In this document: positions 1 through 64,000 of the stretch, piece by piece
How positions within the stretch are numbered: the first letter of the stretch is position 1
Layout: every line of letters starts with the position of its first letter
Source of the DNA: Desulfovibrio sp. JC010
GTDB lineage: Bacteria > Desulfobacterota > Desulfovibrionia > Desulfovibrionales > Desulfovibrionaceae
Reading direction: 5' to 3'
Length of the DNA stretch: 64,000 bases
Assembly: GCF_010470675.1 (NCBI RefSeq)
Contig: NZ_VOIQ01000006.1
Location: 61,331-125,330 of the forward strand
Notes under the pieces: generated by a model
Database searches by the model: none
Told to the model about the DNA's origin: nothing
The model's input: the letters and a program-made list of their open reading frames with translations, nothing else
Translations under genes and position numbers: made by a program

Positions 1-23
1 CCCCTTCCCCAGCCGCCGGAGGC
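1..23 (-). repeat. Partial copy of the GCCTCCGGCGGC intergenic repeat at the window edge
   Basis: The core GCCGCCGGAGGC lies at 12-23 and is followed leftwards by a C-rich tract running off the window. In the minus direction it lies just beyond the chemoreceptor gene and its terminator, the same orientation relative to an upstream gene as the copies at 10406, 12801, 18506 and 27129. Only the core is visible, so membership is inferred. Confidence 0.45.
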
Positions 24-30
24 AAACAAA

Positions 31-66
31 AACGGCCCCCTTACGCAAAAGCGGAAGGGGGCCGTT
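31..66 (-). terminator. Rho-independent terminator of the chemoreceptor gene
   Basis: A hairpin with a 12-bp perfect outer stem (AACGGCCCCCTT pairing with AAGGGGGCCGTT) and a short loop region lies 19 bases beyond the stop codon. Read on the minus strand it is followed by a run of T residues. Confidence 0.85.
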
Positions 67-85
67 TAATTTATTTACGATAATC

Positions 86-2074
86 TTACTTGAATCGTTC
101 GACCAGCTGACTCAGTTTTTCAGCCATTTCCGCCACTTCCTGAATATTGGAGTTGGCATTCTGAATACCTTCGGACAAGGCCTGCGAAAGACTGTTGATT
201 TCGGTGACGCTGTTGTTGATCTCGTCACTGGTGGCAGTCTGCTGCTCGGCAGCTGTTGCAATAGCCCGGACCATATCGGCAATGGTTTCACTTTCGTTTA
301 CGATCTGATCAAGAACACCGCCTGCTCCTTCGGCCATCTGCACGGAGTTTTCAACTCTGCCCTGTACGCCGCCCATCTCGGACACCACCTGATTGGTGGA
401 CTGCTGAATGAGGGAGATGGCACTTTCAACTTCGTTGGTAGCACCCATGGTTTTTTCTGCCAGCTTGCGGACTTCGTCGGCAACGACTGCGAAACCGCGT
501 CCGGCCTCACCGGCACGGGCTGCTTCGATAGCTGCGTTGAGTGCCAGCAGGTTGGTCTGGTCGGCAATATCGTTAATCACGGACATGACCTCGCCGATAT
601 TAATGGCCCGCTCCGAAAGGTCGGCCAGCATACCGGAAAGCTTTTCCGTGGTTTCGGTAACAATATGAATTTCTGAAACAGTGTTGCTGACCACCTGTCC
701 ACCGTCACGGGCAACGGAATTGGCCCTGTCGGAAGCTTCGGCGGTTTCGCTGGTATTCTGGGCAACCTCAAGCACTGTGGCGTTCATTTCTTCCATGGCG
801 GTGGCGACCTGTCCGGTCTGCATGGCAGTGGTATCAACACCTGAAGTAAGCTCATTCATCTGCTGCGAGAGCTCTGTGGTGTAGGAAAGCAGATTCCTTG
901 CCACTTCAGTCACCTCGTTCGCAACTTCAAGCAGAGCTTCCTGCTGCTGCTCAATATGCTTACGATTGGCCTCCTCTTCAGTGAGATCAATTGTCACCGC
1001 GATGGCTCCGACAGTCTCATTTTCGGCATTAAGCAAAGGTGAAACCTGATAACGCAACGGGAATTCCACCCCGTCTTCCCTTTCATATCTTAGCAACCCT
1101 CTGGGCTTTGCTCCGGATGTTATGGACTTGCCTTCACTGCGGAAAATATCTCCCACAGGCTTGCCGAGCACATCAGACTCAGTCTTGCCGAGGATTTCGA
1201 GCAAACGACCATTGATGAAGTCAAACCTGTCCTCGCCGTCAGTCACGAACATAGGTACATTAATGCCGCTGAGCACACCACGGTTGTAAACCAGCTGATC
1301 CTTGATCTGCCGGGCCATTTCACCGAGGTTATCCCCAAGCAGACCAAGCTCGTCACAGCTGTCCACATCAAACTTCGCATCAAGGTCACCCTGTGCGAAA
1401 TCACTGGTCGCACCGGAGATAATCTGGATGCGGTTCACAATAGACCTGCGCATGAAGAACAGGAGAGCTGCGAGCAGGGAAATGAATCCGCAAAAAGAAA
1501 GTGCCGCCCCTTTAAACTGGGAGGCATGGAAAGTTGCGAACTGATGCGAAACATCCTGCACCATGACCAGTGAACCGAGAACCGGCTGTCTTCTGCCATG
1601 GCAGTGGTAGCAGCCTTTTTCGTTTTTGATTGTCTCCACCTCAACAAAAACTTCCCTGCCGTTAATTTCGGAAAGAAGTCCGTCTTTAAGGGGATTCTTA
1701 AGGCTGTTCGCAATAATGGAATTTATATCCTTATCACGAATTTTATCTTTGATGTCGGAACGGATATCACCGGTATTAGTGGAGTAGGTGATGTTGCCCT
1801 TAAAGTTGGTCAGGTAAATCTCAACATCTTTATATTTTTTGGAAACAGTAGCGAATTTTTCAGTTGTTGCACGGTTATCACCCTTTGCCATGGGCTCACG
1901 GATGGCCAACTGCAGCATGTCCGCAGTTTTATAGGCATTACTTTCAATCTCTTCCATCATGGTATTCTGCTGCCAGAAAGAGTTGGCAAGGAAGAGGATA
2001 ATAAAAGCAGTGGCCGTAAGCAAAGAGGTCAGGACCATAACTTTGTTGCCGAGGGAAGTCTTGATAAAATTCAT
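86..2074 (-). CDS. Methyl-accepting chemotaxis protein with periplasmic c-type haem motif (DcrA-like)
   Basis: This 662-residue inner-membrane chemoreceptor has a first membrane segment at about residues 10-33, a periplasmic domain to about 187, a second membrane segment at about 188-210, a HAMP region, a PAS domain at about 265-378 and a C-terminal cytoplasmic signalling domain with the conserved hairpin ([20 protein letters not shown]). The periplasmic domain contains one CYHCH motif at about residues 155-159, the covalent haem c attachment pattern, as in DcrA of Desulfovibrio vulgaris, which senses redox/oxygen. The ATG at 2074 is preferred over an upstream in-frame GTG at 2095 because it follows an AGGGAGG ribosome site. 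It starts 11 bases after the stop of the tetrahaem cytochrome gene, so the two are probably co-transcribed. The ligand is inferred to be a redox or gaseous signal. Confidence 0.9.
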
Positions 2075-2084
2075 ACCCGCCTCC

Positions 2085-2564
2085 CTAGTGCGCACCGCCG
2101 AAAATCAGCGGCTTGTAGTTAAAGTTATTGACCCTTTCCGCATTGTGGCAGACTTCGCATTCTTCGATGGTCATTTTGAGTTTGATCAATTCAGGATCAC
2201 CGTCTTCCACATGCAGGGAACCGGGACCATGACAGACTTCACAACCGGCATCGGCAAGGTGGGGGGTCTCTTCAAAAGAAGTAAAACCGCCGGGCTTCCC
2301 ATATCCGGTAGCATGACAGACAAAACATTCCTTCAGTTCATCGGCATCGAGATCTGAAGCCATTATCTTCACGCTTTTAGCGGAATGGGCTTTTTTGGAA
2401 AATTTTTTATAGTTGCGGTATTCCACTTCGTGACATTCTTCGCATGCCTCAGACCCCACGTATACAGCCGAATCGGTTATCCCGTATCCGGCCAGCGCAC
2501 AGCTGTAAACAACAATGACCGCAACAAACACCCCTATTCGCACGGCAAAACCTCTTCCCATCAT
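2085..2564 (-). CDS. Exported tetrahaem c-type cytochrome
   Basis: A 159-residue protein that begins with a basic, hydrophobic signal peptide (to about residue 25) and carries four CXXCH haem-binding motifs (CEECH, CFVCH, CEVCH, CEVCH). Several additional histidines could be distal haem ligands. It resembles small cytochrome c554/c3-type multihaem proteins of sulfate reducers and should sit in the periplasm. Start chosen at the ATG-ATG pair at 2564/2561, after GGGG; a TTG at 2603 would put a charged extension before the signal peptide. It lies directly upstream of the haem-bearing chemoreceptor, which suggests shared expression and perhaps electron exchange with the receptor haem; that link is inference. 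Confidence 0.85.
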
Positions 2565-3148
2565 AATTACCCCATTGTTTTGACAGTCCCTATCACCAAA
2601 CAACCCCAGACACCACTTCCGTATACATTATGGCCGTCCCACTCTCAGATTCGGTCTCGAACTATATATATGTACTCCTATTTGAATACCTTTTTTTAAT
2701 ATAGAAGTGAAGTACAATTTAACATTCTGACAACCAACAGTAACAAGAACACAACATTTGGTTTTAAACCAACTCAGTTATAAACCACCTCAAAACTTGT
2801 CTCAATAAAAAAAACATAAAAAACAAGCCCAACCATTATATTTTAAATCTCATTGTCACCACACTCAGGCAACGTAATAGGCAAACAGATTATCTATCGT
2901 CTTTTTTCAAAAAGACTTAAGGAGATTAAGCGAAATTTTAGTTGCCTGATTTTTAAATTATCCACAAAGTAACTTTAAGATAAAGAAACAGCGTTGAAAC
3001 ACGTTATTACCACTTGCAGTATACCTAGAAGTTCTGGCAGAATACGGCCTCTTAAGAATCCATACTCTGTCAATAATCTTTAAGCCAATCTACGGAAACT
3101 AAAGGTCTGCTCCACCGGACTTTTAAAGCGGAAGGCGGCTACTCATTT
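2565..3148. other. 584-base AT-rich intergenic region between divergent operons
   Basis: No credible gene on either strand. It must hold the divergent promoters of the cytochrome/chemoreceptor pair and of the hdr-flx operon. The run 2690-2990 is very AT-rich. A weak sigma-70-like pair (TTGAAA at 2994 with CAGTAT 17 bases on) precedes hdrC, but the match is poor and I do not call it. The hdrC ribosome site is GGAAGG at about 3130. Confidence 0.6.
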
Positions 3149-3709
3149 ATGGGAATAGTTAACATTACCAAGACTTACGATGCCGATTTTGTAAAGCAGG
3201 TAGAAAAAGAAAGCGGACAGGACATGTCCCTTTGCTACCAGTGCGGTAACTGTACCGCCGGGTGCCCGTACACATTCGCGTACGACATCCCTGTAAGCAG
3301 AATCATGCGTCTCGTTCAGGCAGGGCAAAAGGATACCGTGCTCAAGTGCAAATCCATCTGGCTTTGCGCAACCTGTGAATCCTGCACCACAAGGTGCCCC
3401 AACAACATCGACGTGGCCCACATCATGGATGTGCTGCGCCACATGGCCCGCAGGGAAGGATACGCTTCCGTACCCACGGTCAAAAAATTCTGGGACAGCT
3501 TCCTCGATTCCGTTGAAAACAACGGAAGAGTGTTCGAAGTGGGCCTGCTTGCGGCTTATGTAGCCAAAACAGGACGTTTCTGGACCGACCTTGATCTGGG
3601 ACCGAAAGTGCTGCCCAAAGGCAAAATGCATTTCAAACCCCACGAAATTCAGGGCAAGGATGAAATCAAAAAAATCTTCAAGAGATTCGAAGAGGAGTCC
3701 CGCAAATGA
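3149..3709 (+). CDS. hdrC: Heterodisulfide reductase-like subunit C, two [4Fe-4S] ferredoxin
   Basis: This 186-residue protein carries two four-cysteine clusters: C29-C32-C35-C39 and C73-C76-C79-C83, each CXXCXXCXXXC, the HdrC signature. HdrC passes electrons from HdrA to the catalytic HdrB subunit. It is the first gene of a seven-gene operon (hdrCBA-flxDCBA) and overlaps hdrB by ATGA. In sulfate reducers this complex is proposed to oxidise NADH while reducing ferredoxin and a disulfide such as DsrC by flavin-based electron bifurcation. The ATG at 3149 follows GGAAGG. Cytoplasmic. Confidence 0.93.
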   Translation: MGIVNITKTYDADFVKQVEKESGQDMSLCYQCGNCTAGCPYTFAYDIPVSRIMRLVQAGQKDTVLKCKSIWLCATCESCTTRCPNNIDVAHIMDVLRHMARREGYASVPTVKKFWDSFLDSVENNGRVFEVGLLAAYVAKTGRFWTDLDLGPKVLPKGKMHFKPHEIQGKDEIKKIFKRFEEESRK

Positions 3710-4596
3710 GTGATTCCTTAACATACGCCTACTATCCCGGATGCTCCGGATCAGGAACATCCATGGAATATGACATGTCCACCCGGGCTGTCTGTGATAA
3801 GCTGGGCATCCGGCTGACAGACATCCCGGACTGGAGCTGCTGCGGTTCCACCCCGGCTCACACCGTGGACCACACCCTTTCCAGTGCACTCTCCGCCCGC
3901 AACCTGCAGTTGGTGGAGAAGATGAACATGGACACCGCAATCACCCCCTGCCCCAGCTGTCTGACCAACCTCAAGACCGCAGAACATCGTATGGAAAAAG
4001 ACGAGATGCGCGACAAGGTCAACAAACTGCTGGACAATCCCTACAACGGCGGGGTTGCGACCAAATCCGTGCTCCAGATCATCGTGGAAGACTTAGGTCT
4101 TGACGCGCTGAAGAAAAGCACCATCAAACCGCTCAAAGGGCTGAAAGTTGCCGCCTACTACGGCTGCATCATGAACCGTCCCCCGGAAGTGATGAACTTC
4201 GATGACCCCGAACACCCCATGGCCATGGACAACATCATGAAAGCCATGGGTGCCACCGTACTGCCCTTTCCTTTAAAGGTAGAGTGCTGCGGTGCCTCCT
4301 TCGGTATTCCCCGCAAGGATGTGGTCATGAACCTGTCCGGAAAGCTGCTTGACGTGGCAGACGATCTCGGTGTTGACGCACTGGTTACCGCCTGCCCCCT
4401 GTGCCAGATGAACCTTGACCTGCGCCAGTCTCAGGTCAACTCCGCCACAGGTGCCAGGCACGACCTGCCCATCTTCTACTACACCCAGCTCATGGGTATC
4501 GCCCTCGGCATGAGTGAAAAAGAAATGGGAATGGACAAGCTCTGCGTGAGCCCCCGTAAAGCTCTTGCCGCCATCGGCAAAGAAGAGAAAAAATAG
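3706..4596 (+). CDS. hdrB: Heterodisulfide reductase-like subunit B, two CCG domains
   Basis: A 296-residue catalytic subunit homologue. Both cysteine-rich CCG motifs are complete: C13, C45-C46, C82, C85 in the first and C154, C194-C195, C230, C233 in the second. In methanogen HdrB these bind the two noncubane [4Fe-4S] clusters that cleave the heterodisulfide. With both sites intact it should be an active disulfide reductase; in sulfate reducers the likely partner is the small sulfur carrier DsrC rather than CoM-S-S-CoB. The start overlaps the hdrC stop (ATGA). hdrA follows after 28 bases. Confidence 0.93.
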   Translation: MSDSLTYAYYPGCSGSGTSMEYDMSTRAVCDKLGIRLTDIPDWSCCGSTPAHTVDHTLSSALSARNLQLVEKMNMDTAITPCPSCLTNLKTAEHRMEKDEMRDKVNKLLDNPYNGGVATKSVLQIIVEDLGLDALKKSTIKPLKGLKVAAYYGCIMNRPPEVMNFDDPEHPMAMDNIMKAMGATVLPFPLKVECCGASFGIPRKDVVMNLSGKLLDVADDLGVDALVTACPLCQMNLDLRQSQVNSATGARHDLPIFYYTQLMGIALGMSEKEMGMDKLCVSPRKALAAIGKEEKK

Positions 4597-4624
4597 CGGA
4601 AACCCTGCTAAGGAGAAGACTTAA

Positions 4625-6583
4625 ATGAAAATAGGAGTCTTTGTCTGCCATTGCGGGACAAACATCGAAGGTACCGTGGACACCGCTGCCGTTGCCGCAG
4701 CCGCACGGGAATTCCCCGGTGTTGTTTTCGCAACAGATACAATGTACGCCTGCTCCGAACCCGGACAGGACGAGATCATAGAAGCAATCAAGGAACACAA
4801 ACTCGACGGCGTGGTCGTGGCATCCTGCACACCCAGAATGCACGAACCCACCTTCCGCAAAACCCTCGAAAGAGCGGGCCTTAACCGCTACCTTTTCGAG
4901 ATGGCCAACATTCGCGAACACGTTTCCTGGATCGGTCGGGACCGCGAAGCCAACACCAATAAATCCGTTGACCTTGTCCGCATGGCAGCGGCTAAACTGC
5001 TCAACAACAAACCCCTCAATGCCAAATTCTTTGACATGAACAAAAGGGTTATGATTGTGGGCGGCGGTGTTGCCGGTATTCAGGCTGCGCTTGACTGCGC
5101 GGACGGCGGCCTCGATGTTATCCTTGTTGAAAAAACATCCTCCATCGGCGGTAAGATGGCTAAACTGGATAAGACTTTCCCCACTGTGGACTGCTCCAGT
5201 TGTATCCTCGGCCCCCGCATGGTTGACGTTGCCCAGCACCCAAACATCACCCTTTACGCCTGCTCGGAAATTGAGGAAGTAAACGGTTATGTGGGTAACT
5301 TCTCTGTTAAAGTTAAAAGAAAAGCCACTTATGTTGACTGGGACAAATGCACCGGTTGCGGAATCTGCATGGAAAAATGCCCCAGCAAAAAAGCTGACAA
5401 CCCCTTTGACGAAGATCTGGGTAAAGCACCCGCCATCAATATTCCCTTTCCGCAGGCCATCCCCAAGAAAGCGGTTATTGATCCCAACTTCTGCATCAAA
5501 ATCAAACGCGATAAATGCGGCGTATGCGCCAAGGTCTGCCCCTCTGAAGCCATCGTTTACGATCAGGTGGATGAATTCGTAGTTGAAGAAGTGGGCGCAG
5601 TTGTTGCGGCCACCGGTTTCGACCTCGTGGACTGGACTGTATACGGAGAATACGGCGGCGGTGAATACCCCGACGTAATCACCTCCCTGCAGTACGAACG
5701 CATGCTCTCCGCTTCCGGCCCCACCGAAGGTCACATCAAGCGTCCTTCCGACGGCAAGGAACCCAAGAACGTGGTCTTCATCCAGTGCGTAGGCTCCCGT
5801 GACAAATCCATCGGACGTCCCTACTGCTCCGGTTTCTGCTGCATGTACACTGCAAAGCAGGCCATCCTGACCAAGGACCACTGCCCGGATTCACAGTCCT
5901 ACGTATTCTACATGGATATCCGTTCCCCGGGTAAGATGTTCGATGAATTCACCCGCAGGGCGCAGGAAGAATACGAAGCACGCTACATCCGTGGTCGCGT
6001 GTCCATGATCTACCCCAAGGGCGACAAACTCGTTGTCCGCGGCGCCGACACCCTCATGGGTGAACAGGTCGAAGTGGACGCGGACCTCGTAGTCCTCGCT
6101 GTGGGTGCTGAAGCTGCCGTGGGCGCATCCGATCTGGCCAAGAAGCTGCGCATCTCCTACGATGCCTACGGTTTCTTCATGGAAGGCCACCCCAAACTCA
6201 AGCCTGTTGAAACCAACACCGCCGGGGTTTTCCTGGCCGGTTCATGTCAGGGTCCCAAAGACATTCCTTCCTCTGTTGCGCAGGGTAGCGCGGCAGCGGC
6301 AAAGGTTCTGGCCATGTTCGCCAAGGACCAGCTGGAAAGTGACCCCGCGGTTTCTGTAGTTGATATCAAACGCTGCATCGGTTGCGGCAAATGCATCAGC
6401 ACCTGCCCCTTTGGAGCTATTAAAGAAGTAGACTTCCGCGGGCAGCCCAAAGCTGAGGTGATTGAAACAATTTGTCAGGGCTGCGGTATCTGCACATCCA
6501 CCTGTCCGCAGGGTGCAATCCAGCTCCAGCACTTCACTGACAATCAGATTCTTGCGGAGGTTAACGCAGTATGCCGGTTCTAG
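4625..6583 (+). CDS. hdrA: Heterodisulfide reductase-like subunit A, bifurcating flavoprotein
   Basis: A 652-residue iron-sulfur flavoprotein of normal HdrA length. It has an N-terminal CHCG motif at residues 8-11, a thioredoxin-reductase-type FAD domain starting with GGGVAG at about 143, an internal pair of cluster motifs (CTGCGIC near 242 and CGVC near 298) and two C-terminal [4Fe-4S] motifs (CIGCGKC near 584, CQGCGIC near 617). HdrA holds the FAD at which electron bifurcation occurs in the methanogen complex, so it is the probable core of the Hdr-Flx enzyme. Preceded by AAGGAG; the 3' end overlaps flxD by 13 bases. Cytoplasmic. Confidence 0.93.
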   Translation: MKIGVFVCHCGTNIEGTVDTAAVAAAAREFPGVVFATDTMYACSEPGQDEIIEAIKEHKLDGVVVASCTPRMHEPTFRKTLERAGLNRYLFEMANIREHVSWIGRDREANTNKSVDLVRMAAAKLLNNKPLNAKFFDMNKRVMIVGGGVAGIQAALDCADGGLDVILVEKTSSIGGKMAKLDKTFPTVDCSSCILGPRMVDVAQHPNITLYACSEIEEVNGYVGNFSVKVKRKATYVDWDKCTGCGICMEKCPSKKADNPFDEDLGKAPAINIPFPQAIPKKAVIDPNFCIKIKRDKCGVCAKVCPSEAIVYDQVDEFVVEEVGAVVAATGFDLVDWTVYGEYGGGEYPDVITSLQYERMLSASGPTEGHIKRPSDGKEPKNVVFIQCVGSRDKSIGRPYCSGFCCMYTAKQAILTKDHCPDSQSYVFYMDIRSPGKMFDEFTRRAQEEYEARYIRGRVSMIYPKGDKLVVRGADTLMGEQVEVDADLVVLAVGAEAAVGASDLAKKLRISYDAYGFFMEGHPKLKPVETNTAGVFLAGSCQGPKDIPSSVAQGSAAAAKVLAMFAKDQLESDPAVSVVDIKRCIGCGKCISTCPFGAIKEVDFRGQPKAEVIETICQGCGICTSTCPQGAIQLQHFTDNQILAEVNAVCRF

Positions 6584-7035
6584 AAGGTAAAGAACTCAGA
6601 ATCGTCGGTTTTCTCTGCAACTGGTGCTCCTACGGCGGTGCTGACACCGCAGGCGTAGGAAGATTCACCCAGCCGACTGACCTGAGAGTCATCAAGGTTC
6701 CCTGTTCAGGCAGGATTGATCCTCTGTTTATTGTGAAGACACTCATGTCCGGTGCGGACGGAGTGCTCGTGTCCGGTTGTCACCCCAATGACTGCCACTA
6801 CGCTGAAGGTAACTTCTATGCCCGCCGCAGGCTGGAAATGCTCAAAAGGTTCATCCCCATGCTGGGAATCGATCCTGAGCGTTTCGACTACACCTGGGTT
6901 TCCGCATCAGAAGGCCAGCGCTGGCAGGAAGTTGTGACCAAGTTCACCGAACAGATTCACAAACTCGGCCCGGCCCGTAAGATCGAAGGCCCGGATGCTG
7001 AGGAGACACTCAAATTGATGGAAGCATCCCTTTAG
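6571..7035 (+). CDS. flxD: MvhD-like [2Fe-2S] linker subunit FlxD
   Basis: A 154-residue protein of the MvhD/FlpD family. Five conserved cysteines are visible: C16, C19, C45, C70 and C75, including the typical CXXC near the N terminus and a GCHPNDCHY segment. In methanogens MvhD hands electrons from the hydrogenase to HdrA; in sulfate reducers FlxD joins the NADH-oxidising FlxABC module to HdrA. Its position between hdrA (13-base overlap) and flxC fits that bridging role. No hydrogenase gene is in the locus, supporting NADH rather than H2 as donor. Confidence 0.9.
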   Translation: MPVLEGKELRIVGFLCNWCSYGGADTAGVGRFTQPTDLRVIKVPCSGRIDPLFIVKTLMSGADGVLVSGCHPNDCHYAEGNFYARRRLEMLKRFIPMLGIDPERFDYTWVSASEGQRWQEVVTKFTEQIHKLGPARKIEGPDAEETLKLMEASL

Positions 7036-7065
7036 CCGGGGCTGTTCCACCTAAGGAGAAACAGA

Positions 7066-8025
7066 GTGAAAAATCTGGAAGATCTTAAAAAGCAAATCAA
7101 GGACGGACTGTCTGAGCTTGATGTGGTCATCGGCTGGACGGACAGCTTCGATCCCCTGCACGCCACTCCGCACTTCATGCGCAGTGAAGCAGATGTAGAT
7201 AAATTGAAAGTGGACGCACTCTGCGTTCACAACCTTGCCACCTACCTGCCCTCCCTGAAGGGCAAAAAGGTCGGTATCGTGGTCAAAGGCTGCGACAGCC
7301 GCAGCGTAGTTGAACTGCTGCAGGAAAACCTCATCAACCGCGACGACGTAACCATCTTCGGTTTCGGCTGCAGCGGCGTTGTGGATCAGGTCAAGATCCG
7401 CCGCGCTGTAGGTGATGCAGGCATGGTTGAATCCTGCGAAGTGAGCGATTCTGAAGTAAAGCTCACCGTCGCAGGCAAAGAGCACAAGCTGCCCATGGCA
7501 GACGTTTTGGCCGACAAATGCCAGACCTGCCGCTACCCCAATGCAGTTCTCTCCGACCAGTTTGTCGGTGAAGAGATCAAAGCAACCGCTTCCTTTGAAG
7601 ACGGCTACAAGGATCTCGAAGAGTTCGAAGCCAAGTCCACCGAAGAAAAATTCGCATTCTGGCTTGGTGAGATGGACCGCTGCATCCGCTGCTACGCCTG
7701 CCGCAACGCATGCCCCATGTGTGTATGCCGCGACCATTGTGTAGCGCAGTCCCGCGATCCGCACTGGCTCAGCCAGGAAGCCCACGTCCGCGACAAGTGG
7801 ATGTTTCAGGTTATCCACGCTTACCACCTCACCGGTCGCTGCACCGAGTGCGGTGAGTGCCAGCGCGCCTGCCCGGTAGACATTCCCATCCTGCTCTTCA
7901 AGAAGAAGTTCAACAAGGAAATCAAGGAAGTCTTCAACTACGAAGCCGGTCTTGATCCCGAGGCGACTCCGCCGCTGCAGACCTTCAAAATTGAAGAACC
8001 TACCATCAAGGAGAAGGAGTGGTAG
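7066..8025 (+). CDS. flxC: FlxC-like iron-sulfur subunit of NADH dehydrogenase/heterodisulfide reductase
   Basis: A 319-residue protein with an N-terminal alpha/beta domain containing a GFGCSGVVD segment, a CQTC pair near 155, and a C-terminal double [4Fe-4S] domain: a cysteine-dense CIRCYACRNACP run starting at C206 and CTECGECQRACP starting at C259. It resembles the FrhB/4Fe-4S dicluster type proteins described as FlxC. It likely wires the flavin of FlxA to FlxD/HdrA. GTG start at 7066 after AAGGAG; flxB follows two bases after its stop. The B/C lettering follows gene order in known flx-hdr loci and could be swapped. Confidence 0.82.
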   Translation: MKNLEDLKKQIKDGLSELDVVIGWTDSFDPLHATPHFMRSEADVDKLKVDALCVHNLATYLPSLKGKKVGIVVKGCDSRSVVELLQENLINRDDVTIFGFGCSGVVDQVKIRRAVGDAGMVESCEVSDSEVKLTVAGKEHKLPMADVLADKCQTCRYPNAVLSDQFVGEEIKATASFEDGYKDLEEFEAKSTEEKFAFWLGEMDRCIRCYACRNACPMCVCRDHCVAQSRDPHWLSQEAHVRDKWMFQVIHAYHLTGRCTECGECQRACPVDIPILLFKKKFNKEIKEVFNYEAGLDPEATPPLQTFKIEEPTIKEKEW

Positions 8026-8027
8026 CC

Positions 8028-9086
8028 ATGGCAAAATTCATCAAATCCGACAAAGTATCGGCATGGCTGGAAGAACTGGGCCAGAAGCACGAGGTTCTCG
8101 CTCCCCGTAACGAGGGCGATTCCATTGTCTTCAAGCCCTACGACTCCAAGAAAGGTTTCAACATCGAGCGTGAAGCAACCGCGCCCCCTAAAAAGGCCTG
8201 CTTTCCCCAGAGTGAAACCTTAGTTGAATTCAGCCACATCAAAGATCTTGAGAATCCAGAGAAAGTGGCCCTTGATGTAAAGGAAACCATTCCAGATTCA
8301 TCATGGGTTGTTTTCGGCAGCCGTCCCTGTGACGCCCGCGGATTCACCATGTTCGACCGTGTTTACCTGAACGGCAAGCACGTGGACGTATATTACAAAG
8401 CCCGCAGGGAAAACACCTTCTTCATCACCTTGGCGTGTGAAAAAGGCGAAACCACCTGCTTCTGCAACTGGGTAGGTTCCGGCCCGTCCGACCCCACCGG
8501 GTCCGACGTGCTCATGGTTCCCGTTGACGGCGGCTACTTCCTTGAAGCAGTCAGCGACCGCGGCGAAGCACTGCTGGCAAGCTCCCTGCTTGAAGACGGC
8601 GGCTCCAAACAGGCTGACGCCGACAAGTTCCGCGCAGACGCCGACCAGTCCATGGGCGAAGCCAAGGACCTCTCCAAGGCTCCGGCAAAGCTTCTCGAAG
8701 CTTTCGACGACATGGACTTCTGGGAAACACAGTCTGCAAAATGCCTCAGCTGCGGCGCATGCACCTATCTCTGTCCCACCTGCTACTGCTTCAACATCAC
8801 CGACGAATCTGACGGTGTAAAAGGCGAACGCATCAGAAGCTGGGACAACTGCATGTCCTCCATGTTCACCATGGAAGCCAGCGGACACAACCCCCGCCCC
8901 ACCAAGGCCCACCGCCTTAAAAACAGGGTCGGTCACAAATTCAGCTACTACCCGGACCTGCACGACGGAGTTATCTCCTGCTGCGGTTGCGGTCGCTGCA
9001 TCAAGAGCTGTCCCGTGGGTGTGGATATCCGTGAAATCGTCCTGAACGCTATTGCATACGAAGCAAAGGAGAAGGCAAATGACTAG
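8028..9086 (+). CDS. flxB: FlxB-like 4Fe-4S protein (AsrA-related)
   Basis: A 352-residue protein related to the anaerobic sulfite reductase subunit A / hydrogenase beta-type 4Fe-4S proteins. It has a conserved mid-N-terminal PCDARGF segment and two C-terminal [4Fe-4S] motifs (CLSCGACTYLCP from about C239, and CCGCGRCIKSCPVGVD from about 318). Together with FlxA it mimics the AsrAB pair, so the two probably form the NADH-oxidising unit. The ATG at 8028 is preferred over the in-frame GTG at 8019 because it has AAGGAG at good distance and does not extend into flxC. The 3' end overlaps flxA by 8 bases. Confidence 0.83.
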   Translation: MAKFIKSDKVSAWLEELGQKHEVLAPRNEGDSIVFKPYDSKKGFNIEREATAPPKKACFPQSETLVEFSHIKDLENPEKVALDVKETIPDSSWVVFGSRPCDARGFTMFDRVYLNGKHVDVYYKARRENTFFITLACEKGETTCFCNWVGSGPSDPTGSDVLMVPVDGGYFLEAVSDRGEALLASSLLEDGGSKQADADKFRADADQSMGEAKDLSKAPAKLLEAFDDMDFWETQSAKCLSCGACTYLCPTCYCFNITDESDGVKGERIRSWDNCMSSMFTMEASGHNPRPTKAHRLKNRVGHKFSYYPDLHDGVISCCGCGRCIKSCPVGVDIREIVLNAIAYEAKEKAND

Positions 9087-9909
9087 CAATCCTTATCTTC
9101 CTGCAATGGCCACCATTCAGGAGGTCATTCAGGAAACTCACAATATCATGACTTTCCGGGTAACTCTCAACAACCCGGAAATCAAAAAGAACTTCACCTT
9201 TGAACCCGGTCAGGTGGGACAGCTGTCCGCCTTTGGGATCGGTGAAGCAACATTCGTAATCAACTCAACCCCCACCCGCATGGACTACCTGCAGTTCAGT
9301 GTCATGCGCACTGGTGAGGTTACTGAAAAGCTGCACACCTTAAGTGCCGGTGACCAGATCGGCGTTCGCGCACCTCTGGGTAACTGCTTTCCTTACGAAG
9401 AAATGAAAGGCAAAGACATTGTCTTCGTCGGCGGTGGTATCGGTATGGCTCCTCTGCGGACCCTGCTCTACTACATGCTGGATAACCGTAAGGACTACGG
9501 CAAGATCACCCTGCTCTACGGTGCAAGAAGCCCTGTAGACATGGCTTTCAGCTACGAACTGCCTGAATGGATGGAGCGCGATGACCTCGACACCCATCTG
9601 ACCATTGATGCGGAATACGAAGGCTGGGAGCACAACGTGGGTCTGATCCCCAACGTGCTGCTTGACATCAAGCCTTCTGCTAAAAACGCATACGCAGTAA
9701 CCTGCGGACCGCCGATCATGATCAAATTCACCGTGCAGGCTCTCGCCAAGCTCGGTTTCAAAGACAATCAGATCATCACCACACTTGAAAAACGGATGAA
9801 ATGCGGCGTCGGCATCTGCGGCCGCTGCAACATCGGCACCAGCTACGTATGTCAGGACGGCCCCGTCTACACATACGAACAGCTCAAGGCACTGCCGAAC
9901 GAAATGTAA
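9079..9909 (+). CDS. flxA: FlxA, FAD/NAD(H)-binding reductase with C-terminal [2Fe-2S] site
   Basis: A 276-residue protein of the ferredoxin-NADP reductase/AsrB family. The N-terminal FAD-binding barrel is followed by an NAD-binding motif (GGGIGMAPLRTLLYY) and a C-terminal cysteine cluster (CGVGICGRC, then C in YVCQDGP) typical of dihydroorotate dehydrogenase electron-transfer and AsrB subunits. It should be the NADH entry point of the Hdr-Flx complex. Start set at the ATG at 9079, which has GGAGAAGG upstream and overlaps the flxB stop; the longer reading from 9052 would add a basic extension with no ribosome site. Last gene of the operon, followed by a terminator. Confidence 0.9.
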   Translation: MTSNPYLPAMATIQEVIQETHNIMTFRVTLNNPEIKKNFTFEPGQVGQLSAFGIGEATFVINSTPTRMDYLQFSVMRTGEVTEKLHTLSAGDQIGVRAPLGNCFPYEEMKGKDIVFVGGGIGMAPLRTLLYYMLDNRKDYGKITLLYGARSPVDMAFSYELPEWMERDDLDTHLTIDAEYEGWEHNVGLIPNVLLDIKPSAKNAYAVTCGPPIMIKFTVQALAKLGFKDNQIITTLEKRMKCGVGICGRCNIGTSYVCQDGPVYTYEQLKALPNEM

Positions 9910-9949
9910 TTACTCCGCCCTTTGCGGCTGGACTTAAATTGCAAAAAGG

Positions 9950-9988
9950 AACCCCGTCTTTGATGTAAAATCAAGGACGGGGTTTTGT
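9950..9988 (+). terminator. Rho-independent terminator of the hdr-flx operon
   Basis: A 15-bp stem (AACCCCGTCTTTGAT with ATCAAGGACGGGGTT, one G-U pair), five-base loop and trailing T-rich tract, 40 bases after the flxA stop. Confidence 0.9.
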
Positions 9989-10036
9989 TTTGGCTTTATC
10001 TTTACAGCAAAGGTTTTTTCTTATTACTATATAATC

Positions 10037-10405
10037 ATGAAAATACTGTTAGTTGATGACGAAAAGATAAACACCCTCTCCGCTTCCCGGTTGCTTGAAA
10101 AGCAGGGGCACACTGTCACCACTGCCTGTAACGGCCTTGAAGCCCTCGACAAGCTGCATGAATCCGCATTCGACTGCATCCTCATGGATATCCAGATGCC
10201 GGAAATGGACGGCTACGAAGCCATCAGCAGAATCCGCGATGACTTTGTTTTCGGTGAAAAATCCAAAACACCCATAATTGCCATGACCGGGCATTGCTTT
10301 ACCGATGCCAGAGACAAATTCAAGCAGGCCGGAATAGAACATTACGTGTGCAAGCCTTTTGATTTCAATACCCTGATTGGAGTTATTGAAGAAGCTACGA
10401 GCTAA
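10037..10405 (+). CDS. Receiver-only response regulator
   Basis: A 122-residue CheY-type receiver with no output domain. The acidic pair D7-D8, phospho-acceptor D51 (in LMDIQMPEMDGYEA), the switch Thr in AMTG and the late Lys in CKPFD are all present, so it should be phosphorylatable. No histidine kinase is nearby. There is no clear Shine-Dalgarno sequence, and a TATAAT hexamer at 10030-10035 sits two bases before the ATG, so either the promoter lies further up or the hexamer is fortuitous. It may be a diffusible phospho-relay partner. The copy of the intergenic repeat begins at the base after its stop. Confidence 0.88.
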   Translation: MKILLVDDEKINTLSASRLLEKQGHTVTTACNGLEALDKLHESAFDCILMDIQMPEMDGYEAISRIRDDFVFGEKSKTPIIAMTGHCFTDARDKFKQAGIEHYVCKPFDFNTLIGVIEEATS

Positions 10406-10496
10406 GATGCCTCCGGCGGCTCTCCGAGGGCCAAAGAACCCTTTTGAAAAAGGGTTCTCTGGACTCTCCTAAAACTTTTATCGGGGCTTCGCCGCT
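10406..10496 (+). repeat. Stop-codon-adjacent intergenic repeat, copy A
   Basis: Starts immediately after the response-regulator TAA with GATGCCTCCGGCGGC. It contains a perfect 11-bp hairpin AGAACCCTTTT / AAAAGGGTTCT with a two-base loop (10435-10458), then a CTGGACTCTCC box and an end segment GGGGCTTCGCCGCT reaching the convergent DUF697 gene. It is the reverse complement of copies at 12801 and 18506, but its stem has different bases that still pair. It may act as a terminator for both converging genes. Confidence 0.85.
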
Positions 10497-11630
10497 CTAT
10501 TTCTTTCTGCGGAATAAATTTCTGACCTTACCCAGCTTTTTACCCGCTTTCTCTTTCATAGTCTCCGCTTCCGGCTCAGGCTCAGATTCTTCCTGTTTAT
10601 CACTTTTGAATGTCGCGAAACGGGCCACTTTGCCAACCTGTTCTGCGGAATATTTGGCTGCCTTGCTGGTGGCCTGAAATGCCTTATCTGTAGAATCCAC
10701 AACTTTTTTGGCCGCGCTGGCCGCTTTTTCCCCGGCTGCTCCGGTGATGGTCTTCAGGTAGGCAGTGGTGATGGTCTTGGTGGACCCCATGGCAATGGAA
10801 AGGAGCATACCCGCTGCCTCTCGCAGGACCGCCCTGCGGTAGCCCGGAGAGTTGCGCTCTGCATGGAAATTAAAATGACCGCGAGTGATGATGCCCACCC
10901 GCAGGGCCAGAAAGGCATTGGTGGAGCCGTCCAGAATGGAAGCGGTGACGATGGAGGTCAGCCCGCTGGCTCCGGGGATCATACCCAGTGCCGACCCGGC
11001 AAGTACCGGGGACATGATCGCCTCAATCTGGGCCTGAATGTCCAGTTCTTCCACTGCGCTGGCAAAAAAGGCCGTACCCGCCACATTGGCGTAGACAGCC
11101 AGCATATCGCGCAAAGAGGGTCTTTGGTTGTAAATTTTTGAAACATCCCAAACCAGCTTGGTCAGGGTTCCGAGCACGATGAATGAATCCAGTTGCCCGT
11201 TCTGGGAAATTGCCGTGGACAGGAAAATCCGCGAGGCCACAGTTTTCATTTTTTCCGTGGAAATACGGTCCAGATGCTCAAGGGCTACATCAAGATCTTC
11301 AGTTGTATTCAGGGGCAATGCCGCTTCACGGATATACCTGTTGCCGCGTAGTCTTTTACGCAGCTTGCGGATGAATTCCCGCTGCTGGGCCGGGGTGGGA
11401 TTATCCGGCATGACCAGCGGTCCGGGGCGGCACAGGTGCATCACAAACGGGCTTAGACAGATGACCATAAACAATCCACTCAAGCCGAAGAGCACGTAAT
11501 CGTGAGACGTAGGAATGTACACCGCACAAAGCTGGGCCAGCCCGGCGATCTGGTTGAGCATGAACAGAATGAAGCCGCCGAGCAGGAAAAGCAGCAGAGC
11601 GGTTATAAGTCGTGGCAAAACTTTGGGCAT
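10497..11630 (-). CDS. DUF697 (YcjF-like) membrane protein
   Basis: A 377-residue protein with two N-terminal membrane segments (about residues 7-30 and 45-65), a cytoplasmic helical region and a DUF697-like domain at about 130-290 containing the Gly/Ala-rich segment SALGMIPGASGLTS. The C-terminal 70 residues are Lys/Ala/Glu-rich and end in a strongly basic tail. DUF697 proteins often accompany Era-like GTPases, but no GTPase gene is beside it here. Function unknown. It converges on the response regulator through repeat copy A. Confidence 0.75.
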   Translation of the reverse strand: MPKVLPRLITALLLFLLGGFILFMLNQIAGLAQLCAVYIPTSHDYVLFGLSGLFMVICLSPFVMHLCRPGPLVMPDNPTPAQQREFIRKLRKRLRGNRYIREAALPLNTTEDLDVALEHLDRISTEKMKTVASRIFLSTAISQNGQLDSFIVLGTLTKLVWDVSKIYNQRPSLRDMLAVYANVAGTAFFASAVEELDIQAQIEAIMSPVLAGSALGMIPGASGLTSIVTASILDGSTNAFLALRVGIITRGHFNFHAERNSPGYRRAVLREAAGMLLSIAMGSTKTITTAYLKTITGAAGEKAASAAKKVVDSTDKAFQATSKAAKYSAEQVGKVARFATFKSDKQEESEPEPEAETMKEKAGKKLGKVRNLFRRKK

Positions 11631-11816
11631 AATTAATCCTCGCTGTATTTATGTGTTTTGCTGACTCTCATCTATCCAGCATTACATGATCAGGTCAAAT
11701 TAATTACAAAAGAGAAATCTTAAGCCGCCAGATTTTGCTTTGAGATTTTAAACTCCTGAAATATTGTGCCTCTGCGCATTTGAAATGCGCTATGAATATA
11801 TTGAAGGATAAAAAAT

Positions 11817-12740
11817 ATGCTCAAGCCCAAATCATCCACCAGCCTTGGGGTGGCGCAGGTTCTATCCGGAGCCGCGCTTATCTCGCTTGTGGGTATTTTC
11901 ATAAAAATCATGGTCGTGGATTACGCCCAGCCCATCTTTGTGGTCACCTTCTGGCGCAATCTATTTGTCAGCACAATTCTCATGGCCGGGTTAAAAATTT
12001 TCAAACCGCATAAACTCAGGTTTGAACGGGAGCATATTGGCCTACTGGCCGCCTACGGGCTGGTACTGGTCGGGCTGAACGGCATCTGGGGCGGATCGGT
12101 ATATTTCAACGGAGCCGGGGTGGCTACAGTGCTGGTTTATGTATCCGTACCCATTACTGTGCTGGCCCAGTGGGCACTGGGCGATGAAAAACCGACCCTG
12201 CGCATCCTGCCCTCTATCCTTTTCTGCCTGTTCGGCTGCGGACTGGTTTGCGGAATCAAGTCCATGTCCGAATTCTCGCTAACCCCCATGGGCATGTTTC
12301 TGGGGCTGCTCTCCAGCGTATTTTTCTCAGCCTACACAATCATGGGCCGCGAATGCGCCAAGCGCAACATAAGTTCTTACAGCGTACTCATGCACGTATT
12401 CGGAATCGCCGCCTTTTACATGCTGATCATCAATCTTTTCGCCGGAAACTCAATCCCCGGCGCAGCCCCGACCCCTGCGGCAATGCTCATGCCCGGAGTG
12501 GACTGGAAGGGCTGGGGTTGTATCCTGACCCTTGCCATCGGCCCGTCCATGACCGGATGGACCCTGATCAACTCCAGTCTAACCCATTTGTCTCCCTCAG
12601 TAGTCAACATCCTGCTGACCACCGAACCCATGATGACCGGACTGGCGGCTATCCCCATGCTCGGCGAATACATGACGCTGGAACAATGGGCGGGGTGTTT
12701 TTTAATTGTGATCGGGGTGATTGTGCTGAAAAAGAGATAA
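11817..12740 (+). CDS. EamA/DMT-family transporter
   Basis: A 307-residue integral membrane protein with about ten hydrophobic segments in two repeated EamA halves, the usual size for the drug/metabolite transporter superfamily. An internal glycine- and proline-rich second half (for example PSVVNILLTTEPMMTG near the C terminus) matches the family. Substrate unknown; members export amino acids, nucleobases or other metabolites. Single gene, followed by its own terminator at 12744. Confidence 0.85.
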   Translation: MLKPKSSTSLGVAQVLSGAALISLVGIFIKIMVVDYAQPIFVVTFWRNLFVSTILMAGLKIFKPHKLRFEREHIGLLAAYGLVLVGLNGIWGGSVYFNGAGVATVLVYVSVPITVLAQWALGDEKPTLRILPSILFCLFGCGLVCGIKSMSEFSLTPMGMFLGLLSSVFFSAYTIMGRECAKRNISSYSVLMHVFGIAAFYMLIINLFAGNSIPGAAPTPAAMLMPGVDWKGWGCILTLAIGPSMTGWTLINSSLTHLSPSVVNILLTTEPMMTGLAAIPMLGEYMTLEQWAGCFLIVIGVIVLKKR

Positions 12741-12743
12741 AAA

Positions 12744-12776
12744 AATCCCGCAATATCAAAAAGATATTACGGGATT
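12744..12776 (+). terminator. Terminator after the EamA transporter gene
   Basis: A 14-base arm AATCCCGCAATATC pairs with GATATTACGGGATT (one mismatch) around a five-A loop, four bases after the stop, followed by a TTTATT tract. Confidence 0.8.
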
Positions 12777-12800
12777 TATTATCGCAAATTCATAATGCAA

Positions 12801-12893
12801 AGCGGCGAAGCCCTAATAAAAGTTTTTGAAGAGTCCAGAGAAACTTTTTTCAAAAAGTTTCTTTGGTCCCCGAAGGGCCGCCGGAGGCATTAA
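12801..12893 (-). repeat. Stop-codon-adjacent intergenic repeat, copy B
   Basis: In the minus direction it begins a few bases after the ychF stop with ATGCCTCCGGCGGC and contains the hairpin AGAAACTTTTT / AAAAAGTTTCT, the GGACTCTTC box and the distal GGGCTTCGCCGCT segment. About 50 consecutive bases (12818-12866) match copy C at 18522-18570. Confidence 0.88.
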
Positions 12894-12896
12894 GCC

Positions 12897-13997
12897 TTAC
12901 ACGTTAAACAAAAAGTGAATAACATCGCCGTCTTTTACGATGTATTCCTTTCCTTCAGCGCGGAGCACTCCGGCTGCGCGGCAGGCTGCTTCGCTGCCGT
13001 TGCTTACGTAGTCGTCGTAACCGATAACTTCAGCACGGATGAAACCGCGTTCGAAATCGGTGTGAATTGCTGCGGCGGCACGGGGAGCCTTGTCGCCGTC
13101 ATGGATGGTCCATGCGCGGACCTCCTTTACCCCGGCGGTGAAGTAGCTGATCATGCCCAGAGTGTGGAACCCGGTGCGGATGATCTTTGCCAGACCGGAT
13201 TCGGTTACGCCGTAGGATTCGAGAAATTCGTTGTATTCTTCCTCATCAAGACCGACCAGCTCTTCTTCCATCTTGGCGGAAATCTTGACGAACTCTGCAC
13301 CGCGTTCTTCAGCAAGAGCCTTCACTTTTTTGACGTAATCGTTGTCCTCGGTGAGGCCTTCTTCGTCCACGTTGGCGCAGTAGATCACGTTCTTGGCGGT
13401 GATGAGACGCAGATCACGGAGCATTTCGTCCATGTTGTCGGTATCCAGCTCGCCGTAGGTTCCCACGGGATTGCCTTCGTTGAGGTGCTCGAGCAGCTTT
13501 TCAGCTTCGGCAATTTTAGGACCGAGGGTCTTGTCGCCCTTGATCTTTTTCTTCATGCCCTCGATGCGGGTGTCCAGAGCCTGCACGTCAGCGAGAATCA
13601 GCTCGGTTTCGATAACCTCGATGTCGCGCAGTGGATCAACGGAGTTGGCAACGTGGATGACGTCATCGTTGTCAAAGCAGCGTACAACGTGAAGGATAGC
13701 CTGAGTTTCGCGGATGTTGCCGAGAAACTTGTTACCGAGACCTTCACCCTTGCTCGCGCCTTCAACCAGCCCGGCGATGTCAATGAAATCAACAGTGGAC
13801 TGCTGCACGCGCTGGGGTTTAACCAGCTCGGCCAACTTGTCGATGCGCTCGTCCGGGACTGGAACAACAGCCTTGTTGGGTTCGATGGTACAGAAAGCGT
13901 AGTTTGCGCTTTCCGCGTTCTGGGCCTTGGTCAGGGCATTGAAAAGTGTGGATTTACCGACGTTGGGCAGTCCCACGATACCGATACTGAGAGCCAT
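12897..13997 (-). CDS. ychF: YchF/OLA1-type GTPase
   Basis: A 366-residue Obg-family P-loop NTPase of normal YchF length. The P-loop [14 protein letters not shown] is at about residues 7-20; switch region [20 protein letters not shown] follows; the C-terminal TGS-like domain includes [14 protein letters not shown] and the ending [12 protein letters not shown]. YchF binds ribosomes and prefers ATP to GTP; it is broadly conserved and linked to stress responses. The ATG at 13997 follows GGAGAA; an upstream in-frame start at 14054 would add 19 residues before the P-loop region and lacks family support. Confidence 0.95.
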
Positions 13998-14319
13998 AAG
14001 AAATTCTCCTAAAAAAATATAAATTCCTTTCCACGCCGCAAAAATCCCGCACATGCAACGGCTGCTGCATGAAAAGTTGAATCTATCCGGGATGATCTGC
14101 CGTGAAAGGTAAGTCTTTCGTTTTTGCTATCTATAAAGATAGTCTCACATGTTGCGGACCCTCAATACCCGTCTTTGCGGGGATGGGCAAGTGTTGATTA
14201 TGTGTCTTTCTCTACTGAGTTACGCCCTTGTGTTTGCACACTGCCTGTGAAGCGTGTATACGTGATGGCATATAACTATGGGAATTATCTCCCGAACATA
14301 CTTTTCAGGCAGGTAAATC
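13998..14319. other. 322-base intergenic region with possible structured RNA
   Basis: Divergent promoter region of ychF and manC. It is longer than needed. From about 14128 to 14296 several complementary tracts can be paired: GATAG near 14138 with CTAT near 14276, TCACATGT near 14143 with ATACGTGA near 14259, CCCGTCTTTGCGGG at 14168, and GGGAATTATCTCCC at 14280. A CTATC/GATAG inverted repeat with a TATAAA hexamer lies at 14127-14142. No known RNA family was recognised. Confidence 0.3.
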
Positions 14320-15738
14320 ATGATCATTCCTGTAATTCTCTCCGGCGGCAGCGGTACAAGACTCTGGCCCCTTTCGCGCAAAAAACATCCCAAACAGCTT
14401 TTGAATCTCACCGGGGAACATTCCCTGCTGCGCAATACTGTTGAACGCGGTTGCGCACTGGATTCTGCCACAGCGCCCATTGTAGTCTGCAATGAAAGCT
14501 ACCGTTTCCTGATCGCAGAAGAACTACGGGAAGCGAACATCCAGCCTGAAGCAATATTTCTGGAACCGCAGGGCCGCAATTCCGCCCCGGCCATTGCTGC
14601 GGCAGCTTTCCATATCCGCAAAAACCACCCGGAAGCACTCATGCTGGTCATGCCCTCGGACCATGCCATTCACGATTTGGACCGTTTTGAAGCCGCAGTC
14701 ACCGCCGGGACCGGGCCTGCCAAATCAGGCGATCTGGTTCTTTTCGGCATTGTACCGGACAGGCCGGAAACAGGGTACGGATATATCCGCACCAGCAAAG
14801 AGTTCGATCCCATTATTCCGCAGGCAGTGCGCGAATTCGTTGAAAAGCCGGACCTCGACACGGCCAAGACATACCTTAAATCCGGTAACTATCTCTGGAA
14901 CTCCGGTATCTTCCTGTTCAGCCCGGACGTTTTCCTGAAACATCTGGACCAGCTTGAACCGGAAATGCACACCGCCTGCCGCAATGCCACAGAAAATGCC
15001 CGCGTTGACCTCGACTTTGTGCGTCTTGAAGAGGAAAGCTTCAAATCCAGCCCGGCAAAGTCCGTTGACTACGCTGTAATCGAAAAGGTCGAAAACCTGA
15101 GCGTGGTCCCCTTTGACGGCGGCTGGTCTGACATCGGATCATGGGATTCCCTGATGACCGAACGCAGGCCGGACGAAAACGGCAACGTAATTTCCGGGGA
15201 TGTACATGCCAAGAACGTGGCCAACAGCTTCCTGCAATCCTCAAGCAGGCTGGTCGGTGTGGTCGGCGTTGATGACGTAATCGTAGTCGAAACCCCGGAC
15301 GCCGTACTGGTTGCCGGGCGCGAGCACGGTCAGGAAGTCTCCGGTCTGGTTGCGGAACTGAAAAAGCAGGAGCGCAGCGAAGTAGACCATCACCGCAGGG
15401 TCTACCGCCCGTGGGGATCATACGAGACCGTGGATCTTGAAGAACGTTTTCAGGTCAAAAGAATCATCGTCAAACCCGGCGGGGTACTCTCCCTGCAAAT
15501 GCACCACCACCGCGCCGAACACTGGGTAGTAGTCAAGGGCACAGCCAAAGTATTAGTCGGCGAAAAGGAAGTTTTACTGCAGGAAGACCAGTCCACCTAC
15601 ATCCCCATAGGGGCCATGCACCGCTTGGAGAATCCCGGCAGGATCAACCTTGAGCTCATTGAGGTCCAGACCGGTAGTTATCTTGGTGAGGATGATATCC
15701 AGCGGTTTGAGGATATTTATGGGCGGTCTGAGGGGTAG
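14320..15738 (+). CDS. manC: Mannose-1-phosphate guanylyltransferase / mannose-6-phosphate isomerase
   Basis: A 472-residue type II bifunctional enzyme of full length. The N-terminal nucleotidyltransferase has GGSGTRLWPLSRKKHPKQ at residues 8-25, FVEKPD near 174 and DYAVIEK near 250. The C-terminal cupin (from about 350) has the metal-binding MHHHRAEHW motif and performs the phosphomannose-isomerase half. It makes GDP-D-mannose, the substrate of Gmd and Fcl encoded at 32.7-34.7 kb, so it probably feeds GDP-L-fucose into the glycan island although it sits 5 kb outside it. Start ATG after GGCAGG. Confidence 0.93.
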   Translation: MIIPVILSGGSGTRLWPLSRKKHPKQLLNLTGEHSLLRNTVERGCALDSATAPIVVCNESYRFLIAEELREANIQPEAIFLEPQGRNSAPAIAAAAFHIRKNHPEALMLVMPSDHAIHDLDRFEAAVTAGTGPAKSGDLVLFGIVPDRPETGYGYIRTSKEFDPIIPQAVREFVEKPDLDTAKTYLKSGNYLWNSGIFLFSPDVFLKHLDQLEPEMHTACRNATENARVDLDFVRLEEESFKSSPAKSVDYAVIEKVENLSVVPFDGGWSDIGSWDSLMTERRPDENGNVISGDVHAKNVANSFLQSSSRLVGVVGVDDVIVVETPDAVLVAGREHGQEVSGLVAELKKQERSEVDHHRRVYRPWGSYETVDLEERFQVKRIIVKPGGVLSLQMHHHRAEHWVVVKGTAKVLVGEKEVLLQEDQSTYIPIGAMHRLENPGRINLELIEVQTGSYLGEDDIQRFEDIYGRSEG

Positions 15739-15757
15739 TTTTTAGATTTTTAATACG

Positions 15758-15802
15758 AAATAAAACAGGCGAAGAGTTGTGTGCTCTTCGCCTGTTTTAT
15801 TT
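15758..15802. terminator. Bidirectional terminator between manC and the acidic-protein gene
   Basis: A 19-bp perfect stem (AAATAAAACAGGCGAAGAG with its complement) around a seven-base loop, flanked by A-rich and T-rich tracts, lies between two convergent genes and can serve both. Confidence 0.92.
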
Positions 15803-15814
15803 ATGCCGGCAATC

Positions 15815-16558
15815 TTAAACAAATTCGTCTACATTTTCACCAACACCATCCCCTTTTTGTGCTGGCCCGGCATCAGATGACAATGGCTCAGCACCCAGTG
15901 CACCGGATTTAGCGGCTACTGGATCAGCACCGCCCCCTTCGTCAGCACTTGTACCCTCGACAGCTTCTCTGGCATTGGCAGCTATTTTATCTTCTACCTT
16001 TGCTTCAGCTTCTTCTTCAGCCTCTTTCGCTTCAGCAGCTTTTTCTTCCTGCTTTTCTTCTACTACATCTTCGGTGCGCTCTTCGGTAAATTCTTTTGTT
16101 TCTTCTGCCTGCTTCTCAAGCTCTTCTTCACTTAGCTCTTTACCTAACTTTTTATGCGCCTCAACACCCTTTTTCTCAAATTCTGCTGCCGCCGCAGCTT
16201 TAGCATCTGTAACAGAGAGTCCTGATTCTATTAACTTATCTGTATACACCATTCGGTCAGCGACCAAATCAACCATAAAGGTGTTAAATTTGGCCATCAA
16301 GTTCTGCTGACTCTTGATTCCATTTAAATTCATCAAGCTGTAGTTATCGTCATCATTGGCTCCATCAGCATGGACAAAACTGCCAGCCATCATATTCAAA
16401 GGTTTGGCACTTATGGAAATATGATTTTCCTGTGTTTCAGCATCTTCAGATTCTACTTCTGGCTGCTGTGACTGCTCTGCTATTTTTTCTCTTTCTTCTG
16501 CAAGATTAACGACATTAATCTTCATAGAATTAGCATTATTTGCTGACCCAATCTTCAT
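15815..16558 (-). CDS. Acidic, low-complexity coiled-coil protein of unknown function
   Basis: A 247-residue protein without signal peptide or membrane segment. Residues about 1-130 are mixed; residues about 130-205 are almost entirely Glu, Lys and Ala and should form a long charged coiled coil; the end is Gly/Ala/Asp-rich. The start MKIGSANNANSMKINVV and the phrase HISISAKPLNMM recall small flagellar-region or secreted proteins, but I do not recognise the family. Good GGAGG ribosome site. Flanked by a strong bidirectional terminator, so it is monocistronic. Confidence 0.7.
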   Translation of the reverse strand: MKIGSANNANSMKINVVNLAEEREKIAEQSQQPEVESEDAETQENHISISAKPLNMMAGSFVHADGANDDDNYSLMNLNGIKSQQNLMAKFNTFMVDLVADRMVYTDKLIESGLSVTDAKAAAAAEFEKKGVEAHKKLGKELSEEELEKQAEETKEFTEERTEDVVEEKQEEKAAEAKEAEEEAEAKVEDKIAANAREAVEGTSADEGGGADPVAAKSGALGAEPLSSDAGPAQKGDGVGENVDEFV

Positions 16559-16678
16559 GGCAGGCCTCCATTTTATGAAATTATATTCATTATTATCGGA
16601 TAACCTTAATAAAACTTTAGGTTTTAATTAGATCAACACAACGACTTGCATAAATTGTTTTGTAGACATCGAAACACA

Positions 16679-16707
16679 TTTACAACCACACTCCAGTAGC
16701 ATACTGT
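16679..16707 (+). promoter_or_regulatory. Likely promoter of the toxin-antitoxin operon
   Basis: TTTACA at 16679-16684 (five of six to the -35 consensus), a 17-base spacer and TACTGT at 16702-16707 (four of six). Its -10 overlaps the palindrome at 16704, as expected for autorepression. Inferred from sequence only. Confidence 0.45.
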
Positions 16708-16715
16708 AGCTACAG
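16704..16715. promoter_or_regulatory. Perfect palindrome CTGTAGCTACAG, candidate antitoxin operator
   Basis: A 12-base perfect palindrome directly abutting the AAGGAG ribosome site of the antitoxin gene and overlapping the putative -10. A related half, GTAGCATAC, lies just upstream. Ribbon-helix-helix antitoxins bind such inverted repeats in their own promoters. Confidence 0.55.
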
Positions 16716-16728
16716 AAGGAGAAAACCT

Positions 16729-17001
16729 ATGCAGGAAACCATACGAGCCCGTGTAGAATCTGATTTAAAAGAAAAATTTGAACTTGCGGCCAAAGACCGA
16801 GGGCAAAGTTCCAGTCATCTTCTACGGGAATTTATGGCTGATTTTGTGCGTAAGCACGAAGAGACTAAAAAACGTGATGCTGAAACAATGCTGGCCTTGG
16901 AAAGCATTGAAGCAGGACGATTTATTGAAGGGGACGAAGTTTTCGATTGGCTTGATTCGTGGGGAACTGACAATGTGAAGGAAGCTCCTAAATGCGAATA
17001 A
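16729..17001 (+). CDS. Ribbon-helix-helix antitoxin
   Basis: A 90-residue protein. Residues 1-45 follow the RHH pattern of RelB/DinJ and CopG antitoxins (beta strand ETIRARVESDL, then two helices with AKDRGQSSSHLLREFMADFV); the rest is a charged tail likely to wrap the toxin. It precedes and overlaps by 10 bases a RelE/ParE-type toxin. Excellent AAGGAG site. Probably autorepresses the operon through the palindrome at 16704. Confidence 0.8.
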   Translation: MQETIRARVESDLKEKFELAAKDRGQSSSHLLREFMADFVRKHEETKKRDAETMLALESIEAGRFIEGDEVFDWLDSWGTDNVKEAPKCE

Positions 17002-17309
17002 GGTTTTCTCCTGAGTCTGTTGATGATCTGAAAAGAATTTATAATTTTATCGCTGAACACGATCCAGACTCAGCCCGTACCACAGTGCTAAATTTAAAAA
17101 GCGCAATCAACCGTTTTTCATTGCATCCACAGCTTGGCAGAACCATAGAACACATTGAAAATATGCGAGATTTTACATTCGGCAGGTACGTTGTTCGCTA
17201 CACAGAGAAGCCAGATTACGTATATATTTTGCGGATCTGGCATTCCAAAGAACCCGCTAAATTCCCCCTTTACCAAAGCCCCCAATCCAGCCTACAACCC
17301 CTCCCATGA
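16992..17309 (+). CDS. RelE/ParE-family toxin
   Basis: A 105-residue protein with the ParE/RelE fold pattern: start MRIRFSPESVDDLKRIYNFI, central helix ending NRFSLHPQLGR, and strands FTFGRYVVRYTEK and YVYILRIWHSKEP. Members either cleave ribosome-bound mRNA (RelE) or poison gyrase (ParE); the residues seen do not decide which. Begins inside the antitoxin gene and its stop overlaps the ATG of the next gene. The last ~12 residues are Pro/Ser/Gln-rich and may be a divergent tail. Confidence 0.82.
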   Translation: MRIRFSPESVDDLKRIYNFIAEHDPDSARTTVLNLKSAINRFSLHPQLGRTIEHIENMRDFTFGRYVVRYTEKPDYVYILRIWHSKEPAKFPLYQSPQSSLQPLP

Positions 17310-18487
17310 GCAATACCTCTTCTAAATATGATGTAATCATCCTCGGTGCCGGGGCTTCCGGGCTGTACTGTGCCATGCATGCTGCAACGCGCGGGCGTAA
17401 GGTGCTGGTGCTGGACCATTCCGGTAAGGCAGGGCGTAAAATCCGGGTGGCCGGGGGCGGCAAGTGTAACTTTACCAATATGGATGTTGCGGCGGATAAC
17501 TATATTTCGGCAAATCCCCACTTTGTGAAATCCGCGCTGGCGCGGCACAATCAGTGGGACTTTATTTCCTTTGTTGCTGAGGCCGGGATCGAATACGAAG
17601 AGCGCGAGGACGGGCAGCTGTTTACCCTTGAGGGGGCCGGACAGATTGCCGGGCTGCTGGTTTCCAAGTGCCACCGCGCGGGTGTGGAAACTCTCCTTGA
17701 CCGTGAGATTGAAGAAGTCAGCGGCGAGGGGCCGTTTGCAGTGCGCAGCGGATCGCAGGTTTTTGAGGCTGAATCCCTTGTTGTGGCACTGGGTTCCCCG
17801 GCATGGCCGCAGGTGGGTGCTTCTTCTTTCGGGTACAAGCTGGCGGAACAGTACGGGCTGAATGTGTTTCCGGCGCGGCCCTCACTGGTACCTTTTACCA
17901 TCGGCGGACGGGATGGTAAATTCTGCAAGGAGCTGAGCGGCAATGCCCTTCCTGTGGAGATTACCTGCGAAAAACGGACTTTTGCCGGTGATATGCTTTT
18001 CACCCATAAGGGTATTTCCGGCCCGGCAGTGCTCCAGATTTCAAACTACTGGCGGCGTGGTTCTGCTTTGACCGTCAACCTGCTGCCTGCTCACGATATT
18101 TCGGAACTGCTTGAAGCGAACCGCACTGAAAATACTGCCTTGAAAAATTTCCTCGCGCAATTCTTCACCCGCAAAATGGTTGGACTCCTTTTGGAGGATC
18201 AGGACGGAGATACCCCGCTTAGTCAGCTGACCAAGAAACGTACATCAGCCCTTGCCGAACACATTCATGCATGGGTGGTCAAACCGCAGGGAACAGAAGG
18301 ATTCGCCAAAGCCGAGGTTGCCGCCGGAGGAGTGGACACTGCCGAAATTTCGTCAAAGACCATGGAAGCGAAGAAAGTACCCGGTCTATATTTTATCGGA
18401 GAGGTTCTGGACGTGACCGGCTGGCTGGGAGGGTACAACCTCCAATGGGCGTGGTCATCAGGCTACGCCGCCGCCCAATTTGTATAG
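17306..18487 (+). CDS. BaiN/HI0933-type NAD(P)/FAD-dependent oxidoreductase
   Basis: A 393-residue flavoprotein. The dinucleotide-binding motif ILGAGASGLYCAMHAA is at the N terminus, followed by GRKIRVAGGGKCNFTN, a hallmark of the HI0933/YhiN family, and the C-terminal GLYFIGEVLDVTGWLGGYNLQWAWSSG motif that closes around FAD. The family includes BaiN-like enzymes, but most members have no proven substrate. Starts by ATGA overlap with the RelE-type toxin, an unusual operon partner. Followed by repeat copy C. Confidence 0.88.
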   Translation: MSNTSSKYDVIILGAGASGLYCAMHAATRGRKVLVLDHSGKAGRKIRVAGGGKCNFTNMDVAADNYISANPHFVKSALARHNQWDFISFVAEAGIEYEEREDGQLFTLEGAGQIAGLLVSKCHRAGVETLLDREIEEVSGEGPFAVRSGSQVFEAESLVVALGSPAWPQVGASSFGYKLAEQYGLNVFPARPSLVPFTIGGRDGKFCKELSGNALPVEITCEKRTFAGDMLFTHKGISGPAVLQISNYWRRGSALTVNLLPAHDISELLEANRTENTALKNFLAQFFTRKMVGLLLEDQDGDTPLSQLTKKRTSALAEHIHAWVVKPQGTEGFAKAEVAAGGVDTAEISSKTMEAKKVPGLYFIGEVLDVTGWLGGYNLQWAWSSGYAAAQFV

Positions 18488-18505
18488 CAAGTCAGCCAAG
18501 CTACA

Positions 18506-18594
18506 CGGCGAAGCCTAGTAAAAGTTTTTGAAGAGTCCAGAGAAACTTTTTTCAAAAAGTTTCTTTGGCCCTCGGAGAGCCGCCGGAGGCATCA
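18506..18594 (-). repeat. Stop-codon-adjacent intergenic repeat, copy C
   Basis: Reads in the minus direction from the stop of the PACE gene: GATGCCTCCGGCGGC, the GGCTCTCCGAGGGCC mini-hairpin, the AGAAACTTTTT hairpin, the GGACTCTTC box and the distal GGCTTCGCCG segment. Nearly identical to copy B for about 50 bases. It separates two convergent genes. Confidence 0.88.
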
Positions 18595-19020
18595 GCCGTG
18601 CTGTTCCACGGGCATGGGAAAAACAATATCGTAGACCCAGTTGTAGACAAAGGCGTAGACCAGAAAGAAAAGCGCGAACCCGATATCGGCGATGAGGGCA
18701 TGCCAGAGGGTCATATCCAGCCACCATGCCACGAACGGTACGGTGATGGTCAGAAGCGAAATTTCAAACAATACTGCATGCAGCACCCGCATCCATGTGG
18801 GGCGTACATTTACGGGACGGTTCATGGCAACCAACACCTTATCGAAAATAAGATTATAGACATAGTTGCAGACCATGGCGGTCATGGATATGGCGACACT
18901 CATGATCCCGATGCGGCCCATATCCTTATCAAGTATCCACGCGGCCAGCGGGGTGCAGGTGCAAAGCCCGATAATCTCAAATAAAAGTGTGTGCCGTATT
19001 CTGTCTGCTGTTGTTCTCAT
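18592..19020 (-). CDS. PACE-family (AceI-like) transmembrane efflux protein
   Basis: A 142-residue protein with four membrane helices arranged as two tandem bacterial transmembrane pair (BTP) units. Both units show the family signature: RIRHTLLFEIIGL near the start and RVLHAVLFEISLL at about 80, each with the conserved acidic residue in helix 1 or 3. PACE transporters export biocides such as chlorhexidine and short-chain diamines by proton exchange. Size and motifs are normal. Divergent from the glycan island. Confidence 0.9.
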   Translation of the reverse strand: MRTTADRIRHTLLFEIIGLCTCTPLAAWILDKDMGRIGIMSVAISMTAMVCNYVYNLIFDKVLVAMNRPVNVRPTWMRVLHAVLFEISLLTITVPFVAWWLDMTLWHALIADIGFALFFLVYAFVYNWVYDIVFPMPVEQHG

Positions 19021-19080
19021 GCGGCTTAGGGTACTGCTGCGCCGCTACAGATTCAAGAGGATAATATAAAAAGATAGTTA

Positions 19081-19109
19081 TTGTTTTCAGCATGATACTT
19101 TAATATAAC
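19081..19109 (+). promoter_or_regulatory. Possible sigma-70 promoter for the pseF operon
   Basis: TTGTTT at 19081-19086, a 17-base spacer and TATAAC at 19104-19109 (five of six to the -10 consensus), about 38 bases before the pseF start. Sequence match only. Confidence 0.4.
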
Positions 19110-19147
19110 AGAAGCCACTTACCTGAAACAAAGCCGGAGGAAGTATC

Positions 19148-19834
19148 GTGCAGGTCGCCATTATCCCCGCCCGCGGGGGCAGCAAACGCATCCCAAAAAA
19201 ATCCATCCGCCCTTTTCTGGGCAAGCCGCTTATCGCCTATACCATTGAGGCCGCCCGTGAGAGCGGTTTCTTCGACCATATTCTGGTCAGTACGGACAGC
19301 GAAGAATTCGCAGAAATTGCCCGCCAATACGGAGCAGAAGTTCCTTTCATGCGCCCGGCGGAACTTGCCGATGACTTCACCCCCACCCAGCCGGTTGTGG
19401 ACCATGCTCTGGGCTGGGTCCGCGAAAATTGGGGCAAGCCTGAACGTTACTGCCAATTCTACGCCAACCCCTTTGTCACTGCTGAGAATATTCGCGGCGG
19501 ATATAAAATGCTGCGTGAACACCGGGCCAATTGCGTGCTCGGTGTGGCAGAATTCCCCTTTCCTGTGCTGCGCTCTTTCAAGCAGAATGAACAGGGCGGC
19601 GTTGAATACGCCTTCCCGGAATACGCCCCCTGCCGATCACAGGATCTGCCTGTATTTTTCCATGATGCGGCCCAGTTCTACTGGACAGAACTGACCGACC
19701 TGCCTGCGGACCGGAAACAGGGATTGAACATGCCCTATTTCCTGCCCCGCCATATGGTGGTGGACATTGATACCGAAGAAGACTGGCGCATTGCCGAACG
19801 TATCTACAAAGCCTTCATGTGTGATGATGAATAA
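19148..19834 (+). CDS. pseF: Pseudaminic-acid-type CMP-nonulosonate cytidylyltransferase
   Basis: A 228-residue nucleotidyltransferase of the NeuA/PseF family. The CTP-binding motif IIPARGGSKRIPKKSI is at the N terminus and the late VVDIDTEEDWRIAE segment is typical of PseF. It activates a nonulosonic acid with CTP, the last step before glycosyl transfer. GTG start at 19148 with GGAGGA upstream. First gene of a plus-strand operon of eleven genes to 31.5 kb, and it overlaps pseG, the enzyme two steps earlier in the pathway, which supports pseudaminic acid or a close relative. Confidence 0.9.
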   Translation: MQVAIIPARGGSKRIPKKSIRPFLGKPLIAYTIEAARESGFFDHILVSTDSEEFAEIARQYGAEVPFMRPAELADDFTPTQPVVDHALGWVRENWGKPERYCQFYANPFVTAENIRGGYKMLREHRANCVLGVAEFPFPVLRSFKQNEQGGVEYAFPEYAPCRSQDLPVFFHDAAQFYWTELTDLPADRKQGLNMPYFLPRHMVVDIDTEEDWRIAERIYKAFMCDDE

Positions 19835-20825
19835 CGGACCGATTCTCTTTTTCTGCGAAGCCGGACCTGAGAGTGGATTCGGACACGCCGGACGCTGCAT
19901 GGCTCTTGCCGCAGCCTTGCGTGATGAATTCGGACGGGAATCAATCTTCGGATTCCGGGGTCCTCCTGCGGCTGAGAAAAAAGTCACCCAAGCCGGATTC
20001 AAAGTTGCTCCGGTTATGGATTTCAACAGCTGGCAATTCAGCAATGAAGCGGCGGTAATCCTCGACCTGCGGATTCCGCTTTCAACATCTTTTTTCCAAC
20101 GCGTGAAATCAGCGAAAAAACAGCTGGTCAGCATCGATGACCCCACCCCCAACAGACTGCATGCAGATCTGGCCTTCTACCCGCCGGTGCCGCAATTCCA
20201 TGAGCTGGACTGGACCGATTTTAACGGCACCATCCATCGAGGCTGGGAGTTCATTCCCCTGCGCAGGGAATTCCGCTTACCCCCGCAAGCAAAAAAAATT
20301 CACTCCCCGCCCAAATTACTGATCAGCATGGGTGGCAGCGATCCCCACGAGCTGACCCTGAAAATATTGCAGGGATTAAAATTCGTAACCGAAGACTGGC
20401 AGGCCGAGGTTGTCATCGGTCCCATGTTCAATAATCTGGACAGAATCCGCAAGATAACGCTAGAGCACGGTGATAAGATTAAATTATTGCATGATATAAA
20501 GGACATGTCCCTGCCCATGCAGGGCTGCGACGCAGCCATAGCTTCCTTCGGCATGACCGCTTATGAACTGGCGGCCTGCGGGGTGCCACAACTGCTGCTC
20601 TGCCTGAGTAAGGACCACGCCCGCTCGGCATCAGCGTTGCATGCATGCGGAGCAGCGGTTTCATTGGGAAAATTTGACCGCATCCCGGAGCAAAAACTGG
20701 CTGCAGAGCTGCAAAATTTCATTTGCGACCAGAAAGCATTAAAATCCATGGCTGCAAAAGCTGCCGGACTGAAGATCGGCGAGGGTGCCAAAAACATTGC
20801 ATCTCTGATCATAAAAAGAATTTAA
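19824..20825 (+). CDS. pseG: PseG-like UDP-sugar hydrolase (GT-B fold)
   Basis: A 333-residue protein with the PseG signature near the start (GPESGFGHAGRCMALAAAL) and a MurG-like C-terminal half with LISMGGSDPHE and SFGMTAYELAACGVPQLLL. PseG removes UDP from UDP-2,4-diacetamido-2,4,6-trideoxy-altropyranose to free the sugar for condensation with PEP. Start taken at the ATG pair at 19824/19827, which overlaps the pseF stop; a longer reading from 19767 lies wholly inside pseF. Repeat copy E follows the stop. Confidence 0.88.
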   Translation: MMNNGPILFFCEAGPESGFGHAGRCMALAAALRDEFGRESIFGFRGPPAAEKKVTQAGFKVAPVMDFNSWQFSNEAAVILDLRIPLSTSFFQRVKSAKKQLVSIDDPTPNRLHADLAFYPPVPQFHELDWTDFNGTIHRGWEFIPLRREFRLPPQAKKIHSPPKLLISMGGSDPHELTLKILQGLKFVTEDWQAEVVIGPMFNNLDRIRKITLEHGDKIKLLHDIKDMSLPMQGCDAAIASFGMTAYELAACGVPQLLLCLSKDHARSASALHACGAAVSLGKFDRIPEQKLAAELQNFICDQKALKSMAAKAAGLKIGEGAKNIASLIIKRI

Positions 20826-20903
20826 CTACTAGGGATTCCAAAGGAAATTATCCCCTTTGGCCGCCGGAGGCGAAATCCGTCCGACAAAAGCGCGTAGCGC
20901 ATC
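20826..20903 (+). repeat. Second-type intergenic repeat, copy E
   Basis: Contains GCCGCCGGAGGC (20860-20871), an AAAGG/CCTTT tract upstream and GCGCGTAGCGCATC at the end. It is the reverse complement of a copy at 50201: shared blocks are GATGCGCT-CGCGCTTTTG, TTTCGCCTCCGGCGG, CAAAGGGGATAAT and CCCTA. Directly follows the pseG stop. Confidence 0.8.
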
Positions 20904-20926
20904 ATAATCTTCTTGGAGCATAAATT

Positions 20927-21841
20927 TTGAGCGACAGAAAATGCTGGGTCGAACATAGCGGCATAGTGCTGCATACCGTTGGAGAATTTGATGTAATCCA
21001 CTGCGAAAGCTGCGGCTTCAAACACATCATTCCCATTCCCGATGAAGAGGAACTGGCCCGCATCTACAAGCACGAATACCACGTGAAAGATAAACCGCTC
21101 ATGCTTCAGCACCAGTTGGAAGACGAGGAGTGGCACAAAACCACCAACGCTGCCCGGCTGGAATCCATTGAAAAGCAGCTCAAACGCAAGGGTTCCATTC
21201 TGGATATAGGATCGGGCAACGGTTTTTTCCTTAAGCAGGCCATGGAACTGGATTGGCAGGCTAGAGGTGTGGAGCCTTCAGACAAGGCTGCTGAATATTG
21301 CCGCTCTCTGGGACTTGATGTGGTTCACGGGATATTCGATCAGGCCTGCGCTGACTCCATAGGTAAATTTGATGTGGTCCATCTCTGGGAAGTGCTCGAA
21401 CACCTGCCCGATCCCATATCCATGATCGCCCTATGCAGACAGGTGCTTAACCCCGGCGGACTGATTGTCATCGGAGTACCCAACGATTACAATAAACTGC
21501 AAAGGATCATGCATGAGGACCTCGGCGAAAAACCATGGTGGCTGGCACCGCCCCATCACATAAATTTCTTCAACCGCAATTCGCTGGAAAGACTGCTGCG
21601 GAGGCTGGATTTTGAACCGCTGCATTATGAAACAACTTTCCCCATGGAACTGTTCCTGCTCATGGGCAAAAACTATCTTCAAGACCCGCAGCTGGGCCGC
21701 GAATGCCACGCCATGCGCAAAGAACTGGAACTGAATCTGACCCGCACGGGCAACCGCGATGTTCTGGACAAACTATACAGCAGCTTGGCCGAGGCCGGAT
21801 TCGGACGCCACGCAGTGCTCATGGCCGGGAAAAAGGATTAA
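20927..21841 (+). CDS. Class I SAM-dependent methyltransferase with N-terminal CXXC-like region
   Basis: A 304-residue protein. An N-terminal segment with CESCGF near residue 25 resembles the metal-binding start of sugar methyltransferases, followed by a class I fold: motif I ILDIGSGNGFFL near 90, the VVHLWEVLEHLPDP acidic/HLP segment, and a late PHHINFFNRNSLERLL stretch. Target unknown; by context an O- or C-methylation of a nucleotide sugar or nascent glycan. TTG start at 20927 with TTGGAG upstream; no earlier in-frame start has a ribosome site. Confidence 0.8.
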   Translation: MSDRKCWVEHSGIVLHTVGEFDVIHCESCGFKHIIPIPDEEELARIYKHEYHVKDKPLMLQHQLEDEEWHKTTNAARLESIEKQLKRKGSILDIGSGNGFFLKQAMELDWQARGVEPSDKAAEYCRSLGLDVVHGIFDQACADSIGKFDVVHLWEVLEHLPDPISMIALCRQVLNPGGLIVIGVPNDYNKLQRIMHEDLGEKPWWLAPPHHINFFNRNSLERLLRRLDFEPLHYETTFPMELFLLMGKNYLQDPQLGRECHAMRKELELNLTRTGNRDVLDKLYSSLAEAGFGRHAVLMAGKKD

Positions 21842-21846
21842 AATAT

Positions 21847-22596
21847 ATGCAAAGATTAAAAGATAAAATCGTACTGGTTACCGGAGGCGGGCGCGGAATC
21901 GGCAAAGCCATCAGCCGGAAACTGGCCGCCGAGGGCGCAGAGGTTATTCTGACATGGGTCAGTGACCGCACAAGCGCAGAAGAAACCGCGGCAGAAATCT
22001 CCCAGGAAGGCGGCAAAGCGCGCATCCTGCAGCTTGAAGTCAGCGATGCGGATTCCGTGGACGCGGTTGTAGCCGACATTGCCGCCAATGAAGGCAGGCT
22101 TGATGTACTGGTCAACAATGCCGGGATCAATGATCCGCAGGATTTCGACAAAATCACCCCGGATGAATGGGACCGTATCCTTTCGGTGAACCTGAAAGGC
22201 CCCTTCCTGTGCACCCAGCGTTGTCTTGAACTGCTCAAGAAAAGCAAAGGGGCCAGTGTGGTCAACATCGGCTCGGTGAGCGGACAGTACGGAGGACCGC
22301 GCACCGCACATTATGCTGCCAGCAAGGCCGGGCTGATTTCCATGACTCAGGTTGCGGCACGCTTCGGGGCCCAGTGGAACATCCGCTGCAACACTGTTGC
22401 CGCCGGACTGGTGGTTTCGGACATGGCAGATGCGGGAATGCAGAATCCGGCAGTACAGAAGGCCGCTGAAAACGTGCTCCTGAAACGTTTTGCCGCAGCT
22501 GCGGAAGTGGCGGACAGCGTGGCCTACCTTGCCTCGGACGAAGCATCCTACATCACCGCCCAGACCATCAATGTCAACGGCGGACTCTATTTCTAA
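21847..22596 (+). CDS. Short-chain dehydrogenase/reductase
   Basis: A 249-residue classical SDR. NAD(P)-binding GGGRGIGKA is at the N terminus, NNAG near 88, and the catalytic set Ser in NIGSVSGQYG, then YAASKAG with Tyr and Lys. The ending YITAQTINVNGGLYF matches FabG-like enzymes. It sits between a methyltransferase and a split transketolase, so it probably reduces or oxidises a sugar intermediate (compare PtmA in legionaminic-type clusters) rather than an acyl-ACP. Start ATG 21847, five bases after the previous stop. Confidence 0.85.
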   Translation: MQRLKDKIVLVTGGGRGIGKAISRKLAAEGAEVILTWVSDRTSAEETAAEISQEGGKARILQLEVSDADSVDAVVADIAANEGRLDVLVNNAGINDPQDFDKITPDEWDRILSVNLKGPFLCTQRCLELLKKSKGASVVNIGSVSGQYGGPRTAHYAASKAGLISMTQVAARFGAQWNIRCNTVAAGLVVSDMADAGMQNPAVQKAAENVLLKRFAAAAEVADSVAYLASDEASYITAQTINVNGGLYF

Positions 22597-22605
22597 GGAG
22601 AACAA

Positions 22606-23436
22606 ATGGACCAGTATCAGGAACTTGTGAATTTCGCCGCCGAGCTGCGCAAATCCATCATCACCATGAACTGTTATGCCGGGTCCGGCCATCCGGGGGG
22701 CTCCCTTTCCTGTGTAGAGATCGTCAGCTACCTCTTTGCCAAGGAAATGAGTTTCAGTCCGACGAATATGGATGATCCCTGCCGGGACCGCTTCATCCTT
22801 TCCAAGGGCCATTCCTGCCTCACGCTTTACGCCGCTCTGGCGGAGAAGGGCTTTTTCTCCCAAGAAGAATTCAAAAAACTGCGCCACGCGGACGGCATGC
22901 TGCAGGGCCACCCGGATCGCGTAAAAACCCCCGGCGTGGAATTCAACTCCGGTTCGCTGGGGCAGGGGTTCTCTTTTGCACTGGGCTGTGCACTTGGTGC
23001 CAAACGGGCCGGACGCGACAACCGCACTTACGTACTCCTCGGTGACGGGGAACTCAACGAAGGCCAGATCTGGGAAGGCTGCATGTTCGGCGCGCACCAC
23101 AAACTGGATAATATTGTTGCGCTGGTGGATTACAATAAATTTCAGAGTGACGACCTCAACGAAAACATCACCGCCCTTGAGCCTTTGAGCGATAAATTCA
23201 AGGCTTTCGGCTGGCAGGTCATTGAGATTGACGGCCATGACTTCCGGGAAATCGAGAACGCGCTTCAGCGCGCCCGTACCACAGCAGGCAAACCGACCAT
23301 GATCATCGCCCACACAGTGAAGGGCAAAGGAATCTCATACATGGAAAATGTTCCCAAATGGCACGGCAGCCTCTGCCCCACCGGAGAGGAACGGGAATGC
23401 GCACTGCGCGAATGCGGGTGCGGAGGGCTGGAATAA
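22606..23436 (+). CDS. Transketolase-like N-terminal (pyrophosphate-binding) subunit, pair 1
   Basis: A 276-residue N-terminal half of a split transketolase. It shows GSGHPGGSLSCVE near 25, SKGHSC near 65, GSLGQGFSFALG near 112 and the thiamine diphosphate motif GDGELNEGQIWEG...VDYNKFQSDD. It pairs with the next gene. Split transketolases of this kind can transfer a two-carbon ketol unit; in a glycan operon, not beside pentose-phosphate genes, a sugar-specific role is likely. The C-terminal end ECALRECGCGGLE is Cys-rich and unusual. Start after AAGGAG; the stop overlaps the partner gene by one base. Confidence 0.88.
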   Translation: MDQYQELVNFAAELRKSIITMNCYAGSGHPGGSLSCVEIVSYLFAKEMSFSPTNMDDPCRDRFILSKGHSCLTLYAALAEKGFFSQEEFKKLRHADGMLQGHPDRVKTPGVEFNSGSLGQGFSFALGCALGAKRAGRDNRTYVLLGDGELNEGQIWEGCMFGAHHKLDNIVALVDYNKFQSDDLNENITALEPLSDKFKAFGWQVIEIDGHDFREIENALQRARTTAGKPTMIIAHTVKGKGISYMENVPKWHGSLCPTGEERECALRECGCGGLE

Positions 23437-24365
23437 TGCAGAATATGAGAGACGAATTCGGCAAAGCCCTTGTGGAACTGGCCGCCATCCGTGACGATTT
23501 TGTGGTTCTTGACGCCGATGTGGCCGGGGGAACCGGAACCTATCATTTCCGTGAAGCCTGCCCGGACCGCTTCATCCAGTGCGGTATTGCGGAGCAGAAC
23601 ATGTTTTCCATGGCCGCCGGACTGGCGGAATCGGGAGTGATTCCCATTGTGACCTGCTATGCGGTATTCGCTTCCATGCGCGCGCTGGAGCAGGCCCGCA
23701 ACTCCATTGCCTACCCGGATTTCAACGTCAAAATCGCGGCCAGCCACCTAGGTCTGGACGTAGGACCGGACGGAGCCACCCATCAGGCCCTTGAAGATAT
23801 CGCCATTTACCGGGCCATCCCCAACATGACCGTGGTCTCCCCGGCTGATCCGCTGGAGATGCGGGCCATGCTGCCCCATCTGCTGGACAGCCACGGCCCG
23901 CTCTACCTGCGTACCGGACGCTCTCCCCTGCCTGATGTCTTTGATGCGAGCACCAGATTCGAACCGGGCAAAGCACAGGTTCTTGCCGAGGGAGAAGACT
24001 GCACCATCATGGCTGTGGGAGTAATGGTCCACCGGGCCGTGCAGGCAGCGGAAAAACTGAAAGAGGCAGGCATCTTCTGCCGGGTGCTGAACATGAGCTG
24101 GCTCAAGCCCATGGACGAGGAAGCTGTAATCAAAGCCGCAAAAGAAACCGGAGCTGTTGTAACCTGTGAGGACCACAACAAGTACGGCGGTCTTGGGGGT
24201 GCGGTCATGGAAATCGTCTGCGAAAACCATCCGGTACCAGTGCAAAGGGTGGCCGTGGATGATGTTTTCGGAAGCTCCGGGGAACCGGAAGACCTTGCCC
24301 GTGAATACGGACTAATGCCCGACGACATTGCTGCCGCAGTACGCAAAGTCCTGAAGCGGAAATAA
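23436..24365 (+). CDS. Transketolase-like C-terminal (pyrimidine-binding) subunit, pair 1
   Basis: A 309-residue C-terminal half: GIAEQNMFSMAAGLAESG near 45 carries the catalytic Glu, followed by the pyrimidine-domain motifs HLGLDVGPDGATHQALEDIA and a swivelling C-terminal domain with VTCEDHNKYGGLGGAVMEI. The start is set at the ATG overlapping the previous stop (TAATG), with an alternative at 23445. It must dimerise with the 22606 product to be active. DXS-like and E1-beta-like proteins look similar; pairing with a typical transketolase N half favours transketolase. Confidence 0.87.
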   Translation: MQNMRDEFGKALVELAAIRDDFVVLDADVAGGTGTYHFREACPDRFIQCGIAEQNMFSMAAGLAESGVIPIVTCYAVFASMRALEQARNSIAYPDFNVKIAASHLGLDVGPDGATHQALEDIAIYRAIPNMTVVSPADPLEMRAMLPHLLDSHGPLYLRTGRSPLPDVFDASTRFEPGKAQVLAEGEDCTIMAVGVMVHRAVQAAEKLKEAGIFCRVLNMSWLKPMDEEAVIKAAKETGAVVTCEDHNKYGGLGGAVMEIVCENHPVPVQRVAVDDVFGSSGEPEDLAREYGLMPDDIAAAVRKVLKRK

Positions 24366-24374
24366 CGGGGCACA

Positions 24375-25907
24375 ATGGCTGAACGAAAACGTCTGCTCAT
24401 CATCGGCACTGCCCAGCAGTGCCACATCAGCGACTTTCTTGCCACCGTGGACCGCAGCAGCACGGAAGTCCTGCTCCTGCTCCCGGAAAGGGACCGGGGG
24501 GCTTTTGCTGGTGAAAAGACCGTTTTTTTCTCCGGCAGCTTTCATGCCCTCTTCCCGCCCCTGCTGAAGAGCATACTTTCCTTCAGAGCGCATGAAGCGG
24601 TCATTGTCTGCGGCATGGTCTGCGATCACGACAATGTTATCCGGGCAGTCTCGTTCTATCAGAATTTTTACGACCTGCGCATCAGCACCTGCGTGCGCAA
24701 CAAACTCAGCCCGGCTGATCCGCAATTAAAACCCAACCCTTGCAAAGAAATATTGAAATGGGTTTCTCTGGGTGCGCTGGCTCTGCTGATCAAAACAGTA
24801 TCCATGTTAAAACCCCTGCGGGTGGCTGAAATTTACTCCTCCCGGCTGGGGCATCTGGTCCTTGATTGTGAGCTGTACCTCGCGGAAAAAGAACTGGGCA
24901 GGCATGACGGATATCTTGACCTGTTCTGTTTCAAAGACGGACAGGTTGCCAACAAAGCACTGGGAAAACTCTTTTCCCGCCGCATGCGAATCTGCCGCTG
25001 GGATCGCTACCTGCTGCAGGCCGTACGCTTTTTCAATCTGCGCGAAAAACATGAACTGCTCATGAATACCCGCAAAATATCCTTTGCCCGCGACTATGAA
25101 TGTCTGACCCGGCAGACCGACACCCATGTGAGCTTTACCCCCGACGAAATTGAGCGGGGCCGGAGCGAACTTGCTGCACTCGGCCTTGATGCTGACCGTC
25201 CACACATTTGTCTGCTGGGACGGGACAACGCTTTTCTGCAACAGACCATGCCGGAGAGCGACGGGGACATGCAGGAGCCGCGCAACATGGATATTGTCAC
25301 CTTCAAAGCCGGGGCCGAAGAGCTGCTCCGTCTGGGATACAACGTGATCAGGATCGGCAATATTGTTCAAGAACCGCTTAAAATTGATCATCCCAACTTT
25401 GTTGATTACGCCACCTGCGGAAAGCAGAATGATTTCATGGACATCTACCTGCCCGCCACCTGCAAATTTTTTGTGGGAGTACAGAGCGGTCCCATGCATG
25501 TGGCCAACATGTTCCGGGTTCCCTGCTTGCGGGTCAACACCGCCCGGCTGGAGGTAATTGAGTACTGCTCCCCGGAGGATCTGGCCCTGTTTAAACTGAT
25601 CCGTTCGAAATCCACAGGCCGGATTTTAAACATTTCTGAAATAATATCTGCCAAAATTAGCAAATGGCCCATTGAAAACTTTGCAGATTCCGATTTTGAG
25701 GTTATCGACAATACAGAAGAAGAACTTCTGGAAGCCATGCGGGAAATGCATTTGCGCACAAATGGAGAGTGGCGGGCCACAGCAGAGGAACGGGAGTTGC
25801 AGAGCCGCTACTTTTCATATCTCAAGGTTTCAGACTGCAACTCACGGTTTGAAACCCCGATCAGCGCATACTTCCTGCAAAAGCATGCGGACGAACTCTT
25901 TAACTGA
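24375..25907 (+). CDS. Putative glycosyltransferase (TIGR04372-like)
   Basis: A 510-residue protein without signal peptide. A hydrophobic patch near residues 130-148 may attach it to the membrane. The C-terminal half has the pattern of a GT-B donor domain: PHICLLGRDN near 275, NVIRIGNIV, HPNFVDYATCGKQNDFMDIYL and CKFFVGVQSGPMHVANMF, which resembles the TIGR04372 family found in glycan clusters. Donor and acceptor unknown. Lies two genes after pseudaminic-type genes, so it could be one of the transferases using that sugar. ATG after ACGGGG. Confidence 0.65.
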   Translation: MAERKRLLIIGTAQQCHISDFLATVDRSSTEVLLLLPERDRGAFAGEKTVFFSGSFHALFPPLLKSILSFRAHEAVIVCGMVCDHDNVIRAVSFYQNFYDLRISTCVRNKLSPADPQLKPNPCKEILKWVSLGALALLIKTVSMLKPLRVAEIYSSRLGHLVLDCELYLAEKELGRHDGYLDLFCFKDGQVANKALGKLFSRRMRICRWDRYLLQAVRFFNLREKHELLMNTRKISFARDYECLTRQTDTHVSFTPDEIERGRSELAALGLDADRPHICLLGRDNAFLQQTMPESDGDMQEPRNMDIVTFKAGAEELLRLGYNVIRIGNIVQEPLKIDHPNFVDYATCGKQNDFMDIYLPATCKFFVGVQSGPMHVANMFRVPCLRVNTARLEVIEYCSPEDLALFKLIRSKSTGRILNISEIISAKISKWPIENFADSDFEVIDNTEEELLEAMREMHLRTNGEWRATAEERELQSRYFSYLKVSDCNSRFETPISAYFLQKHADELFN

Positions 25908-25920
25908 ACAAGGACAGCTG

Positions 25921-27126
25921 ATGGATAACCCGATTATACTTGTACAGGCGGCATCAAGGGCATGGAGCGGCGCACCGGACTGGTGCATGAATGAAGTCGA
26001 CGGACGTCCGGTGGTAGCCTTGACCATCGAAAACGGATTCAAGGAATTTCCCGCAGCGGATGTACGCATCATCGCGCCGGAATTTGACCGTGGAGGCAGG
26101 TTGGACGAACTCCCGGCCATGTTCCCGGAAAACAAGGTCAGCGTATTTTACGGCTTTGATGAAAGCCCGCTGGAACGCATGATCGCAGCCCTTGAAGACG
26201 CAGGCGACCATGTCCCGGTTATCCGGGTGGACGGACTTCATTTCGGCTGGCTGACCGACCACGCCCGAACCATGCTCAATCAGGCATCCAAGAACGGACT
26301 GGACTGCGTTAAGACCGAAGACGATTTTCCCATCCAGCTCACATCGGATATCTACAGGCCGGGAGCACTTAAAAAAGCACTCTCCATACTTGAAGAAAGA
26401 TCCAATGGAGCTGCCTACCGGGTCCATCCCAAATTTTTCATGTTCACCGCAACAGACAAGTTCAAATGCGCCCGTGTACCCGGCCCAGCCGTCAGCGAAG
26501 AGTGGCTGAAAAAATGTCGCGAAACCGCAGAGCAGGTTTACATTGCCGGTAACATGAACGTGGACAGCAGCAAATCCATCAATGCCGGGGATCAGCTCAG
26601 TTTCCATTACGAAATGGCCCTTGATTACATCGGCCCGGATGCAGAGGTACTGGACTGCGGGTGCGGACCCGGATACGGGTCCAGAATGTTGGCCGATAAA
26701 GCGAAGAAAGTAGTCGCCGCCGATCTCGACATTGAGACCGTGCGCCGTGCCTCATCCGGCAAATATTATGATAACATCACCTTTCAGACCGGAGATGCGA
26801 CCTCCCTCGGTTTCGAAGACAACTGTTTTGACGCGGTGACCAGTTTCGAAACCGTGGAGCACGTTGATCCGGCACCCTATTTCAAGGAGATGCGACGGGT
26901 GCTCAAACCGGGCGGCTTGCTCATCTTAAGCACCCCCCAGAACAGTCTCGGACATATCCCGGTCAACTCCCAGCATCTGCACGAGTTTTCTCTGCAGGAG
27001 ATCAGCGGGCTTTGTTCCGAACATTTTGAAATAGTGAAAACCACAGGCATCAAGCAGGGACGCATTATCTTCCCCGATGATCCCAAAGGCCAGAATACTT
27101 TTATGGTCTGCCGTAAAAAGATTTAA
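25921..27126 (+). CDS. Fusion: cytidylyltransferase-like domain plus SAM methyltransferase
   Basis: A 401-residue two-domain protein. Residues about 1-200 have the layout of SpsF/acylneuraminate cytidylyltransferases but lack the (R)xGSxRLPGK nucleotide loop: the corresponding start reads PIILVQAASRAWSGAP, so CTP binding is doubtful. Residues about 225-400 are a class I methyltransferase with LDCGCGPGYGSRML, DAVTSFETVEHVDP and LKPGGLLILSTP. The first domain may bind a sugar or serve as a scaffold. Start at ATG 25921, after AAGGACAG and 13 bases past the previous stop. Followed by repeat copy D. Confidence 0.7.
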   Translation: MDNPIILVQAASRAWSGAPDWCMNEVDGRPVVALTIENGFKEFPAADVRIIAPEFDRGGRLDELPAMFPENKVSVFYGFDESPLERMIAALEDAGDHVPVIRVDGLHFGWLTDHARTMLNQASKNGLDCVKTEDDFPIQLTSDIYRPGALKKALSILEERSNGAAYRVHPKFFMFTATDKFKCARVPGPAVSEEWLKKCRETAEQVYIAGNMNVDSSKSINAGDQLSFHYEMALDYIGPDAEVLDCGCGPGYGSRMLADKAKKVVAADLDIETVRRASSGKYYDNITFQTGDATSLGFEDNCFDAVTSFETVEHVDPAPYFKEMRRVLKPGGLLILSTPQNSLGHIPVNSQHLHEFSLQEISGLCSEHFEIVKTTGIKQGRIIFPDDPKGQNTFMVCRKKI

Positions 27127-27128
27127 GA

Positions 27129-27276
27129 GATGCCTCCGGCGGCCCTGCCGGGGGCCTTAAACCCTTTTGGGAAAAGGGTTTGTTCCACTGTCGTTATCTC
27201 TAAGACTCGCGGAAGACCGCTTGCCTAAGAGCTAATGCAAGAATCCCAAAACTTTTTAGTTTGGCTTCGCCGTTTC
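27129..27276 (+). repeat. Stop-codon-adjacent intergenic repeat, copy D (long form)
   Basis: Begins GATGCCTCCGGCGGCC shortly after the stop of the upstream gene, continues with a GGCCCTGCCGGGGGCC hairpin and AAACCCTTTT / AAAAGGGTTT hairpin (27159-27181), and ends with AAAACTTTTTAGTTTGGCTTCGCCG. Between the hairpin and the end lie about 60 bases absent from copies A-C. Confidence 0.8.
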
Positions 27277-27307
27277 ATATGGCTAACCGTCAAAAGCTAA
27301 ATAACTT

Positions 27308-28537
27308 ATGCGTAAGACATTAATCGTAATAGGGGCTGGTTTGGAATCCATTCCAGTCTTGCAGAGGGCCAGCGAGATGGGCCTGTATGTGCTGGCTGTT
27401 GACGCCAACCCGCAGGCTCCCGGATTCGCCCATGCCCATGAATCGGTCATCGGTTGTGTCTACACCCCTGAAAAATCGGTTGCCGCCCTGAACAAATGGT
27501 CAGCAAAGGGCGGTAAACCGCATGGGGTCATCTGCGCTGCGGTTGATGCTCCCGGCACTGTTGCAGCAGTTGCCGATCATTTCGGACTGACTGCGGTCAG
27601 TGCGGAAACGGCCCGGCTGGCAACGGACAAAAAAGCCATGAAGGACCGCTTCAAAGAGTGCGGCATTCCCATTCCGTGGTACCGGGAAATCTTCAGCGCG
27701 GACGAACTGGCACAGCTTCTGGCTGACCAGCAGGAAACACTGGTCATCAAACCCGTGGACAGCCGTGGTGCGCGCGGGGTGCTGCGGCTTGTTTACGGAT
27801 CGCCGCATATGCCCGACCCGCAGTGGGCCTTTGAGTGCTCGCAAAAAGAATCACCCAGCGGTCGGGTCATGGTGGAAAAGTACCTCCATGGTCCGCAGGT
27901 CAGCACCGAGGGTTTTGTGGTCAACGGACAGTGCTTCTGCCCCGGATTCTCGGACCGCAACTATGAATTTCTGGACCGCTTCGCGCCGAATATTATCGAG
28001 AACGGCGGAGATCTGCCCTCTTTTCTGGATCAGGACACACAGGACGCGGTAAAGGAGCTTTCCGGCAAGGCTGCCATTGCGCTGGGCATTGAAAATTCCA
28101 TGTTCAAGGGTGATATGGTAGTACATGAAGGCAGGCCGTATGTAATTGAAATGGCGGCCCGTCTTTCCGGGGGCTATTTCTGTTCCCATGAAATTCCGTG
28201 GAATACGGGGGTGGATTTTGTAAGTACGGCCATCCGGCTGGCCCTTGGAGAGGCTCCGGCTCCTGAAAATATGATTCCGCCATTCCAGAAAGGTGTCGCC
28301 CAGCGTTACCTTTTCCCCAAGCCGGGAAAGGTAACCGCCATTGAAGGAGTGGAAGAGGCCCGGAAGATGGACGGAATCAGCATGCTGGAAATCCGCACCG
28401 CTGTGGGCGAAGCAATTTCCCCAGCCACCAGCCACCCGGCCCGGGCCGGCGTAGTCATGGCAAGGGCTGAAACCCGCGAAGAAGCCATAAAGCGGGTTGA
28501 AGCGGCTGTTGCCGCCATTAAAATCGTTACCGCATAG
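27308..28537 (+). CDS. ATP-grasp ligase
   Basis: A 409-residue protein of the PurK/CarB-like ATP-grasp superfamily. The N-terminal Rossmann-like domain (VIGAGLESIPVLQRA) is followed by the ATP-grasp core: ETLVIKPVDSRGARGV near 145, MVEKYLHGPQVSTEGFV near 192 and the metal-binding VIEMAARLSGGYF near 278. Members join a carboxylate to an amine or other nucleophile. In this operon it might add an amino acid or acyl group to a sugar amine, a modification seen on nonulosonic acids; that is inference. First gene after repeat D, with 5-base spacing to the next gene. Confidence 0.82.
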   Translation: MRKTLIVIGAGLESIPVLQRASEMGLYVLAVDANPQAPGFAHAHESVIGCVYTPEKSVAALNKWSAKGGKPHGVICAAVDAPGTVAAVADHFGLTAVSAETARLATDKKAMKDRFKECGIPIPWYREIFSADELAQLLADQQETLVIKPVDSRGARGVLRLVYGSPHMPDPQWAFECSQKESPSGRVMVEKYLHGPQVSTEGFVVNGQCFCPGFSDRNYEFLDRFAPNIIENGGDLPSFLDQDTQDAVKELSGKAAIALGIENSMFKGDMVVHEGRPYVIEMAARLSGGYFCSHEIPWNTGVDFVSTAIRLALGEAPAPENMIPPFQKGVAQRYLFPKPGKVTAIEGVEEARKMDGISMLEIRTAVGEAISPATSHPARAGVVMARAETREEAIKRVEAAVAAIKIVTA

Positions 28538-28542
28538 TTGAT

Positions 28543-30480
28543 ATGAAAATATTCGCCATATTTCATCTCAACCTCATGTTTTCTTCCATTCCCGAAGAAA
28601 GCCGTACCGAGGTTATCAAACGCTGCTATTGGCCGCTGCTGAAGCTGGCCGAAAGCGGCTTTCCTCTTGGCATCGAGGCTTCCGGGATAACCCTTGAAAT
28701 CATCCGCGATCTTGATCCTGAATGGATCACAAATTTCAAAGCCCTGCTGCGTGAACATAAAACCGAATTCGTCGGCAGCGGCTACGGGCAGATCATCGGC
28801 CCCCTTGTGCCGCCTTCTGTAAACCGGGCCAATCTCGCGCTGGGCATGCAGACCGGGCAGGAAATTCTGGATACGACCCCGCAGATCGCGCTGGTCAACG
28901 AACAGGCATGGTCCGCAGGCATGGTCGAACATTACCGTGAAGCCGGATACAAAGCCGTATTCATGGATTACGACAACCCGGCCCGCTACGCCGACTGGCC
29001 CGAACACATCCAGCATTTTCCCCAGCGCGCAAAAGGGACTGACGCTGAATCCATCCCGGTAATCTGGAGCCGATCCATGGTTTTCCAGAAGCTGCAGAGG
29101 TTCGCACACCGGGAGTTGGAACTTTCCGAATATCTTGATTACATGGAAAATCTCGGCACAGGAGACGGATGGCTTCCGGTATACGGCAATGATGCTGAAA
29201 TTTTTGATTTCCGACCCGGACGCTACAAATATGAGGCTGCCCAAAACACAGAAAGTGAATGGCAGCTGATCCGGCAGGCTTTTGAGGTGTTGAGCAAACG
29301 GGGCCATGAATTCCGGCTGCCGTCTGAGGTTCTGCGCGATCTTGATCATAATTCCGGGGGAAACAAACTGGACCTGACCTGTGCACGCCAGCCCATCCCA
29401 GTCAAAAAACAAAGCAAGTACAACATCACCCGCTGGGCACTGAGCGGACGTGATGATTTCCGGCTGAATTCACTTTGCCGGGCGGCCTGCCACAAACTTG
29501 AACAGAGGTTCACCTTTTCCAGAAACAAGGATAAATGGCGAAAACTTTGTTTCTGCTGGTCCAGCGACCTGCGCACCCACATCACCAAAAAAAAATATGC
29601 CGCAGCCCTTGCAAAACTGGAGCAACTTGCAGCTGAAACCAAAGCGGTTGTGCGGGAGCCCTCTTTTGAAATCTCCGGGATTCCCGCAAATCCGCACGGG
29701 CGCATGCTTAAAATTGAGACCGGGGCTGCATCAGTCACCCTGAACACAGCCAAGGGGCTGGCTATCCAGAAAGCATCGTTCCCCTCCCATAATGGAATTC
29801 CTTCACTCGGGACCCTTGACCACGGCTACTTTGATGAAATCGACCTCGGAGCGGATTTTTTTTCCGGACACATCATCATGGAAGGACCGGGAATCCCCAA
29901 GGATACCGATCTGGCCCGGATCACGCCGTTCATTGAGGAAACGGATGAATACATCACTGTATCCGGCTCCATCGGATTATATCAGGGCATGCTTGATAAG
30001 GTGCTGCGTATCCATAAAGGCAAGGAACAGATTGATATTCTGTACCGTTTTGCACTGGATAGCAGACCGCCGGGCTACGCACGCATCGGACACGTCACCC
30101 TGCTTACAGCAGACATGGACCCGACCCGGCTTTTCTACTCCACCTGCAACGGCGGCAGAAAAGAAGAATTTCAGCTGAACGGCCTGACCTTTGACCACAG
30201 CGACAATATTTCATTTGCAGTCTCGGCCTCACAGGGACTGGGCATGACTGATTCAAGGGTGGTGCTCGGCGGAGCGGAACGGGCTTTGGAAATCTGCCCC
30301 CTCTACCCGGAGCACGGCTTTATCACCATGGTCAAATGCAGACAGGCCGCACCTTCACCATTTGTGCGGGTCTTTTTTTCCATGCAGGAAATGGATGAAA
30401 CCAGTTTGCGGGGGTGCAATTCCGACCCCAAATTCAATTTTAGCACCGGATTCAGCATAAAACCCCTTCCCGGAGAATAA
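28543..30480 (+). CDS. Glycoside hydrolase family 57-like protein
   Basis: A 645-residue protein with an N-terminal GH57/38-type barrel: FHLNLMFSS at the start (region 1), PLGIEASGITLEI near 43, VGSGYGQIIGPL near 82, VNEQAWSAGMVEHY near 118 with the candidate nucleophile Glu, and YGNDAEIFDFRPGRY near 213 with the candidate acid Asp. The C-terminal 350 residues look like a beta-sandwich of the type that follows such barrels. No signal peptide, so it acts in the cytoplasm, odd for a degradative enzyme. It may trim, transfer or deacylate a lipid- or nucleotide-linked glycan. Its stop overlaps the sialidase-like gene by one base. Confidence 0.7.
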   Translation: MKIFAIFHLNLMFSSIPEESRTEVIKRCYWPLLKLAESGFPLGIEASGITLEIIRDLDPEWITNFKALLREHKTEFVGSGYGQIIGPLVPPSVNRANLALGMQTGQEILDTTPQIALVNEQAWSAGMVEHYREAGYKAVFMDYDNPARYADWPEHIQHFPQRAKGTDAESIPVIWSRSMVFQKLQRFAHRELELSEYLDYMENLGTGDGWLPVYGNDAEIFDFRPGRYKYEAAQNTESEWQLIRQAFEVLSKRGHEFRLPSEVLRDLDHNSGGNKLDLTCARQPIPVKKQSKYNITRWALSGRDDFRLNSLCRAACHKLEQRFTFSRNKDKWRKLCFCWSSDLRTHITKKKYAAALAKLEQLAAETKAVVREPSFEISGIPANPHGRMLKIETGAASVTLNTAKGLAIQKASFPSHNGIPSLGTLDHGYFDEIDLGADFFSGHIIMEGPGIPKDTDLARITPFIEETDEYITVSGSIGLYQGMLDKVLRIHKGKEQIDILYRFALDSRPPGYARIGHVTLLTADMDPTRLFYSTCNGGRKEEFQLNGLTFDHSDNISFAVSASQGLGMTDSRVVLGGAERALEICPLYPEHGFITMVKCRQAAPSPFVRVFFSMQEMDETSLRGCNSDPKFNFSTGFSIKPLPGE

Positions 30481-31502
30481 TGATGGTTGCCAAACGTCCC
30501 AAATTTTCAGTTTCAATTCTCGATACCAAACGAATCACCCCGCAGGAATGGGACGGCTATCAATCCTTCCCCACCATCACCTATGTGGACGGCGAGCTGC
30601 TGGTAGGCTTCCGCCGAGCAGTGAATATCAGCGAAGACCTGCGCCAGAGGATGGATCACGGTATGGCTGGAGACATCTACACCACCCGCTCCGCAGACGG
30701 AGGGCAGACCTTTTCACCTCCGCAACTTATCATCAGCCACGCGCAGGAACGGACCAATGAACATGACGCTCTGCTCACCCATCTAGGCGGGGGCAAAGTA
30801 CTGCTCATCTCCCGCACCCACACTCCAGAGCTGCGCCGCAACTTTTTTTCCTTAAGCACAGACGGCGGCGATAATTTTCCTGAACGCCAACCGCTGGAGC
30901 TGCCCGGCGGGGAGTGGGCCTCCTTCGGGCACTTCATCCCTACCCTTGATGACGAGAGCACTTTTATCGGAACCTTCTACAACGGTCCCGGCTGCGGCAC
31001 CTTCCGTTTCAATCCCGAAAGCGGAGAGATCTCCGGACAGTCGTATATCTATGAATATTTCCCGGAATACAGGCTCAACGAGACATCAATCACCCGGATG
31101 CCATCCGGGCGCATACTGGCCCTGATGCGGCAGGCACCATGCGAAGACGGCCTGTTCAAGGCGACTTCCGATGATGACGGGAAGACATGGACAACCCCGG
31201 TCCCCATCGGACTTTACGGGGAGGCCCCATCAGTCAAACTCCTGCCGGACGGGCGTCTGCTGGCTATCTATCGAGGCATGATCCGCAAAAACAAAAAATG
31301 CCGCGTGGCCCTGACTATTTCGGAGGACGAGGGCGCAACATGGAGCCGTGCGCAAACCCTTGCATGGTACAAAGGCGGACGCTTCCACGGCGGTTACGGT
31401 GATCTGGCGGTGAATGATAAAGGGCAGGTCATTGCGGTTTACTACATTTCACGCAGGCACGAAGGGCCGGTGGTGGAACGCATGGTGCTGGAACTGGGGT
31501 AA
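30480..31502 (+). CDS. Cytoplasmic sialidase-like six-bladed propeller (Asp-box protein)
   Basis: A 340-residue protein with four Asp-box motifs (SADGGQTF, STDGGDNF, SDDDGKTW, SEDEGATW), typical of GH33-type sialidases and related propellers. An early GFRRA could provide an arginine of a carboxylate-binding triad and EAPSVKLLPDGRLLAIYRG a later one, so binding of a nonulosonic acid is plausible. It lacks a signal peptide and lies at the end of an operon that begins with nonulosonate genes. It may be a transferase, editing hydrolase or epimerase rather than a scavenging sialidase. Start overlaps the previous stop. Confidence 0.75.
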   Translation: MMVAKRPKFSVSILDTKRITPQEWDGYQSFPTITYVDGELLVGFRRAVNISEDLRQRMDHGMAGDIYTTRSADGGQTFSPPQLIISHAQERTNEHDALLTHLGGGKVLLISRTHTPELRRNFFSLSTDGGDNFPERQPLELPGGEWASFGHFIPTLDDESTFIGTFYNGPGCGTFRFNPESGEISGQSYIYEYFPEYRLNETSITRMPSGRILALMRQAPCEDGLFKATSDDDGKTWTTPVPIGLYGEAPSVKLLPDGRLLAIYRGMIRKNKKCRVALTISEDEGATWSRAQTLAWYKGGRFHGGYGDLAVNDKGQVIAVYYISRRHEGPVVERMVLELG

Positions 31503-31515
31503 ATTTGAGAGGCGG

Positions 31516-32667
31516 CTATGCTGAGTTTTCTGCCAAGGCTGCTTCAACTGTTTTGACCACATAAGCCACATCGCCATCTTCCATTAACGGAAACATGGGC
31601 AGGGAGAGAATACCTTCATACGCACTCTCCGCAACAGGACACATGCCTTCATGGGTGCCGAAATTATCTTTGTAGTACGGGTGCAGATGAACGGGTATGT
31701 AATGAACCTGTACGCCAAGTCCGTGTTCGCGCAGGAAGTCAAAAAGCAGCTTACGTTTTTCACTGCGCTTTTCACCTTGCAGGTTAATAACGTAGAGGTG
31801 GTAGGCATGCTCAGCCCCGGCCTGTCTGCCGAGAGGGCTTAAGGCTTCCATCGCTGCGAATTTCTTGTCGTACATGGCCGCAATTTCACGTCTTCGCTCA
31901 ATCCATTCCGGGAGCCGTGAAAGCTGGCTCAAGCCCAAAGCACACTGAAAATCAGTGATCCGGTAGTTGAAACCCAGATCCTGCATTTCGTAGAACCAGC
32001 CGTCACGCTGCCTGAAGTCGGCAGTAATGCCGTGATTACGAAAGACGCGCATGCGCTTGTCGTAATCAGCATTACCGGTCACAGCCATGCCCCCTTCCCC
32101 GGTGGTCATGTGCTTTACCGGATGAAAGCTGTAAGTGGTGATATCGGCCAGTGATCCTACGCATTTGCCGTTAAGGGATGCGCCGATGGAATGGCAACCG
32201 TCCGCGGCAAGGAAAAGTCCGTGCCTGTCCGCTATTTCGCGTAAGGCACTGTAGTCACAGGGCTGTCCCGCATAATCAACAGCGATGATGCCTTTGGTTC
32301 TGGAAGAAATTTTCTTTTCAACTTCTGCGGGATCGATAAGCAGAGTCCGTGGGTCGACATCGGCAAAAACCGGGGCAGCTCCCATATAGGCCACGCAGTT
32401 GGCAGAAGCCGCAAAAGTCATGGGTGGAACTATGACCTCGTCCCCTTTTTGCACGTCAAAGGCGTACATGGCCGCATGCAGGGCCGCAGTTCCGCTGTTT
32501 ACCGCCACACCATGAGCAACACCGGACATATCCGCCACAGCCCGCTCGAATTCAGCCACCCTGGGTCCGGTAGTCAGCCAGCCGGAGTTCAGAGCATCTG
32601 CAACGGCTTTAAGGTCCTGCTCATCAATGGACTGACGACCGTAGGGAATCTTTTTGCAATCTGCCAC
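31516..32667 (-). CDS. pseC: PseC-type UDP-sugar aminotransferase
   Basis: A 383-residue PLP enzyme of the DegT/DnrJ/EryC1 family. The start IPYGRQSIDEQDLKAV...LNSGWLTTGP and the PLP-lysine segment TYSFHPVKHMTTGEGGM match PseC (UDP-4-amino-4,6-dideoxy-N-acetyl-altrosamine transaminase). PseC acts after PseB, whose gene lies 31 kb away at the right edge. GTG start at 32667. Last gene of a three-gene minus operon gmd-fcl-pseC (12-15 base gaps), so fucose and pseudaminic-type supply are co-expressed here. Confidence 0.87.
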   Translation of the reverse strand: MADCKKIPYGRQSIDEQDLKAVADALNSGWLTTGPRVAEFERAVADMSGVAHGVAVNSGTAALHAAMYAFDVQKGDEVIVPPMTFAASANCVAYMGAAPVFADVDPRTLLIDPAEVEKKISSRTKGIIAVDYAGQPCDYSALREIADRHGLFLAADGCHSIGASLNGKCVGSLADITTYSFHPVKHMTTGEGGMAVTGNADYDKRMRVFRNHGITADFRQRDGWFYEMQDLGFNYRITDFQCALGLSQLSRLPEWIERRREIAAMYDKKFAAMEALSPLGRQAGAEHAYHLYVINLQGEKRSEKRKLLFDFLREHGLGVQVHYIPVHLHPYYKDNFGTHEGMCPVAESAYEGILSLPMFPLMEDGDVAYVVKTVEAALAENSA

Positions 32668-32679
32668 AAGCGGACCTAT

Positions 32680-33618
32680 TTATCCGTTTTGGGTACGGAA
32701 TTCTTTATACCATTCATAAGTGTCAGCCACTCCCTCACGCAAACCGATTTTGCTTCGCCAGCCTGTAGAATGAAGCTTACCCACATCAAGCAGCTTCTGC
32801 GGAGTTCCGTCCGGTTTGTCTGTATTGAAACTTAATGTTCCTTCAAAACCGACCACATCACTGATTATCTCCGCCAGCTCCCGGATAGTGACATCTTCCC
32901 CTACACCGATATTTACCCATTGCTCTCCATCATAATTATTCATCAGGTGGATACAGGCGTCTGCCATGTCATCAACATATAAGAACTCACGCCGCGGCGC
33001 ACCTGTCCCCCAGACCTCCAGAAATGATTCACCGGCCTCTTTGGCTTCATGGCATTTACGCATCAACGCAGGCACCACATGTGAATTCTCAAGATCATAA
33101 TTGTCATTGGGGCCGTACAGGTTCGTCGGCATAACGCTTATGGCGTTGAATCCGTATTGACGTTTATAGGCCGCGCACATCTTCAAGCCGGAAATTTTGG
33201 CAATGGCGTACCACTCATTTGTCGGTTCCAACGGCCCGGAAAGCAGGCAGTCCTCGGTCATGGGCTGCGGGGCTAATTTCGGGTAGATGCAGGAAGAGCC
33301 CAGAAAAAGAAGTTTTTCAGCATCATGCCGATACGCGGCATCAATTACATTTGTCTGAATCAATAAGTTGTCGCGCAGAAAATCAGCCGGATAAGTGGCA
33401 TTGGCTAAAATTCCGCCCACCTTTGCCGCAGCCAGAAAAACATACTCGGGCTTGTTATCCTTAAAGAACTGTTCCACCTGAGCCTGATCGCGCAAATCAA
33501 GCTCTTTGGAAGTTCTGGTCAGAAAATTGCCATAGCCCTGCTTTTCAAGCCTGCGGATCAGTGCGGACCCCACAAGCCCGCGATGTCCGGCAACATAAAT
33601 TAAGGAATCAGGTTTCAT
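32680..33618 (-). CDS. fcl: GDP-L-fucose synthase
   Basis: A 312-residue extended SDR. NADP-binding [14 protein letters not shown] at residues 12-25, [15 protein letters not shown] with the catalytic Ser, and [12 protein letters not shown] with Tyr and Lys are standard for Fcl/WcaG, a 3,5-epimerase/4-reductase that converts GDP-4-keto-6-deoxymannose to GDP-L-fucose. Normal length. Directly downstream of gmd (15 bases), which makes its substrate. Confidence 0.94.
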
Positions 33619-33633
33619 CTGATCTGCAATGCC

Positions 33634-34722
33634 CTATTCTTGAGGTTGATGAATTTCAAAACCGCTGCGAACACACAACTCTTCCCGCTGTGCGATAGTA
33701 AGGTCTTCCTGAACCATCTCTTTGACCAGTTCACGGAATGTTATTTTGGGAACCCAGCCCAGCTCTTCCCTTGCCTTGGCGGGATCACCGAGCAGGGTCT
33801 CAACTTCGGTGGGGCGATAATATCTGGGATCGACACCGACGATCTTTTTACCGGTCGCCTTATCATAACCGACCTCGTTTTCCCTTTCTCCTTTCCATTC
33901 AATTTCCATGCCCAGTTCCTTTGCCGCAATCTCTACAAATTCACGCACAGAATGCTGCTCGCCCGTTGCGATAACGTAATCCTTGGGGGTATCCCGCTGC
34001 AGCATCAACCACTGCATCTCCACGTAATCCTTGGCATGTCCCCAATCGCGCAATGCATTCATATTTCCGAGATACAAACAGTCGCTGAGACCGAGCTTGA
34101 TCCGGCAAAGCTCTCTGGTGATCTTTCTGGTTACAAAAGTCTCACCGCGAACCGGAGATTCATGATTAAAGAGGATACCGTTGCAGGTAAACATATCGTA
34201 GGCTTCACGGTAGTTCACGCAAATCCAGTATGAGTAGAGCTTGGCCACGGCATAGGGGGAGCGGGGATAAAACGGAGTGTTTTCGGTCTGCGGGGTTTCC
34301 TGAACCTTACCGAAAAGTTCGGAAGTGGAGGCCTGATAAAATTTGGTTTTCTTTTCCAGCCCGGTAATCCTGATGGCTTCAAGCAACCGCAGGGTTCCCA
34401 GCGCGGTGACATCAGCTGTATACTCAGGGCACTCAAAGGAGACGGCCACATGACTCTGCGCCGCCAGGTTGTACACCTCGTCAGGACGAACCTGCTGAAC
34501 AATACGGATCAGGTTTGAAGCATCTGAGAGATCTCCGTAATGAAGAAAAAAACGCTTATCCTCAACGTGAGGACCTTCATAGATGTCATCAATACGCGCG
34601 GTGTTGAACAGTGAAGCCCTGCGCTTGATGCCGTGAACTTCATATCCCTTTTCTAGAAGCAGCCGGACGAGATATGCGCCATCCTGCCCGGTAACACCTG
34701 TGATTAATGCTTTTTTCCTCAT
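33634..34722 (-). CDS. gmd: GDP-mannose 4,6-dehydratase
   Basis: A 362-residue extended SDR with [19 protein letters not shown] at the N terminus, the [18 protein letters not shown] segment, catalytic Thr/Ser-Glu in [14 protein letters not shown] and [11 protein letters not shown], and the C-terminal [15 protein letters not shown] motif, all diagnostic of Gmd. Converts GDP-mannose (from ManC) to GDP-4-keto-6-deoxymannose. First gene of the minus operon. GDP-rhamnose synthesis is an alternative fate of the product, but fcl next door settles it. Confidence 0.95.
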
Positions 34723-35157
34723 ATGATTTATCCTTCCGGTGAGCGTTGTTGCTGAATGGTAATCTATTCAAATTTTTCAATACCAGCAATAGGTTGCAGT
34801 CGCAACTATGGTAGAAACATGTCAAAACAGGAAGAGCACGACAACGGAAGCAATTAGACTCCATAACAGTCAAAAAATGATAAATATGAGCATAGTATGC
34901 ACATAGACACAGCATCATAAAGAATGCTTTTCCCCTTGCCCAATCGACAGAATTTAAGATAATAGCTATTCCATACTATGTATGCCTGATTATAATTATT
35001 TTTGCCCTTGTTCAGGACATTTCAGAGGAACCAAATCTAAAATGTACCATTTTACGCCTCGATAGTTCACCTATTTCTTCATAATTAAACTTAGACGCAA
35101 AAATGCTTTTTTAAATCAGTCAAAACTAATCTGCTTTGGGAAAGGCATGGTGGAGAT
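34723..35157. other. 435-base AT-rich divergent promoter region
   Basis: No gene seen. Lies between gmd (minus) and the 1269-residue multidomain protein (plus). A short perfect stem GTTGC-AGTC-GCAAC occurs at 34793-34806 and a TATAAT hexamer at 34991-34996 without a good -35. The stretch is visibly more AT-rich than the glycan operons to its right. A change in composition here could mark a junction of horizontally acquired segments. Confidence 0.5.
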
Positions 35158-38100
35158 ATGGCAATGTCAAACCAAACTATTGTTGTTGATGAAAACAATC
35201 TTGAAGAATTAAAACGCATAGGCTCCCGAAAAAGATACGGAGACTGGCACGTTAAATTTTATAATCTGAACATCTTCTGCCATGACCTGCTGGCGTTACA
35301 CATTGCAATAAAAGACATCTTCATCCAACGAATATATGATTTCAGCAGCGACAAAGACTCACCAGTAGTCATTGACGGAGGCTCCCACATTGGCCTGTTC
35401 TCCCTTTATGCAAAACTGAAATACCCAAAAGCAAATATTATTGCATTTGAGCCTGATGAGAACAACTTGAAACTGCTCATGAAAAACCTGTTCTCCAATG
35501 GTTTTAAAGATGTACAGGTGGTTCCGGCAGGCCTTTATGAATCTGACGGAGAACTGGCCTTTAGCAGCACCCCTAATGACGGAAGCAACCTATTTGCGAC
35601 TGAAACAAACACAGTCGTTAAGGTGGTAAAACTCAGCCCCTATCTCAAAACCCACGTAGATATTTTAAAATTAAATATCGAAGGAGCTGAATGGGGAGTA
35701 CTAAAAGAAGCTGGGAACCTACTCCGAAATGTCAAAGAAATTATCATGGAATATCATGGGTTTCCCGAATTAGGACAATCATTGCATAACATTCTGGCTC
35801 TGCTTGACAGCTCCGGCTTCAGATATGCGATGCATGATTTTGATTCCATGACCAACCCGGCGACCAAACCGCCCATGAATCTATCTGCCACGACTAGATT
35901 TTATCAACTGGTCAAGGGAGTCCGGCTGGATGACGCCGGCACAGCAAAAAACACTTACAAAGGCGTAGGCGACGTACTCCGGCATGAACCTATAAGTCGG
36001 TCCTTCGGTCTCGATCTGGGGACCTCCGTCTGCCGATATTATATCAACGCTTTTCTCAAGTCCTGCACCCCCCTGATTCACGGCAGGGCTTTGGAGATTG
36101 CCGAGAACACATATACAATGCAGTTTGGCAGCGGAGTGACCCAAAGCGACATTCTCCACGTCCAACCCACCTCAAATGCAACGATTGTAGGAAATCTGGA
36201 AACAGGCGAAAATATACCTGAAAATGCTTTCGATTGTATTATCCTGACCCAGACCATCCAATGCATCGCCGATTACCAGTCCGTGCTGGAGAATTGCTAC
36301 CGAGCCTTAAAGAAGGGCGGAGCTCTTATCCTCACAGCCACCGGGCTTGGACAGATTTCACGCTACGATATGGACCGCTGGGGAGAATACTGGCGCTTCA
36401 CTGACAAATGCCTCCACATGCTGCTGGAAAAGCTTTTCAGCGACGGCGAGGTCAGGGTGAAAGCATACGGCAACCTCTCTGCTGCAAAAGCCTACCTTGA
36501 CGGTATGCCTGCGGAATATTTTCCGGATTGGCTGCTCGACAAAGAGGACAATGACTATCAGGTGCTGGTGACCGGAATTGCCGTAAAAGGCAAAGCTCGC
36601 CTAGAGGATTCATCACGGGCTCCCGACTCAATAAAAGTTCAAAAAGCAGACCCGAGAATACTTATGTACCACCGGGTTGATACGGATGAGATTGATGCGC
36701 AGCTGCTCTGTGTTGAACCGGAAAATTTTGACCGACAGCTGGCTTATCTGGCCGCCAATAGAAAAGTCCTGCCTCTGACGGAATTGGTCGATTCAATTGA
36801 ATCAGGCGCACCGCTGGAGAATTGCGTAGCCATTACCTTTGATGACGGATATGCCGACAATCTGCTACAGGCTCTTCCTCTGCTGGAAAAGCATCAAATC
36901 CATGCGACTGTTTTTGTCTGCACCGGAAACCTTGGCGCACAGGGAGGATTCTGGGGGGATAAAGTTGAATATATTTTTCTGTCAGGGCTTGATCTTCCTG
37001 ACAAACTTGAACTCACTCCCCTTGAGCGCAGCTGGCATTTGGATTCACCAGCCTCCAGAATAAAAGCCCATGACGATATCCGCACGCTGTTACGCCAGTC
37101 TCCTCCGTCTACAATCAATTCTGTATTGGATGAGCTATGTCTCTGGGCCGGAATATCTGATGACGAACATCTGATGCGTCCGATTCTGTCGGAAGAGGAA
37201 CTTCAAAAGCTGGCTGAGTCTCCGTATATTGAGATCGGAGCCCACGCCATGAGTCATGCCAATCTGGCGACAATGCCGCCATCTCTTCAGCGAGCTGAAA
37301 TAAAAGGCTCAAAACTGCTGCTGGAATCAATTACCGGTAAAAAAGTGGACCTGTTTGCTTATCCGTACGGAAGCAAAGACAGCTTCAACGCAGAGACACG
37401 GGGGATCCTCAAAACTGAAGGTTTTAAAGCGGCGGTAGCTGTTACCCAGAGTGACCTTTCAGAAAATGTGGACATGCAGGCTCTACCCCGAAGGGTTGTC
37501 CGCAACTGGGATGGAAACATTTTTGCAGATTGGATGGAAAACGATCCTGTTCCGCATGATCAGGCGACCATGAATGGTCGGCAGGAAAATCTTTTTATAA
37601 AACTTGATGCCCAAAAACGTATTAAATCCGCTGAAGATCCGAACAAAGGATTGCGGCTGCTTTATATCAACACCCATGATGTTGCAGGCGGGGCAGCTAA
37701 ATCAACATGCCGTTTAGCTGATATTCAACGCCAAAAAGGCCACCGGGCTGATATTCTTGTGGGCAACAAGCTTAGCAATCTCCCGGGAGTTCATGCCTTT
37801 CATCCCGAGCCGGATTTGTCCATGGCGGCAAAATGTTCGGCTGAAGGGCTTCAATTTTATGAATTTCAGGGCAGCCACAAGCTGGTCTCACACCATCTTG
37901 TAAAAAAAGCCGATGTAATAAATGTGCAGAATCTGCACGGGCACTACTTCAACCCATACAGTGTTGCCCTGCTTTCCAATTTCCGCCCGATCGTCTGGAC
38001 GCTGCGAGACATGCAATCATTCACCGGCCATTGCGCGCATGCATTTGAATGCGAAAAATGGATGCACGGATGCGGAGACTGCCCGGGTTTATCCATCGAA

Positions 38101-38967
38101 CCGGCCCTTCATGTGGACAGCACTGCGAGATTATGGCGCAACAAGAAACAGATTTACGATAATTCCAATCTTGTAATTGTTTGCCCCAGCCAATGGATGA
38201 AAGACAAGGTTGAGAACAGCATCCTAGCCGGACATCAGATTGAGCTGATATACAACGGTGTTGATACGGAAATTTTCCAGCCTCACGACAAAGACGCAGC
38301 CCGTAAAGAGTTCGGTCTTCCGGAAAAAGGAATTCTGGTAGGGGCTGTGGCCCACGGCGGAAGTCTTACCAACCAGTGGAAAGGCGGCCATTTCACTTTG
38401 CAGGCCCTTGAAGAACTGCAAACCGTTTTCCCTGATTTGTATTTTATCAATATCGGCTGCAAGGAAGGCGGCAGAGTCAAGGACAAGAACATTGTCAACA
38501 TTCCGCATATCTCCGACGAAGCAACGCTGGCCCGACTTTATTCCGCTTTGGATTTATACCTGTATACTCCTCTTGCAGATACCTGTCCCCTTGTTGTGAT
38601 CGAAGCCCTGTCCTGCGGACTCCCGGTTGTCTCTTTTGCCACAGGCGGGGTTCCGAACCTTGTTCGTCAGGGCGTAGACGGTTTTGTTACTCCGGTAAAA
38701 GATGTCCGTGCACTTGTTAAAGCCGCCACTGCCTTAATAAGACAGCCGGAACTGAGAAAACAATTTGCCCTCGAAGCCAGAAAGGGTGTTTTGGAACGCT
38801 TCAGAATTGAAGATATGGCGGCAAAATTTGACGAAGTTTACCGCAAAGCAATCATCAGGTTCTGGCGCGGACATGCTCAACGCAAACCGATAGATATAAC
38901 TGACTTTCCTCCTGAAATTTTGACTGATAATTTTCTGAAGTCGATACAGCAGGTCTGGTATAAATAA
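35158..38967 (+). CDS. Four-domain glycan enzyme: FkbM methyltransferase, methyltransferase, NodB deacetylase, GT4
   Basis: A 1269-residue cytoplasmic protein. Residues about 60-230 are an FkbM-type methyltransferase (VVIDGGSHIGLFSLYA; ILKLNIEGAEWGVL). Residues about 310-480 are a second class I methyltransferase-like domain without a clear glycine-rich motif I but with FDCIILTQTIQCI and ALKKGGALILTATG. Residues about 500-795 are a NodB polysaccharide deacetylase (LMYHRVD; TFDDGYADN with the metal Asp pair; later YPYG). Residues about 830-1240 are a GT4 glycosyltransferase (NTHDVAGGAAKS; the late EALSCGLPVVSFATGG). It may modify and extend one glycan. The start ATG at 35158 follows GGTGGAG. 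Confidence 0.85.
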   Translation: MAMSNQTIVVDENNLEELKRIGSRKRYGDWHVKFYNLNIFCHDLLALHIAIKDIFIQRIYDFSSDKDSPVVIDGGSHIGLFSLYAKLKYPKANIIAFEPDENNLKLLMKNLFSNGFKDVQVVPAGLYESDGELAFSSTPNDGSNLFATETNTVVKVVKLSPYLKTHVDILKLNIEGAEWGVLKEAGNLLRNVKEIIMEYHGFPELGQSLHNILALLDSSGFRYAMHDFDSMTNPATKPPMNLSATTRFYQLVKGVRLDDAGTAKNTYKGVGDVLRHEPISRSFGLDLGTSVCRYYINAFLKSCTPLIHGRALEIAENTYTMQFGSGVTQSDILHVQPTSNATIVGNLETGENIPENAFDCIILTQTIQCIADYQSVLENCYRALKKGGALILTATGLGQISRYDMDRWGEYWRFTDKCLHMLLEKLFSDGEVRVKAYGNLSAAKAYLDGMPAEYFPDWLLDKEDNDYQVLVTGIAVKGKARLEDSSRAPDSIKVQKADPRILMYHRVDTDEIDAQLLCVEPENFDRQLAYLAANRKVLPLTELVDSIESGAPLENCVAITFDDGYADNLLQALPLLEKHQIHATVFVCTGNLGAQGGFWGDKVEYIFLSGLDLPDKLELTPLERSWHLDSPASRIKAHDDIRTLLRQSPPSTINSVLDELCLWAGISDDEHLMRPILSEEELQKLAESPYIEIGAHAMSHANLATMPPSLQRAEIKGSKLLLESITGKKVDLFAYPYGSKDSFNAETRGILKTEGFKAAVAVTQSDLSENVDMQALPRRVVRNWDGNIFADWMENDPVPHDQATMNGRQENLFIKLDAQKRIKSAEDPNKGLRLLYINTHDVAGGAAKSTCRLADIQRQKGHRADILVGNKLSNLPGVHAFHPEPDLSMAAKCSAEGLQFYEFQGSHKLVSHHLVKKADVINVQNLHGHYFNPYSVALLSNFRPIVWTLRDMQSFTGHCAHAFECEKWMHGCGDCPGLSIEPALHVDSTARLWRNKKQIYDNSNLVIVCPSQWMKDKVENSILAGHQIELIYNGVDTEIFQPHDKDAARKEFGLPEKGILVGAVAHGGSLTNQWKGGHFTLQALEELQTVFPDLYFINIGCKEGGRVKDKNIVNIPHISDEATLARLYSALDLYLYTPLADTCPLVVIEALSCGLPVVSFATGGVPNLVRQGVDGFVTPVKDVRALVKAATALIRQPELRKQFALEARKGVLERFRIEDMAAKFDEVYRKAIIRFWRGHAQRKPIDITDFPPEILTDNFLKSIQQVWYK

Positions 38968-38984
38968 CACAAGGTAATCTTGAT

Positions 38985-40499
38985 ATGTCTACTCCATATA
39001 TTTCTCTCCTCCTGCCCACAAAAGACCGTTATGAACTGCTGGTACGCATGCTTGAGTCCGTCGAGGTCAATACGGTCGGCATCCCTTGGGAGGCTTTGAT
39101 CCTTTATGCCGAACCGGGCGACAAGGCGGAACTTCTGCAGCAACGCTTCCCGCAGGTTACAGTATTTGATCAGGCGGACCATTTCCCTCCCGGACGTCCC
39201 ACATGGCCTGCAATGATGCAGTTCCTGCTTCAAAAAGCTACTGCTCCATGGTTCATGTATGCATCCGATGATATTGTTTTCCGCAAAAATTCAATTGCAC
39301 ATGCGCTGAACGCCCTGAACGAATGCGAAGGACTGGCAGGCGGAGTTGCGATGGCTTACCGCAACGCAGTGGCTGCCACCCCGCCATGGTCTGAATATGG
39401 AGTTGACCTGACCCTCGGAGATCAGGTTCTTGTCAATTACGGATTTTTGAGCACGCCGCTATGCAAATCTCTGGGCGGCTTTTCCGATGAGTACAAGTTT
39501 TATTGCGCCGACGGCGATATCTGCCTGCGCGTTCTGGAATCCGGCTACCGGATAATTCCCTGTCTTGAAGCAAAGGTCCTTCATGACAATGTGCTGGACC
39601 AGCTGAAACAATCCAGCAACGAACTGGCTGACGCCGACATAGCCACTTACCGTAAAATCTGGACCTCCAGATACTACCCCCTGCAAAACGGAGTTAGAAG
39701 ACTGCTGCCCAATGGCCATGTTTCGGACACACTTCTGCCTCAGGGAGAGTATAAAAAATCCGGCAATGAAATTAACGGGGTTCCGAATATTGAAAAAGGC
39801 GAAGATGCTCTTTTTCGCCTGCATCAGGCAAGCCTGTATGTTCCGGGTAAACCCATGCATCTGCATCTGGGCTGCGCGGAAAACAATCTAGATGGTTATG
39901 TCAATGTCGGCCATGCAACTGACCGAGATTCAGCGAAGAGTACAAAGGCGGACGTATACGCGAACATAAAGGAACTGCGTTTTCCGGACAACACTCTTGA
40001 TGAAATCCGGCTGAATAATATTTTTGAAAGGTTCAACCGAGTTGAAGCTCTGGGCTTTCTGATCCGTTGCCACCGCTGGCTTAAATCCGGCGGGACCATC
40101 TACATTGAAACCCCCGACCTTGCCGGCAGTGCCAAAACCCTGCTCTCCACTGCGTCATTCAAAGATAAAATGACAGCACTCAGACATCTTGCCGGTATCC
40201 AGACTGAAACCGGGACCTGCCATCTTGACCTGTGGTTCCCCGAACGCTTCCACGTAACACTCAGCCATATGGGATTCGGTCGGATTGAGACAAAATCTGA
40301 AAAACAGAACAGCCCCCCCCATCTGTATAACGTTACGGCCACAGGCGTGAAGAAGGTGGATGTGCCGACCTTAAAGCTATTGCAGGCAGCTGAAGACCTG
40401 CTCTGGCTAAGCACTAAGTCAGATTCCGAAATAGCGACATACGAACTCTGGAAAAAACAACTCCGCAATTTTCTGAAATACAAGCCCATATACACATAA
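38985..40499 (+). CDS. Fusion: GT2-like glycosyltransferase plus SAM methyltransferase
   Basis: A 504-residue protein. Residues 1-240 have a GT-A fold (SLLLPTKDRYELLVRMLESV; YASDDIVFRKNS for the DXD-like site; GFSDEYKFYCADGDICLRVLE). Residues about 285-490 are a methyltransferase starting HLHLGCAENNLDGYVNV with KELRFPDNTLDEIRLNNIFERF and HRWLKSGGTIYIETPD. The second domain is a clear paralogue of the N-terminal domain of the protein encoded at 41258-43786. Follows the four-domain gene by 17 bases. Terminated at 40502. Confidence 0.83.
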   Translation: MSTPYISLLLPTKDRYELLVRMLESVEVNTVGIPWEALILYAEPGDKAELLQQRFPQVTVFDQADHFPPGRPTWPAMMQFLLQKATAPWFMYASDDIVFRKNSIAHALNALNECEGLAGGVAMAYRNAVAATPPWSEYGVDLTLGDQVLVNYGFLSTPLCKSLGGFSDEYKFYCADGDICLRVLESGYRIIPCLEAKVLHDNVLDQLKQSSNELADADIATYRKIWTSRYYPLQNGVRRLLPNGHVSDTLLPQGEYKKSGNEINGVPNIEKGEDALFRLHQASLYVPGKPMHLHLGCAENNLDGYVNVGHATDRDSAKSTKADVYANIKELRFPDNTLDEIRLNNIFERFNRVEALGFLIRCHRWLKSGGTIYIETPDLAGSAKTLLSTASFKDKMTALRHLAGIQTETGTCHLDLWFPERFHVTLSHMGFGRIETKSEKQNSPPHLYNVTATGVKKVDVPTLKLLQAAEDLLWLSTKSDSEIATYELWKKQLRNFLKYKPIYT

Positions 40500-40501
40500 A
40501 A

Positions 40502-40533
40502 AACTGCTTCCGGCGTCAAAGCAGGAAGCAGTT
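40502..40533. terminator. Bidirectional terminator between convergent glycan genes
   Basis: AACTGCTTCC pairs perfectly with GGAAGCAGTT around a 12-base loop, beginning at once after the stop of the GT2-methyltransferase gene and 30 bases from the stop of the FkbM gene on the other strand; A- and T-rich flanks. Confidence 0.8.
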
Positions 40534-40562
40534 AAAATATCGTAAACTTAAAAGTTACGGTT

Positions 40563-41219
40563 TTATTTGTGCTTGAATTTATATGTCCCGAATCCGGGTT
40601 TGTGGGCGAGATCTTCAATCAAGTCAAAACCCTTAAGAATAACACAAATAGCCTTGAGCTGCTTCGGGGAGTGCGATTCCAGCATGACATAGCGAACCTG
40701 CCCCAGATAAGGAGCGAGTGCCTGCAGAACTTCCACTTCACACCCCTCTGTATCTATCTTAAGAATATCTATGGGCTGAGTACCAAGCTGCTCAGCAACT
40801 TCACCGGAATGCTTCAGCTCGATGTCAACTTCGTCGTCATATCCATCTCCGCTGAAATGGATCGAGTTCTGCCCGGAATTGGAGTTGTGGATATGCAGTT
40901 TGGCCGTGGTATTCTTATCTGAAAGCCCGTAGCCATGAACCGTTACCCCCTGAAGGGAGGCTGTATTTTTCTTCAACAATTCCAGAGAACCGGGGCAGGG
41001 TTCAAAACTGTGCACCACAGCATCAGGAAAAAGAATTTTAAAATAAAGAGTAGTAAGGCCGATATTCGCCCCCACGTCCCATATATTCTGGATATTTTCA
41101 GCGACTACAGGCAGACGGTATTCTTCCTGACCAAATACGCTATCAATCCGAAATATTTCCTGATCCGGAACAAACGCTTCCAGTTCGTGACCGCGATATG
41201 TAAATTGACAATGTTTCAT
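40563..41219 (-). CDS. FkbM-family methyltransferase
   Basis: A 218-residue stand-alone FkbM methyltransferase with IWDVGANIGLTTLYFKI near 47, VHSFEPCPGSLELLKKN, and the family motif IDILKIDTEGCEVEVLQALAP near 145. FkbM proteins O-methylate sugars or polyketides. Last gene of a three-gene minus operon with two glycosyltransferases. AAGGA site nine bases before ATG. Confidence 0.88.
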   Translation of the reverse strand: MKHCQFTYRGHELEAFVPDQEIFRIDSVFGQEEYRLPVVAENIQNIWDVGANIGLTTLYFKILFPDAVVHSFEPCPGSLELLKKNTASLQGVTVHGYGLSDKNTTAKLHIHNSNSGQNSIHFSGDGYDDEVDIELKHSGEVAEQLGTQPIDILKIDTEGCEVEVLQALAPYLGQVRYVMLESHSPKQLKAICVILKGFDLIEDLAHKPGFGTYKFKHK

Positions 41220-41257
41220 GCTTATTCCTTGGCCTGATCTACATCGACCAGATGCTT

Positions 41258-43786
41258 TTAGGGCGTTTGGGATTTCTGGACCTGTTCTATAAGAGCCAAT
41301 ATCTGGGAAATCTGTTTTTCCACTTCGGCTCCCGGTGAACGCATGAGTGCCTGCTTGAGGCAGTCAATGGCCTTGTGCGGAGCATTCAGTTCAAAAAAAC
41401 GGGTGGCAAAGCGGGTCAGGGCCACGGCCTCTGCTGTATTTTCCGGAACCTTGCCCCAACCAACGTCAGGACAAAGGGCGCGTAGACCGTGGCTTTCAAG
41501 AAGCCGCTCAACTATGAGGGCATCCAGATGAATGTGCGCGCCGGTTGTGGCGCGACCTGATCCATGGTGCCGCCAAAGGCAGACTTTGCTGCCTACATGC
41601 TTAAACTCGACCTTGCCCGCCAGACGGGAAAACCATTCATAATCCTGCGCGCAATGAAAAATTGAATCAAAATCCCCGTAAAGCTGGAACAAATCTTTTT
41701 TCACCAGCGTCCCCGGATTGGGCAGCACGTTGGCAAAGGCCAGTGCGGATGTCAGTTCCCCGCCCCTTTTGTACCAGTCCTCATACTTTTCAAGCTGGAG
41801 GGGATTGAGCTTTACATCTGTCGAAAGAAGATCGCCGTAGACTATCTCCACATCAGGATGCCTGTTGAGAAGCTTTACATATTTACCGATGACACCGGAA
41901 ACAAGAGCATCATCCGAATCCAGCCAGAGAATATAATCCCCGGAAGCCTCTTTGACGCAGCGGTTGCGTGCTCCGGGACGCCCCATGTTTTCCTGCCGGA
42001 TGTAACGGATGCGTTGGTCATTAAACGCTTTTATGACTGATTCACTATCGTCTGTGGACCCATCGTCCACAATCACGATTTCCAGATTATCATAAAACTG
42101 GGCAAGGATGGATTTAATCGCATCACCGACCATATCCGCCCTGTTGTATGTCGGAATGCAGACCGAAATAAAAGGGGCAATTCCTTCACTATGATCACCC
42201 CGTTCGTTTCCGTCCACGTAGGCAAACTGGACTTCCTGATGGCAGCCAGTGGGCTGAAATCCGTAAAAAGCGGCAACATCAATGCGCTTGCCCTGCCCGA
42301 ATAATTCAGCCAGTTCTTCGGTAGTCTGCTCGTCATCGGCATACCTGTTATCATATTCGCTCTGCACAAGGTTGAGCGGATTGCAGAATGCTGCAGACGC
42401 TTCAGGGAAGAGCAAACCCGGACGTTTTTCCACAAACAGCCCTTTAGCTGAATCCAAAGCGGCTTCAAGCTCATTGGGATTTCTGAACGCAAGCTGGTGC
42501 AGGAGCGGGAGGATCCCATCAGTGCGGAAGATGGAACTTGAAACCTCAAGAGGATAGCCGAAATACCCCTTTGAACTCCGCCAATCCACCATAACCATGC
42601 CCTGCCCCGCGCTGTGAAACTGAGGCTGTTCCTGCGGAGTCCCGGTGGGATAATGCCAATTGATGTTCCTGCCGAGGCGCAGCGAGTATCCAATGGATTC
42701 CGGGTAGGTGGACAAAGCCTCACTAATTTCCGCGATGCTGAAATCACGGACAAAAATATTATCGTCCACCAGAAAGAGTATCAGCTCCCCGCCCGAACAG
42801 CCTTTGAGCGTATCTTCCCTGAAATCCTGCTCACGCATGAATTCAACTTCAGGATATTCAGTGGTCAGAGCTTCATATTGATCCGCGTATTTCTGCTCTG
42901 AGGTCGTAAAAACCACCCGCACCAAAAGCTGCTGCGGGTCGGTGCAGTGGTCAAACAAAGACCTCAGTCCCGCTTCGAGCTGCATGGCCCGGTCCTTACT
43001 GAAAATAACGGCAATGCAGGGCGGAGCTTGCACCTTCTCCTGACCAACGGAGGATTCCGCAACGGGCTCCATTCCTTCAGGGGGAGCGGATTCATGCAAT
43101 TTTCTGGCAAATTCCTCATGCCAGTAATCGAGCTTCTTGGTTTCGCACGGACTCTGGTCCACAAGGGACCATGAAAGAATTTCGCGGGCAGCGACAAGCA
43201 GTTGATGCTGCTTGAATGTCTTCTGCTTTTCCCCGACGGCGGTGACATTTGCCAGATAGGGAGGTCTGTCCCATTTTTCTTCGATGCAGTTTACGGCAAA
43301 GCCGAGAGCTTCGAGGGTAAGCCGGAATTTTTCCGCATCCCAGCCGTCAAGATGCAGTGCCCAGTCTGCTTCGTGGGAGCCGAAAACATGCCTGAGGATT
43401 GCCTGCCGTGTCTGAAAAGGAAGCGTAGATGTAAGCTGAATGGCGGATTCGCGCATATCAGGAGTTTCAATGACCACCCTGCCGCCGACCTTAAGCCAGC
43501 GATGCCAGCGAACAAGAAGGGCCAGTGCGCTTTGACGGTCAAAATGCTCAAAAACATGATGCAGGCGGACTTCATCAACACTTTCATCCGGGAAATCGAT
43601 CAACCGGAGATCTGCAAAAAGATCGGCCGCCGGGTTGCGCTGGATATTGTGTTCCTGAACCGGAAAATCGATATTAATGTATCCTGAAAGCTTCTGCTCC
43701 CCGCAACCCAGATGAAGTCTGAGGGGCCGGTCTTCGGACCACCCTGCGTTTCGTACCGCATTCAGCCAAGACAATGATACGGACAT
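41258..43786 (-). CDS. Three-domain protein: SAM methyltransferase plus two glycosyltransferase domains
   Basis: An 842-residue protein. Residues about 20-200 form a methyltransferase (LHLGCGEQKLSGYINIDF; HHVFEHFDRQSALALL; HRWLKVGGRVVIETPD). Residues about 250-500 form a GT-A-like domain (PCIAVIFSKDRAMQLEAGL; LILFLVDDNIFVRDF as the DXD-like site). Residues about 535-760 form a typical GT2 (FISVCIPTYNRADMV; VIVDDGSTDDS; ILWLDSDDALV). The tail has a short helical repeat resembling one TPR. Probably adds two residues and methylates the product or a terminal sugar. Middle gene of a minus operon. Confidence 0.85.
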   Translation of the reverse strand: MSVSLSWLNAVRNAGWSEDRPLRLHLGCGEQKLSGYINIDFPVQEHNIQRNPAADLFADLRLIDFPDESVDEVRLHHVFEHFDRQSALALLVRWHRWLKVGGRVVIETPDMRESAIQLTSTLPFQTRQAILRHVFGSHEADWALHLDGWDAEKFRLTLEALGFAVNCIEEKWDRPPYLANVTAVGEKQKTFKQHQLLVAAREILSWSLVDQSPCETKKLDYWHEEFARKLHESAPPEGMEPVAESSVGQEKVQAPPCIAVIFSKDRAMQLEAGLRSLFDHCTDPQQLLVRVVFTTSEQKYADQYEALTTEYPEVEFMREQDFREDTLKGCSGGELILFLVDDNIFVRDFSIAEISEALSTYPESIGYSLRLGRNINWHYPTGTPQEQPQFHSAGQGMVMVDWRSSKGYFGYPLEVSSSIFRTDGILPLLHQLAFRNPNELEAALDSAKGLFVEKRPGLLFPEASAAFCNPLNLVQSEYDNRYADDEQTTEELAELFGQGKRIDVAAFYGFQPTGCHQEVQFAYVDGNERGDHSEGIAPFISVCIPTYNRADMVGDAIKSILAQFYDNLEIVIVDDGSTDDSESVIKAFNDQRIRYIRQENMGRPGARNRCVKEASGDYILWLDSDDALVSGVIGKYVKLLNRHPDVEIVYGDLLSTDVKLNPLQLEKYEDWYKRGGELTSALAFANVLPNPGTLVKKDLFQLYGDFDSIFHCAQDYEWFSRLAGKVEFKHVGSKVCLWRHHGSGRATTGAHIHLDALIVERLLESHGLRALCPDVGWGKVPENTAEAVALTRFATRFFELNAPHKAIDCLKQALMRSPGAEVEKQISQILALIEQVQKSQTP

Positions 43787-43825
43787 ATCTGTATTCCCTT
43801 AAATATGGTTATTGTAGGTTGGATT

Positions 43826-44980
43826 TTATTTAAGCAACGCCTGGACCATTTTTTGATTCACAGCCTTCAGTGCGGGATCGTATTCAAATTTCAGCTCCGG
43901 CTCTTTCCCGTTAATGATATCCACAAACCCGTTGACAACCCGGTCCATGGCAAAGGAGCGTTCCCAATGCGCCTTGCCTACACCGCCCAGTTTTTCAGCC
44001 ACAACTTTGTTAGTGATAATTCTGTGCATGATATCCGGGAAATTATTCAGCGGCGTGACAACACCACCGGCCTGTTCGTGTACCGATCCGCATTCCGGGG
44101 TGGCAATCCATGGAGTGCCGTGACTCATAGCCTGCAAAATAACCAGCGGACACCCTTCCCCGGCAGAGGCAAGCAGCAGTCCGTCGGCATCGCGGATGGC
44201 CGCAGAGGCAACTTCGCGGGGCTGGCGCGGCAGAACCGTAATACGTTTGTCTCCTTCAGCTGTCTTGCACACTTGCCGAAAATACCCCTGAACATGGGGA
44301 CTGCCCATAATTGCCAGATGCCAGTCCCCTTTCAGATTATTGCTGACAGTCTGGATCAACGGGATATGGTTCTTTACCGGCCAGTAGTTTGCGACCATGA
44401 CAAACAGGGGGACGTCCTCTGCCAGACCGATATGTTCCCTGAAATTAACTTCCGGATTTTCCTGCCTGATACCGTGCGGGATGAATTTAGACTCGACACC
44501 TGCAATGGTAAACAGCTGGGCATCGCATGATGATTCCGTAATACGGACGACATGGTCGGCCAGACCGATGCACTGGACAGTAAGCGGCAGTTGCCGGGAA
44601 ACGGTCCAGGTACCGATATTGGCCAGGTTGATGATCGGCATGAAGATCATCTTGGGACGGGGCTGGGGCTGGGCAATTATATTCATACTCCAGCCATCCG
44701 GATGGCTGAGAATAACAACGGAATCATAATTGCCGTTCATGATCAGATTTATGAGCCGGGTGAGTTCTTCCTGACCGGCGTTGTTCAGGAGCCTCCAGTG
44801 ATCGAATTCATGGATCTTTATTCCGCGCCAGCTTCGGGATTCCCGTTCTTTACGCCGGGTTGTAGCAACTTCAACAGCCATGCCGGCTTTGATTAATTCC
44901 TGCCCCAGATCACCGAGAAAGACTTCGATGCCGCCCAAAGACGGCCAAAAGAATTCACCAACCAACAATACTTTTTTCAT
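43826..44980 (-). CDS. Glycosyltransferase family 4 protein
   Basis: A 384-residue GT-B enzyme. The N-terminal glycine-rich motif FFWPSLGGIEVFLGDLGQEL and the donor domain LFVMVANYWPVKNHIPLI, with GEGCPLVILQAMSHGTPWIATPECG as the E-X7-E-like motif, are typical of GT4. Start taken at ATG 44980 with GGAAAGGG upstream, not at 45007. First gene of the three-gene minus operon, divergent from the 45-59 kb operon. Confidence 0.87.
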   Translation of the reverse strand: MKKVLLVGEFFWPSLGGIEVFLGDLGQELIKAGMAVEVATTRRKERESRSWRGIKIHEFDHWRLLNNAGQEELTRLINLIMNGNYDSVVILSHPDGWSMNIIAQPQPRPKMIFMPIINLANIGTWTVSRQLPLTVQCIGLADHVVRITESSCDAQLFTIAGVESKFIPHGIRQENPEVNFREHIGLAEDVPLFVMVANYWPVKNHIPLIQTVSNNLKGDWHLAIMGSPHVQGYFRQVCKTAEGDKRITVLPRQPREVASAAIRDADGLLLASAGEGCPLVILQAMSHGTPWIATPECGSVHEQAGGVVTPLNNFPDIMHRIITNKVVAEKLGGVGKAHWERSFAMDRVVNGFVDIINGKEPELKFEYDPALKAVNQKMVQALLK

Positions 44981-45172
44981 CGCCCTTTCCAGTTGTTTCA
45001 GTTGCATTTATGAAGCCTACGTCAACCAGATATCTAAATGAAAGCAGCAAGTCAAAGAACAGATTGTAAATTGCTGATTACTTTGCAAAGTAGTTCTACT
45101 TCTATCTTGACTTGTCCTTTCCTGAGAAATAGCTTGTAGCTACTTTTATACCTTAAAAAAAGGCGGTGAATC

Positions 45173-46048
45173 TTGAGCTGCAACAATCGTTTATCTCCCC
45201 TCTTTATAGCCGAGGTATCCAGCAACCATGATTGCGATCTCGGCCGCTGTTACAAATTCATCGATACCGCCGCGCGCATAGGCTGCGGAGCGGTAAAATT
45301 CCAGCTGTTCAGGATAGACGAACTCTTTGCCCCGGAAATTCTGGAGCGCAGCGAAGACCACCGCAACCGGGTTCGCTGGGAGCTGCCGGAATCATTCATC
45401 CAGCCCATTGCCGAACGCTGCAGAAAACAGAACGTACTCTTCGGATGCACCCCGTTTTACCTTGATGCAGTTAAAATTCTGGCCCCGCAGGTGGACTTTT
45501 TCAAAATAGCCTCTTACGAACTGCTCTGGACCGAACTGCTTGAATCCTGCGCTGCCAGCGGCAAGCCTGTAGTGCTTTCCACCGGAATGGCCGATATGAA
45601 TGAGATAGGGGCGGCTGTGGAGACCCTGCGCAAGGCAGGCTGCGCAGACCTGACCCTGCTGCACTGCGTATCCGGCTATCCGGCCCCGGTGGAGCAGGCC
45701 AATCTCGCGGCCATAGAAACCATGCGCAGGGAATTCAAATGCAAAATAGGCTGGTCTGATCATACTGTAAGCGAAGGTGTGGTCCAGCGGGCAGTGCATA
45801 AATACGATGCCCAGACAGTTGAACTGCATCTCGATCTGGACGAAAACGGGCCGGAATACGATTTCGGGCATTGCTGGCTGCCGCACCAGCTGGAAAGAAT
45901 GATCGCCAATACCCGGCTGGGCGTGAACGCCGACGGCAACGGAATCAAAGCCCCTACGGAGGCAGAACTGCCGGACCGGGAATGGCGGGCAGATCCGAAG
46001 GACGGATTAAGACCCTTAAAATCAACAAGAAACACATGGAAGCCTTAA
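45173..46048 (+). CDS. NeuB/PseI-family synthase lacking the C-terminal SAF domain
   Basis: A 291-residue PEP-condensing TIM barrel: FIAEVSSNHDCDLGRCYKFIDTAA, VKFQLFRIDELF, FFKIASYELLW, VVLSTGMADMNEI, LLHCVSGYPAP and IGWSDHTVSEGV all match NeuB/PseI/LegI. It stops about 50-60 residues short of those enzymes and has no antifreeze-like (SAF) domain, which in NeuB helps form the active site across the dimer. The usual EKHFTLD-type segment reads ELHLDLDENGPEYDF. It should still bind PEP and a sugar but may use a different acceptor. TTG start at 45173 because TGA blocks upstream extension. First gene of a 13-gene operon. Confidence 0.82.
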   Translation: MSCNNRLSPLFIAEVSSNHDCDLGRCYKFIDTAARIGCGAVKFQLFRIDELFAPEILERSEDHRNRVRWELPESFIQPIAERCRKQNVLFGCTPFYLDAVKILAPQVDFFKIASYELLWTELLESCAASGKPVVLSTGMADMNEIGAAVETLRKAGCADLTLLHCVSGYPAPVEQANLAAIETMRREFKCKIGWSDHTVSEGVVQRAVHKYDAQTVELHLDLDENGPEYDFGHCWLPHQLERMIANTRLGVNADGNGIKAPTEAELPDREWRADPKDGLRPLKSTRNTWKP

Positions 46049-46052
46049 GTAA

Positions 46053-47582
46053 ATGGCCAGTGCCGACGGTAAAATAAAAACTATTTCTGAACTTGCAGAA
46101 ATCTCTGAAAAGTTGCGTGAAAGCGGCAAACGGATCGTACTCTGCCACGGCGTGTTCGACCTGCTGCATATCGGGCATATCCGCTATTTCAATCAGGCCA
46201 AGGAGCACGGCGATGTGCTCATGGTTACCCTGACCCCTGATCATTACGTAGACAAAGGCCCGGACCGCCCGGCCTTCACTGAAATCCTGCGTGCCGAAGC
46301 TCTGGCTTCACTGGGCGAGACCGACTATGTAGCCATCAACGAATGGGCCACTGCCGAGGAGACTTTGCGGGCCATCCGTCCCCATGTCTACGCCAAGGGC
46401 GACGAATTCAAAGACATCGACAACGACCCGCTGGGCAAGATCGGTAAGGAAGCTGATGTGGTCCGTGAGATCGAGGCTGAACTGGTCTTCACTTCGGACA
46501 TTGTCTACAGCTCCTCCAACCTGATCAACCGCTACCTGAACCGCAACAGCGAAGAATTGGACGAATACCTGAAGATGTTTCGCAAACGCTACCAGTTGGA
46601 CGACCTGCTCGATCATCTGGATCGCATGCAGGACCTGAAAGTTCTGGTCGTCGGCGACACCATCCTTGATGAATACCAGATCGCTTCCACTCTCGGAAAA
46701 TCCTCCAAGGACCCAATTCTGGCCCTCAAGTACCAGTCCCGTGAACTTTACGCCGGGGGCGCACTGGCCGTGGCCAACCATGTGGCCAATTTTGCAGGGG
46801 AAGTGACCCTGCTTACCATGCTCGGTGAACACGAGCGGTACGAAGATTTCATCCGTGAAAAACTGGACCCGAAAATCAAACCACATTTTTTCACCCGTCC
46901 CAAGGGGCCGACCACTCTCAAACGCAGATTCATTGACAGCTATTCATTGAACAAGGTCATGGAAATCTACGTCATGGATGACAGCCCGCTGCCGGAGAGT
47001 CTGGAACAGGATATCTGCGCCGGACTGGACGAAATTATTTCCGAGTACGACATGGTATTGACTGCGGATTTCGGGCACGGATTGATCAGCCCTGCGCTGG
47101 TGGAACTGCTGACAGAAAAGGCCCCCTATCTTGCGGTGAATACACAGGCCAATGCCGGGAACCGCGGTTTCAACACCATCGGCAAATATCCGCGCATGGA
47201 CTTTTTCTCGCTGGCCGAACACGAACTGCGTCTTGAAACCCGCGACCAGCTCAATGAACTGCGCCCCCTGCTTATCGAGACCGGAAACCGTCTGAAAGCA
47301 AACATTTGTCTGGTCACCCAAGGCAGCCGGGGCTGTTCGCTGTACAATCCGGCCAGCGAATTTGTGCGTATCCCCTCCTTCCAGTCCAATGTTGTGGACC
47401 GGGTCGGTGCCGGGGACGCGCTTTTCTCCATTGCGGCCATGTCCGCCTGCATGGGGCTGCATGAAGAACTGGTCGGTTTTCTGGGCAATATTGCCGGATC
47501 ACTGGCCGTGCAGATCATGGGCAATGACCGGGCAATCGACAAACAATCCATGCGTAAATACATAACCGCGACCATGAAATAA
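46053..47582 (+). CDS. Bifunctional nucleotidyltransferase/PfkB kinase with HldE domains in swapped order
   Basis: A 509-residue protein. Residues about 25-165 form a cytidylyltransferase-fold domain (GVFDLLHIGHIRYFNQAKEHGD with the HIGH motif). Residues about 190-500 form a PfkB sugar kinase (VVGDTILDEYQIA; AGGALAVANHVA; DRVGAGDALFSIAA with the catalytic Asp). HldE of E. coli has the kinase first and the adenylyltransferase second; here the order is reversed. It probably phosphorylates and nucleotidylates a heptose-like sugar made by the SIS isomerase encoded 1 kb downstream. Four bases after the previous stop, with weak ribosome site, so coupling is likely. Confidence 0.87.
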   Translation: MASADGKIKTISELAEISEKLRESGKRIVLCHGVFDLLHIGHIRYFNQAKEHGDVLMVTLTPDHYVDKGPDRPAFTEILRAEALASLGETDYVAINEWATAEETLRAIRPHVYAKGDEFKDIDNDPLGKIGKEADVVREIEAELVFTSDIVYSSSNLINRYLNRNSEELDEYLKMFRKRYQLDDLLDHLDRMQDLKVLVVGDTILDEYQIASTLGKSSKDPILALKYQSRELYAGGALAVANHVANFAGEVTLLTMLGEHERYEDFIREKLDPKIKPHFFTRPKGPTTLKRRFIDSYSLNKVMEIYVMDDSPLPESLEQDICAGLDEIISEYDMVLTADFGHGLISPALVELLTEKAPYLAVNTQANAGNRGFNTIGKYPRMDFFSLAEHELRLETRDQLNELRPLLIETGNRLKANICLVTQGSRGCSLYNPASEFVRIPSFQSNVVDRVGAGDALFSIAAMSACMGLHEELVGFLGNIAGSLAVQIMGNDRAIDKQSMRKYITATMK

Positions 47583-47583
47583 T

Positions 47584-48561
47584 ATGAGCAGCAGATACCG
47601 CCAATTCGACCGCAGCAGACTTCAACTGCGCCCCATAGCAGAACGGGAGAGCCTGCTTGATACCGGGATTATTAAAACCCCGGAACCTTGCACAGAGATT
47701 CATCCGTCCCTTGAAATTATCGCCGAAGAGCTCGCTTTGGCACGGGATAAAGGCAAGGCACGCATACTCATGATCGGGGCGCACGTAATCCGCTCCGGGG
47801 TACAACGCTACCTTTTCGAACTCATGGAAACGGGGTTGATCAGCTGCATCGCGGTCAACGGGGCCTGCGCCATCCACGACTTTGAATTCGCGCTCTGCGG
47901 GCAGACCACCGAATCAGTGGCAAAATACATTTCCAGTGGACAATTCGGCCTCTGGCAGGAAACCGGACTGCTCAACGATATCATTTCTCAAGGCAATGCA
48001 CAGGGGCTGGGTTTCGGAGAAGCCGTAGGCAGATATATCTGCGAACAGAAACTTCCCCATGCAGAGGCCAGCCTTTTCGCCAAGGGATATGAACTTGGTA
48101 TCCCGGTGACCGTGCATGCCGGAATCGGTTATGATATCATCCATGAGCACCCGAACTGCAACGGAGCAGCCATCGGCGAGGCCAGCTACCGCGATTTCCT
48201 GATCTTCTGCGACCGGATGGAAGAGCTTGAGCAGGGGGTGGTCATGAATTTCGGCAGTGCGATCATGGCACCGGAAATCTATCTCAAAGCGTTAGCCATG
48301 GTCCGCAATGCCTCTTCCAATCCGATCTGCGATTTCACCACCCTCGTCTGCGACCTGCACGATCTGCCGGAAGACATCAACTGCGAAGCCCCGAAAAACG
48401 ACGCCCGCTACTATTTCAGGCCGTGGAAAACCATGCTGGCCCGCACTGTTGCCGACGGCGGCAGGAGCTTTTATGTGCGGGGATTTCACGAACAGACCAT
48501 CCCCCAACTCTGGACCGCAGCCGTAAAACTTCAAGCACGGGATAAAAACCTTGTGGAATAA
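47584..48561 (+). CDS. Deoxyhypusine-synthase-like NAD-binding protein
   Basis: A 325-residue protein that I place tentatively in the deoxyhypusine/homospermidine synthase fold: MIGAHVIRSGVQRYLFELMETGLISCIAVNGACAIHDFE resembles the NAD-binding stretch of those enzymes, and VTVHAGIGYDIIHEHPN and NFGSAIMAPEIYLKAL occupy comparable places. The region expected to hold the catalytic Lys of deoxyhypusine synthase is not recognisable. Bacteria lack eIF5A, so a different substrate is implied, possibly a sugar or amine in the glycan pathway. Starts two bases after the previous stop; overlaps the next gene by 11 bases. Confidence 0.55.
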   Translation: MSSRYRQFDRSRLQLRPIAERESLLDTGIIKTPEPCTEIHPSLEIIAEELALARDKGKARILMIGAHVIRSGVQRYLFELMETGLISCIAVNGACAIHDFEFALCGQTTESVAKYISSGQFGLWQETGLLNDIISQGNAQGLGFGEAVGRYICEQKLPHAEASLFAKGYELGIPVTVHAGIGYDIIHEHPNCNGAAIGEASYRDFLIFCDRMEELEQGVVMNFGSAIMAPEIYLKALAMVRNASSNPICDFTTLVCDLHDLPEDINCEAPKNDARYYFRPWKTMLARTVADGGRSFYVRGFHEQTIPQLWTAAVKLQARDKNLVE

Positions 48562-49117
48562 ACACACCCAGAATTTACAAACCTGTCTCAGTTCCATCGA
48601 AGTCAGCGGCAACGACTGCTGTCCCGACGGTTGCGATGAAGCTTTTTCCGTCTGGAAGGGAATGACCGAAGAGCTGCGCAAGCAGGGGAAAATCATCTAC
48701 CTCATCGGCAACGGGGCCAGTGCCTCCATGGCCAGCCATTTTTCCGCCGACCTTGCCAAAAATGCCCACGTTCACACTCAGGTTTTCACTGATCTGGCCC
48801 TGATCACCGCCCTTGCCAACGACATTTCATATGATCAGGTCTTTGTTGAGCCGCTCAAACGCAGACTGACCGCGGACGATATGCTGGTAGCCATCAGCAG
48901 TTCCGGCAACTCACCGAACGTTGTAAATGCCTGCAGCCTTGCCGCTGACACCGGAGCCTCGGTAATCACCCTGAGTGCCATGTCCGCGGAAAACAAGCTG
49001 CGTTCCATGGGCGACATAAATTTCTGGCTGCCCGCTGAAACCTACGGCATGGCTGAAACCGGGCATGCCTGCATCCTGCACTACTGGATGGATTCAGTGT
49101 CCTTTCCCCCTGCATAA
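48551..49117 (+). CDS. SIS-domain phosphosugar isomerase (GmhA-like)
   Basis: A 188-residue protein with the SIS fold: LIGNGASASMASHFSADLAKN near 55 and VAISSSGNSPNVVNACSLA near 118 are the phosphosugar-binding loops of sedoheptulose-7-phosphate isomerase GmhA. GmhA makes D-glycero-D-manno-heptose 7-phosphate from sedoheptulose 7-phosphate; sedoheptulose 7-phosphate is also a transketolase product. TTG start at 48551 inside the previous gene; this start is weakly supported. The neighbouring kinase/nucleotidyltransferase fits a heptose route. Confidence 0.8.
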   Translation: MWNKHTQNLQTCLSSIEVSGNDCCPDGCDEAFSVWKGMTEELRKQGKIIYLIGNGASASMASHFSADLAKNAHVHTQVFTDLALITALANDISYDQVFVEPLKRRLTADDMLVAISSSGNSPNVVNACSLAADTGASVITLSAMSAENKLRSMGDINFWLPAETYGMAETGHACILHYWMDSVSFPPA

Positions 49118-49126
49118 GGAACATGT

Positions 49127-50197
49127 ATGAGCGATAATTTACGCATTGATTCCCACAAACTGCACCTGCACCCGGAGCGGGTGGCCCACTGGCTGGCTGG
49201 TGAAAATATCTATCCGCTGTACATGGAACTGAGTCCCGCCGGATCCTGCAACCACCGCTGCAAATTCTGCGGGCTGGACTTTGCCGGATACAAGCCCGAT
49301 TTTCTGGACACGGAAATCATGACTGAAAGGCTTGCCGAAATGGGGAAGCTGGGAGTCAAAAGCATCATGTATGCCGGGGAAGGTGAACCCCTGCTCCACA
49401 AGGACATGGCCCGGATTATCCAAACCACCAAAGCCAGCGGCATTGACACGGCACTGACCAGTAATGCAGTGCTGCTTAACGGGAAAACCGCAGCCGAAAT
49501 CCTGCCCTGCACCAGTTGGATTAAAGTCAGCCTGAATGCCGGAACCCCGGGAACCTATGGCCACATCCACGGCACGCAAGAAGAAGATTTCCAGCGTGTG
49601 CTCAAGAATCTGGAAAACGCCGCCGACATCCGTGAAAAACAGAACTCCGGCTGTACACTCGGCGTGCAACTGGTACTGCTGCCTGAAAATGAAGATGAAG
49701 TGGAGAACCTTGCCGGACTGGCCCGCGATGCGGGCATGGATTATCTGGTGGTCAAGCCCTACTCACATCACCCGCAATCCATCTGTACTGAATACAAAGA
49801 CATAAACTATACGGACTGCAGTGAACTTGAAGAGCGGCTGCAAAGCTACAAGACGGACAGCTTCAACGTGATTTTCCGCAGCGCAACCATGAAAATATGG
49901 GACGGACAGAAACGCGACTACAAGTGCTGTAATGCCTTGCCGTTCTGGTCATACATTGATGCAAAAGGAAATGTATGGGGGTGCAGCATCTACCTCAATG
50001 AAGATAATTTCCTATACGGAAATATTCATGAAAGCAGTTTTGAAGAAATCTGGACCGGACCAAAGCGGACAGCTTCGCTCAAATGGTGTGCTGAAAATCT
50101 TGACCCCACCACCTGCCGCGTAAACTGCCGCATGGATAAGATCAACGCCTATCTCTGGGAGCTTAAGAATCCCGGTGATCATGTAAATTTTATTTAA
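49127..50197 (+). CDS. Radical SAM protein with SPASM-type C-terminal region, 1
   Basis: A 356-residue protein. The [4Fe-4S]/SAM motif CNHRCKFCGLDF lies near residue 41, followed by AGEGEPLLHKDM (GGE-like motif). The C-terminal part has cysteines near GYIDAKGNVWGCSIYL and in DPTTCRVNCRMDK, consistent with an auxiliary cluster of SPASM or twitch type. Such enzymes catalyse radical oxidations, epimerisations or C-C/C-S bond formation. In this operon a sugar substrate is likelier than a peptide since no precursor peptide gene is seen. AAGGA ribosome site. Confidence 0.83.
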   Translation: MSDNLRIDSHKLHLHPERVAHWLAGENIYPLYMELSPAGSCNHRCKFCGLDFAGYKPDFLDTEIMTERLAEMGKLGVKSIMYAGEGEPLLHKDMARIIQTTKASGIDTALTSNAVLLNGKTAAEILPCTSWIKVSLNAGTPGTYGHIHGTQEEDFQRVLKNLENAADIREKQNSGCTLGVQLVLLPENEDEVENLAGLARDAGMDYLVVKPYSHHPQSICTEYKDINYTDCSELEERLQSYKTDSFNVIFRSATMKIWDGQKRDYKCCNALPFWSYIDAKGNVWGCSIYLNEDNFLYGNIHESSFEEIWTGPKRTASLKWCAENLDPTTCRVNCRMDKINAYLWELKNPGDHVNFI

Positions 50198-50200
50198 GGC

Positions 50201-50282
50201 AGGGAGTTGATGCGCTTCGCGCTTTTGATATTTAATTTCGCCTCCGGCGGGCAAAGGGGATAATCCCCTCTGCACTCCCTAA
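50201..50282 (+). repeat. Second-type intergenic repeat, copy F
   Basis: Bounded by the inverted repeat AGGGAGT (50201-50207) and ACTCCCT (50274-50280). Inside are the GCGC-TTC-GCGC stem, TTTCGCCTCCGGCGGG and a perfect AGGGGA-TAA-TCCCCT hairpin. Homologous in reverse orientation to copy E. Interrupts the 45-59 kb operon between the first radical SAM gene and the HAD gene, three bases after a stop. Confidence 0.82.
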
Positions 50283-50296
50283 TAGGGGTTTGGGTT

Positions 50297-50923
50297 ATGC
50301 TAATCGGAATTGACCTTGATAATACAATTATCTGTTATGACAATTCGTTGCATGGAATTGCCGTGGAACGTGGTTTGATTTCCAGTGATCTGCCGAAGGA
50401 GAAACGGGTAATCCGTGATCAGATCCGCGCCGTCCACGACGATATTGAATGGCAGAAATTACAGATAGCTATTTACGGCACCCACATGGAGCAGGCGGAA
50501 TTGATGCCGGGAGCCCGGGATTTTCTGCTGCAACTGAAAAACCAGGGGATTAAATTCCAGATTGTCAGCCACAAGACCCGCTACCCTAATTACGGGGACA
50601 GCAAAGTTGATCTGCACGTAGCGGCAAGAGCCTTTTTAAAACGCCACAATTTTTTCTCGGAATCAGGGCTGGGGTTAAATGAAAATGACGTCTTTTTTCT
50701 GCCCACACGGTCAAAAAAGATAAAGACTATCCGCCAGCTGAAACACAATATTTTCATCGATGACCTGAAAGAACTTTATCTCGAAGCAGATTTTCCGCAA
50801 CAGGTCACCAAGATACTTTTTTCCTCAGAGCAGGAAGTGGAGATTCCCGGTGTGATCGTCCTGCCTGACTTCACCAAAATCAGCGAATTTGTATTCAAGG
50901 GGATTGCGGATGGCAGATTCTGA
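50297..50923 (+). CDS. HAD-superfamily hydrolase-like protein
   Basis: A 208-residue HAD protein. Motif I is DLDNTI at residues 6-11 with both Asp, motif II is the SHKTR Ser near 96, and the late FIDDLKELY supplies the acidic motif IV. A 45-residue cap sits between motifs I and II. It could be the phosphatase that removes a phosphate between kinase and nucleotidyltransfer steps, as GmhB does, but it is not a GmhB sequence. Overlaps the next gene by 14 bases. Confidence 0.78.
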   Translation: MLIGIDLDNTIICYDNSLHGIAVERGLISSDLPKEKRVIRDQIRAVHDDIEWQKLQIAIYGTHMEQAELMPGARDFLLQLKNQGIKFQIVSHKTRYPNYGDSKVDLHVAARAFLKRHNFFSESGLGLNENDVFFLPTRSKKIKTIRQLKHNIFIDDLKELYLEADFPQQVTKILFSSEQEVEIPGVIVLPDFTKISEFVFKGIADGRF

Positions 50924-51941
50924 TCCCGGAGAGCTGGTCCGCTCCCTGAGCGGAGAACTTCCGGTTAAGGTTGCCCCCATCCGAGCCGGACGAAACAGCC
51001 GGGTCTTTCGCGTTGATTGCGAATCGGGCAAATCCCTGCTGGCTAAATTCTACCTTCAGCCCACTGCGGACGGACGCAGCAGGTTGAAACAGGAATGGGA
51101 CGCTATCATATTCATGACCGGGTCCGGCATGGGCAAGATTCCTTCTCCTCTGGGATTTGATGAATCCCTTCAGGGCGCAATATTTTCTTTTATTCCCGGA
51201 CCCCCTGTTGAAAACGGGACAGATCAGGACGTCCGGGAAATAGTCTCATTTCTCGCCAGCCTGAAAGATATTTCCATGCTCCCGGAAGCGACCCAGATAC
51301 CCCGTGCAGCCGAAGCCTGCTTTTCGCCTGCGGAACTGGTTGATAATATCAAAAATAGACTAGCGCGACTGCAAGCTCTGCCCGCAGAAAACCGAATCTA
51401 CAAGCGTATGCATTCATTTCTGGATGATAGGTTTTTTCCGGAATTTGATAGGTGCATCGGCATTGCAAAGCAACATTTCCCCGGAGAATTATGGCATGAG
51501 CAGCTGAAAAAAAATTTCAGAACGCTCAGCCCGTCAGATTTCGGTTTTCATAATGCGTTGCGAACTGAAAGCGGACTCGCTTTTGTTGATTTCGAATATT
51601 TCGGCTGGGATGATCCGGTTAAAGCTGCTGCGGACTTCCTGCTCCACCCGGCCATGGATTTGGGTGCGCAACAGATGGCTGTTTTCTTTGCGGGCATGAA
51701 AAACACCTTTAAATCTGATCAGAACTTCACCCGGCGTTTTAAAACCTACCTGCCCCTGTTCCGTTTGAAATGGTGTATGATCCTGCTTAACGAATTCATA
51801 AACCAGCACCTTGAACGCCGAGAATTTGCCCGTGGCAACGTCGGCAAACGTGAAGAGTTGCAGACGCAGCAACTTGAAAAAGCTGAAATTTTCCTTAATA
51901 AAGATTTACAGATACTAAGCGCATTAAATTTACAGAATTAA
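50910..51941 (+). CDS. Aminoglycoside-phosphotransferase-like kinase
   Basis: A 343-residue protein with an APH/choline-kinase-like fold. The N lobe contains AGRNSRVFRVDC and LLAKFYL with the ATP Lys. The catalytic loop reads LSPSDFGFHNAL near 210, with Asp and Asn conserved but Ser in place of the usual His, and the metal Asp lies in LAFVDFEYFGWDDP. Probably phosphorylates a sugar or small molecule. Start at ATG 50910, inside the HAD gene, rather than at 50889. HAD and kinase genes overlapping like this suggest opposing or consecutive phosphate steps. Confidence 0.75.
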   Translation: MADSDPGELVRSLSGELPVKVAPIRAGRNSRVFRVDCESGKSLLAKFYLQPTADGRSRLKQEWDAIIFMTGSGMGKIPSPLGFDESLQGAIFSFIPGPPVENGTDQDVREIVSFLASLKDISMLPEATQIPRAAEACFSPAELVDNIKNRLARLQALPAENRIYKRMHSFLDDRFFPEFDRCIGIAKQHFPGELWHEQLKKNFRTLSPSDFGFHNALRTESGLAFVDFEYFGWDDPVKAAADFLLHPAMDLGAQQMAVFFAGMKNTFKSDQNFTRRFKTYLPLFRLKWCMILLNEFINQHLERREFARGNVGKREELQTQQLEKAEIFLNKDLQILSALNLQN

Positions 51942-51958
51942 TATAGCGGAGAAATAAA

Positions 51959-52765
51959 TTGGACCAGCGTTCTAAGCAGCTCAGAAAAAAAATCGTGGAC
52001 GTGCTCCACCATGCCGGGCGGGGCCATGTCGGGCCGTCCATGTCTCTGGTGGAAATGTTGCGCGTTCTTTATGATTCGGTTTTAAAATATGATCCCGCCA
52101 ACCCGCTTCTGCCTGAGCGGGACCGCTTCATTCTCAGCAAGGGACACGGCTGTCTGGCCCTGTACGTGCTGCTGGCGGAAAAGGGATTCATCAGTGAAAA
52201 AGAGTTGTTCAGTTTCTGTTCCTTTGAAGGACTCGTAGGCGGGCATCCCACCACCAAAACTCCGGGAGTGGAGTTTGCCACCGGAAGCCTCGGACATGGT
52301 TTACCTTTTGCGGTGGGCGTTGCTGCTGCACTTAAAATCGACAATTCGGCAAGCCGTGTTTTTACTGTACTCGGCGACGGGGAATGCGGAGAAGGTTCAG
52401 TCTGGGAAGCAGCCATGAGCGCGGCCCGCCAAAAACTCTCCAACCTGACCGCCATTGTGGATTACAACAAGCTGCAATCCTACGGTCCCACTGAAGATAT
52501 CTCCGGACTGGAACCTTTTGCCGACAAATGGGAAGCTTTCGGATTTGCTGTACGTGAGGTTGACGGACACGATGTCCCGGAACTGAAAAATGCTTTCGCG
52601 GACCTTCCTTTTGAAAAAGACAAACCGTCAGTCATTATCTGTCATACCGTTAAGGGCAAGGGCATACCTGCCGCAGAAAACAATCCCACCTGGCACCACA
52701 AAACAAAGATGTCAGCAGAAGATCACGCCATGATTATTAAGGGCATCGAGGATTACCATGCGTAA
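51959..52765 (+). CDS. Transketolase-like N-terminal subunit, pair 2
   Basis: A 268-residue half-transketolase with AGRGHVGPSMSLVEM near 20, SKGHGCLALY near 60, GSLGHGLPFAVGVA near 108 and the thiamine diphosphate motif GDGECGEGSVWEA...VDYNKLQSYG. Compared with pair 1 it has GHVGPS in place of GHPGGS. TTG start after GCGGAG; 18 bases after the kinase gene. Overlaps its partner gene by eight bases. Second split transketolase in the window, clearly diverged from the first. Confidence 0.87.
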   Translation: MDQRSKQLRKKIVDVLHHAGRGHVGPSMSLVEMLRVLYDSVLKYDPANPLLPERDRFILSKGHGCLALYVLLAEKGFISEKELFSFCSFEGLVGGHPTTKTPGVEFATGSLGHGLPFAVGVAAALKIDNSASRVFTVLGDGECGEGSVWEAAMSAARQKLSNLTAIVDYNKLQSYGPTEDISGLEPFADKWEAFGFAVREVDGHDVPELKNAFADLPFEKDKPSVIICHTVKGKGIPAAENNPTWHHKTKMSAEDHAMIIKGIEDYHA

Positions 52766-53678
52766 AGCTTGTCTGGAACAGGTCTACCAACTGGCAAAAA
52801 AAGATGAACGGGTAGTTTTTATCGGCTCGGATCTCGGTGCGGGTACCCTCTCTCATTTTCAGGAAGAGATGCCGGAACGTTTCTTCATGGAAGGCATTGC
52901 CGAAGCACACGCTGTGGGCATGGGCTGCGGGCTGGCTCATGAGGGTAAGGTGGTCTACATTAATACCATCCAAAGTTTTCTGACCAGACGCTGCTATGAA
53001 CAGTTGCTGCTCGATGCCTGCCTGCACAACCTCAATGTGCGATTCATCGGAAACGGCGGAGGACTGGTTTACGCCCCGCTGGGGCCCACACACTGGGCCA
53101 CCGAAGATATTTCCATCCTGCGGGTCATCCCCAACCTGACCGTACTTTCCCCGGCAGATGCCAAGGAAATGAATCGGCTCATGCCGCACACCCTCGATCA
53201 TCAGGGACCGATTTTCATACGCCTTGCCAAAGGCTACGACCCCATTGTCACCGAAGAAAAATCTTTCGAATTCGGTAAGGCATACTCCTATCGCGAAGGC
53301 AAAGACGTGCTGCTCATGGGCTGCGGGGTCATGCTGGGAATTATGAAACAGGCTGGAGATCTGCTGGCCGCGCAAGGAATAGAAGCCTCAATACTGCATC
53401 TGCCGACCATCAAACCGCTGGACTCCGAAGCCATAGTCTCCAAAGCGCGGGAAACACGGGCGGTAATCACCGTAGAAGAAAACACCGTGCTCGGCGGACT
53501 CGGCAGCGCAGTGGCGGAAATCCTCGCTGAAGCCTGCCTGCCCAACCCGCTGCGCATGAAACGGATCGGGCTGCCGGATTCCTTCAGCGAAAACTACGGC
53601 TCTCAATTGCAGCACTTCGCCCATAACGGGCTGACCGCTGAAAATATTGTTGTAGAAACAAAAAAACTTTTAAAATAA
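52758..53678 (+). CDS. Transketolase-like C-terminal subunit, pair 2
   Basis: A 306-residue C-terminal half with EGIAEAHAVGMGCGLAHEGK near 47, where the catalytic Glu is kept but the following residue is Ala instead of the usual Gln, then ILRVIPNLTVLSPAD and VITVEENTVLGGLGSAVAEI. It must pair with the 51959 product. The altered motif and lack of the GPDG-type loop of pair 1 (here GNGGGLVYAPLGPTHWATED) suggest a different substrate. Confidence 0.87.
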   Translation: MRKACLEQVYQLAKKDERVVFIGSDLGAGTLSHFQEEMPERFFMEGIAEAHAVGMGCGLAHEGKVVYINTIQSFLTRRCYEQLLLDACLHNLNVRFIGNGGGLVYAPLGPTHWATEDISILRVIPNLTVLSPADAKEMNRLMPHTLDHQGPIFIRLAKGYDPIVTEEKSFEFGKAYSYREGKDVLLMGCGVMLGIMKQAGDLLAAQGIEASILHLPTIKPLDSEAIVSKARETRAVITVEENTVLGGLGSAVAEILAEACLPNPLRMKRIGLPDSFSENYGSQLQHFAHNGLTAENIVVETKKLLK

Positions 53679-53682
53679 AATT

Positions 53683-54342
53683 ATGGCAAAACAACTCAAC
53701 CTGATCACCCCGCTGCACACTTCCACCAACCGCGATTACTTGGAACGTATGAACGATTCCAAAGTGGAATGCATGCTCAAGGCCAAAGAATATGAATTTG
53801 ACTATTGGGACGGAGACCGCCGCTACGGCTATGGCGGCTACCGCTATATTGAAGGATACTGGACTCCGGTGGCAGAGGGGTTGATCGAGACATACGGCCT
53901 GCAAAAAGGTTCCCGCATTCTGGATGTTGGTTGCGGCAAAGCATTCCTGCTCTATGAACTGCATAAGCTGGGCATGGATGTGCACGGCTTTGATATTTCC
54001 AGACATGGACTGGCCGGGGCCAAAGATGAAATCCGGGACAAATTGTTCACCCACCGGGCCGAAGAACCGTATCCATATGCGGACGGGGAATTTGATCTGG
54101 TGATTTCCATCAACTCTCTGCACAATCTGCCCGTTTTTAATCTCAAAAAAGCACTTGGAGAAATGGAAAGGGTCGCGCAAAATAAATTTCTGTGCGTGGA
54201 AAGCTTCCGCAATGAGCAGGAATTATTCAACCTGCAATGCTGGGCCCTGACCTGCGAATCGTTTTTCAGTAAAGAAGAATGGACATGGATTTTTAAAAAT
54301 TTCAGCTACAGCGGCGATTACGAATTCATCTATTTTGAATAA
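53683..54342 (+). CDS. SAM-dependent methyltransferase
   Basis: A 219-residue class I methyltransferase with ILDVGCGKAFLLYEL near 79, DVHGFDISRHGL, FDLVISINSLHNLPVFNLKKAL near 143 and a Tyr/Asp-rich start with a YGYGGYRY segment. This family often acts on small molecules or sugars. Four bases after the transketolase gene and 12 before a radical SAM gene, so it belongs to the same pathway. Confidence 0.83.
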   Translation: MAKQLNLITPLHTSTNRDYLERMNDSKVECMLKAKEYEFDYWDGDRRYGYGGYRYIEGYWTPVAEGLIETYGLQKGSRILDVGCGKAFLLYELHKLGMDVHGFDISRHGLAGAKDEIRDKLFTHRAEEPYPYADGEFDLVISINSLHNLPVFNLKKALGEMERVAQNKFLCVESFRNEQELFNLQCWALTCESFFSKEEWTWIFKNFSYSGDYEFIYFE

Positions 54343-54354
54343 ACCGGAGACACA

Positions 54355-55422
54355 ATGCAGCTTTATACCAATCTGAAAATTTTCCACTATCAGGACAAGC
54401 TCGATTCCCTGCCCCGCGAAGCAGACCGGGTTGAAGCTCCCATCCACATCCGCATAAAACCCACCAACGGTTGCAACCACAGCTGTTCTTATTGTGCCTA
54501 CCGCAATCCGGAACTGCAGCTGGGGCAGGATATGTCCATTGCCGACCGCATCCCGACCCTGAAAATGAAAGAAATCGTAGCCGACTGTATTGATATGGGC
54601 GTAAAAGCGGTCACCTTCAGCGGCGGCGGAGAACCGCTCTGCTACCCGCAGCTGTCCGCAACCGCCCGTGACCTTGCCGAGGGCGGTGTCAGCATTGCCA
54701 CACTGACCAACGGCGGACTGCTCAGGGACGAAATTGCCGAAATATTTTCCTCCATGGGCACGTGGATAAGAATATCCATGGATGGCTGGGACGGCCCCAG
54801 CTATTCCCGGTTCCGCTCCGTGCCGGAAGATGAATTTTCCAAAGTCATGGACAATATTAAAAATTTTAAAAAGCTGAACGGAAAATGCTTTCTGGGCGTC
54901 AGCTATATCATCAACCGCGATAATGCCGACCATGTTTATGAAATGGGCAGTAAACTGAAAGATGCGGGGGTGGATAGCATTAAATTCTCTCCCTGCGTGG
55001 TCAGTAACGACGGACACGAGAATAATCGCTACCATGCTCCGGTATTCGGCAAAATCAAGGAACAGACCCAGCGGGCCAAGGAAGATCTGCATGATAAAGA
55101 GTGTGAAATTTTTGATGCCTACCACGAACTGGATGAAAAATTCGGCAAACCGTACACATGGTGCCCCAACCTCCAGATTCAGCCGGTTATCGGTGCTGAC
55201 CAGCGGGTCTACACCTGCCACGATAAAGCCTACAACCTTGATTCCGGAGTGCTGGGTTCCATAGCCGAGCAGAGCTTCAAAGATTTCTGGCAGGGCAACC
55301 CGGATAAATTCTACAAAATCAATCCCGGCCGGGACTGCAAACACCATTGTGTAGCCAACCGGACCAACAAACTCATCCACGAATACCTCAACGTCAACCC
55401 CGACCACCTGCCTTTTGTCTAG
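54355..55422 (+). CDS. Radical SAM protein with SPASM-type C-terminal region, 2
   Basis: A 355-residue radical SAM enzyme. CNHSCSYCAYR near residue 39 binds the SAM cluster, TFSGGGEPLCYP near 82 is the glycine-rich SAM-binding motif, and C-terminal cysteines in TWCPNLQ, YTCHDKAYN and DCKHHCVANR suggest one or two auxiliary clusters. It differs in sequence from the first radical SAM protein at 49127. Probably performs a radical step on the sugar or its nucleotide. Good GGAG site. Confidence 0.83.
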   Translation: MQLYTNLKIFHYQDKLDSLPREADRVEAPIHIRIKPTNGCNHSCSYCAYRNPELQLGQDMSIADRIPTLKMKEIVADCIDMGVKAVTFSGGGEPLCYPQLSATARDLAEGGVSIATLTNGGLLRDEIAEIFSSMGTWIRISMDGWDGPSYSRFRSVPEDEFSKVMDNIKNFKKLNGKCFLGVSYIINRDNADHVYEMGSKLKDAGVDSIKFSPCVVSNDGHENNRYHAPVFGKIKEQTQRAKEDLHDKECEIFDAYHELDEKFGKPYTWCPNLQIQPVIGADQRVYTCHDKAYNLDSGVLGSIAEQSFKDFWQGNPDKFYKINPGRDCKHHCVANRTNKLIHEYLNVNPDHLPFV

Positions 55423-55436
55423 GAGTTTTTTTATAG

Positions 55437-57383
55437 ATGAAGATTCTGGTTATCGGAGACGGTTCGCTAGGCAATGCGATTGCCGGTCAAATCCGGCAAA
55501 ACGGGCATGAAGTTATCCAGACTTCGCGCAAAAATCCGGTGCTTATCCATTTCGAACTAAAAGATGAACCAAAGTTCACCAATCTACCCAATGCTGACTG
55601 GGCAGTGATCGGAGCCGGAATTTCAGGTTACAGGGAGTGTGCAGATCATCCCGAATCCCGGACCATCAATGTGGACCGGACCATAGAACTATGCAAAGCA
55701 TTGCTCAAACGAGGAACTAAGATACTCTACCCCTCCAGTACCGCTGTTTTTGACGGGGAAAAAGCTATGCCCGCCCCGAAAGAGTCCACCTGCCCGGCTA
55801 CGGAGTATGGACGCCAGAAAACCGATGTGGAAAATTTCCTGCGCAAATTCCCCGGACAGACGGCCATTGTGCGGCTGACCAAACTTCTGGACCGCAAGAC
55901 CCCGCTCATCTCCGGCTGGCTGGATGACCTTGCCGCAGGGAATAAAATCACTCCCTTCAGCGACCTGAGCATAGCCCCGGTTCTTTTTGAAGACGCAGCA
56001 CTGGGGTGCTGCCGGATTATGGAAGCGGACGCAGACGGCATATTTCATTGTTCCGGCCCGCAGGAAATCAGCTATCTTGAATTCGGACGTAAACTGTGCT
56101 CACAGGCCGGATTCGACAACACACTGATTGAGCCTGCCAGTTGCATGAATTTTCTGAACTACTGCCCGAAACACTCTGCGCTGGAGACAGCAGAGACAGA
56201 AGAGCTGATCGGGTTTAAATTTCCCCATGCGCAGCAGGTAATTGAGGAACTGCTTTGCCGCCGCTGCCTGCTCTGTGGAAGCACTGAACTCCGTTTTTTT
56301 GAACAATACAATTCCTTTCCCGGCATAACTTCGGACTGCAAGCCGTGGCCGCGGGCAGGAGAATTCATGATCTGCAAGGAGTGCGGACACCCACAGAAGA
56401 AGCTTTCCCCCCAATGGTTCAAAGATATCAACGGCATTTATTCCGGATATGAAATGTATCCGCTGAGTGCCGGGAATGAGCCGCTGATCTTTGATGAGCA
56501 CGGTAAAGGCAGCCCCCGTAGCGGAATCCTGATGGACAAACTTATTTCAGCCCTGTCCTTGCCGGAGAAAGGCTCCGTGCTTGATGTGGGCTGCGGCAAC
56601 GGCTCCCTGCTGCAACAATTTCATATGCGCCGCCCCAAATGGAATCTCTATGGACACGAACAGTCGGAACAAAGAGAAGAAATACTTCATTTGCAGGGAG
56701 TACAAAGCTTCTACTCAGGTCCGCTGAAAAACATCGGGCAGAAATTTGATCTGATCACCATGACCTATGTGATCGAACATCTTGTTGATCCGGTCGACGT
56801 ACTCAAACAGCTTGGGGGGCTTTTACGCGAGGGCGGGCAGATAATGATCCATACCTCATCATTTGCGGACAACCCCTTTGATCTTATGGTCTGTGACCAC
56901 TGCTCCCACTTCACACCGGAAACACTGGAATTTATGGCTGCGCAGGCAGGACTGAAGATCACTGCGAAAACAGACCCATGGCTGACTAAAGAAATAGGAT
57001 TCACCGCCCGCAAATCAAATGGACGCCAAATCCGGCCGAAGCAGGGAACCGCAATACAAAGTCTGGCAGAAAAACTCCGCTGGCTTGACCAACTGGCCCG
57101 TAAAGCAGAGCAAATAAGTACTAAACAGGAAACAGGAATTTTCGGAACCGCTGTGGCCGGGACATGGCTGGGTGCGGTCCTCAAAGGCAATGTCTCATTT
57201 TTCGTTGACGAAGATCCGGGCAAACAGGGACAAAGACACATGGGGTTGCCCATTATAAGTCCGGCAGATATTCCGGCTGGGGCAGTAGTGGTAATGGGCT
57301 TTAATAAAAAACTGGGGACACACATCGCAAAGCGGATTCAGGCAGAACACCCTTTTATTGATTTTTTAATTTCAGATGAATAA
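55437..57383 (+). CDS. Fusion: RmlD-like NAD-dependent reductase plus zinc-type C-methyltransferase
   Basis: A 648-residue protein. Residues 1-265 form an extended SDR of RmlD type (VIGDGSLGNAIAGQI; YPSSTAVFDGEKAM; YGRQKTDVENFL with Tyr and Lys). From residue about 277 a cysteine-rich CRRCLLCG ... CKECGHPQ metal site, a methyltransferase (LDVGCGNGSLLQQF; MTYVIEHLVDP) and a C-terminal Rossmann-like domain (IFGTAVAGTWLGAVL; FFVDEDPGKQG) reproduce sugar C-methyltransferases such as TylC3/NovU. The two halves could together add a methyl branch and reduce the keto sugar. GGAG site, 14 bases after the previous stop. Confidence 0.83.
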   Translation: MKILVIGDGSLGNAIAGQIRQNGHEVIQTSRKNPVLIHFELKDEPKFTNLPNADWAVIGAGISGYRECADHPESRTINVDRTIELCKALLKRGTKILYPSSTAVFDGEKAMPAPKESTCPATEYGRQKTDVENFLRKFPGQTAIVRLTKLLDRKTPLISGWLDDLAAGNKITPFSDLSIAPVLFEDAALGCCRIMEADADGIFHCSGPQEISYLEFGRKLCSQAGFDNTLIEPASCMNFLNYCPKHSALETAETEELIGFKFPHAQQVIEELLCRRCLLCGSTELRFFEQYNSFPGITSDCKPWPRAGEFMICKECGHPQKKLSPQWFKDINGIYSGYEMYPLSAGNEPLIFDEHGKGSPRSGILMDKLISALSLPEKGSVLDVGCGNGSLLQQFHMRRPKWNLYGHEQSEQREEILHLQGVQSFYSGPLKNIGQKFDLITMTYVIEHLVDPVDVLKQLGGLLREGGQIMIHTSSFADNPFDLMVCDHCSHFTPETLEFMAAQAGLKITAKTDPWLTKEIGFTARKSNGRQIRPKQGTAIQSLAEKLRWLDQLARKAEQISTKQETGIFGTAVAGTWLGAVLKGNVSFFVDEDPGKQGQRHMGLPIISPADIPAGAVVVMGFNKKLGTHIAKRIQAEHPFIDFLISDE

Positions 57384-57404
57384 AAAGGATCTTACGGAGA
57401 TCAC

Positions 57405-58937
57405 ATGCACCACAATGAGAACGAATCCCTGAAGCAACAGGCTCTGCGGCAGGCATATGACAATGCGGACATGGACGTATTTCCATGCCATAGAACCGAA
57501 AAAAACGGACAGCAGAAAGCTCCCGGAAAAATTTATTTCCACACTGTAATTGTTGTATTCGGCAAAGAATTCACCTCCATGTTTGTGAATGACGTACTGC
57601 CTACCCAGCTGGGTGCCGGAAACATTGAATCATTAAATACCGAATCCCGCTCAACCTATATAATTTATACCACCCCGGAAGATCGTCCGGCCCTGGAAGA
57701 ATCCCCCGCTTATAAACAGCTGGCCCAGATCATGGATATCCGGCTCTATCTTGTTGACTGGCAAATAATAGAAAGCAAAAATAAATACAGATTCATGATT
57801 CTGGCCCATAAACACGCCATACGCAAAGCACATGAAGAGGGAGCAAGACTTGTAGTTCTCACCCCGGACGCGGTTTTCTCGGAGAACACATTCCACACCC
57901 TGTACCGCCGGGCAGCTGAAGGCTATACCGCTATCATGCTCGCAAGCGTGCGTGTTCTCAAAGAAGAGTTCCAGCCGCTCATGCGCCGGTTTTTTTTCAC
58001 TGCAAAGCGCATAGAAGCTCCCATCAAATCCAGAGAACTGGTCGATCTGGCTCTGGACCACCTGCATCCGGACACCCACAACGCCACTATGGGATCAGAA
58101 AAATCAAGCGGCTGGCCTTCGCAGATGTTCTGGTCAATTCCCGGCGAAGGTCTGCTGGCCCATAACTGCCATCTGCACCCGATCATGATTTATCCGGAGA
58201 CTCTAAGCGAGTTTGAGGGAACAATTGATGACGATTGTGTCTGCAAAATCTGCAAAGAAATCAGCAAGGTATACATTATCCAAGATTCCGATGAAATGGC
58301 CGTCTTCGACCTCAGTCCGCGCGATTCAAGGCTCCCTGAACGTCTTGAGCCTTTCAACATGGACTATATGGTCGGCTGGGTTGTTGACCATGCCGATGAA
58401 TTCCATCAGCAGTATGCAGACCATGAAATCAGAATCCATAACGGCAAATGCGGCCCGCTCTGGGATAAACTATCCAAAGAATCAGCTGAACTGGTAAAAG
58501 AAATCAAGGCCGCCGGACTCAGCGAGGAAGAACATTTCTTCCCCAAGGTGCTGCTGGATTACGACCTGCGTTTTCCTCCGCTCGGCATTGATTCTTCTTG
58601 TACCGCCAATGAAAAAAATCAGAATGCGCAGGCTCAGGGACCGGTTCCGGACAAAAAGAGTACACGTTTCTGCCTGCGTCCGTGGAATTCTCCATTGCTC
58701 ATGGAGAACGGGGATCTGCGTTCCTGCCATCTGCGCGATGAAATCATGGGCCGGGTGGATGAAGAAACCACACTCCGTAAAGCCATGCATACATCCCGCT
58801 TCACCGAGCTGCGCAGACAGCTGATCACCGGAGAAATAAACGATCCGGTCTGCAAAGACTGTCCGCTTGCCCCGATTACCAACCTGAGCGATCTAAAACG
58901 CACTGTGGCGGACATGATCCGGGCCAGCATGAAATAA
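57405..58937 (+). CDS. Glycosyltransferase-like domain fused to an orphan SPASM-like cysteine domain
   Basis: A 510-residue protein that I do not recognise as a whole. Residues about 40-290 look like a GT-A fold (YFHTVIVVFGKEFTSMFVNDVLP; EGARLVVLTPDAVFSENTF). The last 90 residues carry FCLRPWNSPLLMENGDLRSC and VCKDCPLAPI, the layout of a SPASM/radical-SAM C-terminal cluster domain, but the protein lacks any CXXXCXXC radical SAM motif. The cluster domain may bind iron-sulfur for structure or dock with the radical SAM partners in the operon. Last gene of the 45-59 kb operon. ACGGAG site. Confidence 0.6.
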   Translation: MHHNENESLKQQALRQAYDNADMDVFPCHRTEKNGQQKAPGKIYFHTVIVVFGKEFTSMFVNDVLPTQLGAGNIESLNTESRSTYIIYTTPEDRPALEESPAYKQLAQIMDIRLYLVDWQIIESKNKYRFMILAHKHAIRKAHEEGARLVVLTPDAVFSENTFHTLYRRAAEGYTAIMLASVRVLKEEFQPLMRRFFFTAKRIEAPIKSRELVDLALDHLHPDTHNATMGSEKSSGWPSQMFWSIPGEGLLAHNCHLHPIMIYPETLSEFEGTIDDDCVCKICKEISKVYIIQDSDEMAVFDLSPRDSRLPERLEPFNMDYMVGWVVDHADEFHQQYADHEIRIHNGKCGPLWDKLSKESAELVKEIKAAGLSEEEHFFPKVLLDYDLRFPPLGIDSSCTANEKNQNAQAQGPVPDKKSTRFCLRPWNSPLLMENGDLRSCHLRDEIMGRVDEETTLRKAMHTSRFTELRRQLITGEINDPVCKDCPLAPITNLSDLKRTVADMIRASMK

Positions 58938-58999
58938 TAAACTGTTTCTGCTCATTTGATGGGCGCAACGGAGTCAACATATGGAATGTTTTCAACTAG

Positions 59000-60058
59000 C
59001 TACTTTAAAAGAGAATAAGCCAGATCTGCACACTCATCTGCTGTGTTGCGGTGCCAGAACAATTCTGCTCGCAATTTATCCTGCAAGCTAGAATCTATTT
59101 CAGAATCTAATATTTTTTTAAGAGCATCCTGTGTATTGGCATTGGGGATATAGTTTCTCCGAATCAAAATATTCATATCCTGCCAGTCACTGTCTCCTCC
59201 GGGAAGCATGGGGACTACTTTTTTTCCCAGCAAAAAAGCCCACACGAGCAAAGAACTGGACATGCCGAAAATTATATCTGCATCAAATATTAATTGATAG
59301 GGGTCTGCATTGATGTCCACAAGTTCAACCTGTGGATTCTCAAGGCAGCCTGTTTTCTCCAATGTGGAATGTCGGGGATGCTCTTTTACTTGAATTCGCG
59401 GGGTATTCTGCTCATTCCGGCTTGCCTTTATAACCATTGAGAAGGCCTCGACTTCGTTAAATCCTGTCCCGAGCGTGTCTCCATAAACAATAGAGAGAGG
59501 CTCAGAATAAAAAACCCAGGTTGTTTTTGTGAAGGAAGACGGCTTGTAAATCTTTTCTTTCAGATATTGAATAATCGGATGCCCTGTCACTGCGATGTTG
59601 CCAGATGGTATACCGTGGTGCACTAATTTATCCGCACACTTTTGATCCATAACAGAGATCATATCAGGGAGATATTCAAATCCTGATCCGTCTTTGCTTC
59701 GCACAAACCGTTCCGGCAAATGCATCCACGAATCAAGTACTGTCAAAACCGGAATTTTAAGGTTCCGGGCAGCTCTTTGCAGCCTGTAGTCCATTGAAGT
59801 CTCGAACTCTCCGAGAAGGCCTGAGATCAGCAGTGCAGGATCTTTTTCTTCGACAAGCCTGAAAGCATCCCTGTCATTTTCAAATGAACAAATTTCCGCA
59901 GGGCAATTAAGCAGTTCAAAGGTCCCCTTACTTAAGGCAGTACACACACAGGACAATCCATAGGCCCCGGTCCTTTTTATGCTCGCAGCAACAGGCGCAA
60001 GACAAGCTGCGCCCCCGGGAAAACCGGAACCTATAAGTATCTTTTTCCGGCTACTCAC
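59000..60058 (-). CDS. Putative GT-B-fold glycosyltransferase
   Basis: A 352-residue protein with a Gly-rich start (ILIGSGFPGGAACLAPVA) and a C-terminal half recalling CDP-glycerol/polysialyl-type GT-B enzymes: VKEHPRHSTLEK near 232, and DADIIFGMSSSLLVWAFLLGKKVVPMLPGG near 268 resembles donor-binding motifs of such transferases. No family can be named with certainty. Last gene of a minus operon starting with pseB beyond the right edge; overlaps the aminotransferase gene by eight bases. More AT-rich than the operon to its left. Confidence 0.6.
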   Translation of the reverse strand: MSSRKKILIGSGFPGGAACLAPVAASIKRTGAYGLSCVCTALSKGTFELLNCPAEICSFENDRDAFRLVEEKDPALLISGLLGEFETSMDYRLQRAARNLKIPVLTVLDSWMHLPERFVRSKDGSGFEYLPDMISVMDQKCADKLVHHGIPSGNIAVTGHPIIQYLKEKIYKPSSFTKTTWVFYSEPLSIVYGDTLGTGFNEVEAFSMVIKASRNEQNTPRIQVKEHPRHSTLEKTGCLENPQVELVDINADPYQLIFDADIIFGMSSSLLVWAFLLGKKVVPMLPGGDSDWQDMNILIRRNYIPNANTQDALKKILDSEIDSSLQDKLRAELFWHRNTADECADLAYSLLK

Positions 60059-61355
60059 AAGTGACGTGTTCGCTTAACTGTAAAAGTTTTTCTTTATGCG
60101 TAACAACCTTATTGATAGCAGAAACAACATTGTCCATATCTTCTGTTGTCTGAGGCCATCTAACCACAGCAAACATGAATAATGATGTTTCTTCAGAAAG
60201 CTCAGCATTCGGGCACAGGCCTGTGGGATATGAGACATCTCTGTCATGATATGGAGGCTCGAACGGACAGTTTCCATTCCCGTATGCATTTCTACGCTGA
60301 TACACAGGCAGGGTGTAAATCGGGCTTCCCCACCTTGAATATAAAGGAATCCCTTCCGCCTGAACCGCTTTGGCAAAAAGATCCAGTGGAATGCCTGCTG
60401 CTTTTTCATCATATTGCATATGGTAAATATAGTAGACATGCGTCCGGTCATCTGCTTTGCAAGGGGTGCGTATAAAAGAGCATTCATTATTGAGACGTTC
60501 GGTTAGGTAGTCTGCAAGCTTGATACGCCGATCATTCAGGTACTCCAGTTTTCGCAACTGGTGAATTGCCACAGCAGCTTCAAGTTCGGTCATGCGGAAA
60601 TTATAACCAATATGGTCAAATTTTCCCTCAAGGCCTACTCCCGCCACGCATTTTTCACCGTGGTTTCTTACCAGTTGCAATTTAAGGGCAAGATCACTGT
60701 CATTTGTTACTGCAATCCCTCCCTCGCCGCTCTGGATGGTTTTATGGCAATTCAGGCTGAAGACTCCAATATGACCGATGCAGCCCGCAAATTCCCCTTT
60801 ATACAAAGCCCCCGGTGCCTGAGCATTATCCTCGACAACATAAAGATTATGCTTCCCGGCAATTGCCATGATTTCATCCATGTCACATGGAAATCCGGCA
60901 AGATGAACCACCATGATGGCTTTAGTACGCTTGTTGACCAGTTTTTCCACTGCCGCAGGAGAAATATTCATTGTTTCAGGGTCAACATCGGCAAAAACAG
61001 GTACGGCATTATTTGCAAGCACCGCTGTGGCTGTTGCGCACATTGTTAAGGGCGGCACTATTACTTCGTCTCCCGGACCGATTTCGCATGCAGAGATCGC
61101 TGCAATCAGGGCCGAAGTTGCGGAATTCATGGAAACCGCATGGGCTATTGAGAAATAATCCGCCCATTCCTGTTCCAATTTGCGGACTTTCTCCCCGCCT
61201 AAAAAAAAATCTCCGGGCGAAGCTATAAACGCCGAGAGCACTCCGGAATCTAAAACTTCAAGAACTTCCTCCTTCTCCTCTTCACCTATTGTATTGTAGT
61301 TGTTGAAGTTCTTTTCCGTTACCGGTCTTCCGCCAAGAATAGCCAATTCTTCCAT
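60051..61355 (-). CDS. DegT/DnrJ/EryC1-family PLP aminotransferase
   Basis: A 434-residue sugar aminotransferase, longer than PseC-type members. PLP-binding elements: NSATSALIAAISA near 82, DNAQAPGALYKGE near 178, and FSLNCHKTIQSGEGGIAV near 204 with the Schiff-base Lys. The final third, with CPFEPPYHDRD and CPNAELSEETSLF, resembles AHBA/GlnS-type or LegC-like members. It is not the PseC of the window (31516), so it likely installs an amino group on a second sugar. ATG at 61355 follows AGGTGG; a GTG at 61364 is also in frame. Confidence 0.85.
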   Translation of the reverse strand: MEELAILGGRPVTEKNFNNYNTIGEEEKEEVLEVLDSGVLSAFIASPGDFFLGGEKVRKLEQEWADYFSIAHAVSMNSATSALIAAISACEIGPGDEVIVPPLTMCATATAVLANNAVPVFADVDPETMNISPAAVEKLVNKRTKAIMVVHLAGFPCDMDEIMAIAGKHNLYVVEDNAQAPGALYKGEFAGCIGHIGVFSLNCHKTIQSGEGGIAVTNDSDLALKLQLVRNHGEKCVAGVGLEGKFDHIGYNFRMTELEAAVAIHQLRKLEYLNDRRIKLADYLTERLNNECSFIRTPCKADDRTHVYYIYHMQYDEKAAGIPLDLFAKAVQAEGIPLYSRWGSPIYTLPVYQRRNAYGNGNCPFEPPYHDRDVSYPTGLCPNAELSEETSLFMFAVVRWPQTTEDMDNVVSAINKVVTHKEKLLQLSEHVTCE

Positions 61356-61364
61356 AACTGCCAC

Positions 61365-63068
61365 CTAATACAATACTTTTTGAAAATAATTATCTGCGGT
61401 ACATGCTTTCCGCAAGGCAGCCACTACGGCTGTATTTCTCCATCCGTCTTCACCGGTACAGGAAGGTTGTTCTAAAAAGCCGTGCAGACAATTGACCAGT
61501 TCGTCAACTGCGGCAAGAAAAGGCTCCCCTATTTCCGTGGAGAAAGATGGTGATATTTCAACACTGCATCCATTCTCAAACCTGAATTGTGAAACATTAT
61601 TGTTTTCAATTTTTATGCGTCCCCCGGTGCCGACGACATCCACATCAAAGAAAAAATTATTCCTGTAGTCGCTGGTTGTTAAATGGACTCTGATCCCGTT
61701 TTCCATAAAAAGCACGCCGTCAATATTGGCATCGCCCGTATCCAAAGGAGTACAGCTTGCCGCAACAACAGACACAACTTCTCCAAAAAAGAATCTGCTT
61801 AAATCCACAGCGTGGGAACCGCTGTTTCCGGCCCCCTTGCAATAATGAATCCTCACTGCTTCTATCTGCCCAAGGCCGTCACTTAAGATGAAATCCCTCA
61901 TTTCACGAAAGACAGAAGAATAACGCATCCAGTGATTCACGGCTAAAATCACACCTTGTTCTTCACACAATTCACATACGGCCTTGGCTTCTTCCGGATT
62001 AAGGGTAAAAGGTTTTTCACACCAAATAGCCTTAACACCGCTCTCAACAGCAAGTTCGACCAAAGCAGCTTGGTTCTCAGGGGGAGTCGCTATTGATACA
62101 ATATCCAGATTGCCCTGTTCAAACATCCCGGCAGCGTCCGGAGTGATTATTTCGATCTGCAATTGATCTGAAAATTTTTCCAATAAATGGGAGGTGCTCT
62201 CTGAGACAGCATGCAGCTTGGTTGAACCATGCCGGAGATATGCCGCGACATGCGTATTCACGGAAAAAGTTTTTTTCTTTAACTGGCTATCCAGAAAACC
62301 CACCCGGCCCAGTCCGACAACTCCGGCCCTGTATTTCTTTTTTGTAAAAACAGTCGCTTTCTTTTTCAGCTCAGGTGTGCGTTCCAGAAAAGCAAACACA
62401 TCGTCTATGGAAAAGTCATTATTCTCGTGATATATGCCTGCAAAAACCTCTTGAGCCACTTCCAGTTCTTGGGGGGTATCAATAGACAATTTGACCGGAG
62501 GATACGGTATTTCCCCTTTCGGAAGCATTTTTTCCGCATAATAATCATCCGGTCTGGTATATAAAGGTTCCGTCACATGCTCGCGAATCCAGGGGTCGGA
62601 ATATTTTTTTTCCACATCAAATAATGACTCAGCTTTAAATACTTCTATATCGAATCCACTGGGAAAATAGTCCGGGTCAAGTATGGCATAGTCAGCTCCG
62701 GTGCTCTCCCGAAAGGCAATGATTTCATCCACCAGCTCATGATCAACCATAGGGCAATCGCCGGTGACATGGACGACAATGTCAAGATCCGCCATCTTCA
62801 CAGCCCCGCACACTCGTCCCAGAACATCGTCCGCATCTCCCCGGAAACACAAATGCCCTCTTTTTTTAGCAGTCTCCTGAATCTGATCATCAGAATCATC
62901 CTGAGTAGTGGCCACTATAATTTTAGAGACCGAGCGGCACCGCTCCAGCCGTATCAGCAAATGCTCAAGACTGGGGATACCCAGAATATCCGCCATGGAT
63001 TTTCCCGGCAGACGGCTGGAATTCATACGCGCGACAACGACTATGCCTACCTTTGATAATTCAGTCAT
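61365..63068 (-). CDS. Fusion: SpsF-type cytidylyltransferase plus Gfo/Idh/MocA dehydrogenase
   Basis: A 567-residue two-domain protein. Residues 1-240 form an SpsF-like nucleotidyltransferase with VVARMNSSRLPGKSM at the N terminus and HVTGDCPMVD near 98. Residues about 250-565 are an NAD-dependent Gfo/Idh/MocA oxidoreductase (AGVVGLGRVGFLD; SIATPPENQAALVELAVESG; WCEKPFTLNPEEA with the EKP motif). It may oxidise a sugar and transfer CMP, or channel a product between the two sites. Sits between pseB and an aminotransferase, so dehydratase, dehydrogenase and aminotransferase steps are co-expressed. Confidence 0.87.
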   Translation of the reverse strand: MTELSKVGIVVVARMNSSRLPGKSMADILGIPSLEHLLIRLERCRSVSKIIVATTQDDSDDQIQETAKKRGHLCFRGDADDVLGRVCGAVKMADLDIVVHVTGDCPMVDHELVDEIIAFRESTGADYAILDPDYFPSGFDIEVFKAESLFDVEKKYSDPWIREHVTEPLYTRPDDYYAEKMLPKGEIPYPPVKLSIDTPQELEVAQEVFAGIYHENNDFSIDDVFAFLERTPELKKKATVFTKKKYRAGVVGLGRVGFLDSQLKKKTFSVNTHVAAYLRHGSTKLHAVSESTSHLLEKFSDQLQIEIITPDAAGMFEQGNLDIVSIATPPENQAALVELAVESGVKAIWCEKPFTLNPEEAKAVCELCEEQGVILAVNHWMRYSSVFREMRDFILSDGLGQIEAVRIHYCKGAGNSGSHAVDLSRFFFGEVVSVVAASCTPLDTGDANIDGVLFMENGIRVHLTTSDYRNNFFFDVDVVGTGGRIKIENNNVSQFRFENGCSVEISPSFSTEIGEPFLAAVDELVNCLHGFLEQPSCTGEDGWRNTAVVAALRKACTADNYFQKVLY

Positions 63069-63070
63069 TA

Positions 63071-64000
<930 letters not shown>

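Follow-up and report, generated by a model that had tools for sequence, protein, structure and literature searches.

Described systems closest to the locus

Enzymes of both the transketolase and the PDH-E1 type have been reported or proposed to branch keto-sugars, and the review that treats them (PMC12247030) gives the split transketolases as untested in vitro, with 13 candidates, all from Streptomycetes. The miharamycin and amipurimycin candidates (PMC12247030, section 2.3) are described as two-gene enzymes, encoded like H and I of the locus studied here in a cluster for sugar modification that also has an oxidoreductase, but they come from Streptomycetes whereas the present set occurs in sulfate reducers and other phyla alongside a nucleotidyltransferase-kinase, B; the likeness is one of description. 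The PDH-E1-like, two-subunit ThDP branching enzymes AviB1/AviB2 and Pau11/Pau12, as presented in PMC4425429, match a variant of our module that carries an E1 pair, while the window has a transketolase pair together with F and G, which the E1 loci are without. The GmhA-HldE-HldD pathway shares its isomerase, kinase and nucleotidyltransferase superfamilies with the operon, which differs from it in the inverted B, the altered metal site of D, the presence of C, and extra ThDP and radical-SAM genes. In Geobacter sulfurreducens a member of the family of C, GSU2086, has neighbours in its gene run that bear the names hldE (GSU2085) and gmhA (GSU2087), and PMC5585712 gives GSU2085, GSU2086 and GSU2087 alike Tn-Seq values of -3.1, -3.2 and -3.7. 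For the thirteen-gene set as a whole, the literature searched, with subscription journals mostly outside its coverage, gave no description, in line with the sequence-only reading, which had known of no such pathway.

A conserved thirteen-gene unit

The window, a stretch of 64,000 nucleotides from Desulfovibrio sp. JC010, holds thirteen open reading frames, A to M, at 45173-58937, and its ORF list confirms that all lie on the + strand. The intergenic distances from A to M are, in order, 4, 1, -11, 9, 99, -35, 17, -8, 4, 12, 14 and 21 bases, a range of -35 to +21 with the one exception of E-F (99), so that the earlier description of gaps of mostly 0-25 bases or overlaps holds everywhere else. 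Promoter- and terminator-like sites were found by a scan across the operon at no more than chance level, and co-transcription therefore rests on spacing and conservation. Proteins were assigned to families by Pfam and NCBIfam profile matches, which bear out most of the family list first proposed; the supposed glycosyltransferase part of M (57405..58937) has no match to a family in either collection. M ends in a SPASM region, its only match and just below threshold (20.6 against a cut-off of 21.5), and is shorter than its orthologues, two of which (L065 and L066) have the radical-SAM core PF04055 that the window protein is without.

The gene set is conserved in other genomes, which excludes chance grouping: all thirteen genes occur in the same order in two genomes of the same genus. 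Loci around B were counted for 80 relatives, the best of at least 552 confirmed and those nearest to the window's B, each comprising at most 10 kb on either side, with many contigs shorter; these loci are related to each other and include several near-duplicates. Among these best 80, B marks the module, and B, F, G, H and I are united in 21 loci, whose bins carry the names of about seven phyla. A separate scan of viral sequences with B gave seven loci, which matched in the nucleotidyltransferase domain only and were set aside. Within the phylum, F (E <= 1e-15) is present in 8 of 395 genomes and a B match (E <= 1e-60) in 21; six of the F carriers also have the B match, with both genes on one contig (p = 2.8e-7). 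In seven of the eight, F has G, H, I and J nearby; in the eighth (G083) the contig stops after G. The families thus co-occur across genomes, an outcome whose absence was to have told against the sequence-only reading, and this supports its proposal of a single pathway leading to a modified and activated sugar. That the genes form a conserved unit is an observation; that the operon is dedicated to making a single nucleotide-activated surface sugar with a carbon branch is a reading to which we give even chances.

The alternative that separate modifying genes are gathered here in an island, with B-C-D serving one sugar, F-G-H-I-J another and A, K, L and M still others, is in our view unlikely. 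It draws on Solidesulfovibrio carbinolicus, where A-B-C-D-E form one run and F-G-H-I stand at the end of the divergent operon, behind pseB/pseC, and on the 41 of the best 80 B loci that have neither ThDP pair in the stretch. Against it stand the 21 of 80 loci that unite B, F, G, H and I, the near-zero gene spacing, the position of both S. carbinolicus halves within 20 kb, and the alternation of E with a short-chain dehydrogenase in all 27 transketolase loci of the best 80, described below.

Exchangeable ThDP enzymes and their partners

H (51959..52765; Transketolase_N) and I (52758..53678; Transket_pyr and Transketolase_C, with the signature VYAPLGPTH) are the N- and C-terminal subunits of a split transketolase, a two-gene enzyme in a cluster of sugar-modifying genes that includes a possible keto-forming oxidoreductase. 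At one position I carries Leu, as do 34 of 34 relatives from such operons, against Asp in 19 of 22 readable transketolase and DXS controls (the motif could not be read in L173, L175 and L180). Among the best 80 of 552 B loci, the transketolase pair is present in 27 and a PDH-E1-like pair in 13, one locus having both; in Azospirillum oryzae, for example, a plasmid reads SDR-SDR-B-SIS-SDR-E1alpha-E1beta-like-DegT-DegT. The mutual exclusivity of the two pairs is by itself weak in this sample (p = 0.051). F and G are found in 21 of the 26 loci that have the transketolase pair alone and in none of the 12 that have the E1 pair alone, within the same 80 (p = 2e-6, leaving out L110, the locus with both pairs).

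F (50297..50923) has no Pfam or NCBIfam match, and its profile gave no significant hit against solved structures (best E 0.11). Its residues D6, D8, K141, D155 and D156 are invariant in 17 sequences and fit the HAD motifs, in keeping with its earlier assignment as a HAD protein. G (50889..51941) matches APH, and a fold search returned many APH-type kinases, of the APH/choline-kinase fold, with no substrate indicated. The two are fused in six loci from the genomes of five records.

A radical-SAM enzyme in the probable role of a GalE-like SDR

E (49127..50197) is a radical-SAM protein in which CX3CX2C (C41, C45, C48) and four further cysteines, C268, C286, C330 and C334, are invariant in 13 sequences. 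BtrN carries such a one-auxiliary-cluster ligand set, CX3CX2C plus four further Cys; no support for this precedent was found in the literature searched. The profile of E matches, at low similarity, the sugar radical-SAM enzymes DesII and cytosylglucuronate decarboxylase as well as MoaA among solved structures, with BtrN ranked lower. K (54355..55422), the second radical-SAM protein, has the cysteine spacing of E plus invariant C178 and C214 (9 sequences), and its best solved-structure match is the peptide maturase SkfB.

Among the transketolase loci of the best 80 B relatives, E is present in 9 and a GalE-like SDR, c1, in 18, never both in the module (p = 2e-7), where the module is taken to extend 1.5 kb from the B-transketolase span and the pattern, first seen and then re-scored by position on identical loci, is no independent test. 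In L091, E lies about 1.7 kb from the span in the same gene run, and under looser clustering a c1-type SDR lies upstream in L072, L076 and L086, next to DegT/NeuB genes and outside the span. In-span SDR frames were read for 17 of the 18 loci (L147 yielded none): YxxxK is present in 11 in the part examined and 6 frames start too early to show it, while the copy in L117 has a dehydratase-like STPEVYG. All 13 E1 loci of the best 80 carry c1. Since one of E and the SDR stands in the module of every transketolase locus of the 27, and never the two together, E probably does the job of the GalE-like SDR. The operon in the window is without a c1 gene, so the keto step here rests on E being equivalent.

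Putative activation genes related to heptose enzymes

A (45173..46048; 291 aa) matches PF03102 only and scores under the curated NeuB/PseI cut-offs (183 against 400 and 172 against 340 bits), with no SAF domain match in a profile search. Residues 8-266 align with SpsE (1vli), and the KFQ, SDH and E.H barrel stretches, which we take to be catalytic in NeuB-type barrels, align with both 1vli and 6ncs; A is thus a SAF-less, NeuB-like and putatively PEP-dependent synthase. It occurs in 12 of the best 80 of 552 B loci, and on this count we call it peripheral.

B (46053..47582; CTP_transf_like and PfkB) has its nucleotidyltransferase before its kinase, the reverse of the HldE order, and falls below the HldE cut-off of NF008454 (145 against 521 bits). 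D (48551..49117; SIS match) scores 68.8-68.9 bits against a GmhA cut-off of 209.45 (TIGR00441), which is strict in this phylum, with 9 of 60 genomes passing and the best copy mostly at 160-217. The zinc ligands of GmhA are H61, E65, Q175 and H183 in Neisseria gonorrhoeae numbering according to PMC5387315, and D differs at two of the four metal-site residues, with Asp67 and Glu169. Asp occupies the first site in 50 of the 53 SIS rows from the best 80 B loci (Glu 2, gap 1) and Glu the second in 51 (Gln 2), the two exceptional rows being extra canonical-type copies; the SIS copies adjoining canonical C have Glu and Gln at these sites in 19 of 19.

The labels HldE-like and GmhA-like given earlier are sound as to superfamily; both proteins score below cut-off, the metal site of D is altered, and the genome has a separate GmhA and HldD. 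This resemblance of B and D is what an ordinary ADP-heptose operon for the LPS inner core would have in its favour, a disfavoured reading that we regard as highly improbable: the genome has a gmhA-type gene elsewhere (194 bits, C1:57555), an HldD over its cut-off (406 bits, C6:56690) and, as separate matches on C4 and C17, a kinase and a nucleotidyltransferase of HldE type, and the curated cut-offs are failed by B and D.

A route through longer sugars, in which H/I would make a C7 or C8 ketose phosphate, D would isomerise it, and B and F would activate it as an NDP-heptose or -octose before C-methylation and reduction, with no two-carbon branch, is rather unlikely. It gains from the kinship of D and B to GmhA and HldE and of H/I to transketolase, from the gmhA-type gene that adjoins the C family in 19 of 20 stretches, and from the like Tn-Seq values of the three Geobacter genes in PMC5585712. 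Opposed to it are the unlike metal site of D, the failure to find D in 11 of the 27 transketolase loci of the best 80, some on short stretches, and the exchange of H/I for the E1 pair in other loci of that set. Sedoheptulose 7-phosphate is not a product to be expected of a PDH-E1-like pair, nor does its synthesis require a private transketolase. The earlier proposal that transketolase and GmhA-like steps simply build a heptose is accordingly not supported, given the score and two metal-site changes of D, the Leu of I and the replaceable pair.

The GSU2086 family

C (47584..48561) belongs to the GSU2086 family (NF052581; 387 bits against a cut-off of 250). Its fold resembles deoxyhypusine synthase, with Z up to 18.8 (7cmc_A, 247 aligned, rmsd 3.5), so the earlier name is right at the level of fold, and the match to AgrE is at least as good (6lrf_B, Z 20.0, 220 aligned, rmsd 3.4). 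The position of the catalytic lysine K329 of the human synthase may, judged by eye, be the invariant Glu231 of C. The title of entry 8a0f names a K329A variant of that human enzyme.

Of 395 genomes sampled from the phylum, 250 have a match to the family, 242 of them over the cut-off. Unlike the operon, and beyond the gmhA-type neighbour, the 20 stretches examined around such C genes contain a single distant TK-C match and none to F, G or H. C was rejected as a pathway marker, given this wide distribution and the 19 of 20 stretches that pair it with a canonical-type gmhA and without the rest. The family anticorrelates with HldD in the phylum; strict replacement was likewise rejected, since 9 of 77 genomes with C and gmhA have HldD too and 18 of 43 with gmhA and no C have neither, eight weak C matches being scored as absent.

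Proposed pathway

The probable product of the core that recurs in several phyla is an unusual surface sugar with a branch. In the route we favour, D would interconvert a ketose phosphate, probably not sedoheptulose 7-phosphate, and an aldose phosphate, and B would phosphorylate the product and then form the NDP-sugar. C, likely an NAD enzyme from its fold, would invert or oxidise a centre, and a ketone (or inverted centre) would be set by E here and by the GalE-like SDR in most relatives. The split transketolase would then transfer a hydroxyacetyl unit, of two carbons, to the keto-sugar and so create a tertiary alcohol, and relatives with E1-alpha/beta would instead add acetyl from pyruvate. 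F and G may act on the extra hydroxyl of the branch or on the donor phosphate; relevant to this step, they are not seen with the E1 pair among the best 80 of 552 B relatives. Finally, J (53683..54342), a SAM methyltransferase by profile match, K, and L (55437..57383), an RmlD-like SDR fused to a methyltransferase, would methylate, modify and reduce the sugar, and M or neighbouring transferases would attach it. L is split into two genes in relatives, and its methyltransferase part has, by eye, a zinc-finger-like stretch of the C-methyltransferase type.

A link to flagellin as carrier was considered and rejected. The eight flagellin-N matches of the genome all lie outside the window, the closest one on the contig (C6:194550) some 69 kb beyond its end, and a crude motif search of the window and 20 kb flanks gave no match.

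Implications

The widest reading is tentative and, in our judgement, doubtful: a multi-phylum and so far undescribed route to two-carbon-branched surface sugars, in which split transketolases branch keto-sugars outside Streptomyces, a radical-SAM enzyme does the dehydrogenase or epimerase job of a GalE-like protein, and GSU2086 is an NAD-dependent heptose epimerase standing in for HldD. If the proposed pathway is right, it would suggest a testable function for the GSU2086 family, whose Tn-Seq phenotype in Geobacter is like that of heptose genes. E and c1 would form a natural pair that may carry out one step by two chemistries, and sugar branching by split transketolases, proposed up to now for Streptomyces antibiotics alone (PMC12247030), would extend to the surface glycans of many environmental bacteria.

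A conserved thirteen-gene operon

Window positions 45173-58937 are filled by thirteen open reading frames, all on the plus strand and spaced by -35 to +21 bases except for a 99-base gap between E and F, bearing out the thirteen same-strand genes of the sequence-only reading. In order they encode a SAF-less NeuB-like protein (A), a nucleotidyltransferase-kinase (B), a GSU2086-family protein (C), a GmhA-like SIS isomerase (D), a radical SAM protein (E), a HAD-like protein (F), an APH kinase (G), a split transketolase (H, I), a methyltransferase (J), a second radical SAM protein (K), an RmlD-like SDR-methyltransferase fusion (L) and a SPASM-ended protein (M). The family names proposed in that reading are upheld by Pfam and NCBIfam for all but F, which matched neither, and M, which matched only SPASM, below threshold. 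M (57405-58937) is without the radical-SAM core (CNLSCVYC, PF04055) and keeps its first part and SPASM end; orthologues of 869-903 residues with the core occur in L065 (13294-15903) and L066 (13741-16452), and M is long without the CX3CX2C motif in L064 and L068.

All thirteen families are present in order in two same-genus genomes (L064, L066), and in two more (L067, L068) the stretch covered contains B to M, L being split into two genes; in a fifth (L065) H is a fragment and E and I were not found. The B alignment was scanned against one genome per species (84,980 species), and the best 80 of 552 confirmed relatives were kept; all counts of B loci below refer to these 80. Each aligns with B over almost its full length, at 43 to 92% identity. 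B is 92% identical to its counterpart in a bin titled Desulfovibrio sp. UBA2564 and 73% to that of Solidesulfovibrio carbinolicus, so the source is probably a member of the Desulfovibrionaceae. Nearly all of the 80 are metagenome bins, with titles naming Thermodesulfobacteriota, Magnetococcales, Verrucomicrobia, Planctomycetes, Chloroflexi, Omnitrophota, Acidobacteria, Elusimicrobia, Nitrospirae, two archaeal records and others.

The co-occurrence check proposed from sequence came out positively: in 21 of the best 80 B loci, B is accompanied by F, G, H and I, and of the 52 loci that extend 9 kb or more past B on its downstream side, 15 contain F to J. Among 395 phylum genomes, B occurs in 21 (E <= 1e-60) and F in 8 (E <= 1e-15), with both in six, on one contig (p = 2.8e-7); the remaining two F genomes carry F with G, H, I and J, and G190, one of this pair, additionally has D, E and a divergent B. 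A divergent B adjoins an extra stand-alone nucleotidyltransferase-domain copy in G040, G090, G260 (L166), G286, G298 (L167) and G358. F and G are fused into one protein in six loci, with a single bin supplying two of these. A, K and L are variable (12, 9 and 10 of the 80 loci; M lay outside the scoring) and may be additions to the pathway. The operon is a real, conserved pathway, of which a literature search of partial coverage found no description.

The ordinary heptose route was considered and rejected. B scores 145 bits against the HldE cut-off of 521, with its domain order reversed relative to HldE, and D scores 69 against the GmhA cut-off of 209; canonical-type gmhA and HldD are present elsewhere in the genome. 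The zinc site of D is also altered: at two positions of the GmhA zinc site, with ligands taken from PMC5387315, Glu and Gln are present in all 19 GmhA-type copies that neighbour canonical C, and SIS rows from B loci have Asp (50/53) and Glu (51/53), the rows that deviate being two additional canonical-type copies and one with a gap.

Transketolase and E1 pairs at B loci

A transketolase pair is found in 27 of the best 80 B loci and a pair resembling PDH-E1 alpha/beta (E1) in 13, with both in 1 and neither in 41 (26, 13, 1 and 42 under a same-strand rule); by itself, this mutual exclusivity is weak (p = 0.051). The E1 name is based on one representative pair and an annotated Azospirillum oryzae plasmid, and no E2 or E3 was seen among ten annotated representatives of neighbour families (clusters in at least six loci). 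In 34/34 relatives I shows a Leu inside the motif VYAPLG[PS]TH or a variant form of it, and the 22 readable transketolase/DXS controls have Asp (19), Asn (1) or the operon signature (2) at this position. The Asp of the controls has a role in acceptor binding.

The E1 pair would belong to the alpha-keto acid dehydrogenases 2 superfamily. According to a 2025 review (PMC12247030), ketone acceptors are known for only three of nine ThDP superfamilies, namely decarboxylases, alpha-keto acid dehydrogenases 2 and transketolases; for transketolases this is no more than a proposal, of hydroxyacetyl transfer in miharamycin and amipurimycin. We consider the case for a branched-sugar mechanism evenly balanced. 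F and G occur in 21 of 26 transketolase-only loci versus 0 of 12 E1-only loci (p = 2.3e-6), and in 5 and 3, respectively, of the 41 with neither pair. A hydroxyacetyl branch would bear a hydroxyl absent from an acetyl branch, and the association would follow if F and G, as a kinase-phosphatase pair, act on this hydroxyl or on the donor phosphate.

E alternates with a GalE-like SDR

Within 1.5 kb of the B-transketolase span, E is present in 8 of the 27 loci, a GalE-like SDR (c1) in 18 and both in none; in the remaining locus, L091, E belongs to the same gene run but is about 1.7 kb away from the span. Counting L091 as E gives 9 versus 18 (p = 2.1e-7, kinship ignored), a pattern found and re-scored on the same 27 loci. 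A c1 relative lies about 7 kb away in L086. When clustering is relaxed, L072 and L076 also have c1-type SDRs upstream, next to DegT/NeuB genes. All 13 E1 loci carry c1. Among solved structures the E profile comes closest to DesII, followed by MoaA and cytosylglucuronate decarboxylase, and BtrN ranks lower. The alternation together with these structural neighbours points to oxidation or epimerisation of a sugar as the most likely role of E.

The GSU2086 family

The structure model of C (mean pLDDT 91) aligns with AgrE/ArgZ in its C-terminal part (Z 20.0 over 220 residues, rmsd 3.4) and with deoxyhypusine synthase (Z 18.8 over 247 residues, rmsd 3.5), and several of the matched entries are NAD complexes. 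The family is found in 250 of 395 phylum genomes, and in 19 of 20 stretches examined its gene sits beside one of gmhA type. Geobacter Tn-Seq values, from PMC5585712, are -3.1 for GSU2085 (hldE), -3.2 for GSU2086 and -3.7 for GSU2087 (gmhA). Among gmhA-bearing genomes, HldD (over cut-off or E <= 1e-70) tends to be missing where the family occurs, as if the family took the place of the heptose epimerase: HldD is present in 4/29 genomes with C versus 16/22 without in a hand-picked 60, in 5/48 versus 9/21 in a random 80 (p = 0.007) and in 9/77 versus 25/43 when pooled (p = 1.2e-7), kinship ignored. The simplest reading is a putative NAD epimerase that would substitute for HldD.

Genomic surroundings and a second operon

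The 4.39 Mb assembly has 64 contigs, of which C6 contains the window. The surroundings of the operon look like a glycan island, with a second operon (19148-31502) containing another split transketolase, of GPDGATHQ type, and a DegT/cytidylyltransferase operon (59000-63068). Beyond the window, a 354-residue NeuB-like open reading frame (L157, 3663-4727) is long enough for a SAF domain; its neighbours, judged by eye, are PseG-, acetyltransferase-, formyltransferase- and deacetylase-like. In L072, L076 and L086, genes for a NeuB relative, DegT and a CMP-sugar-synthetase-like protein lie directly upstream of D-B-C, a gene content that links the pathway to nonulosonate-type genes. On an S. carbinolicus plasmid A to E form one run, and a divergent operon (L193, 5277-14994), matched by eight genes of the second window operon, ends in pseB, pseC, F, G, H and I. 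By joining F-G-H-I with second-operon genes, this divergent operon links the two window operons, which probably act together.
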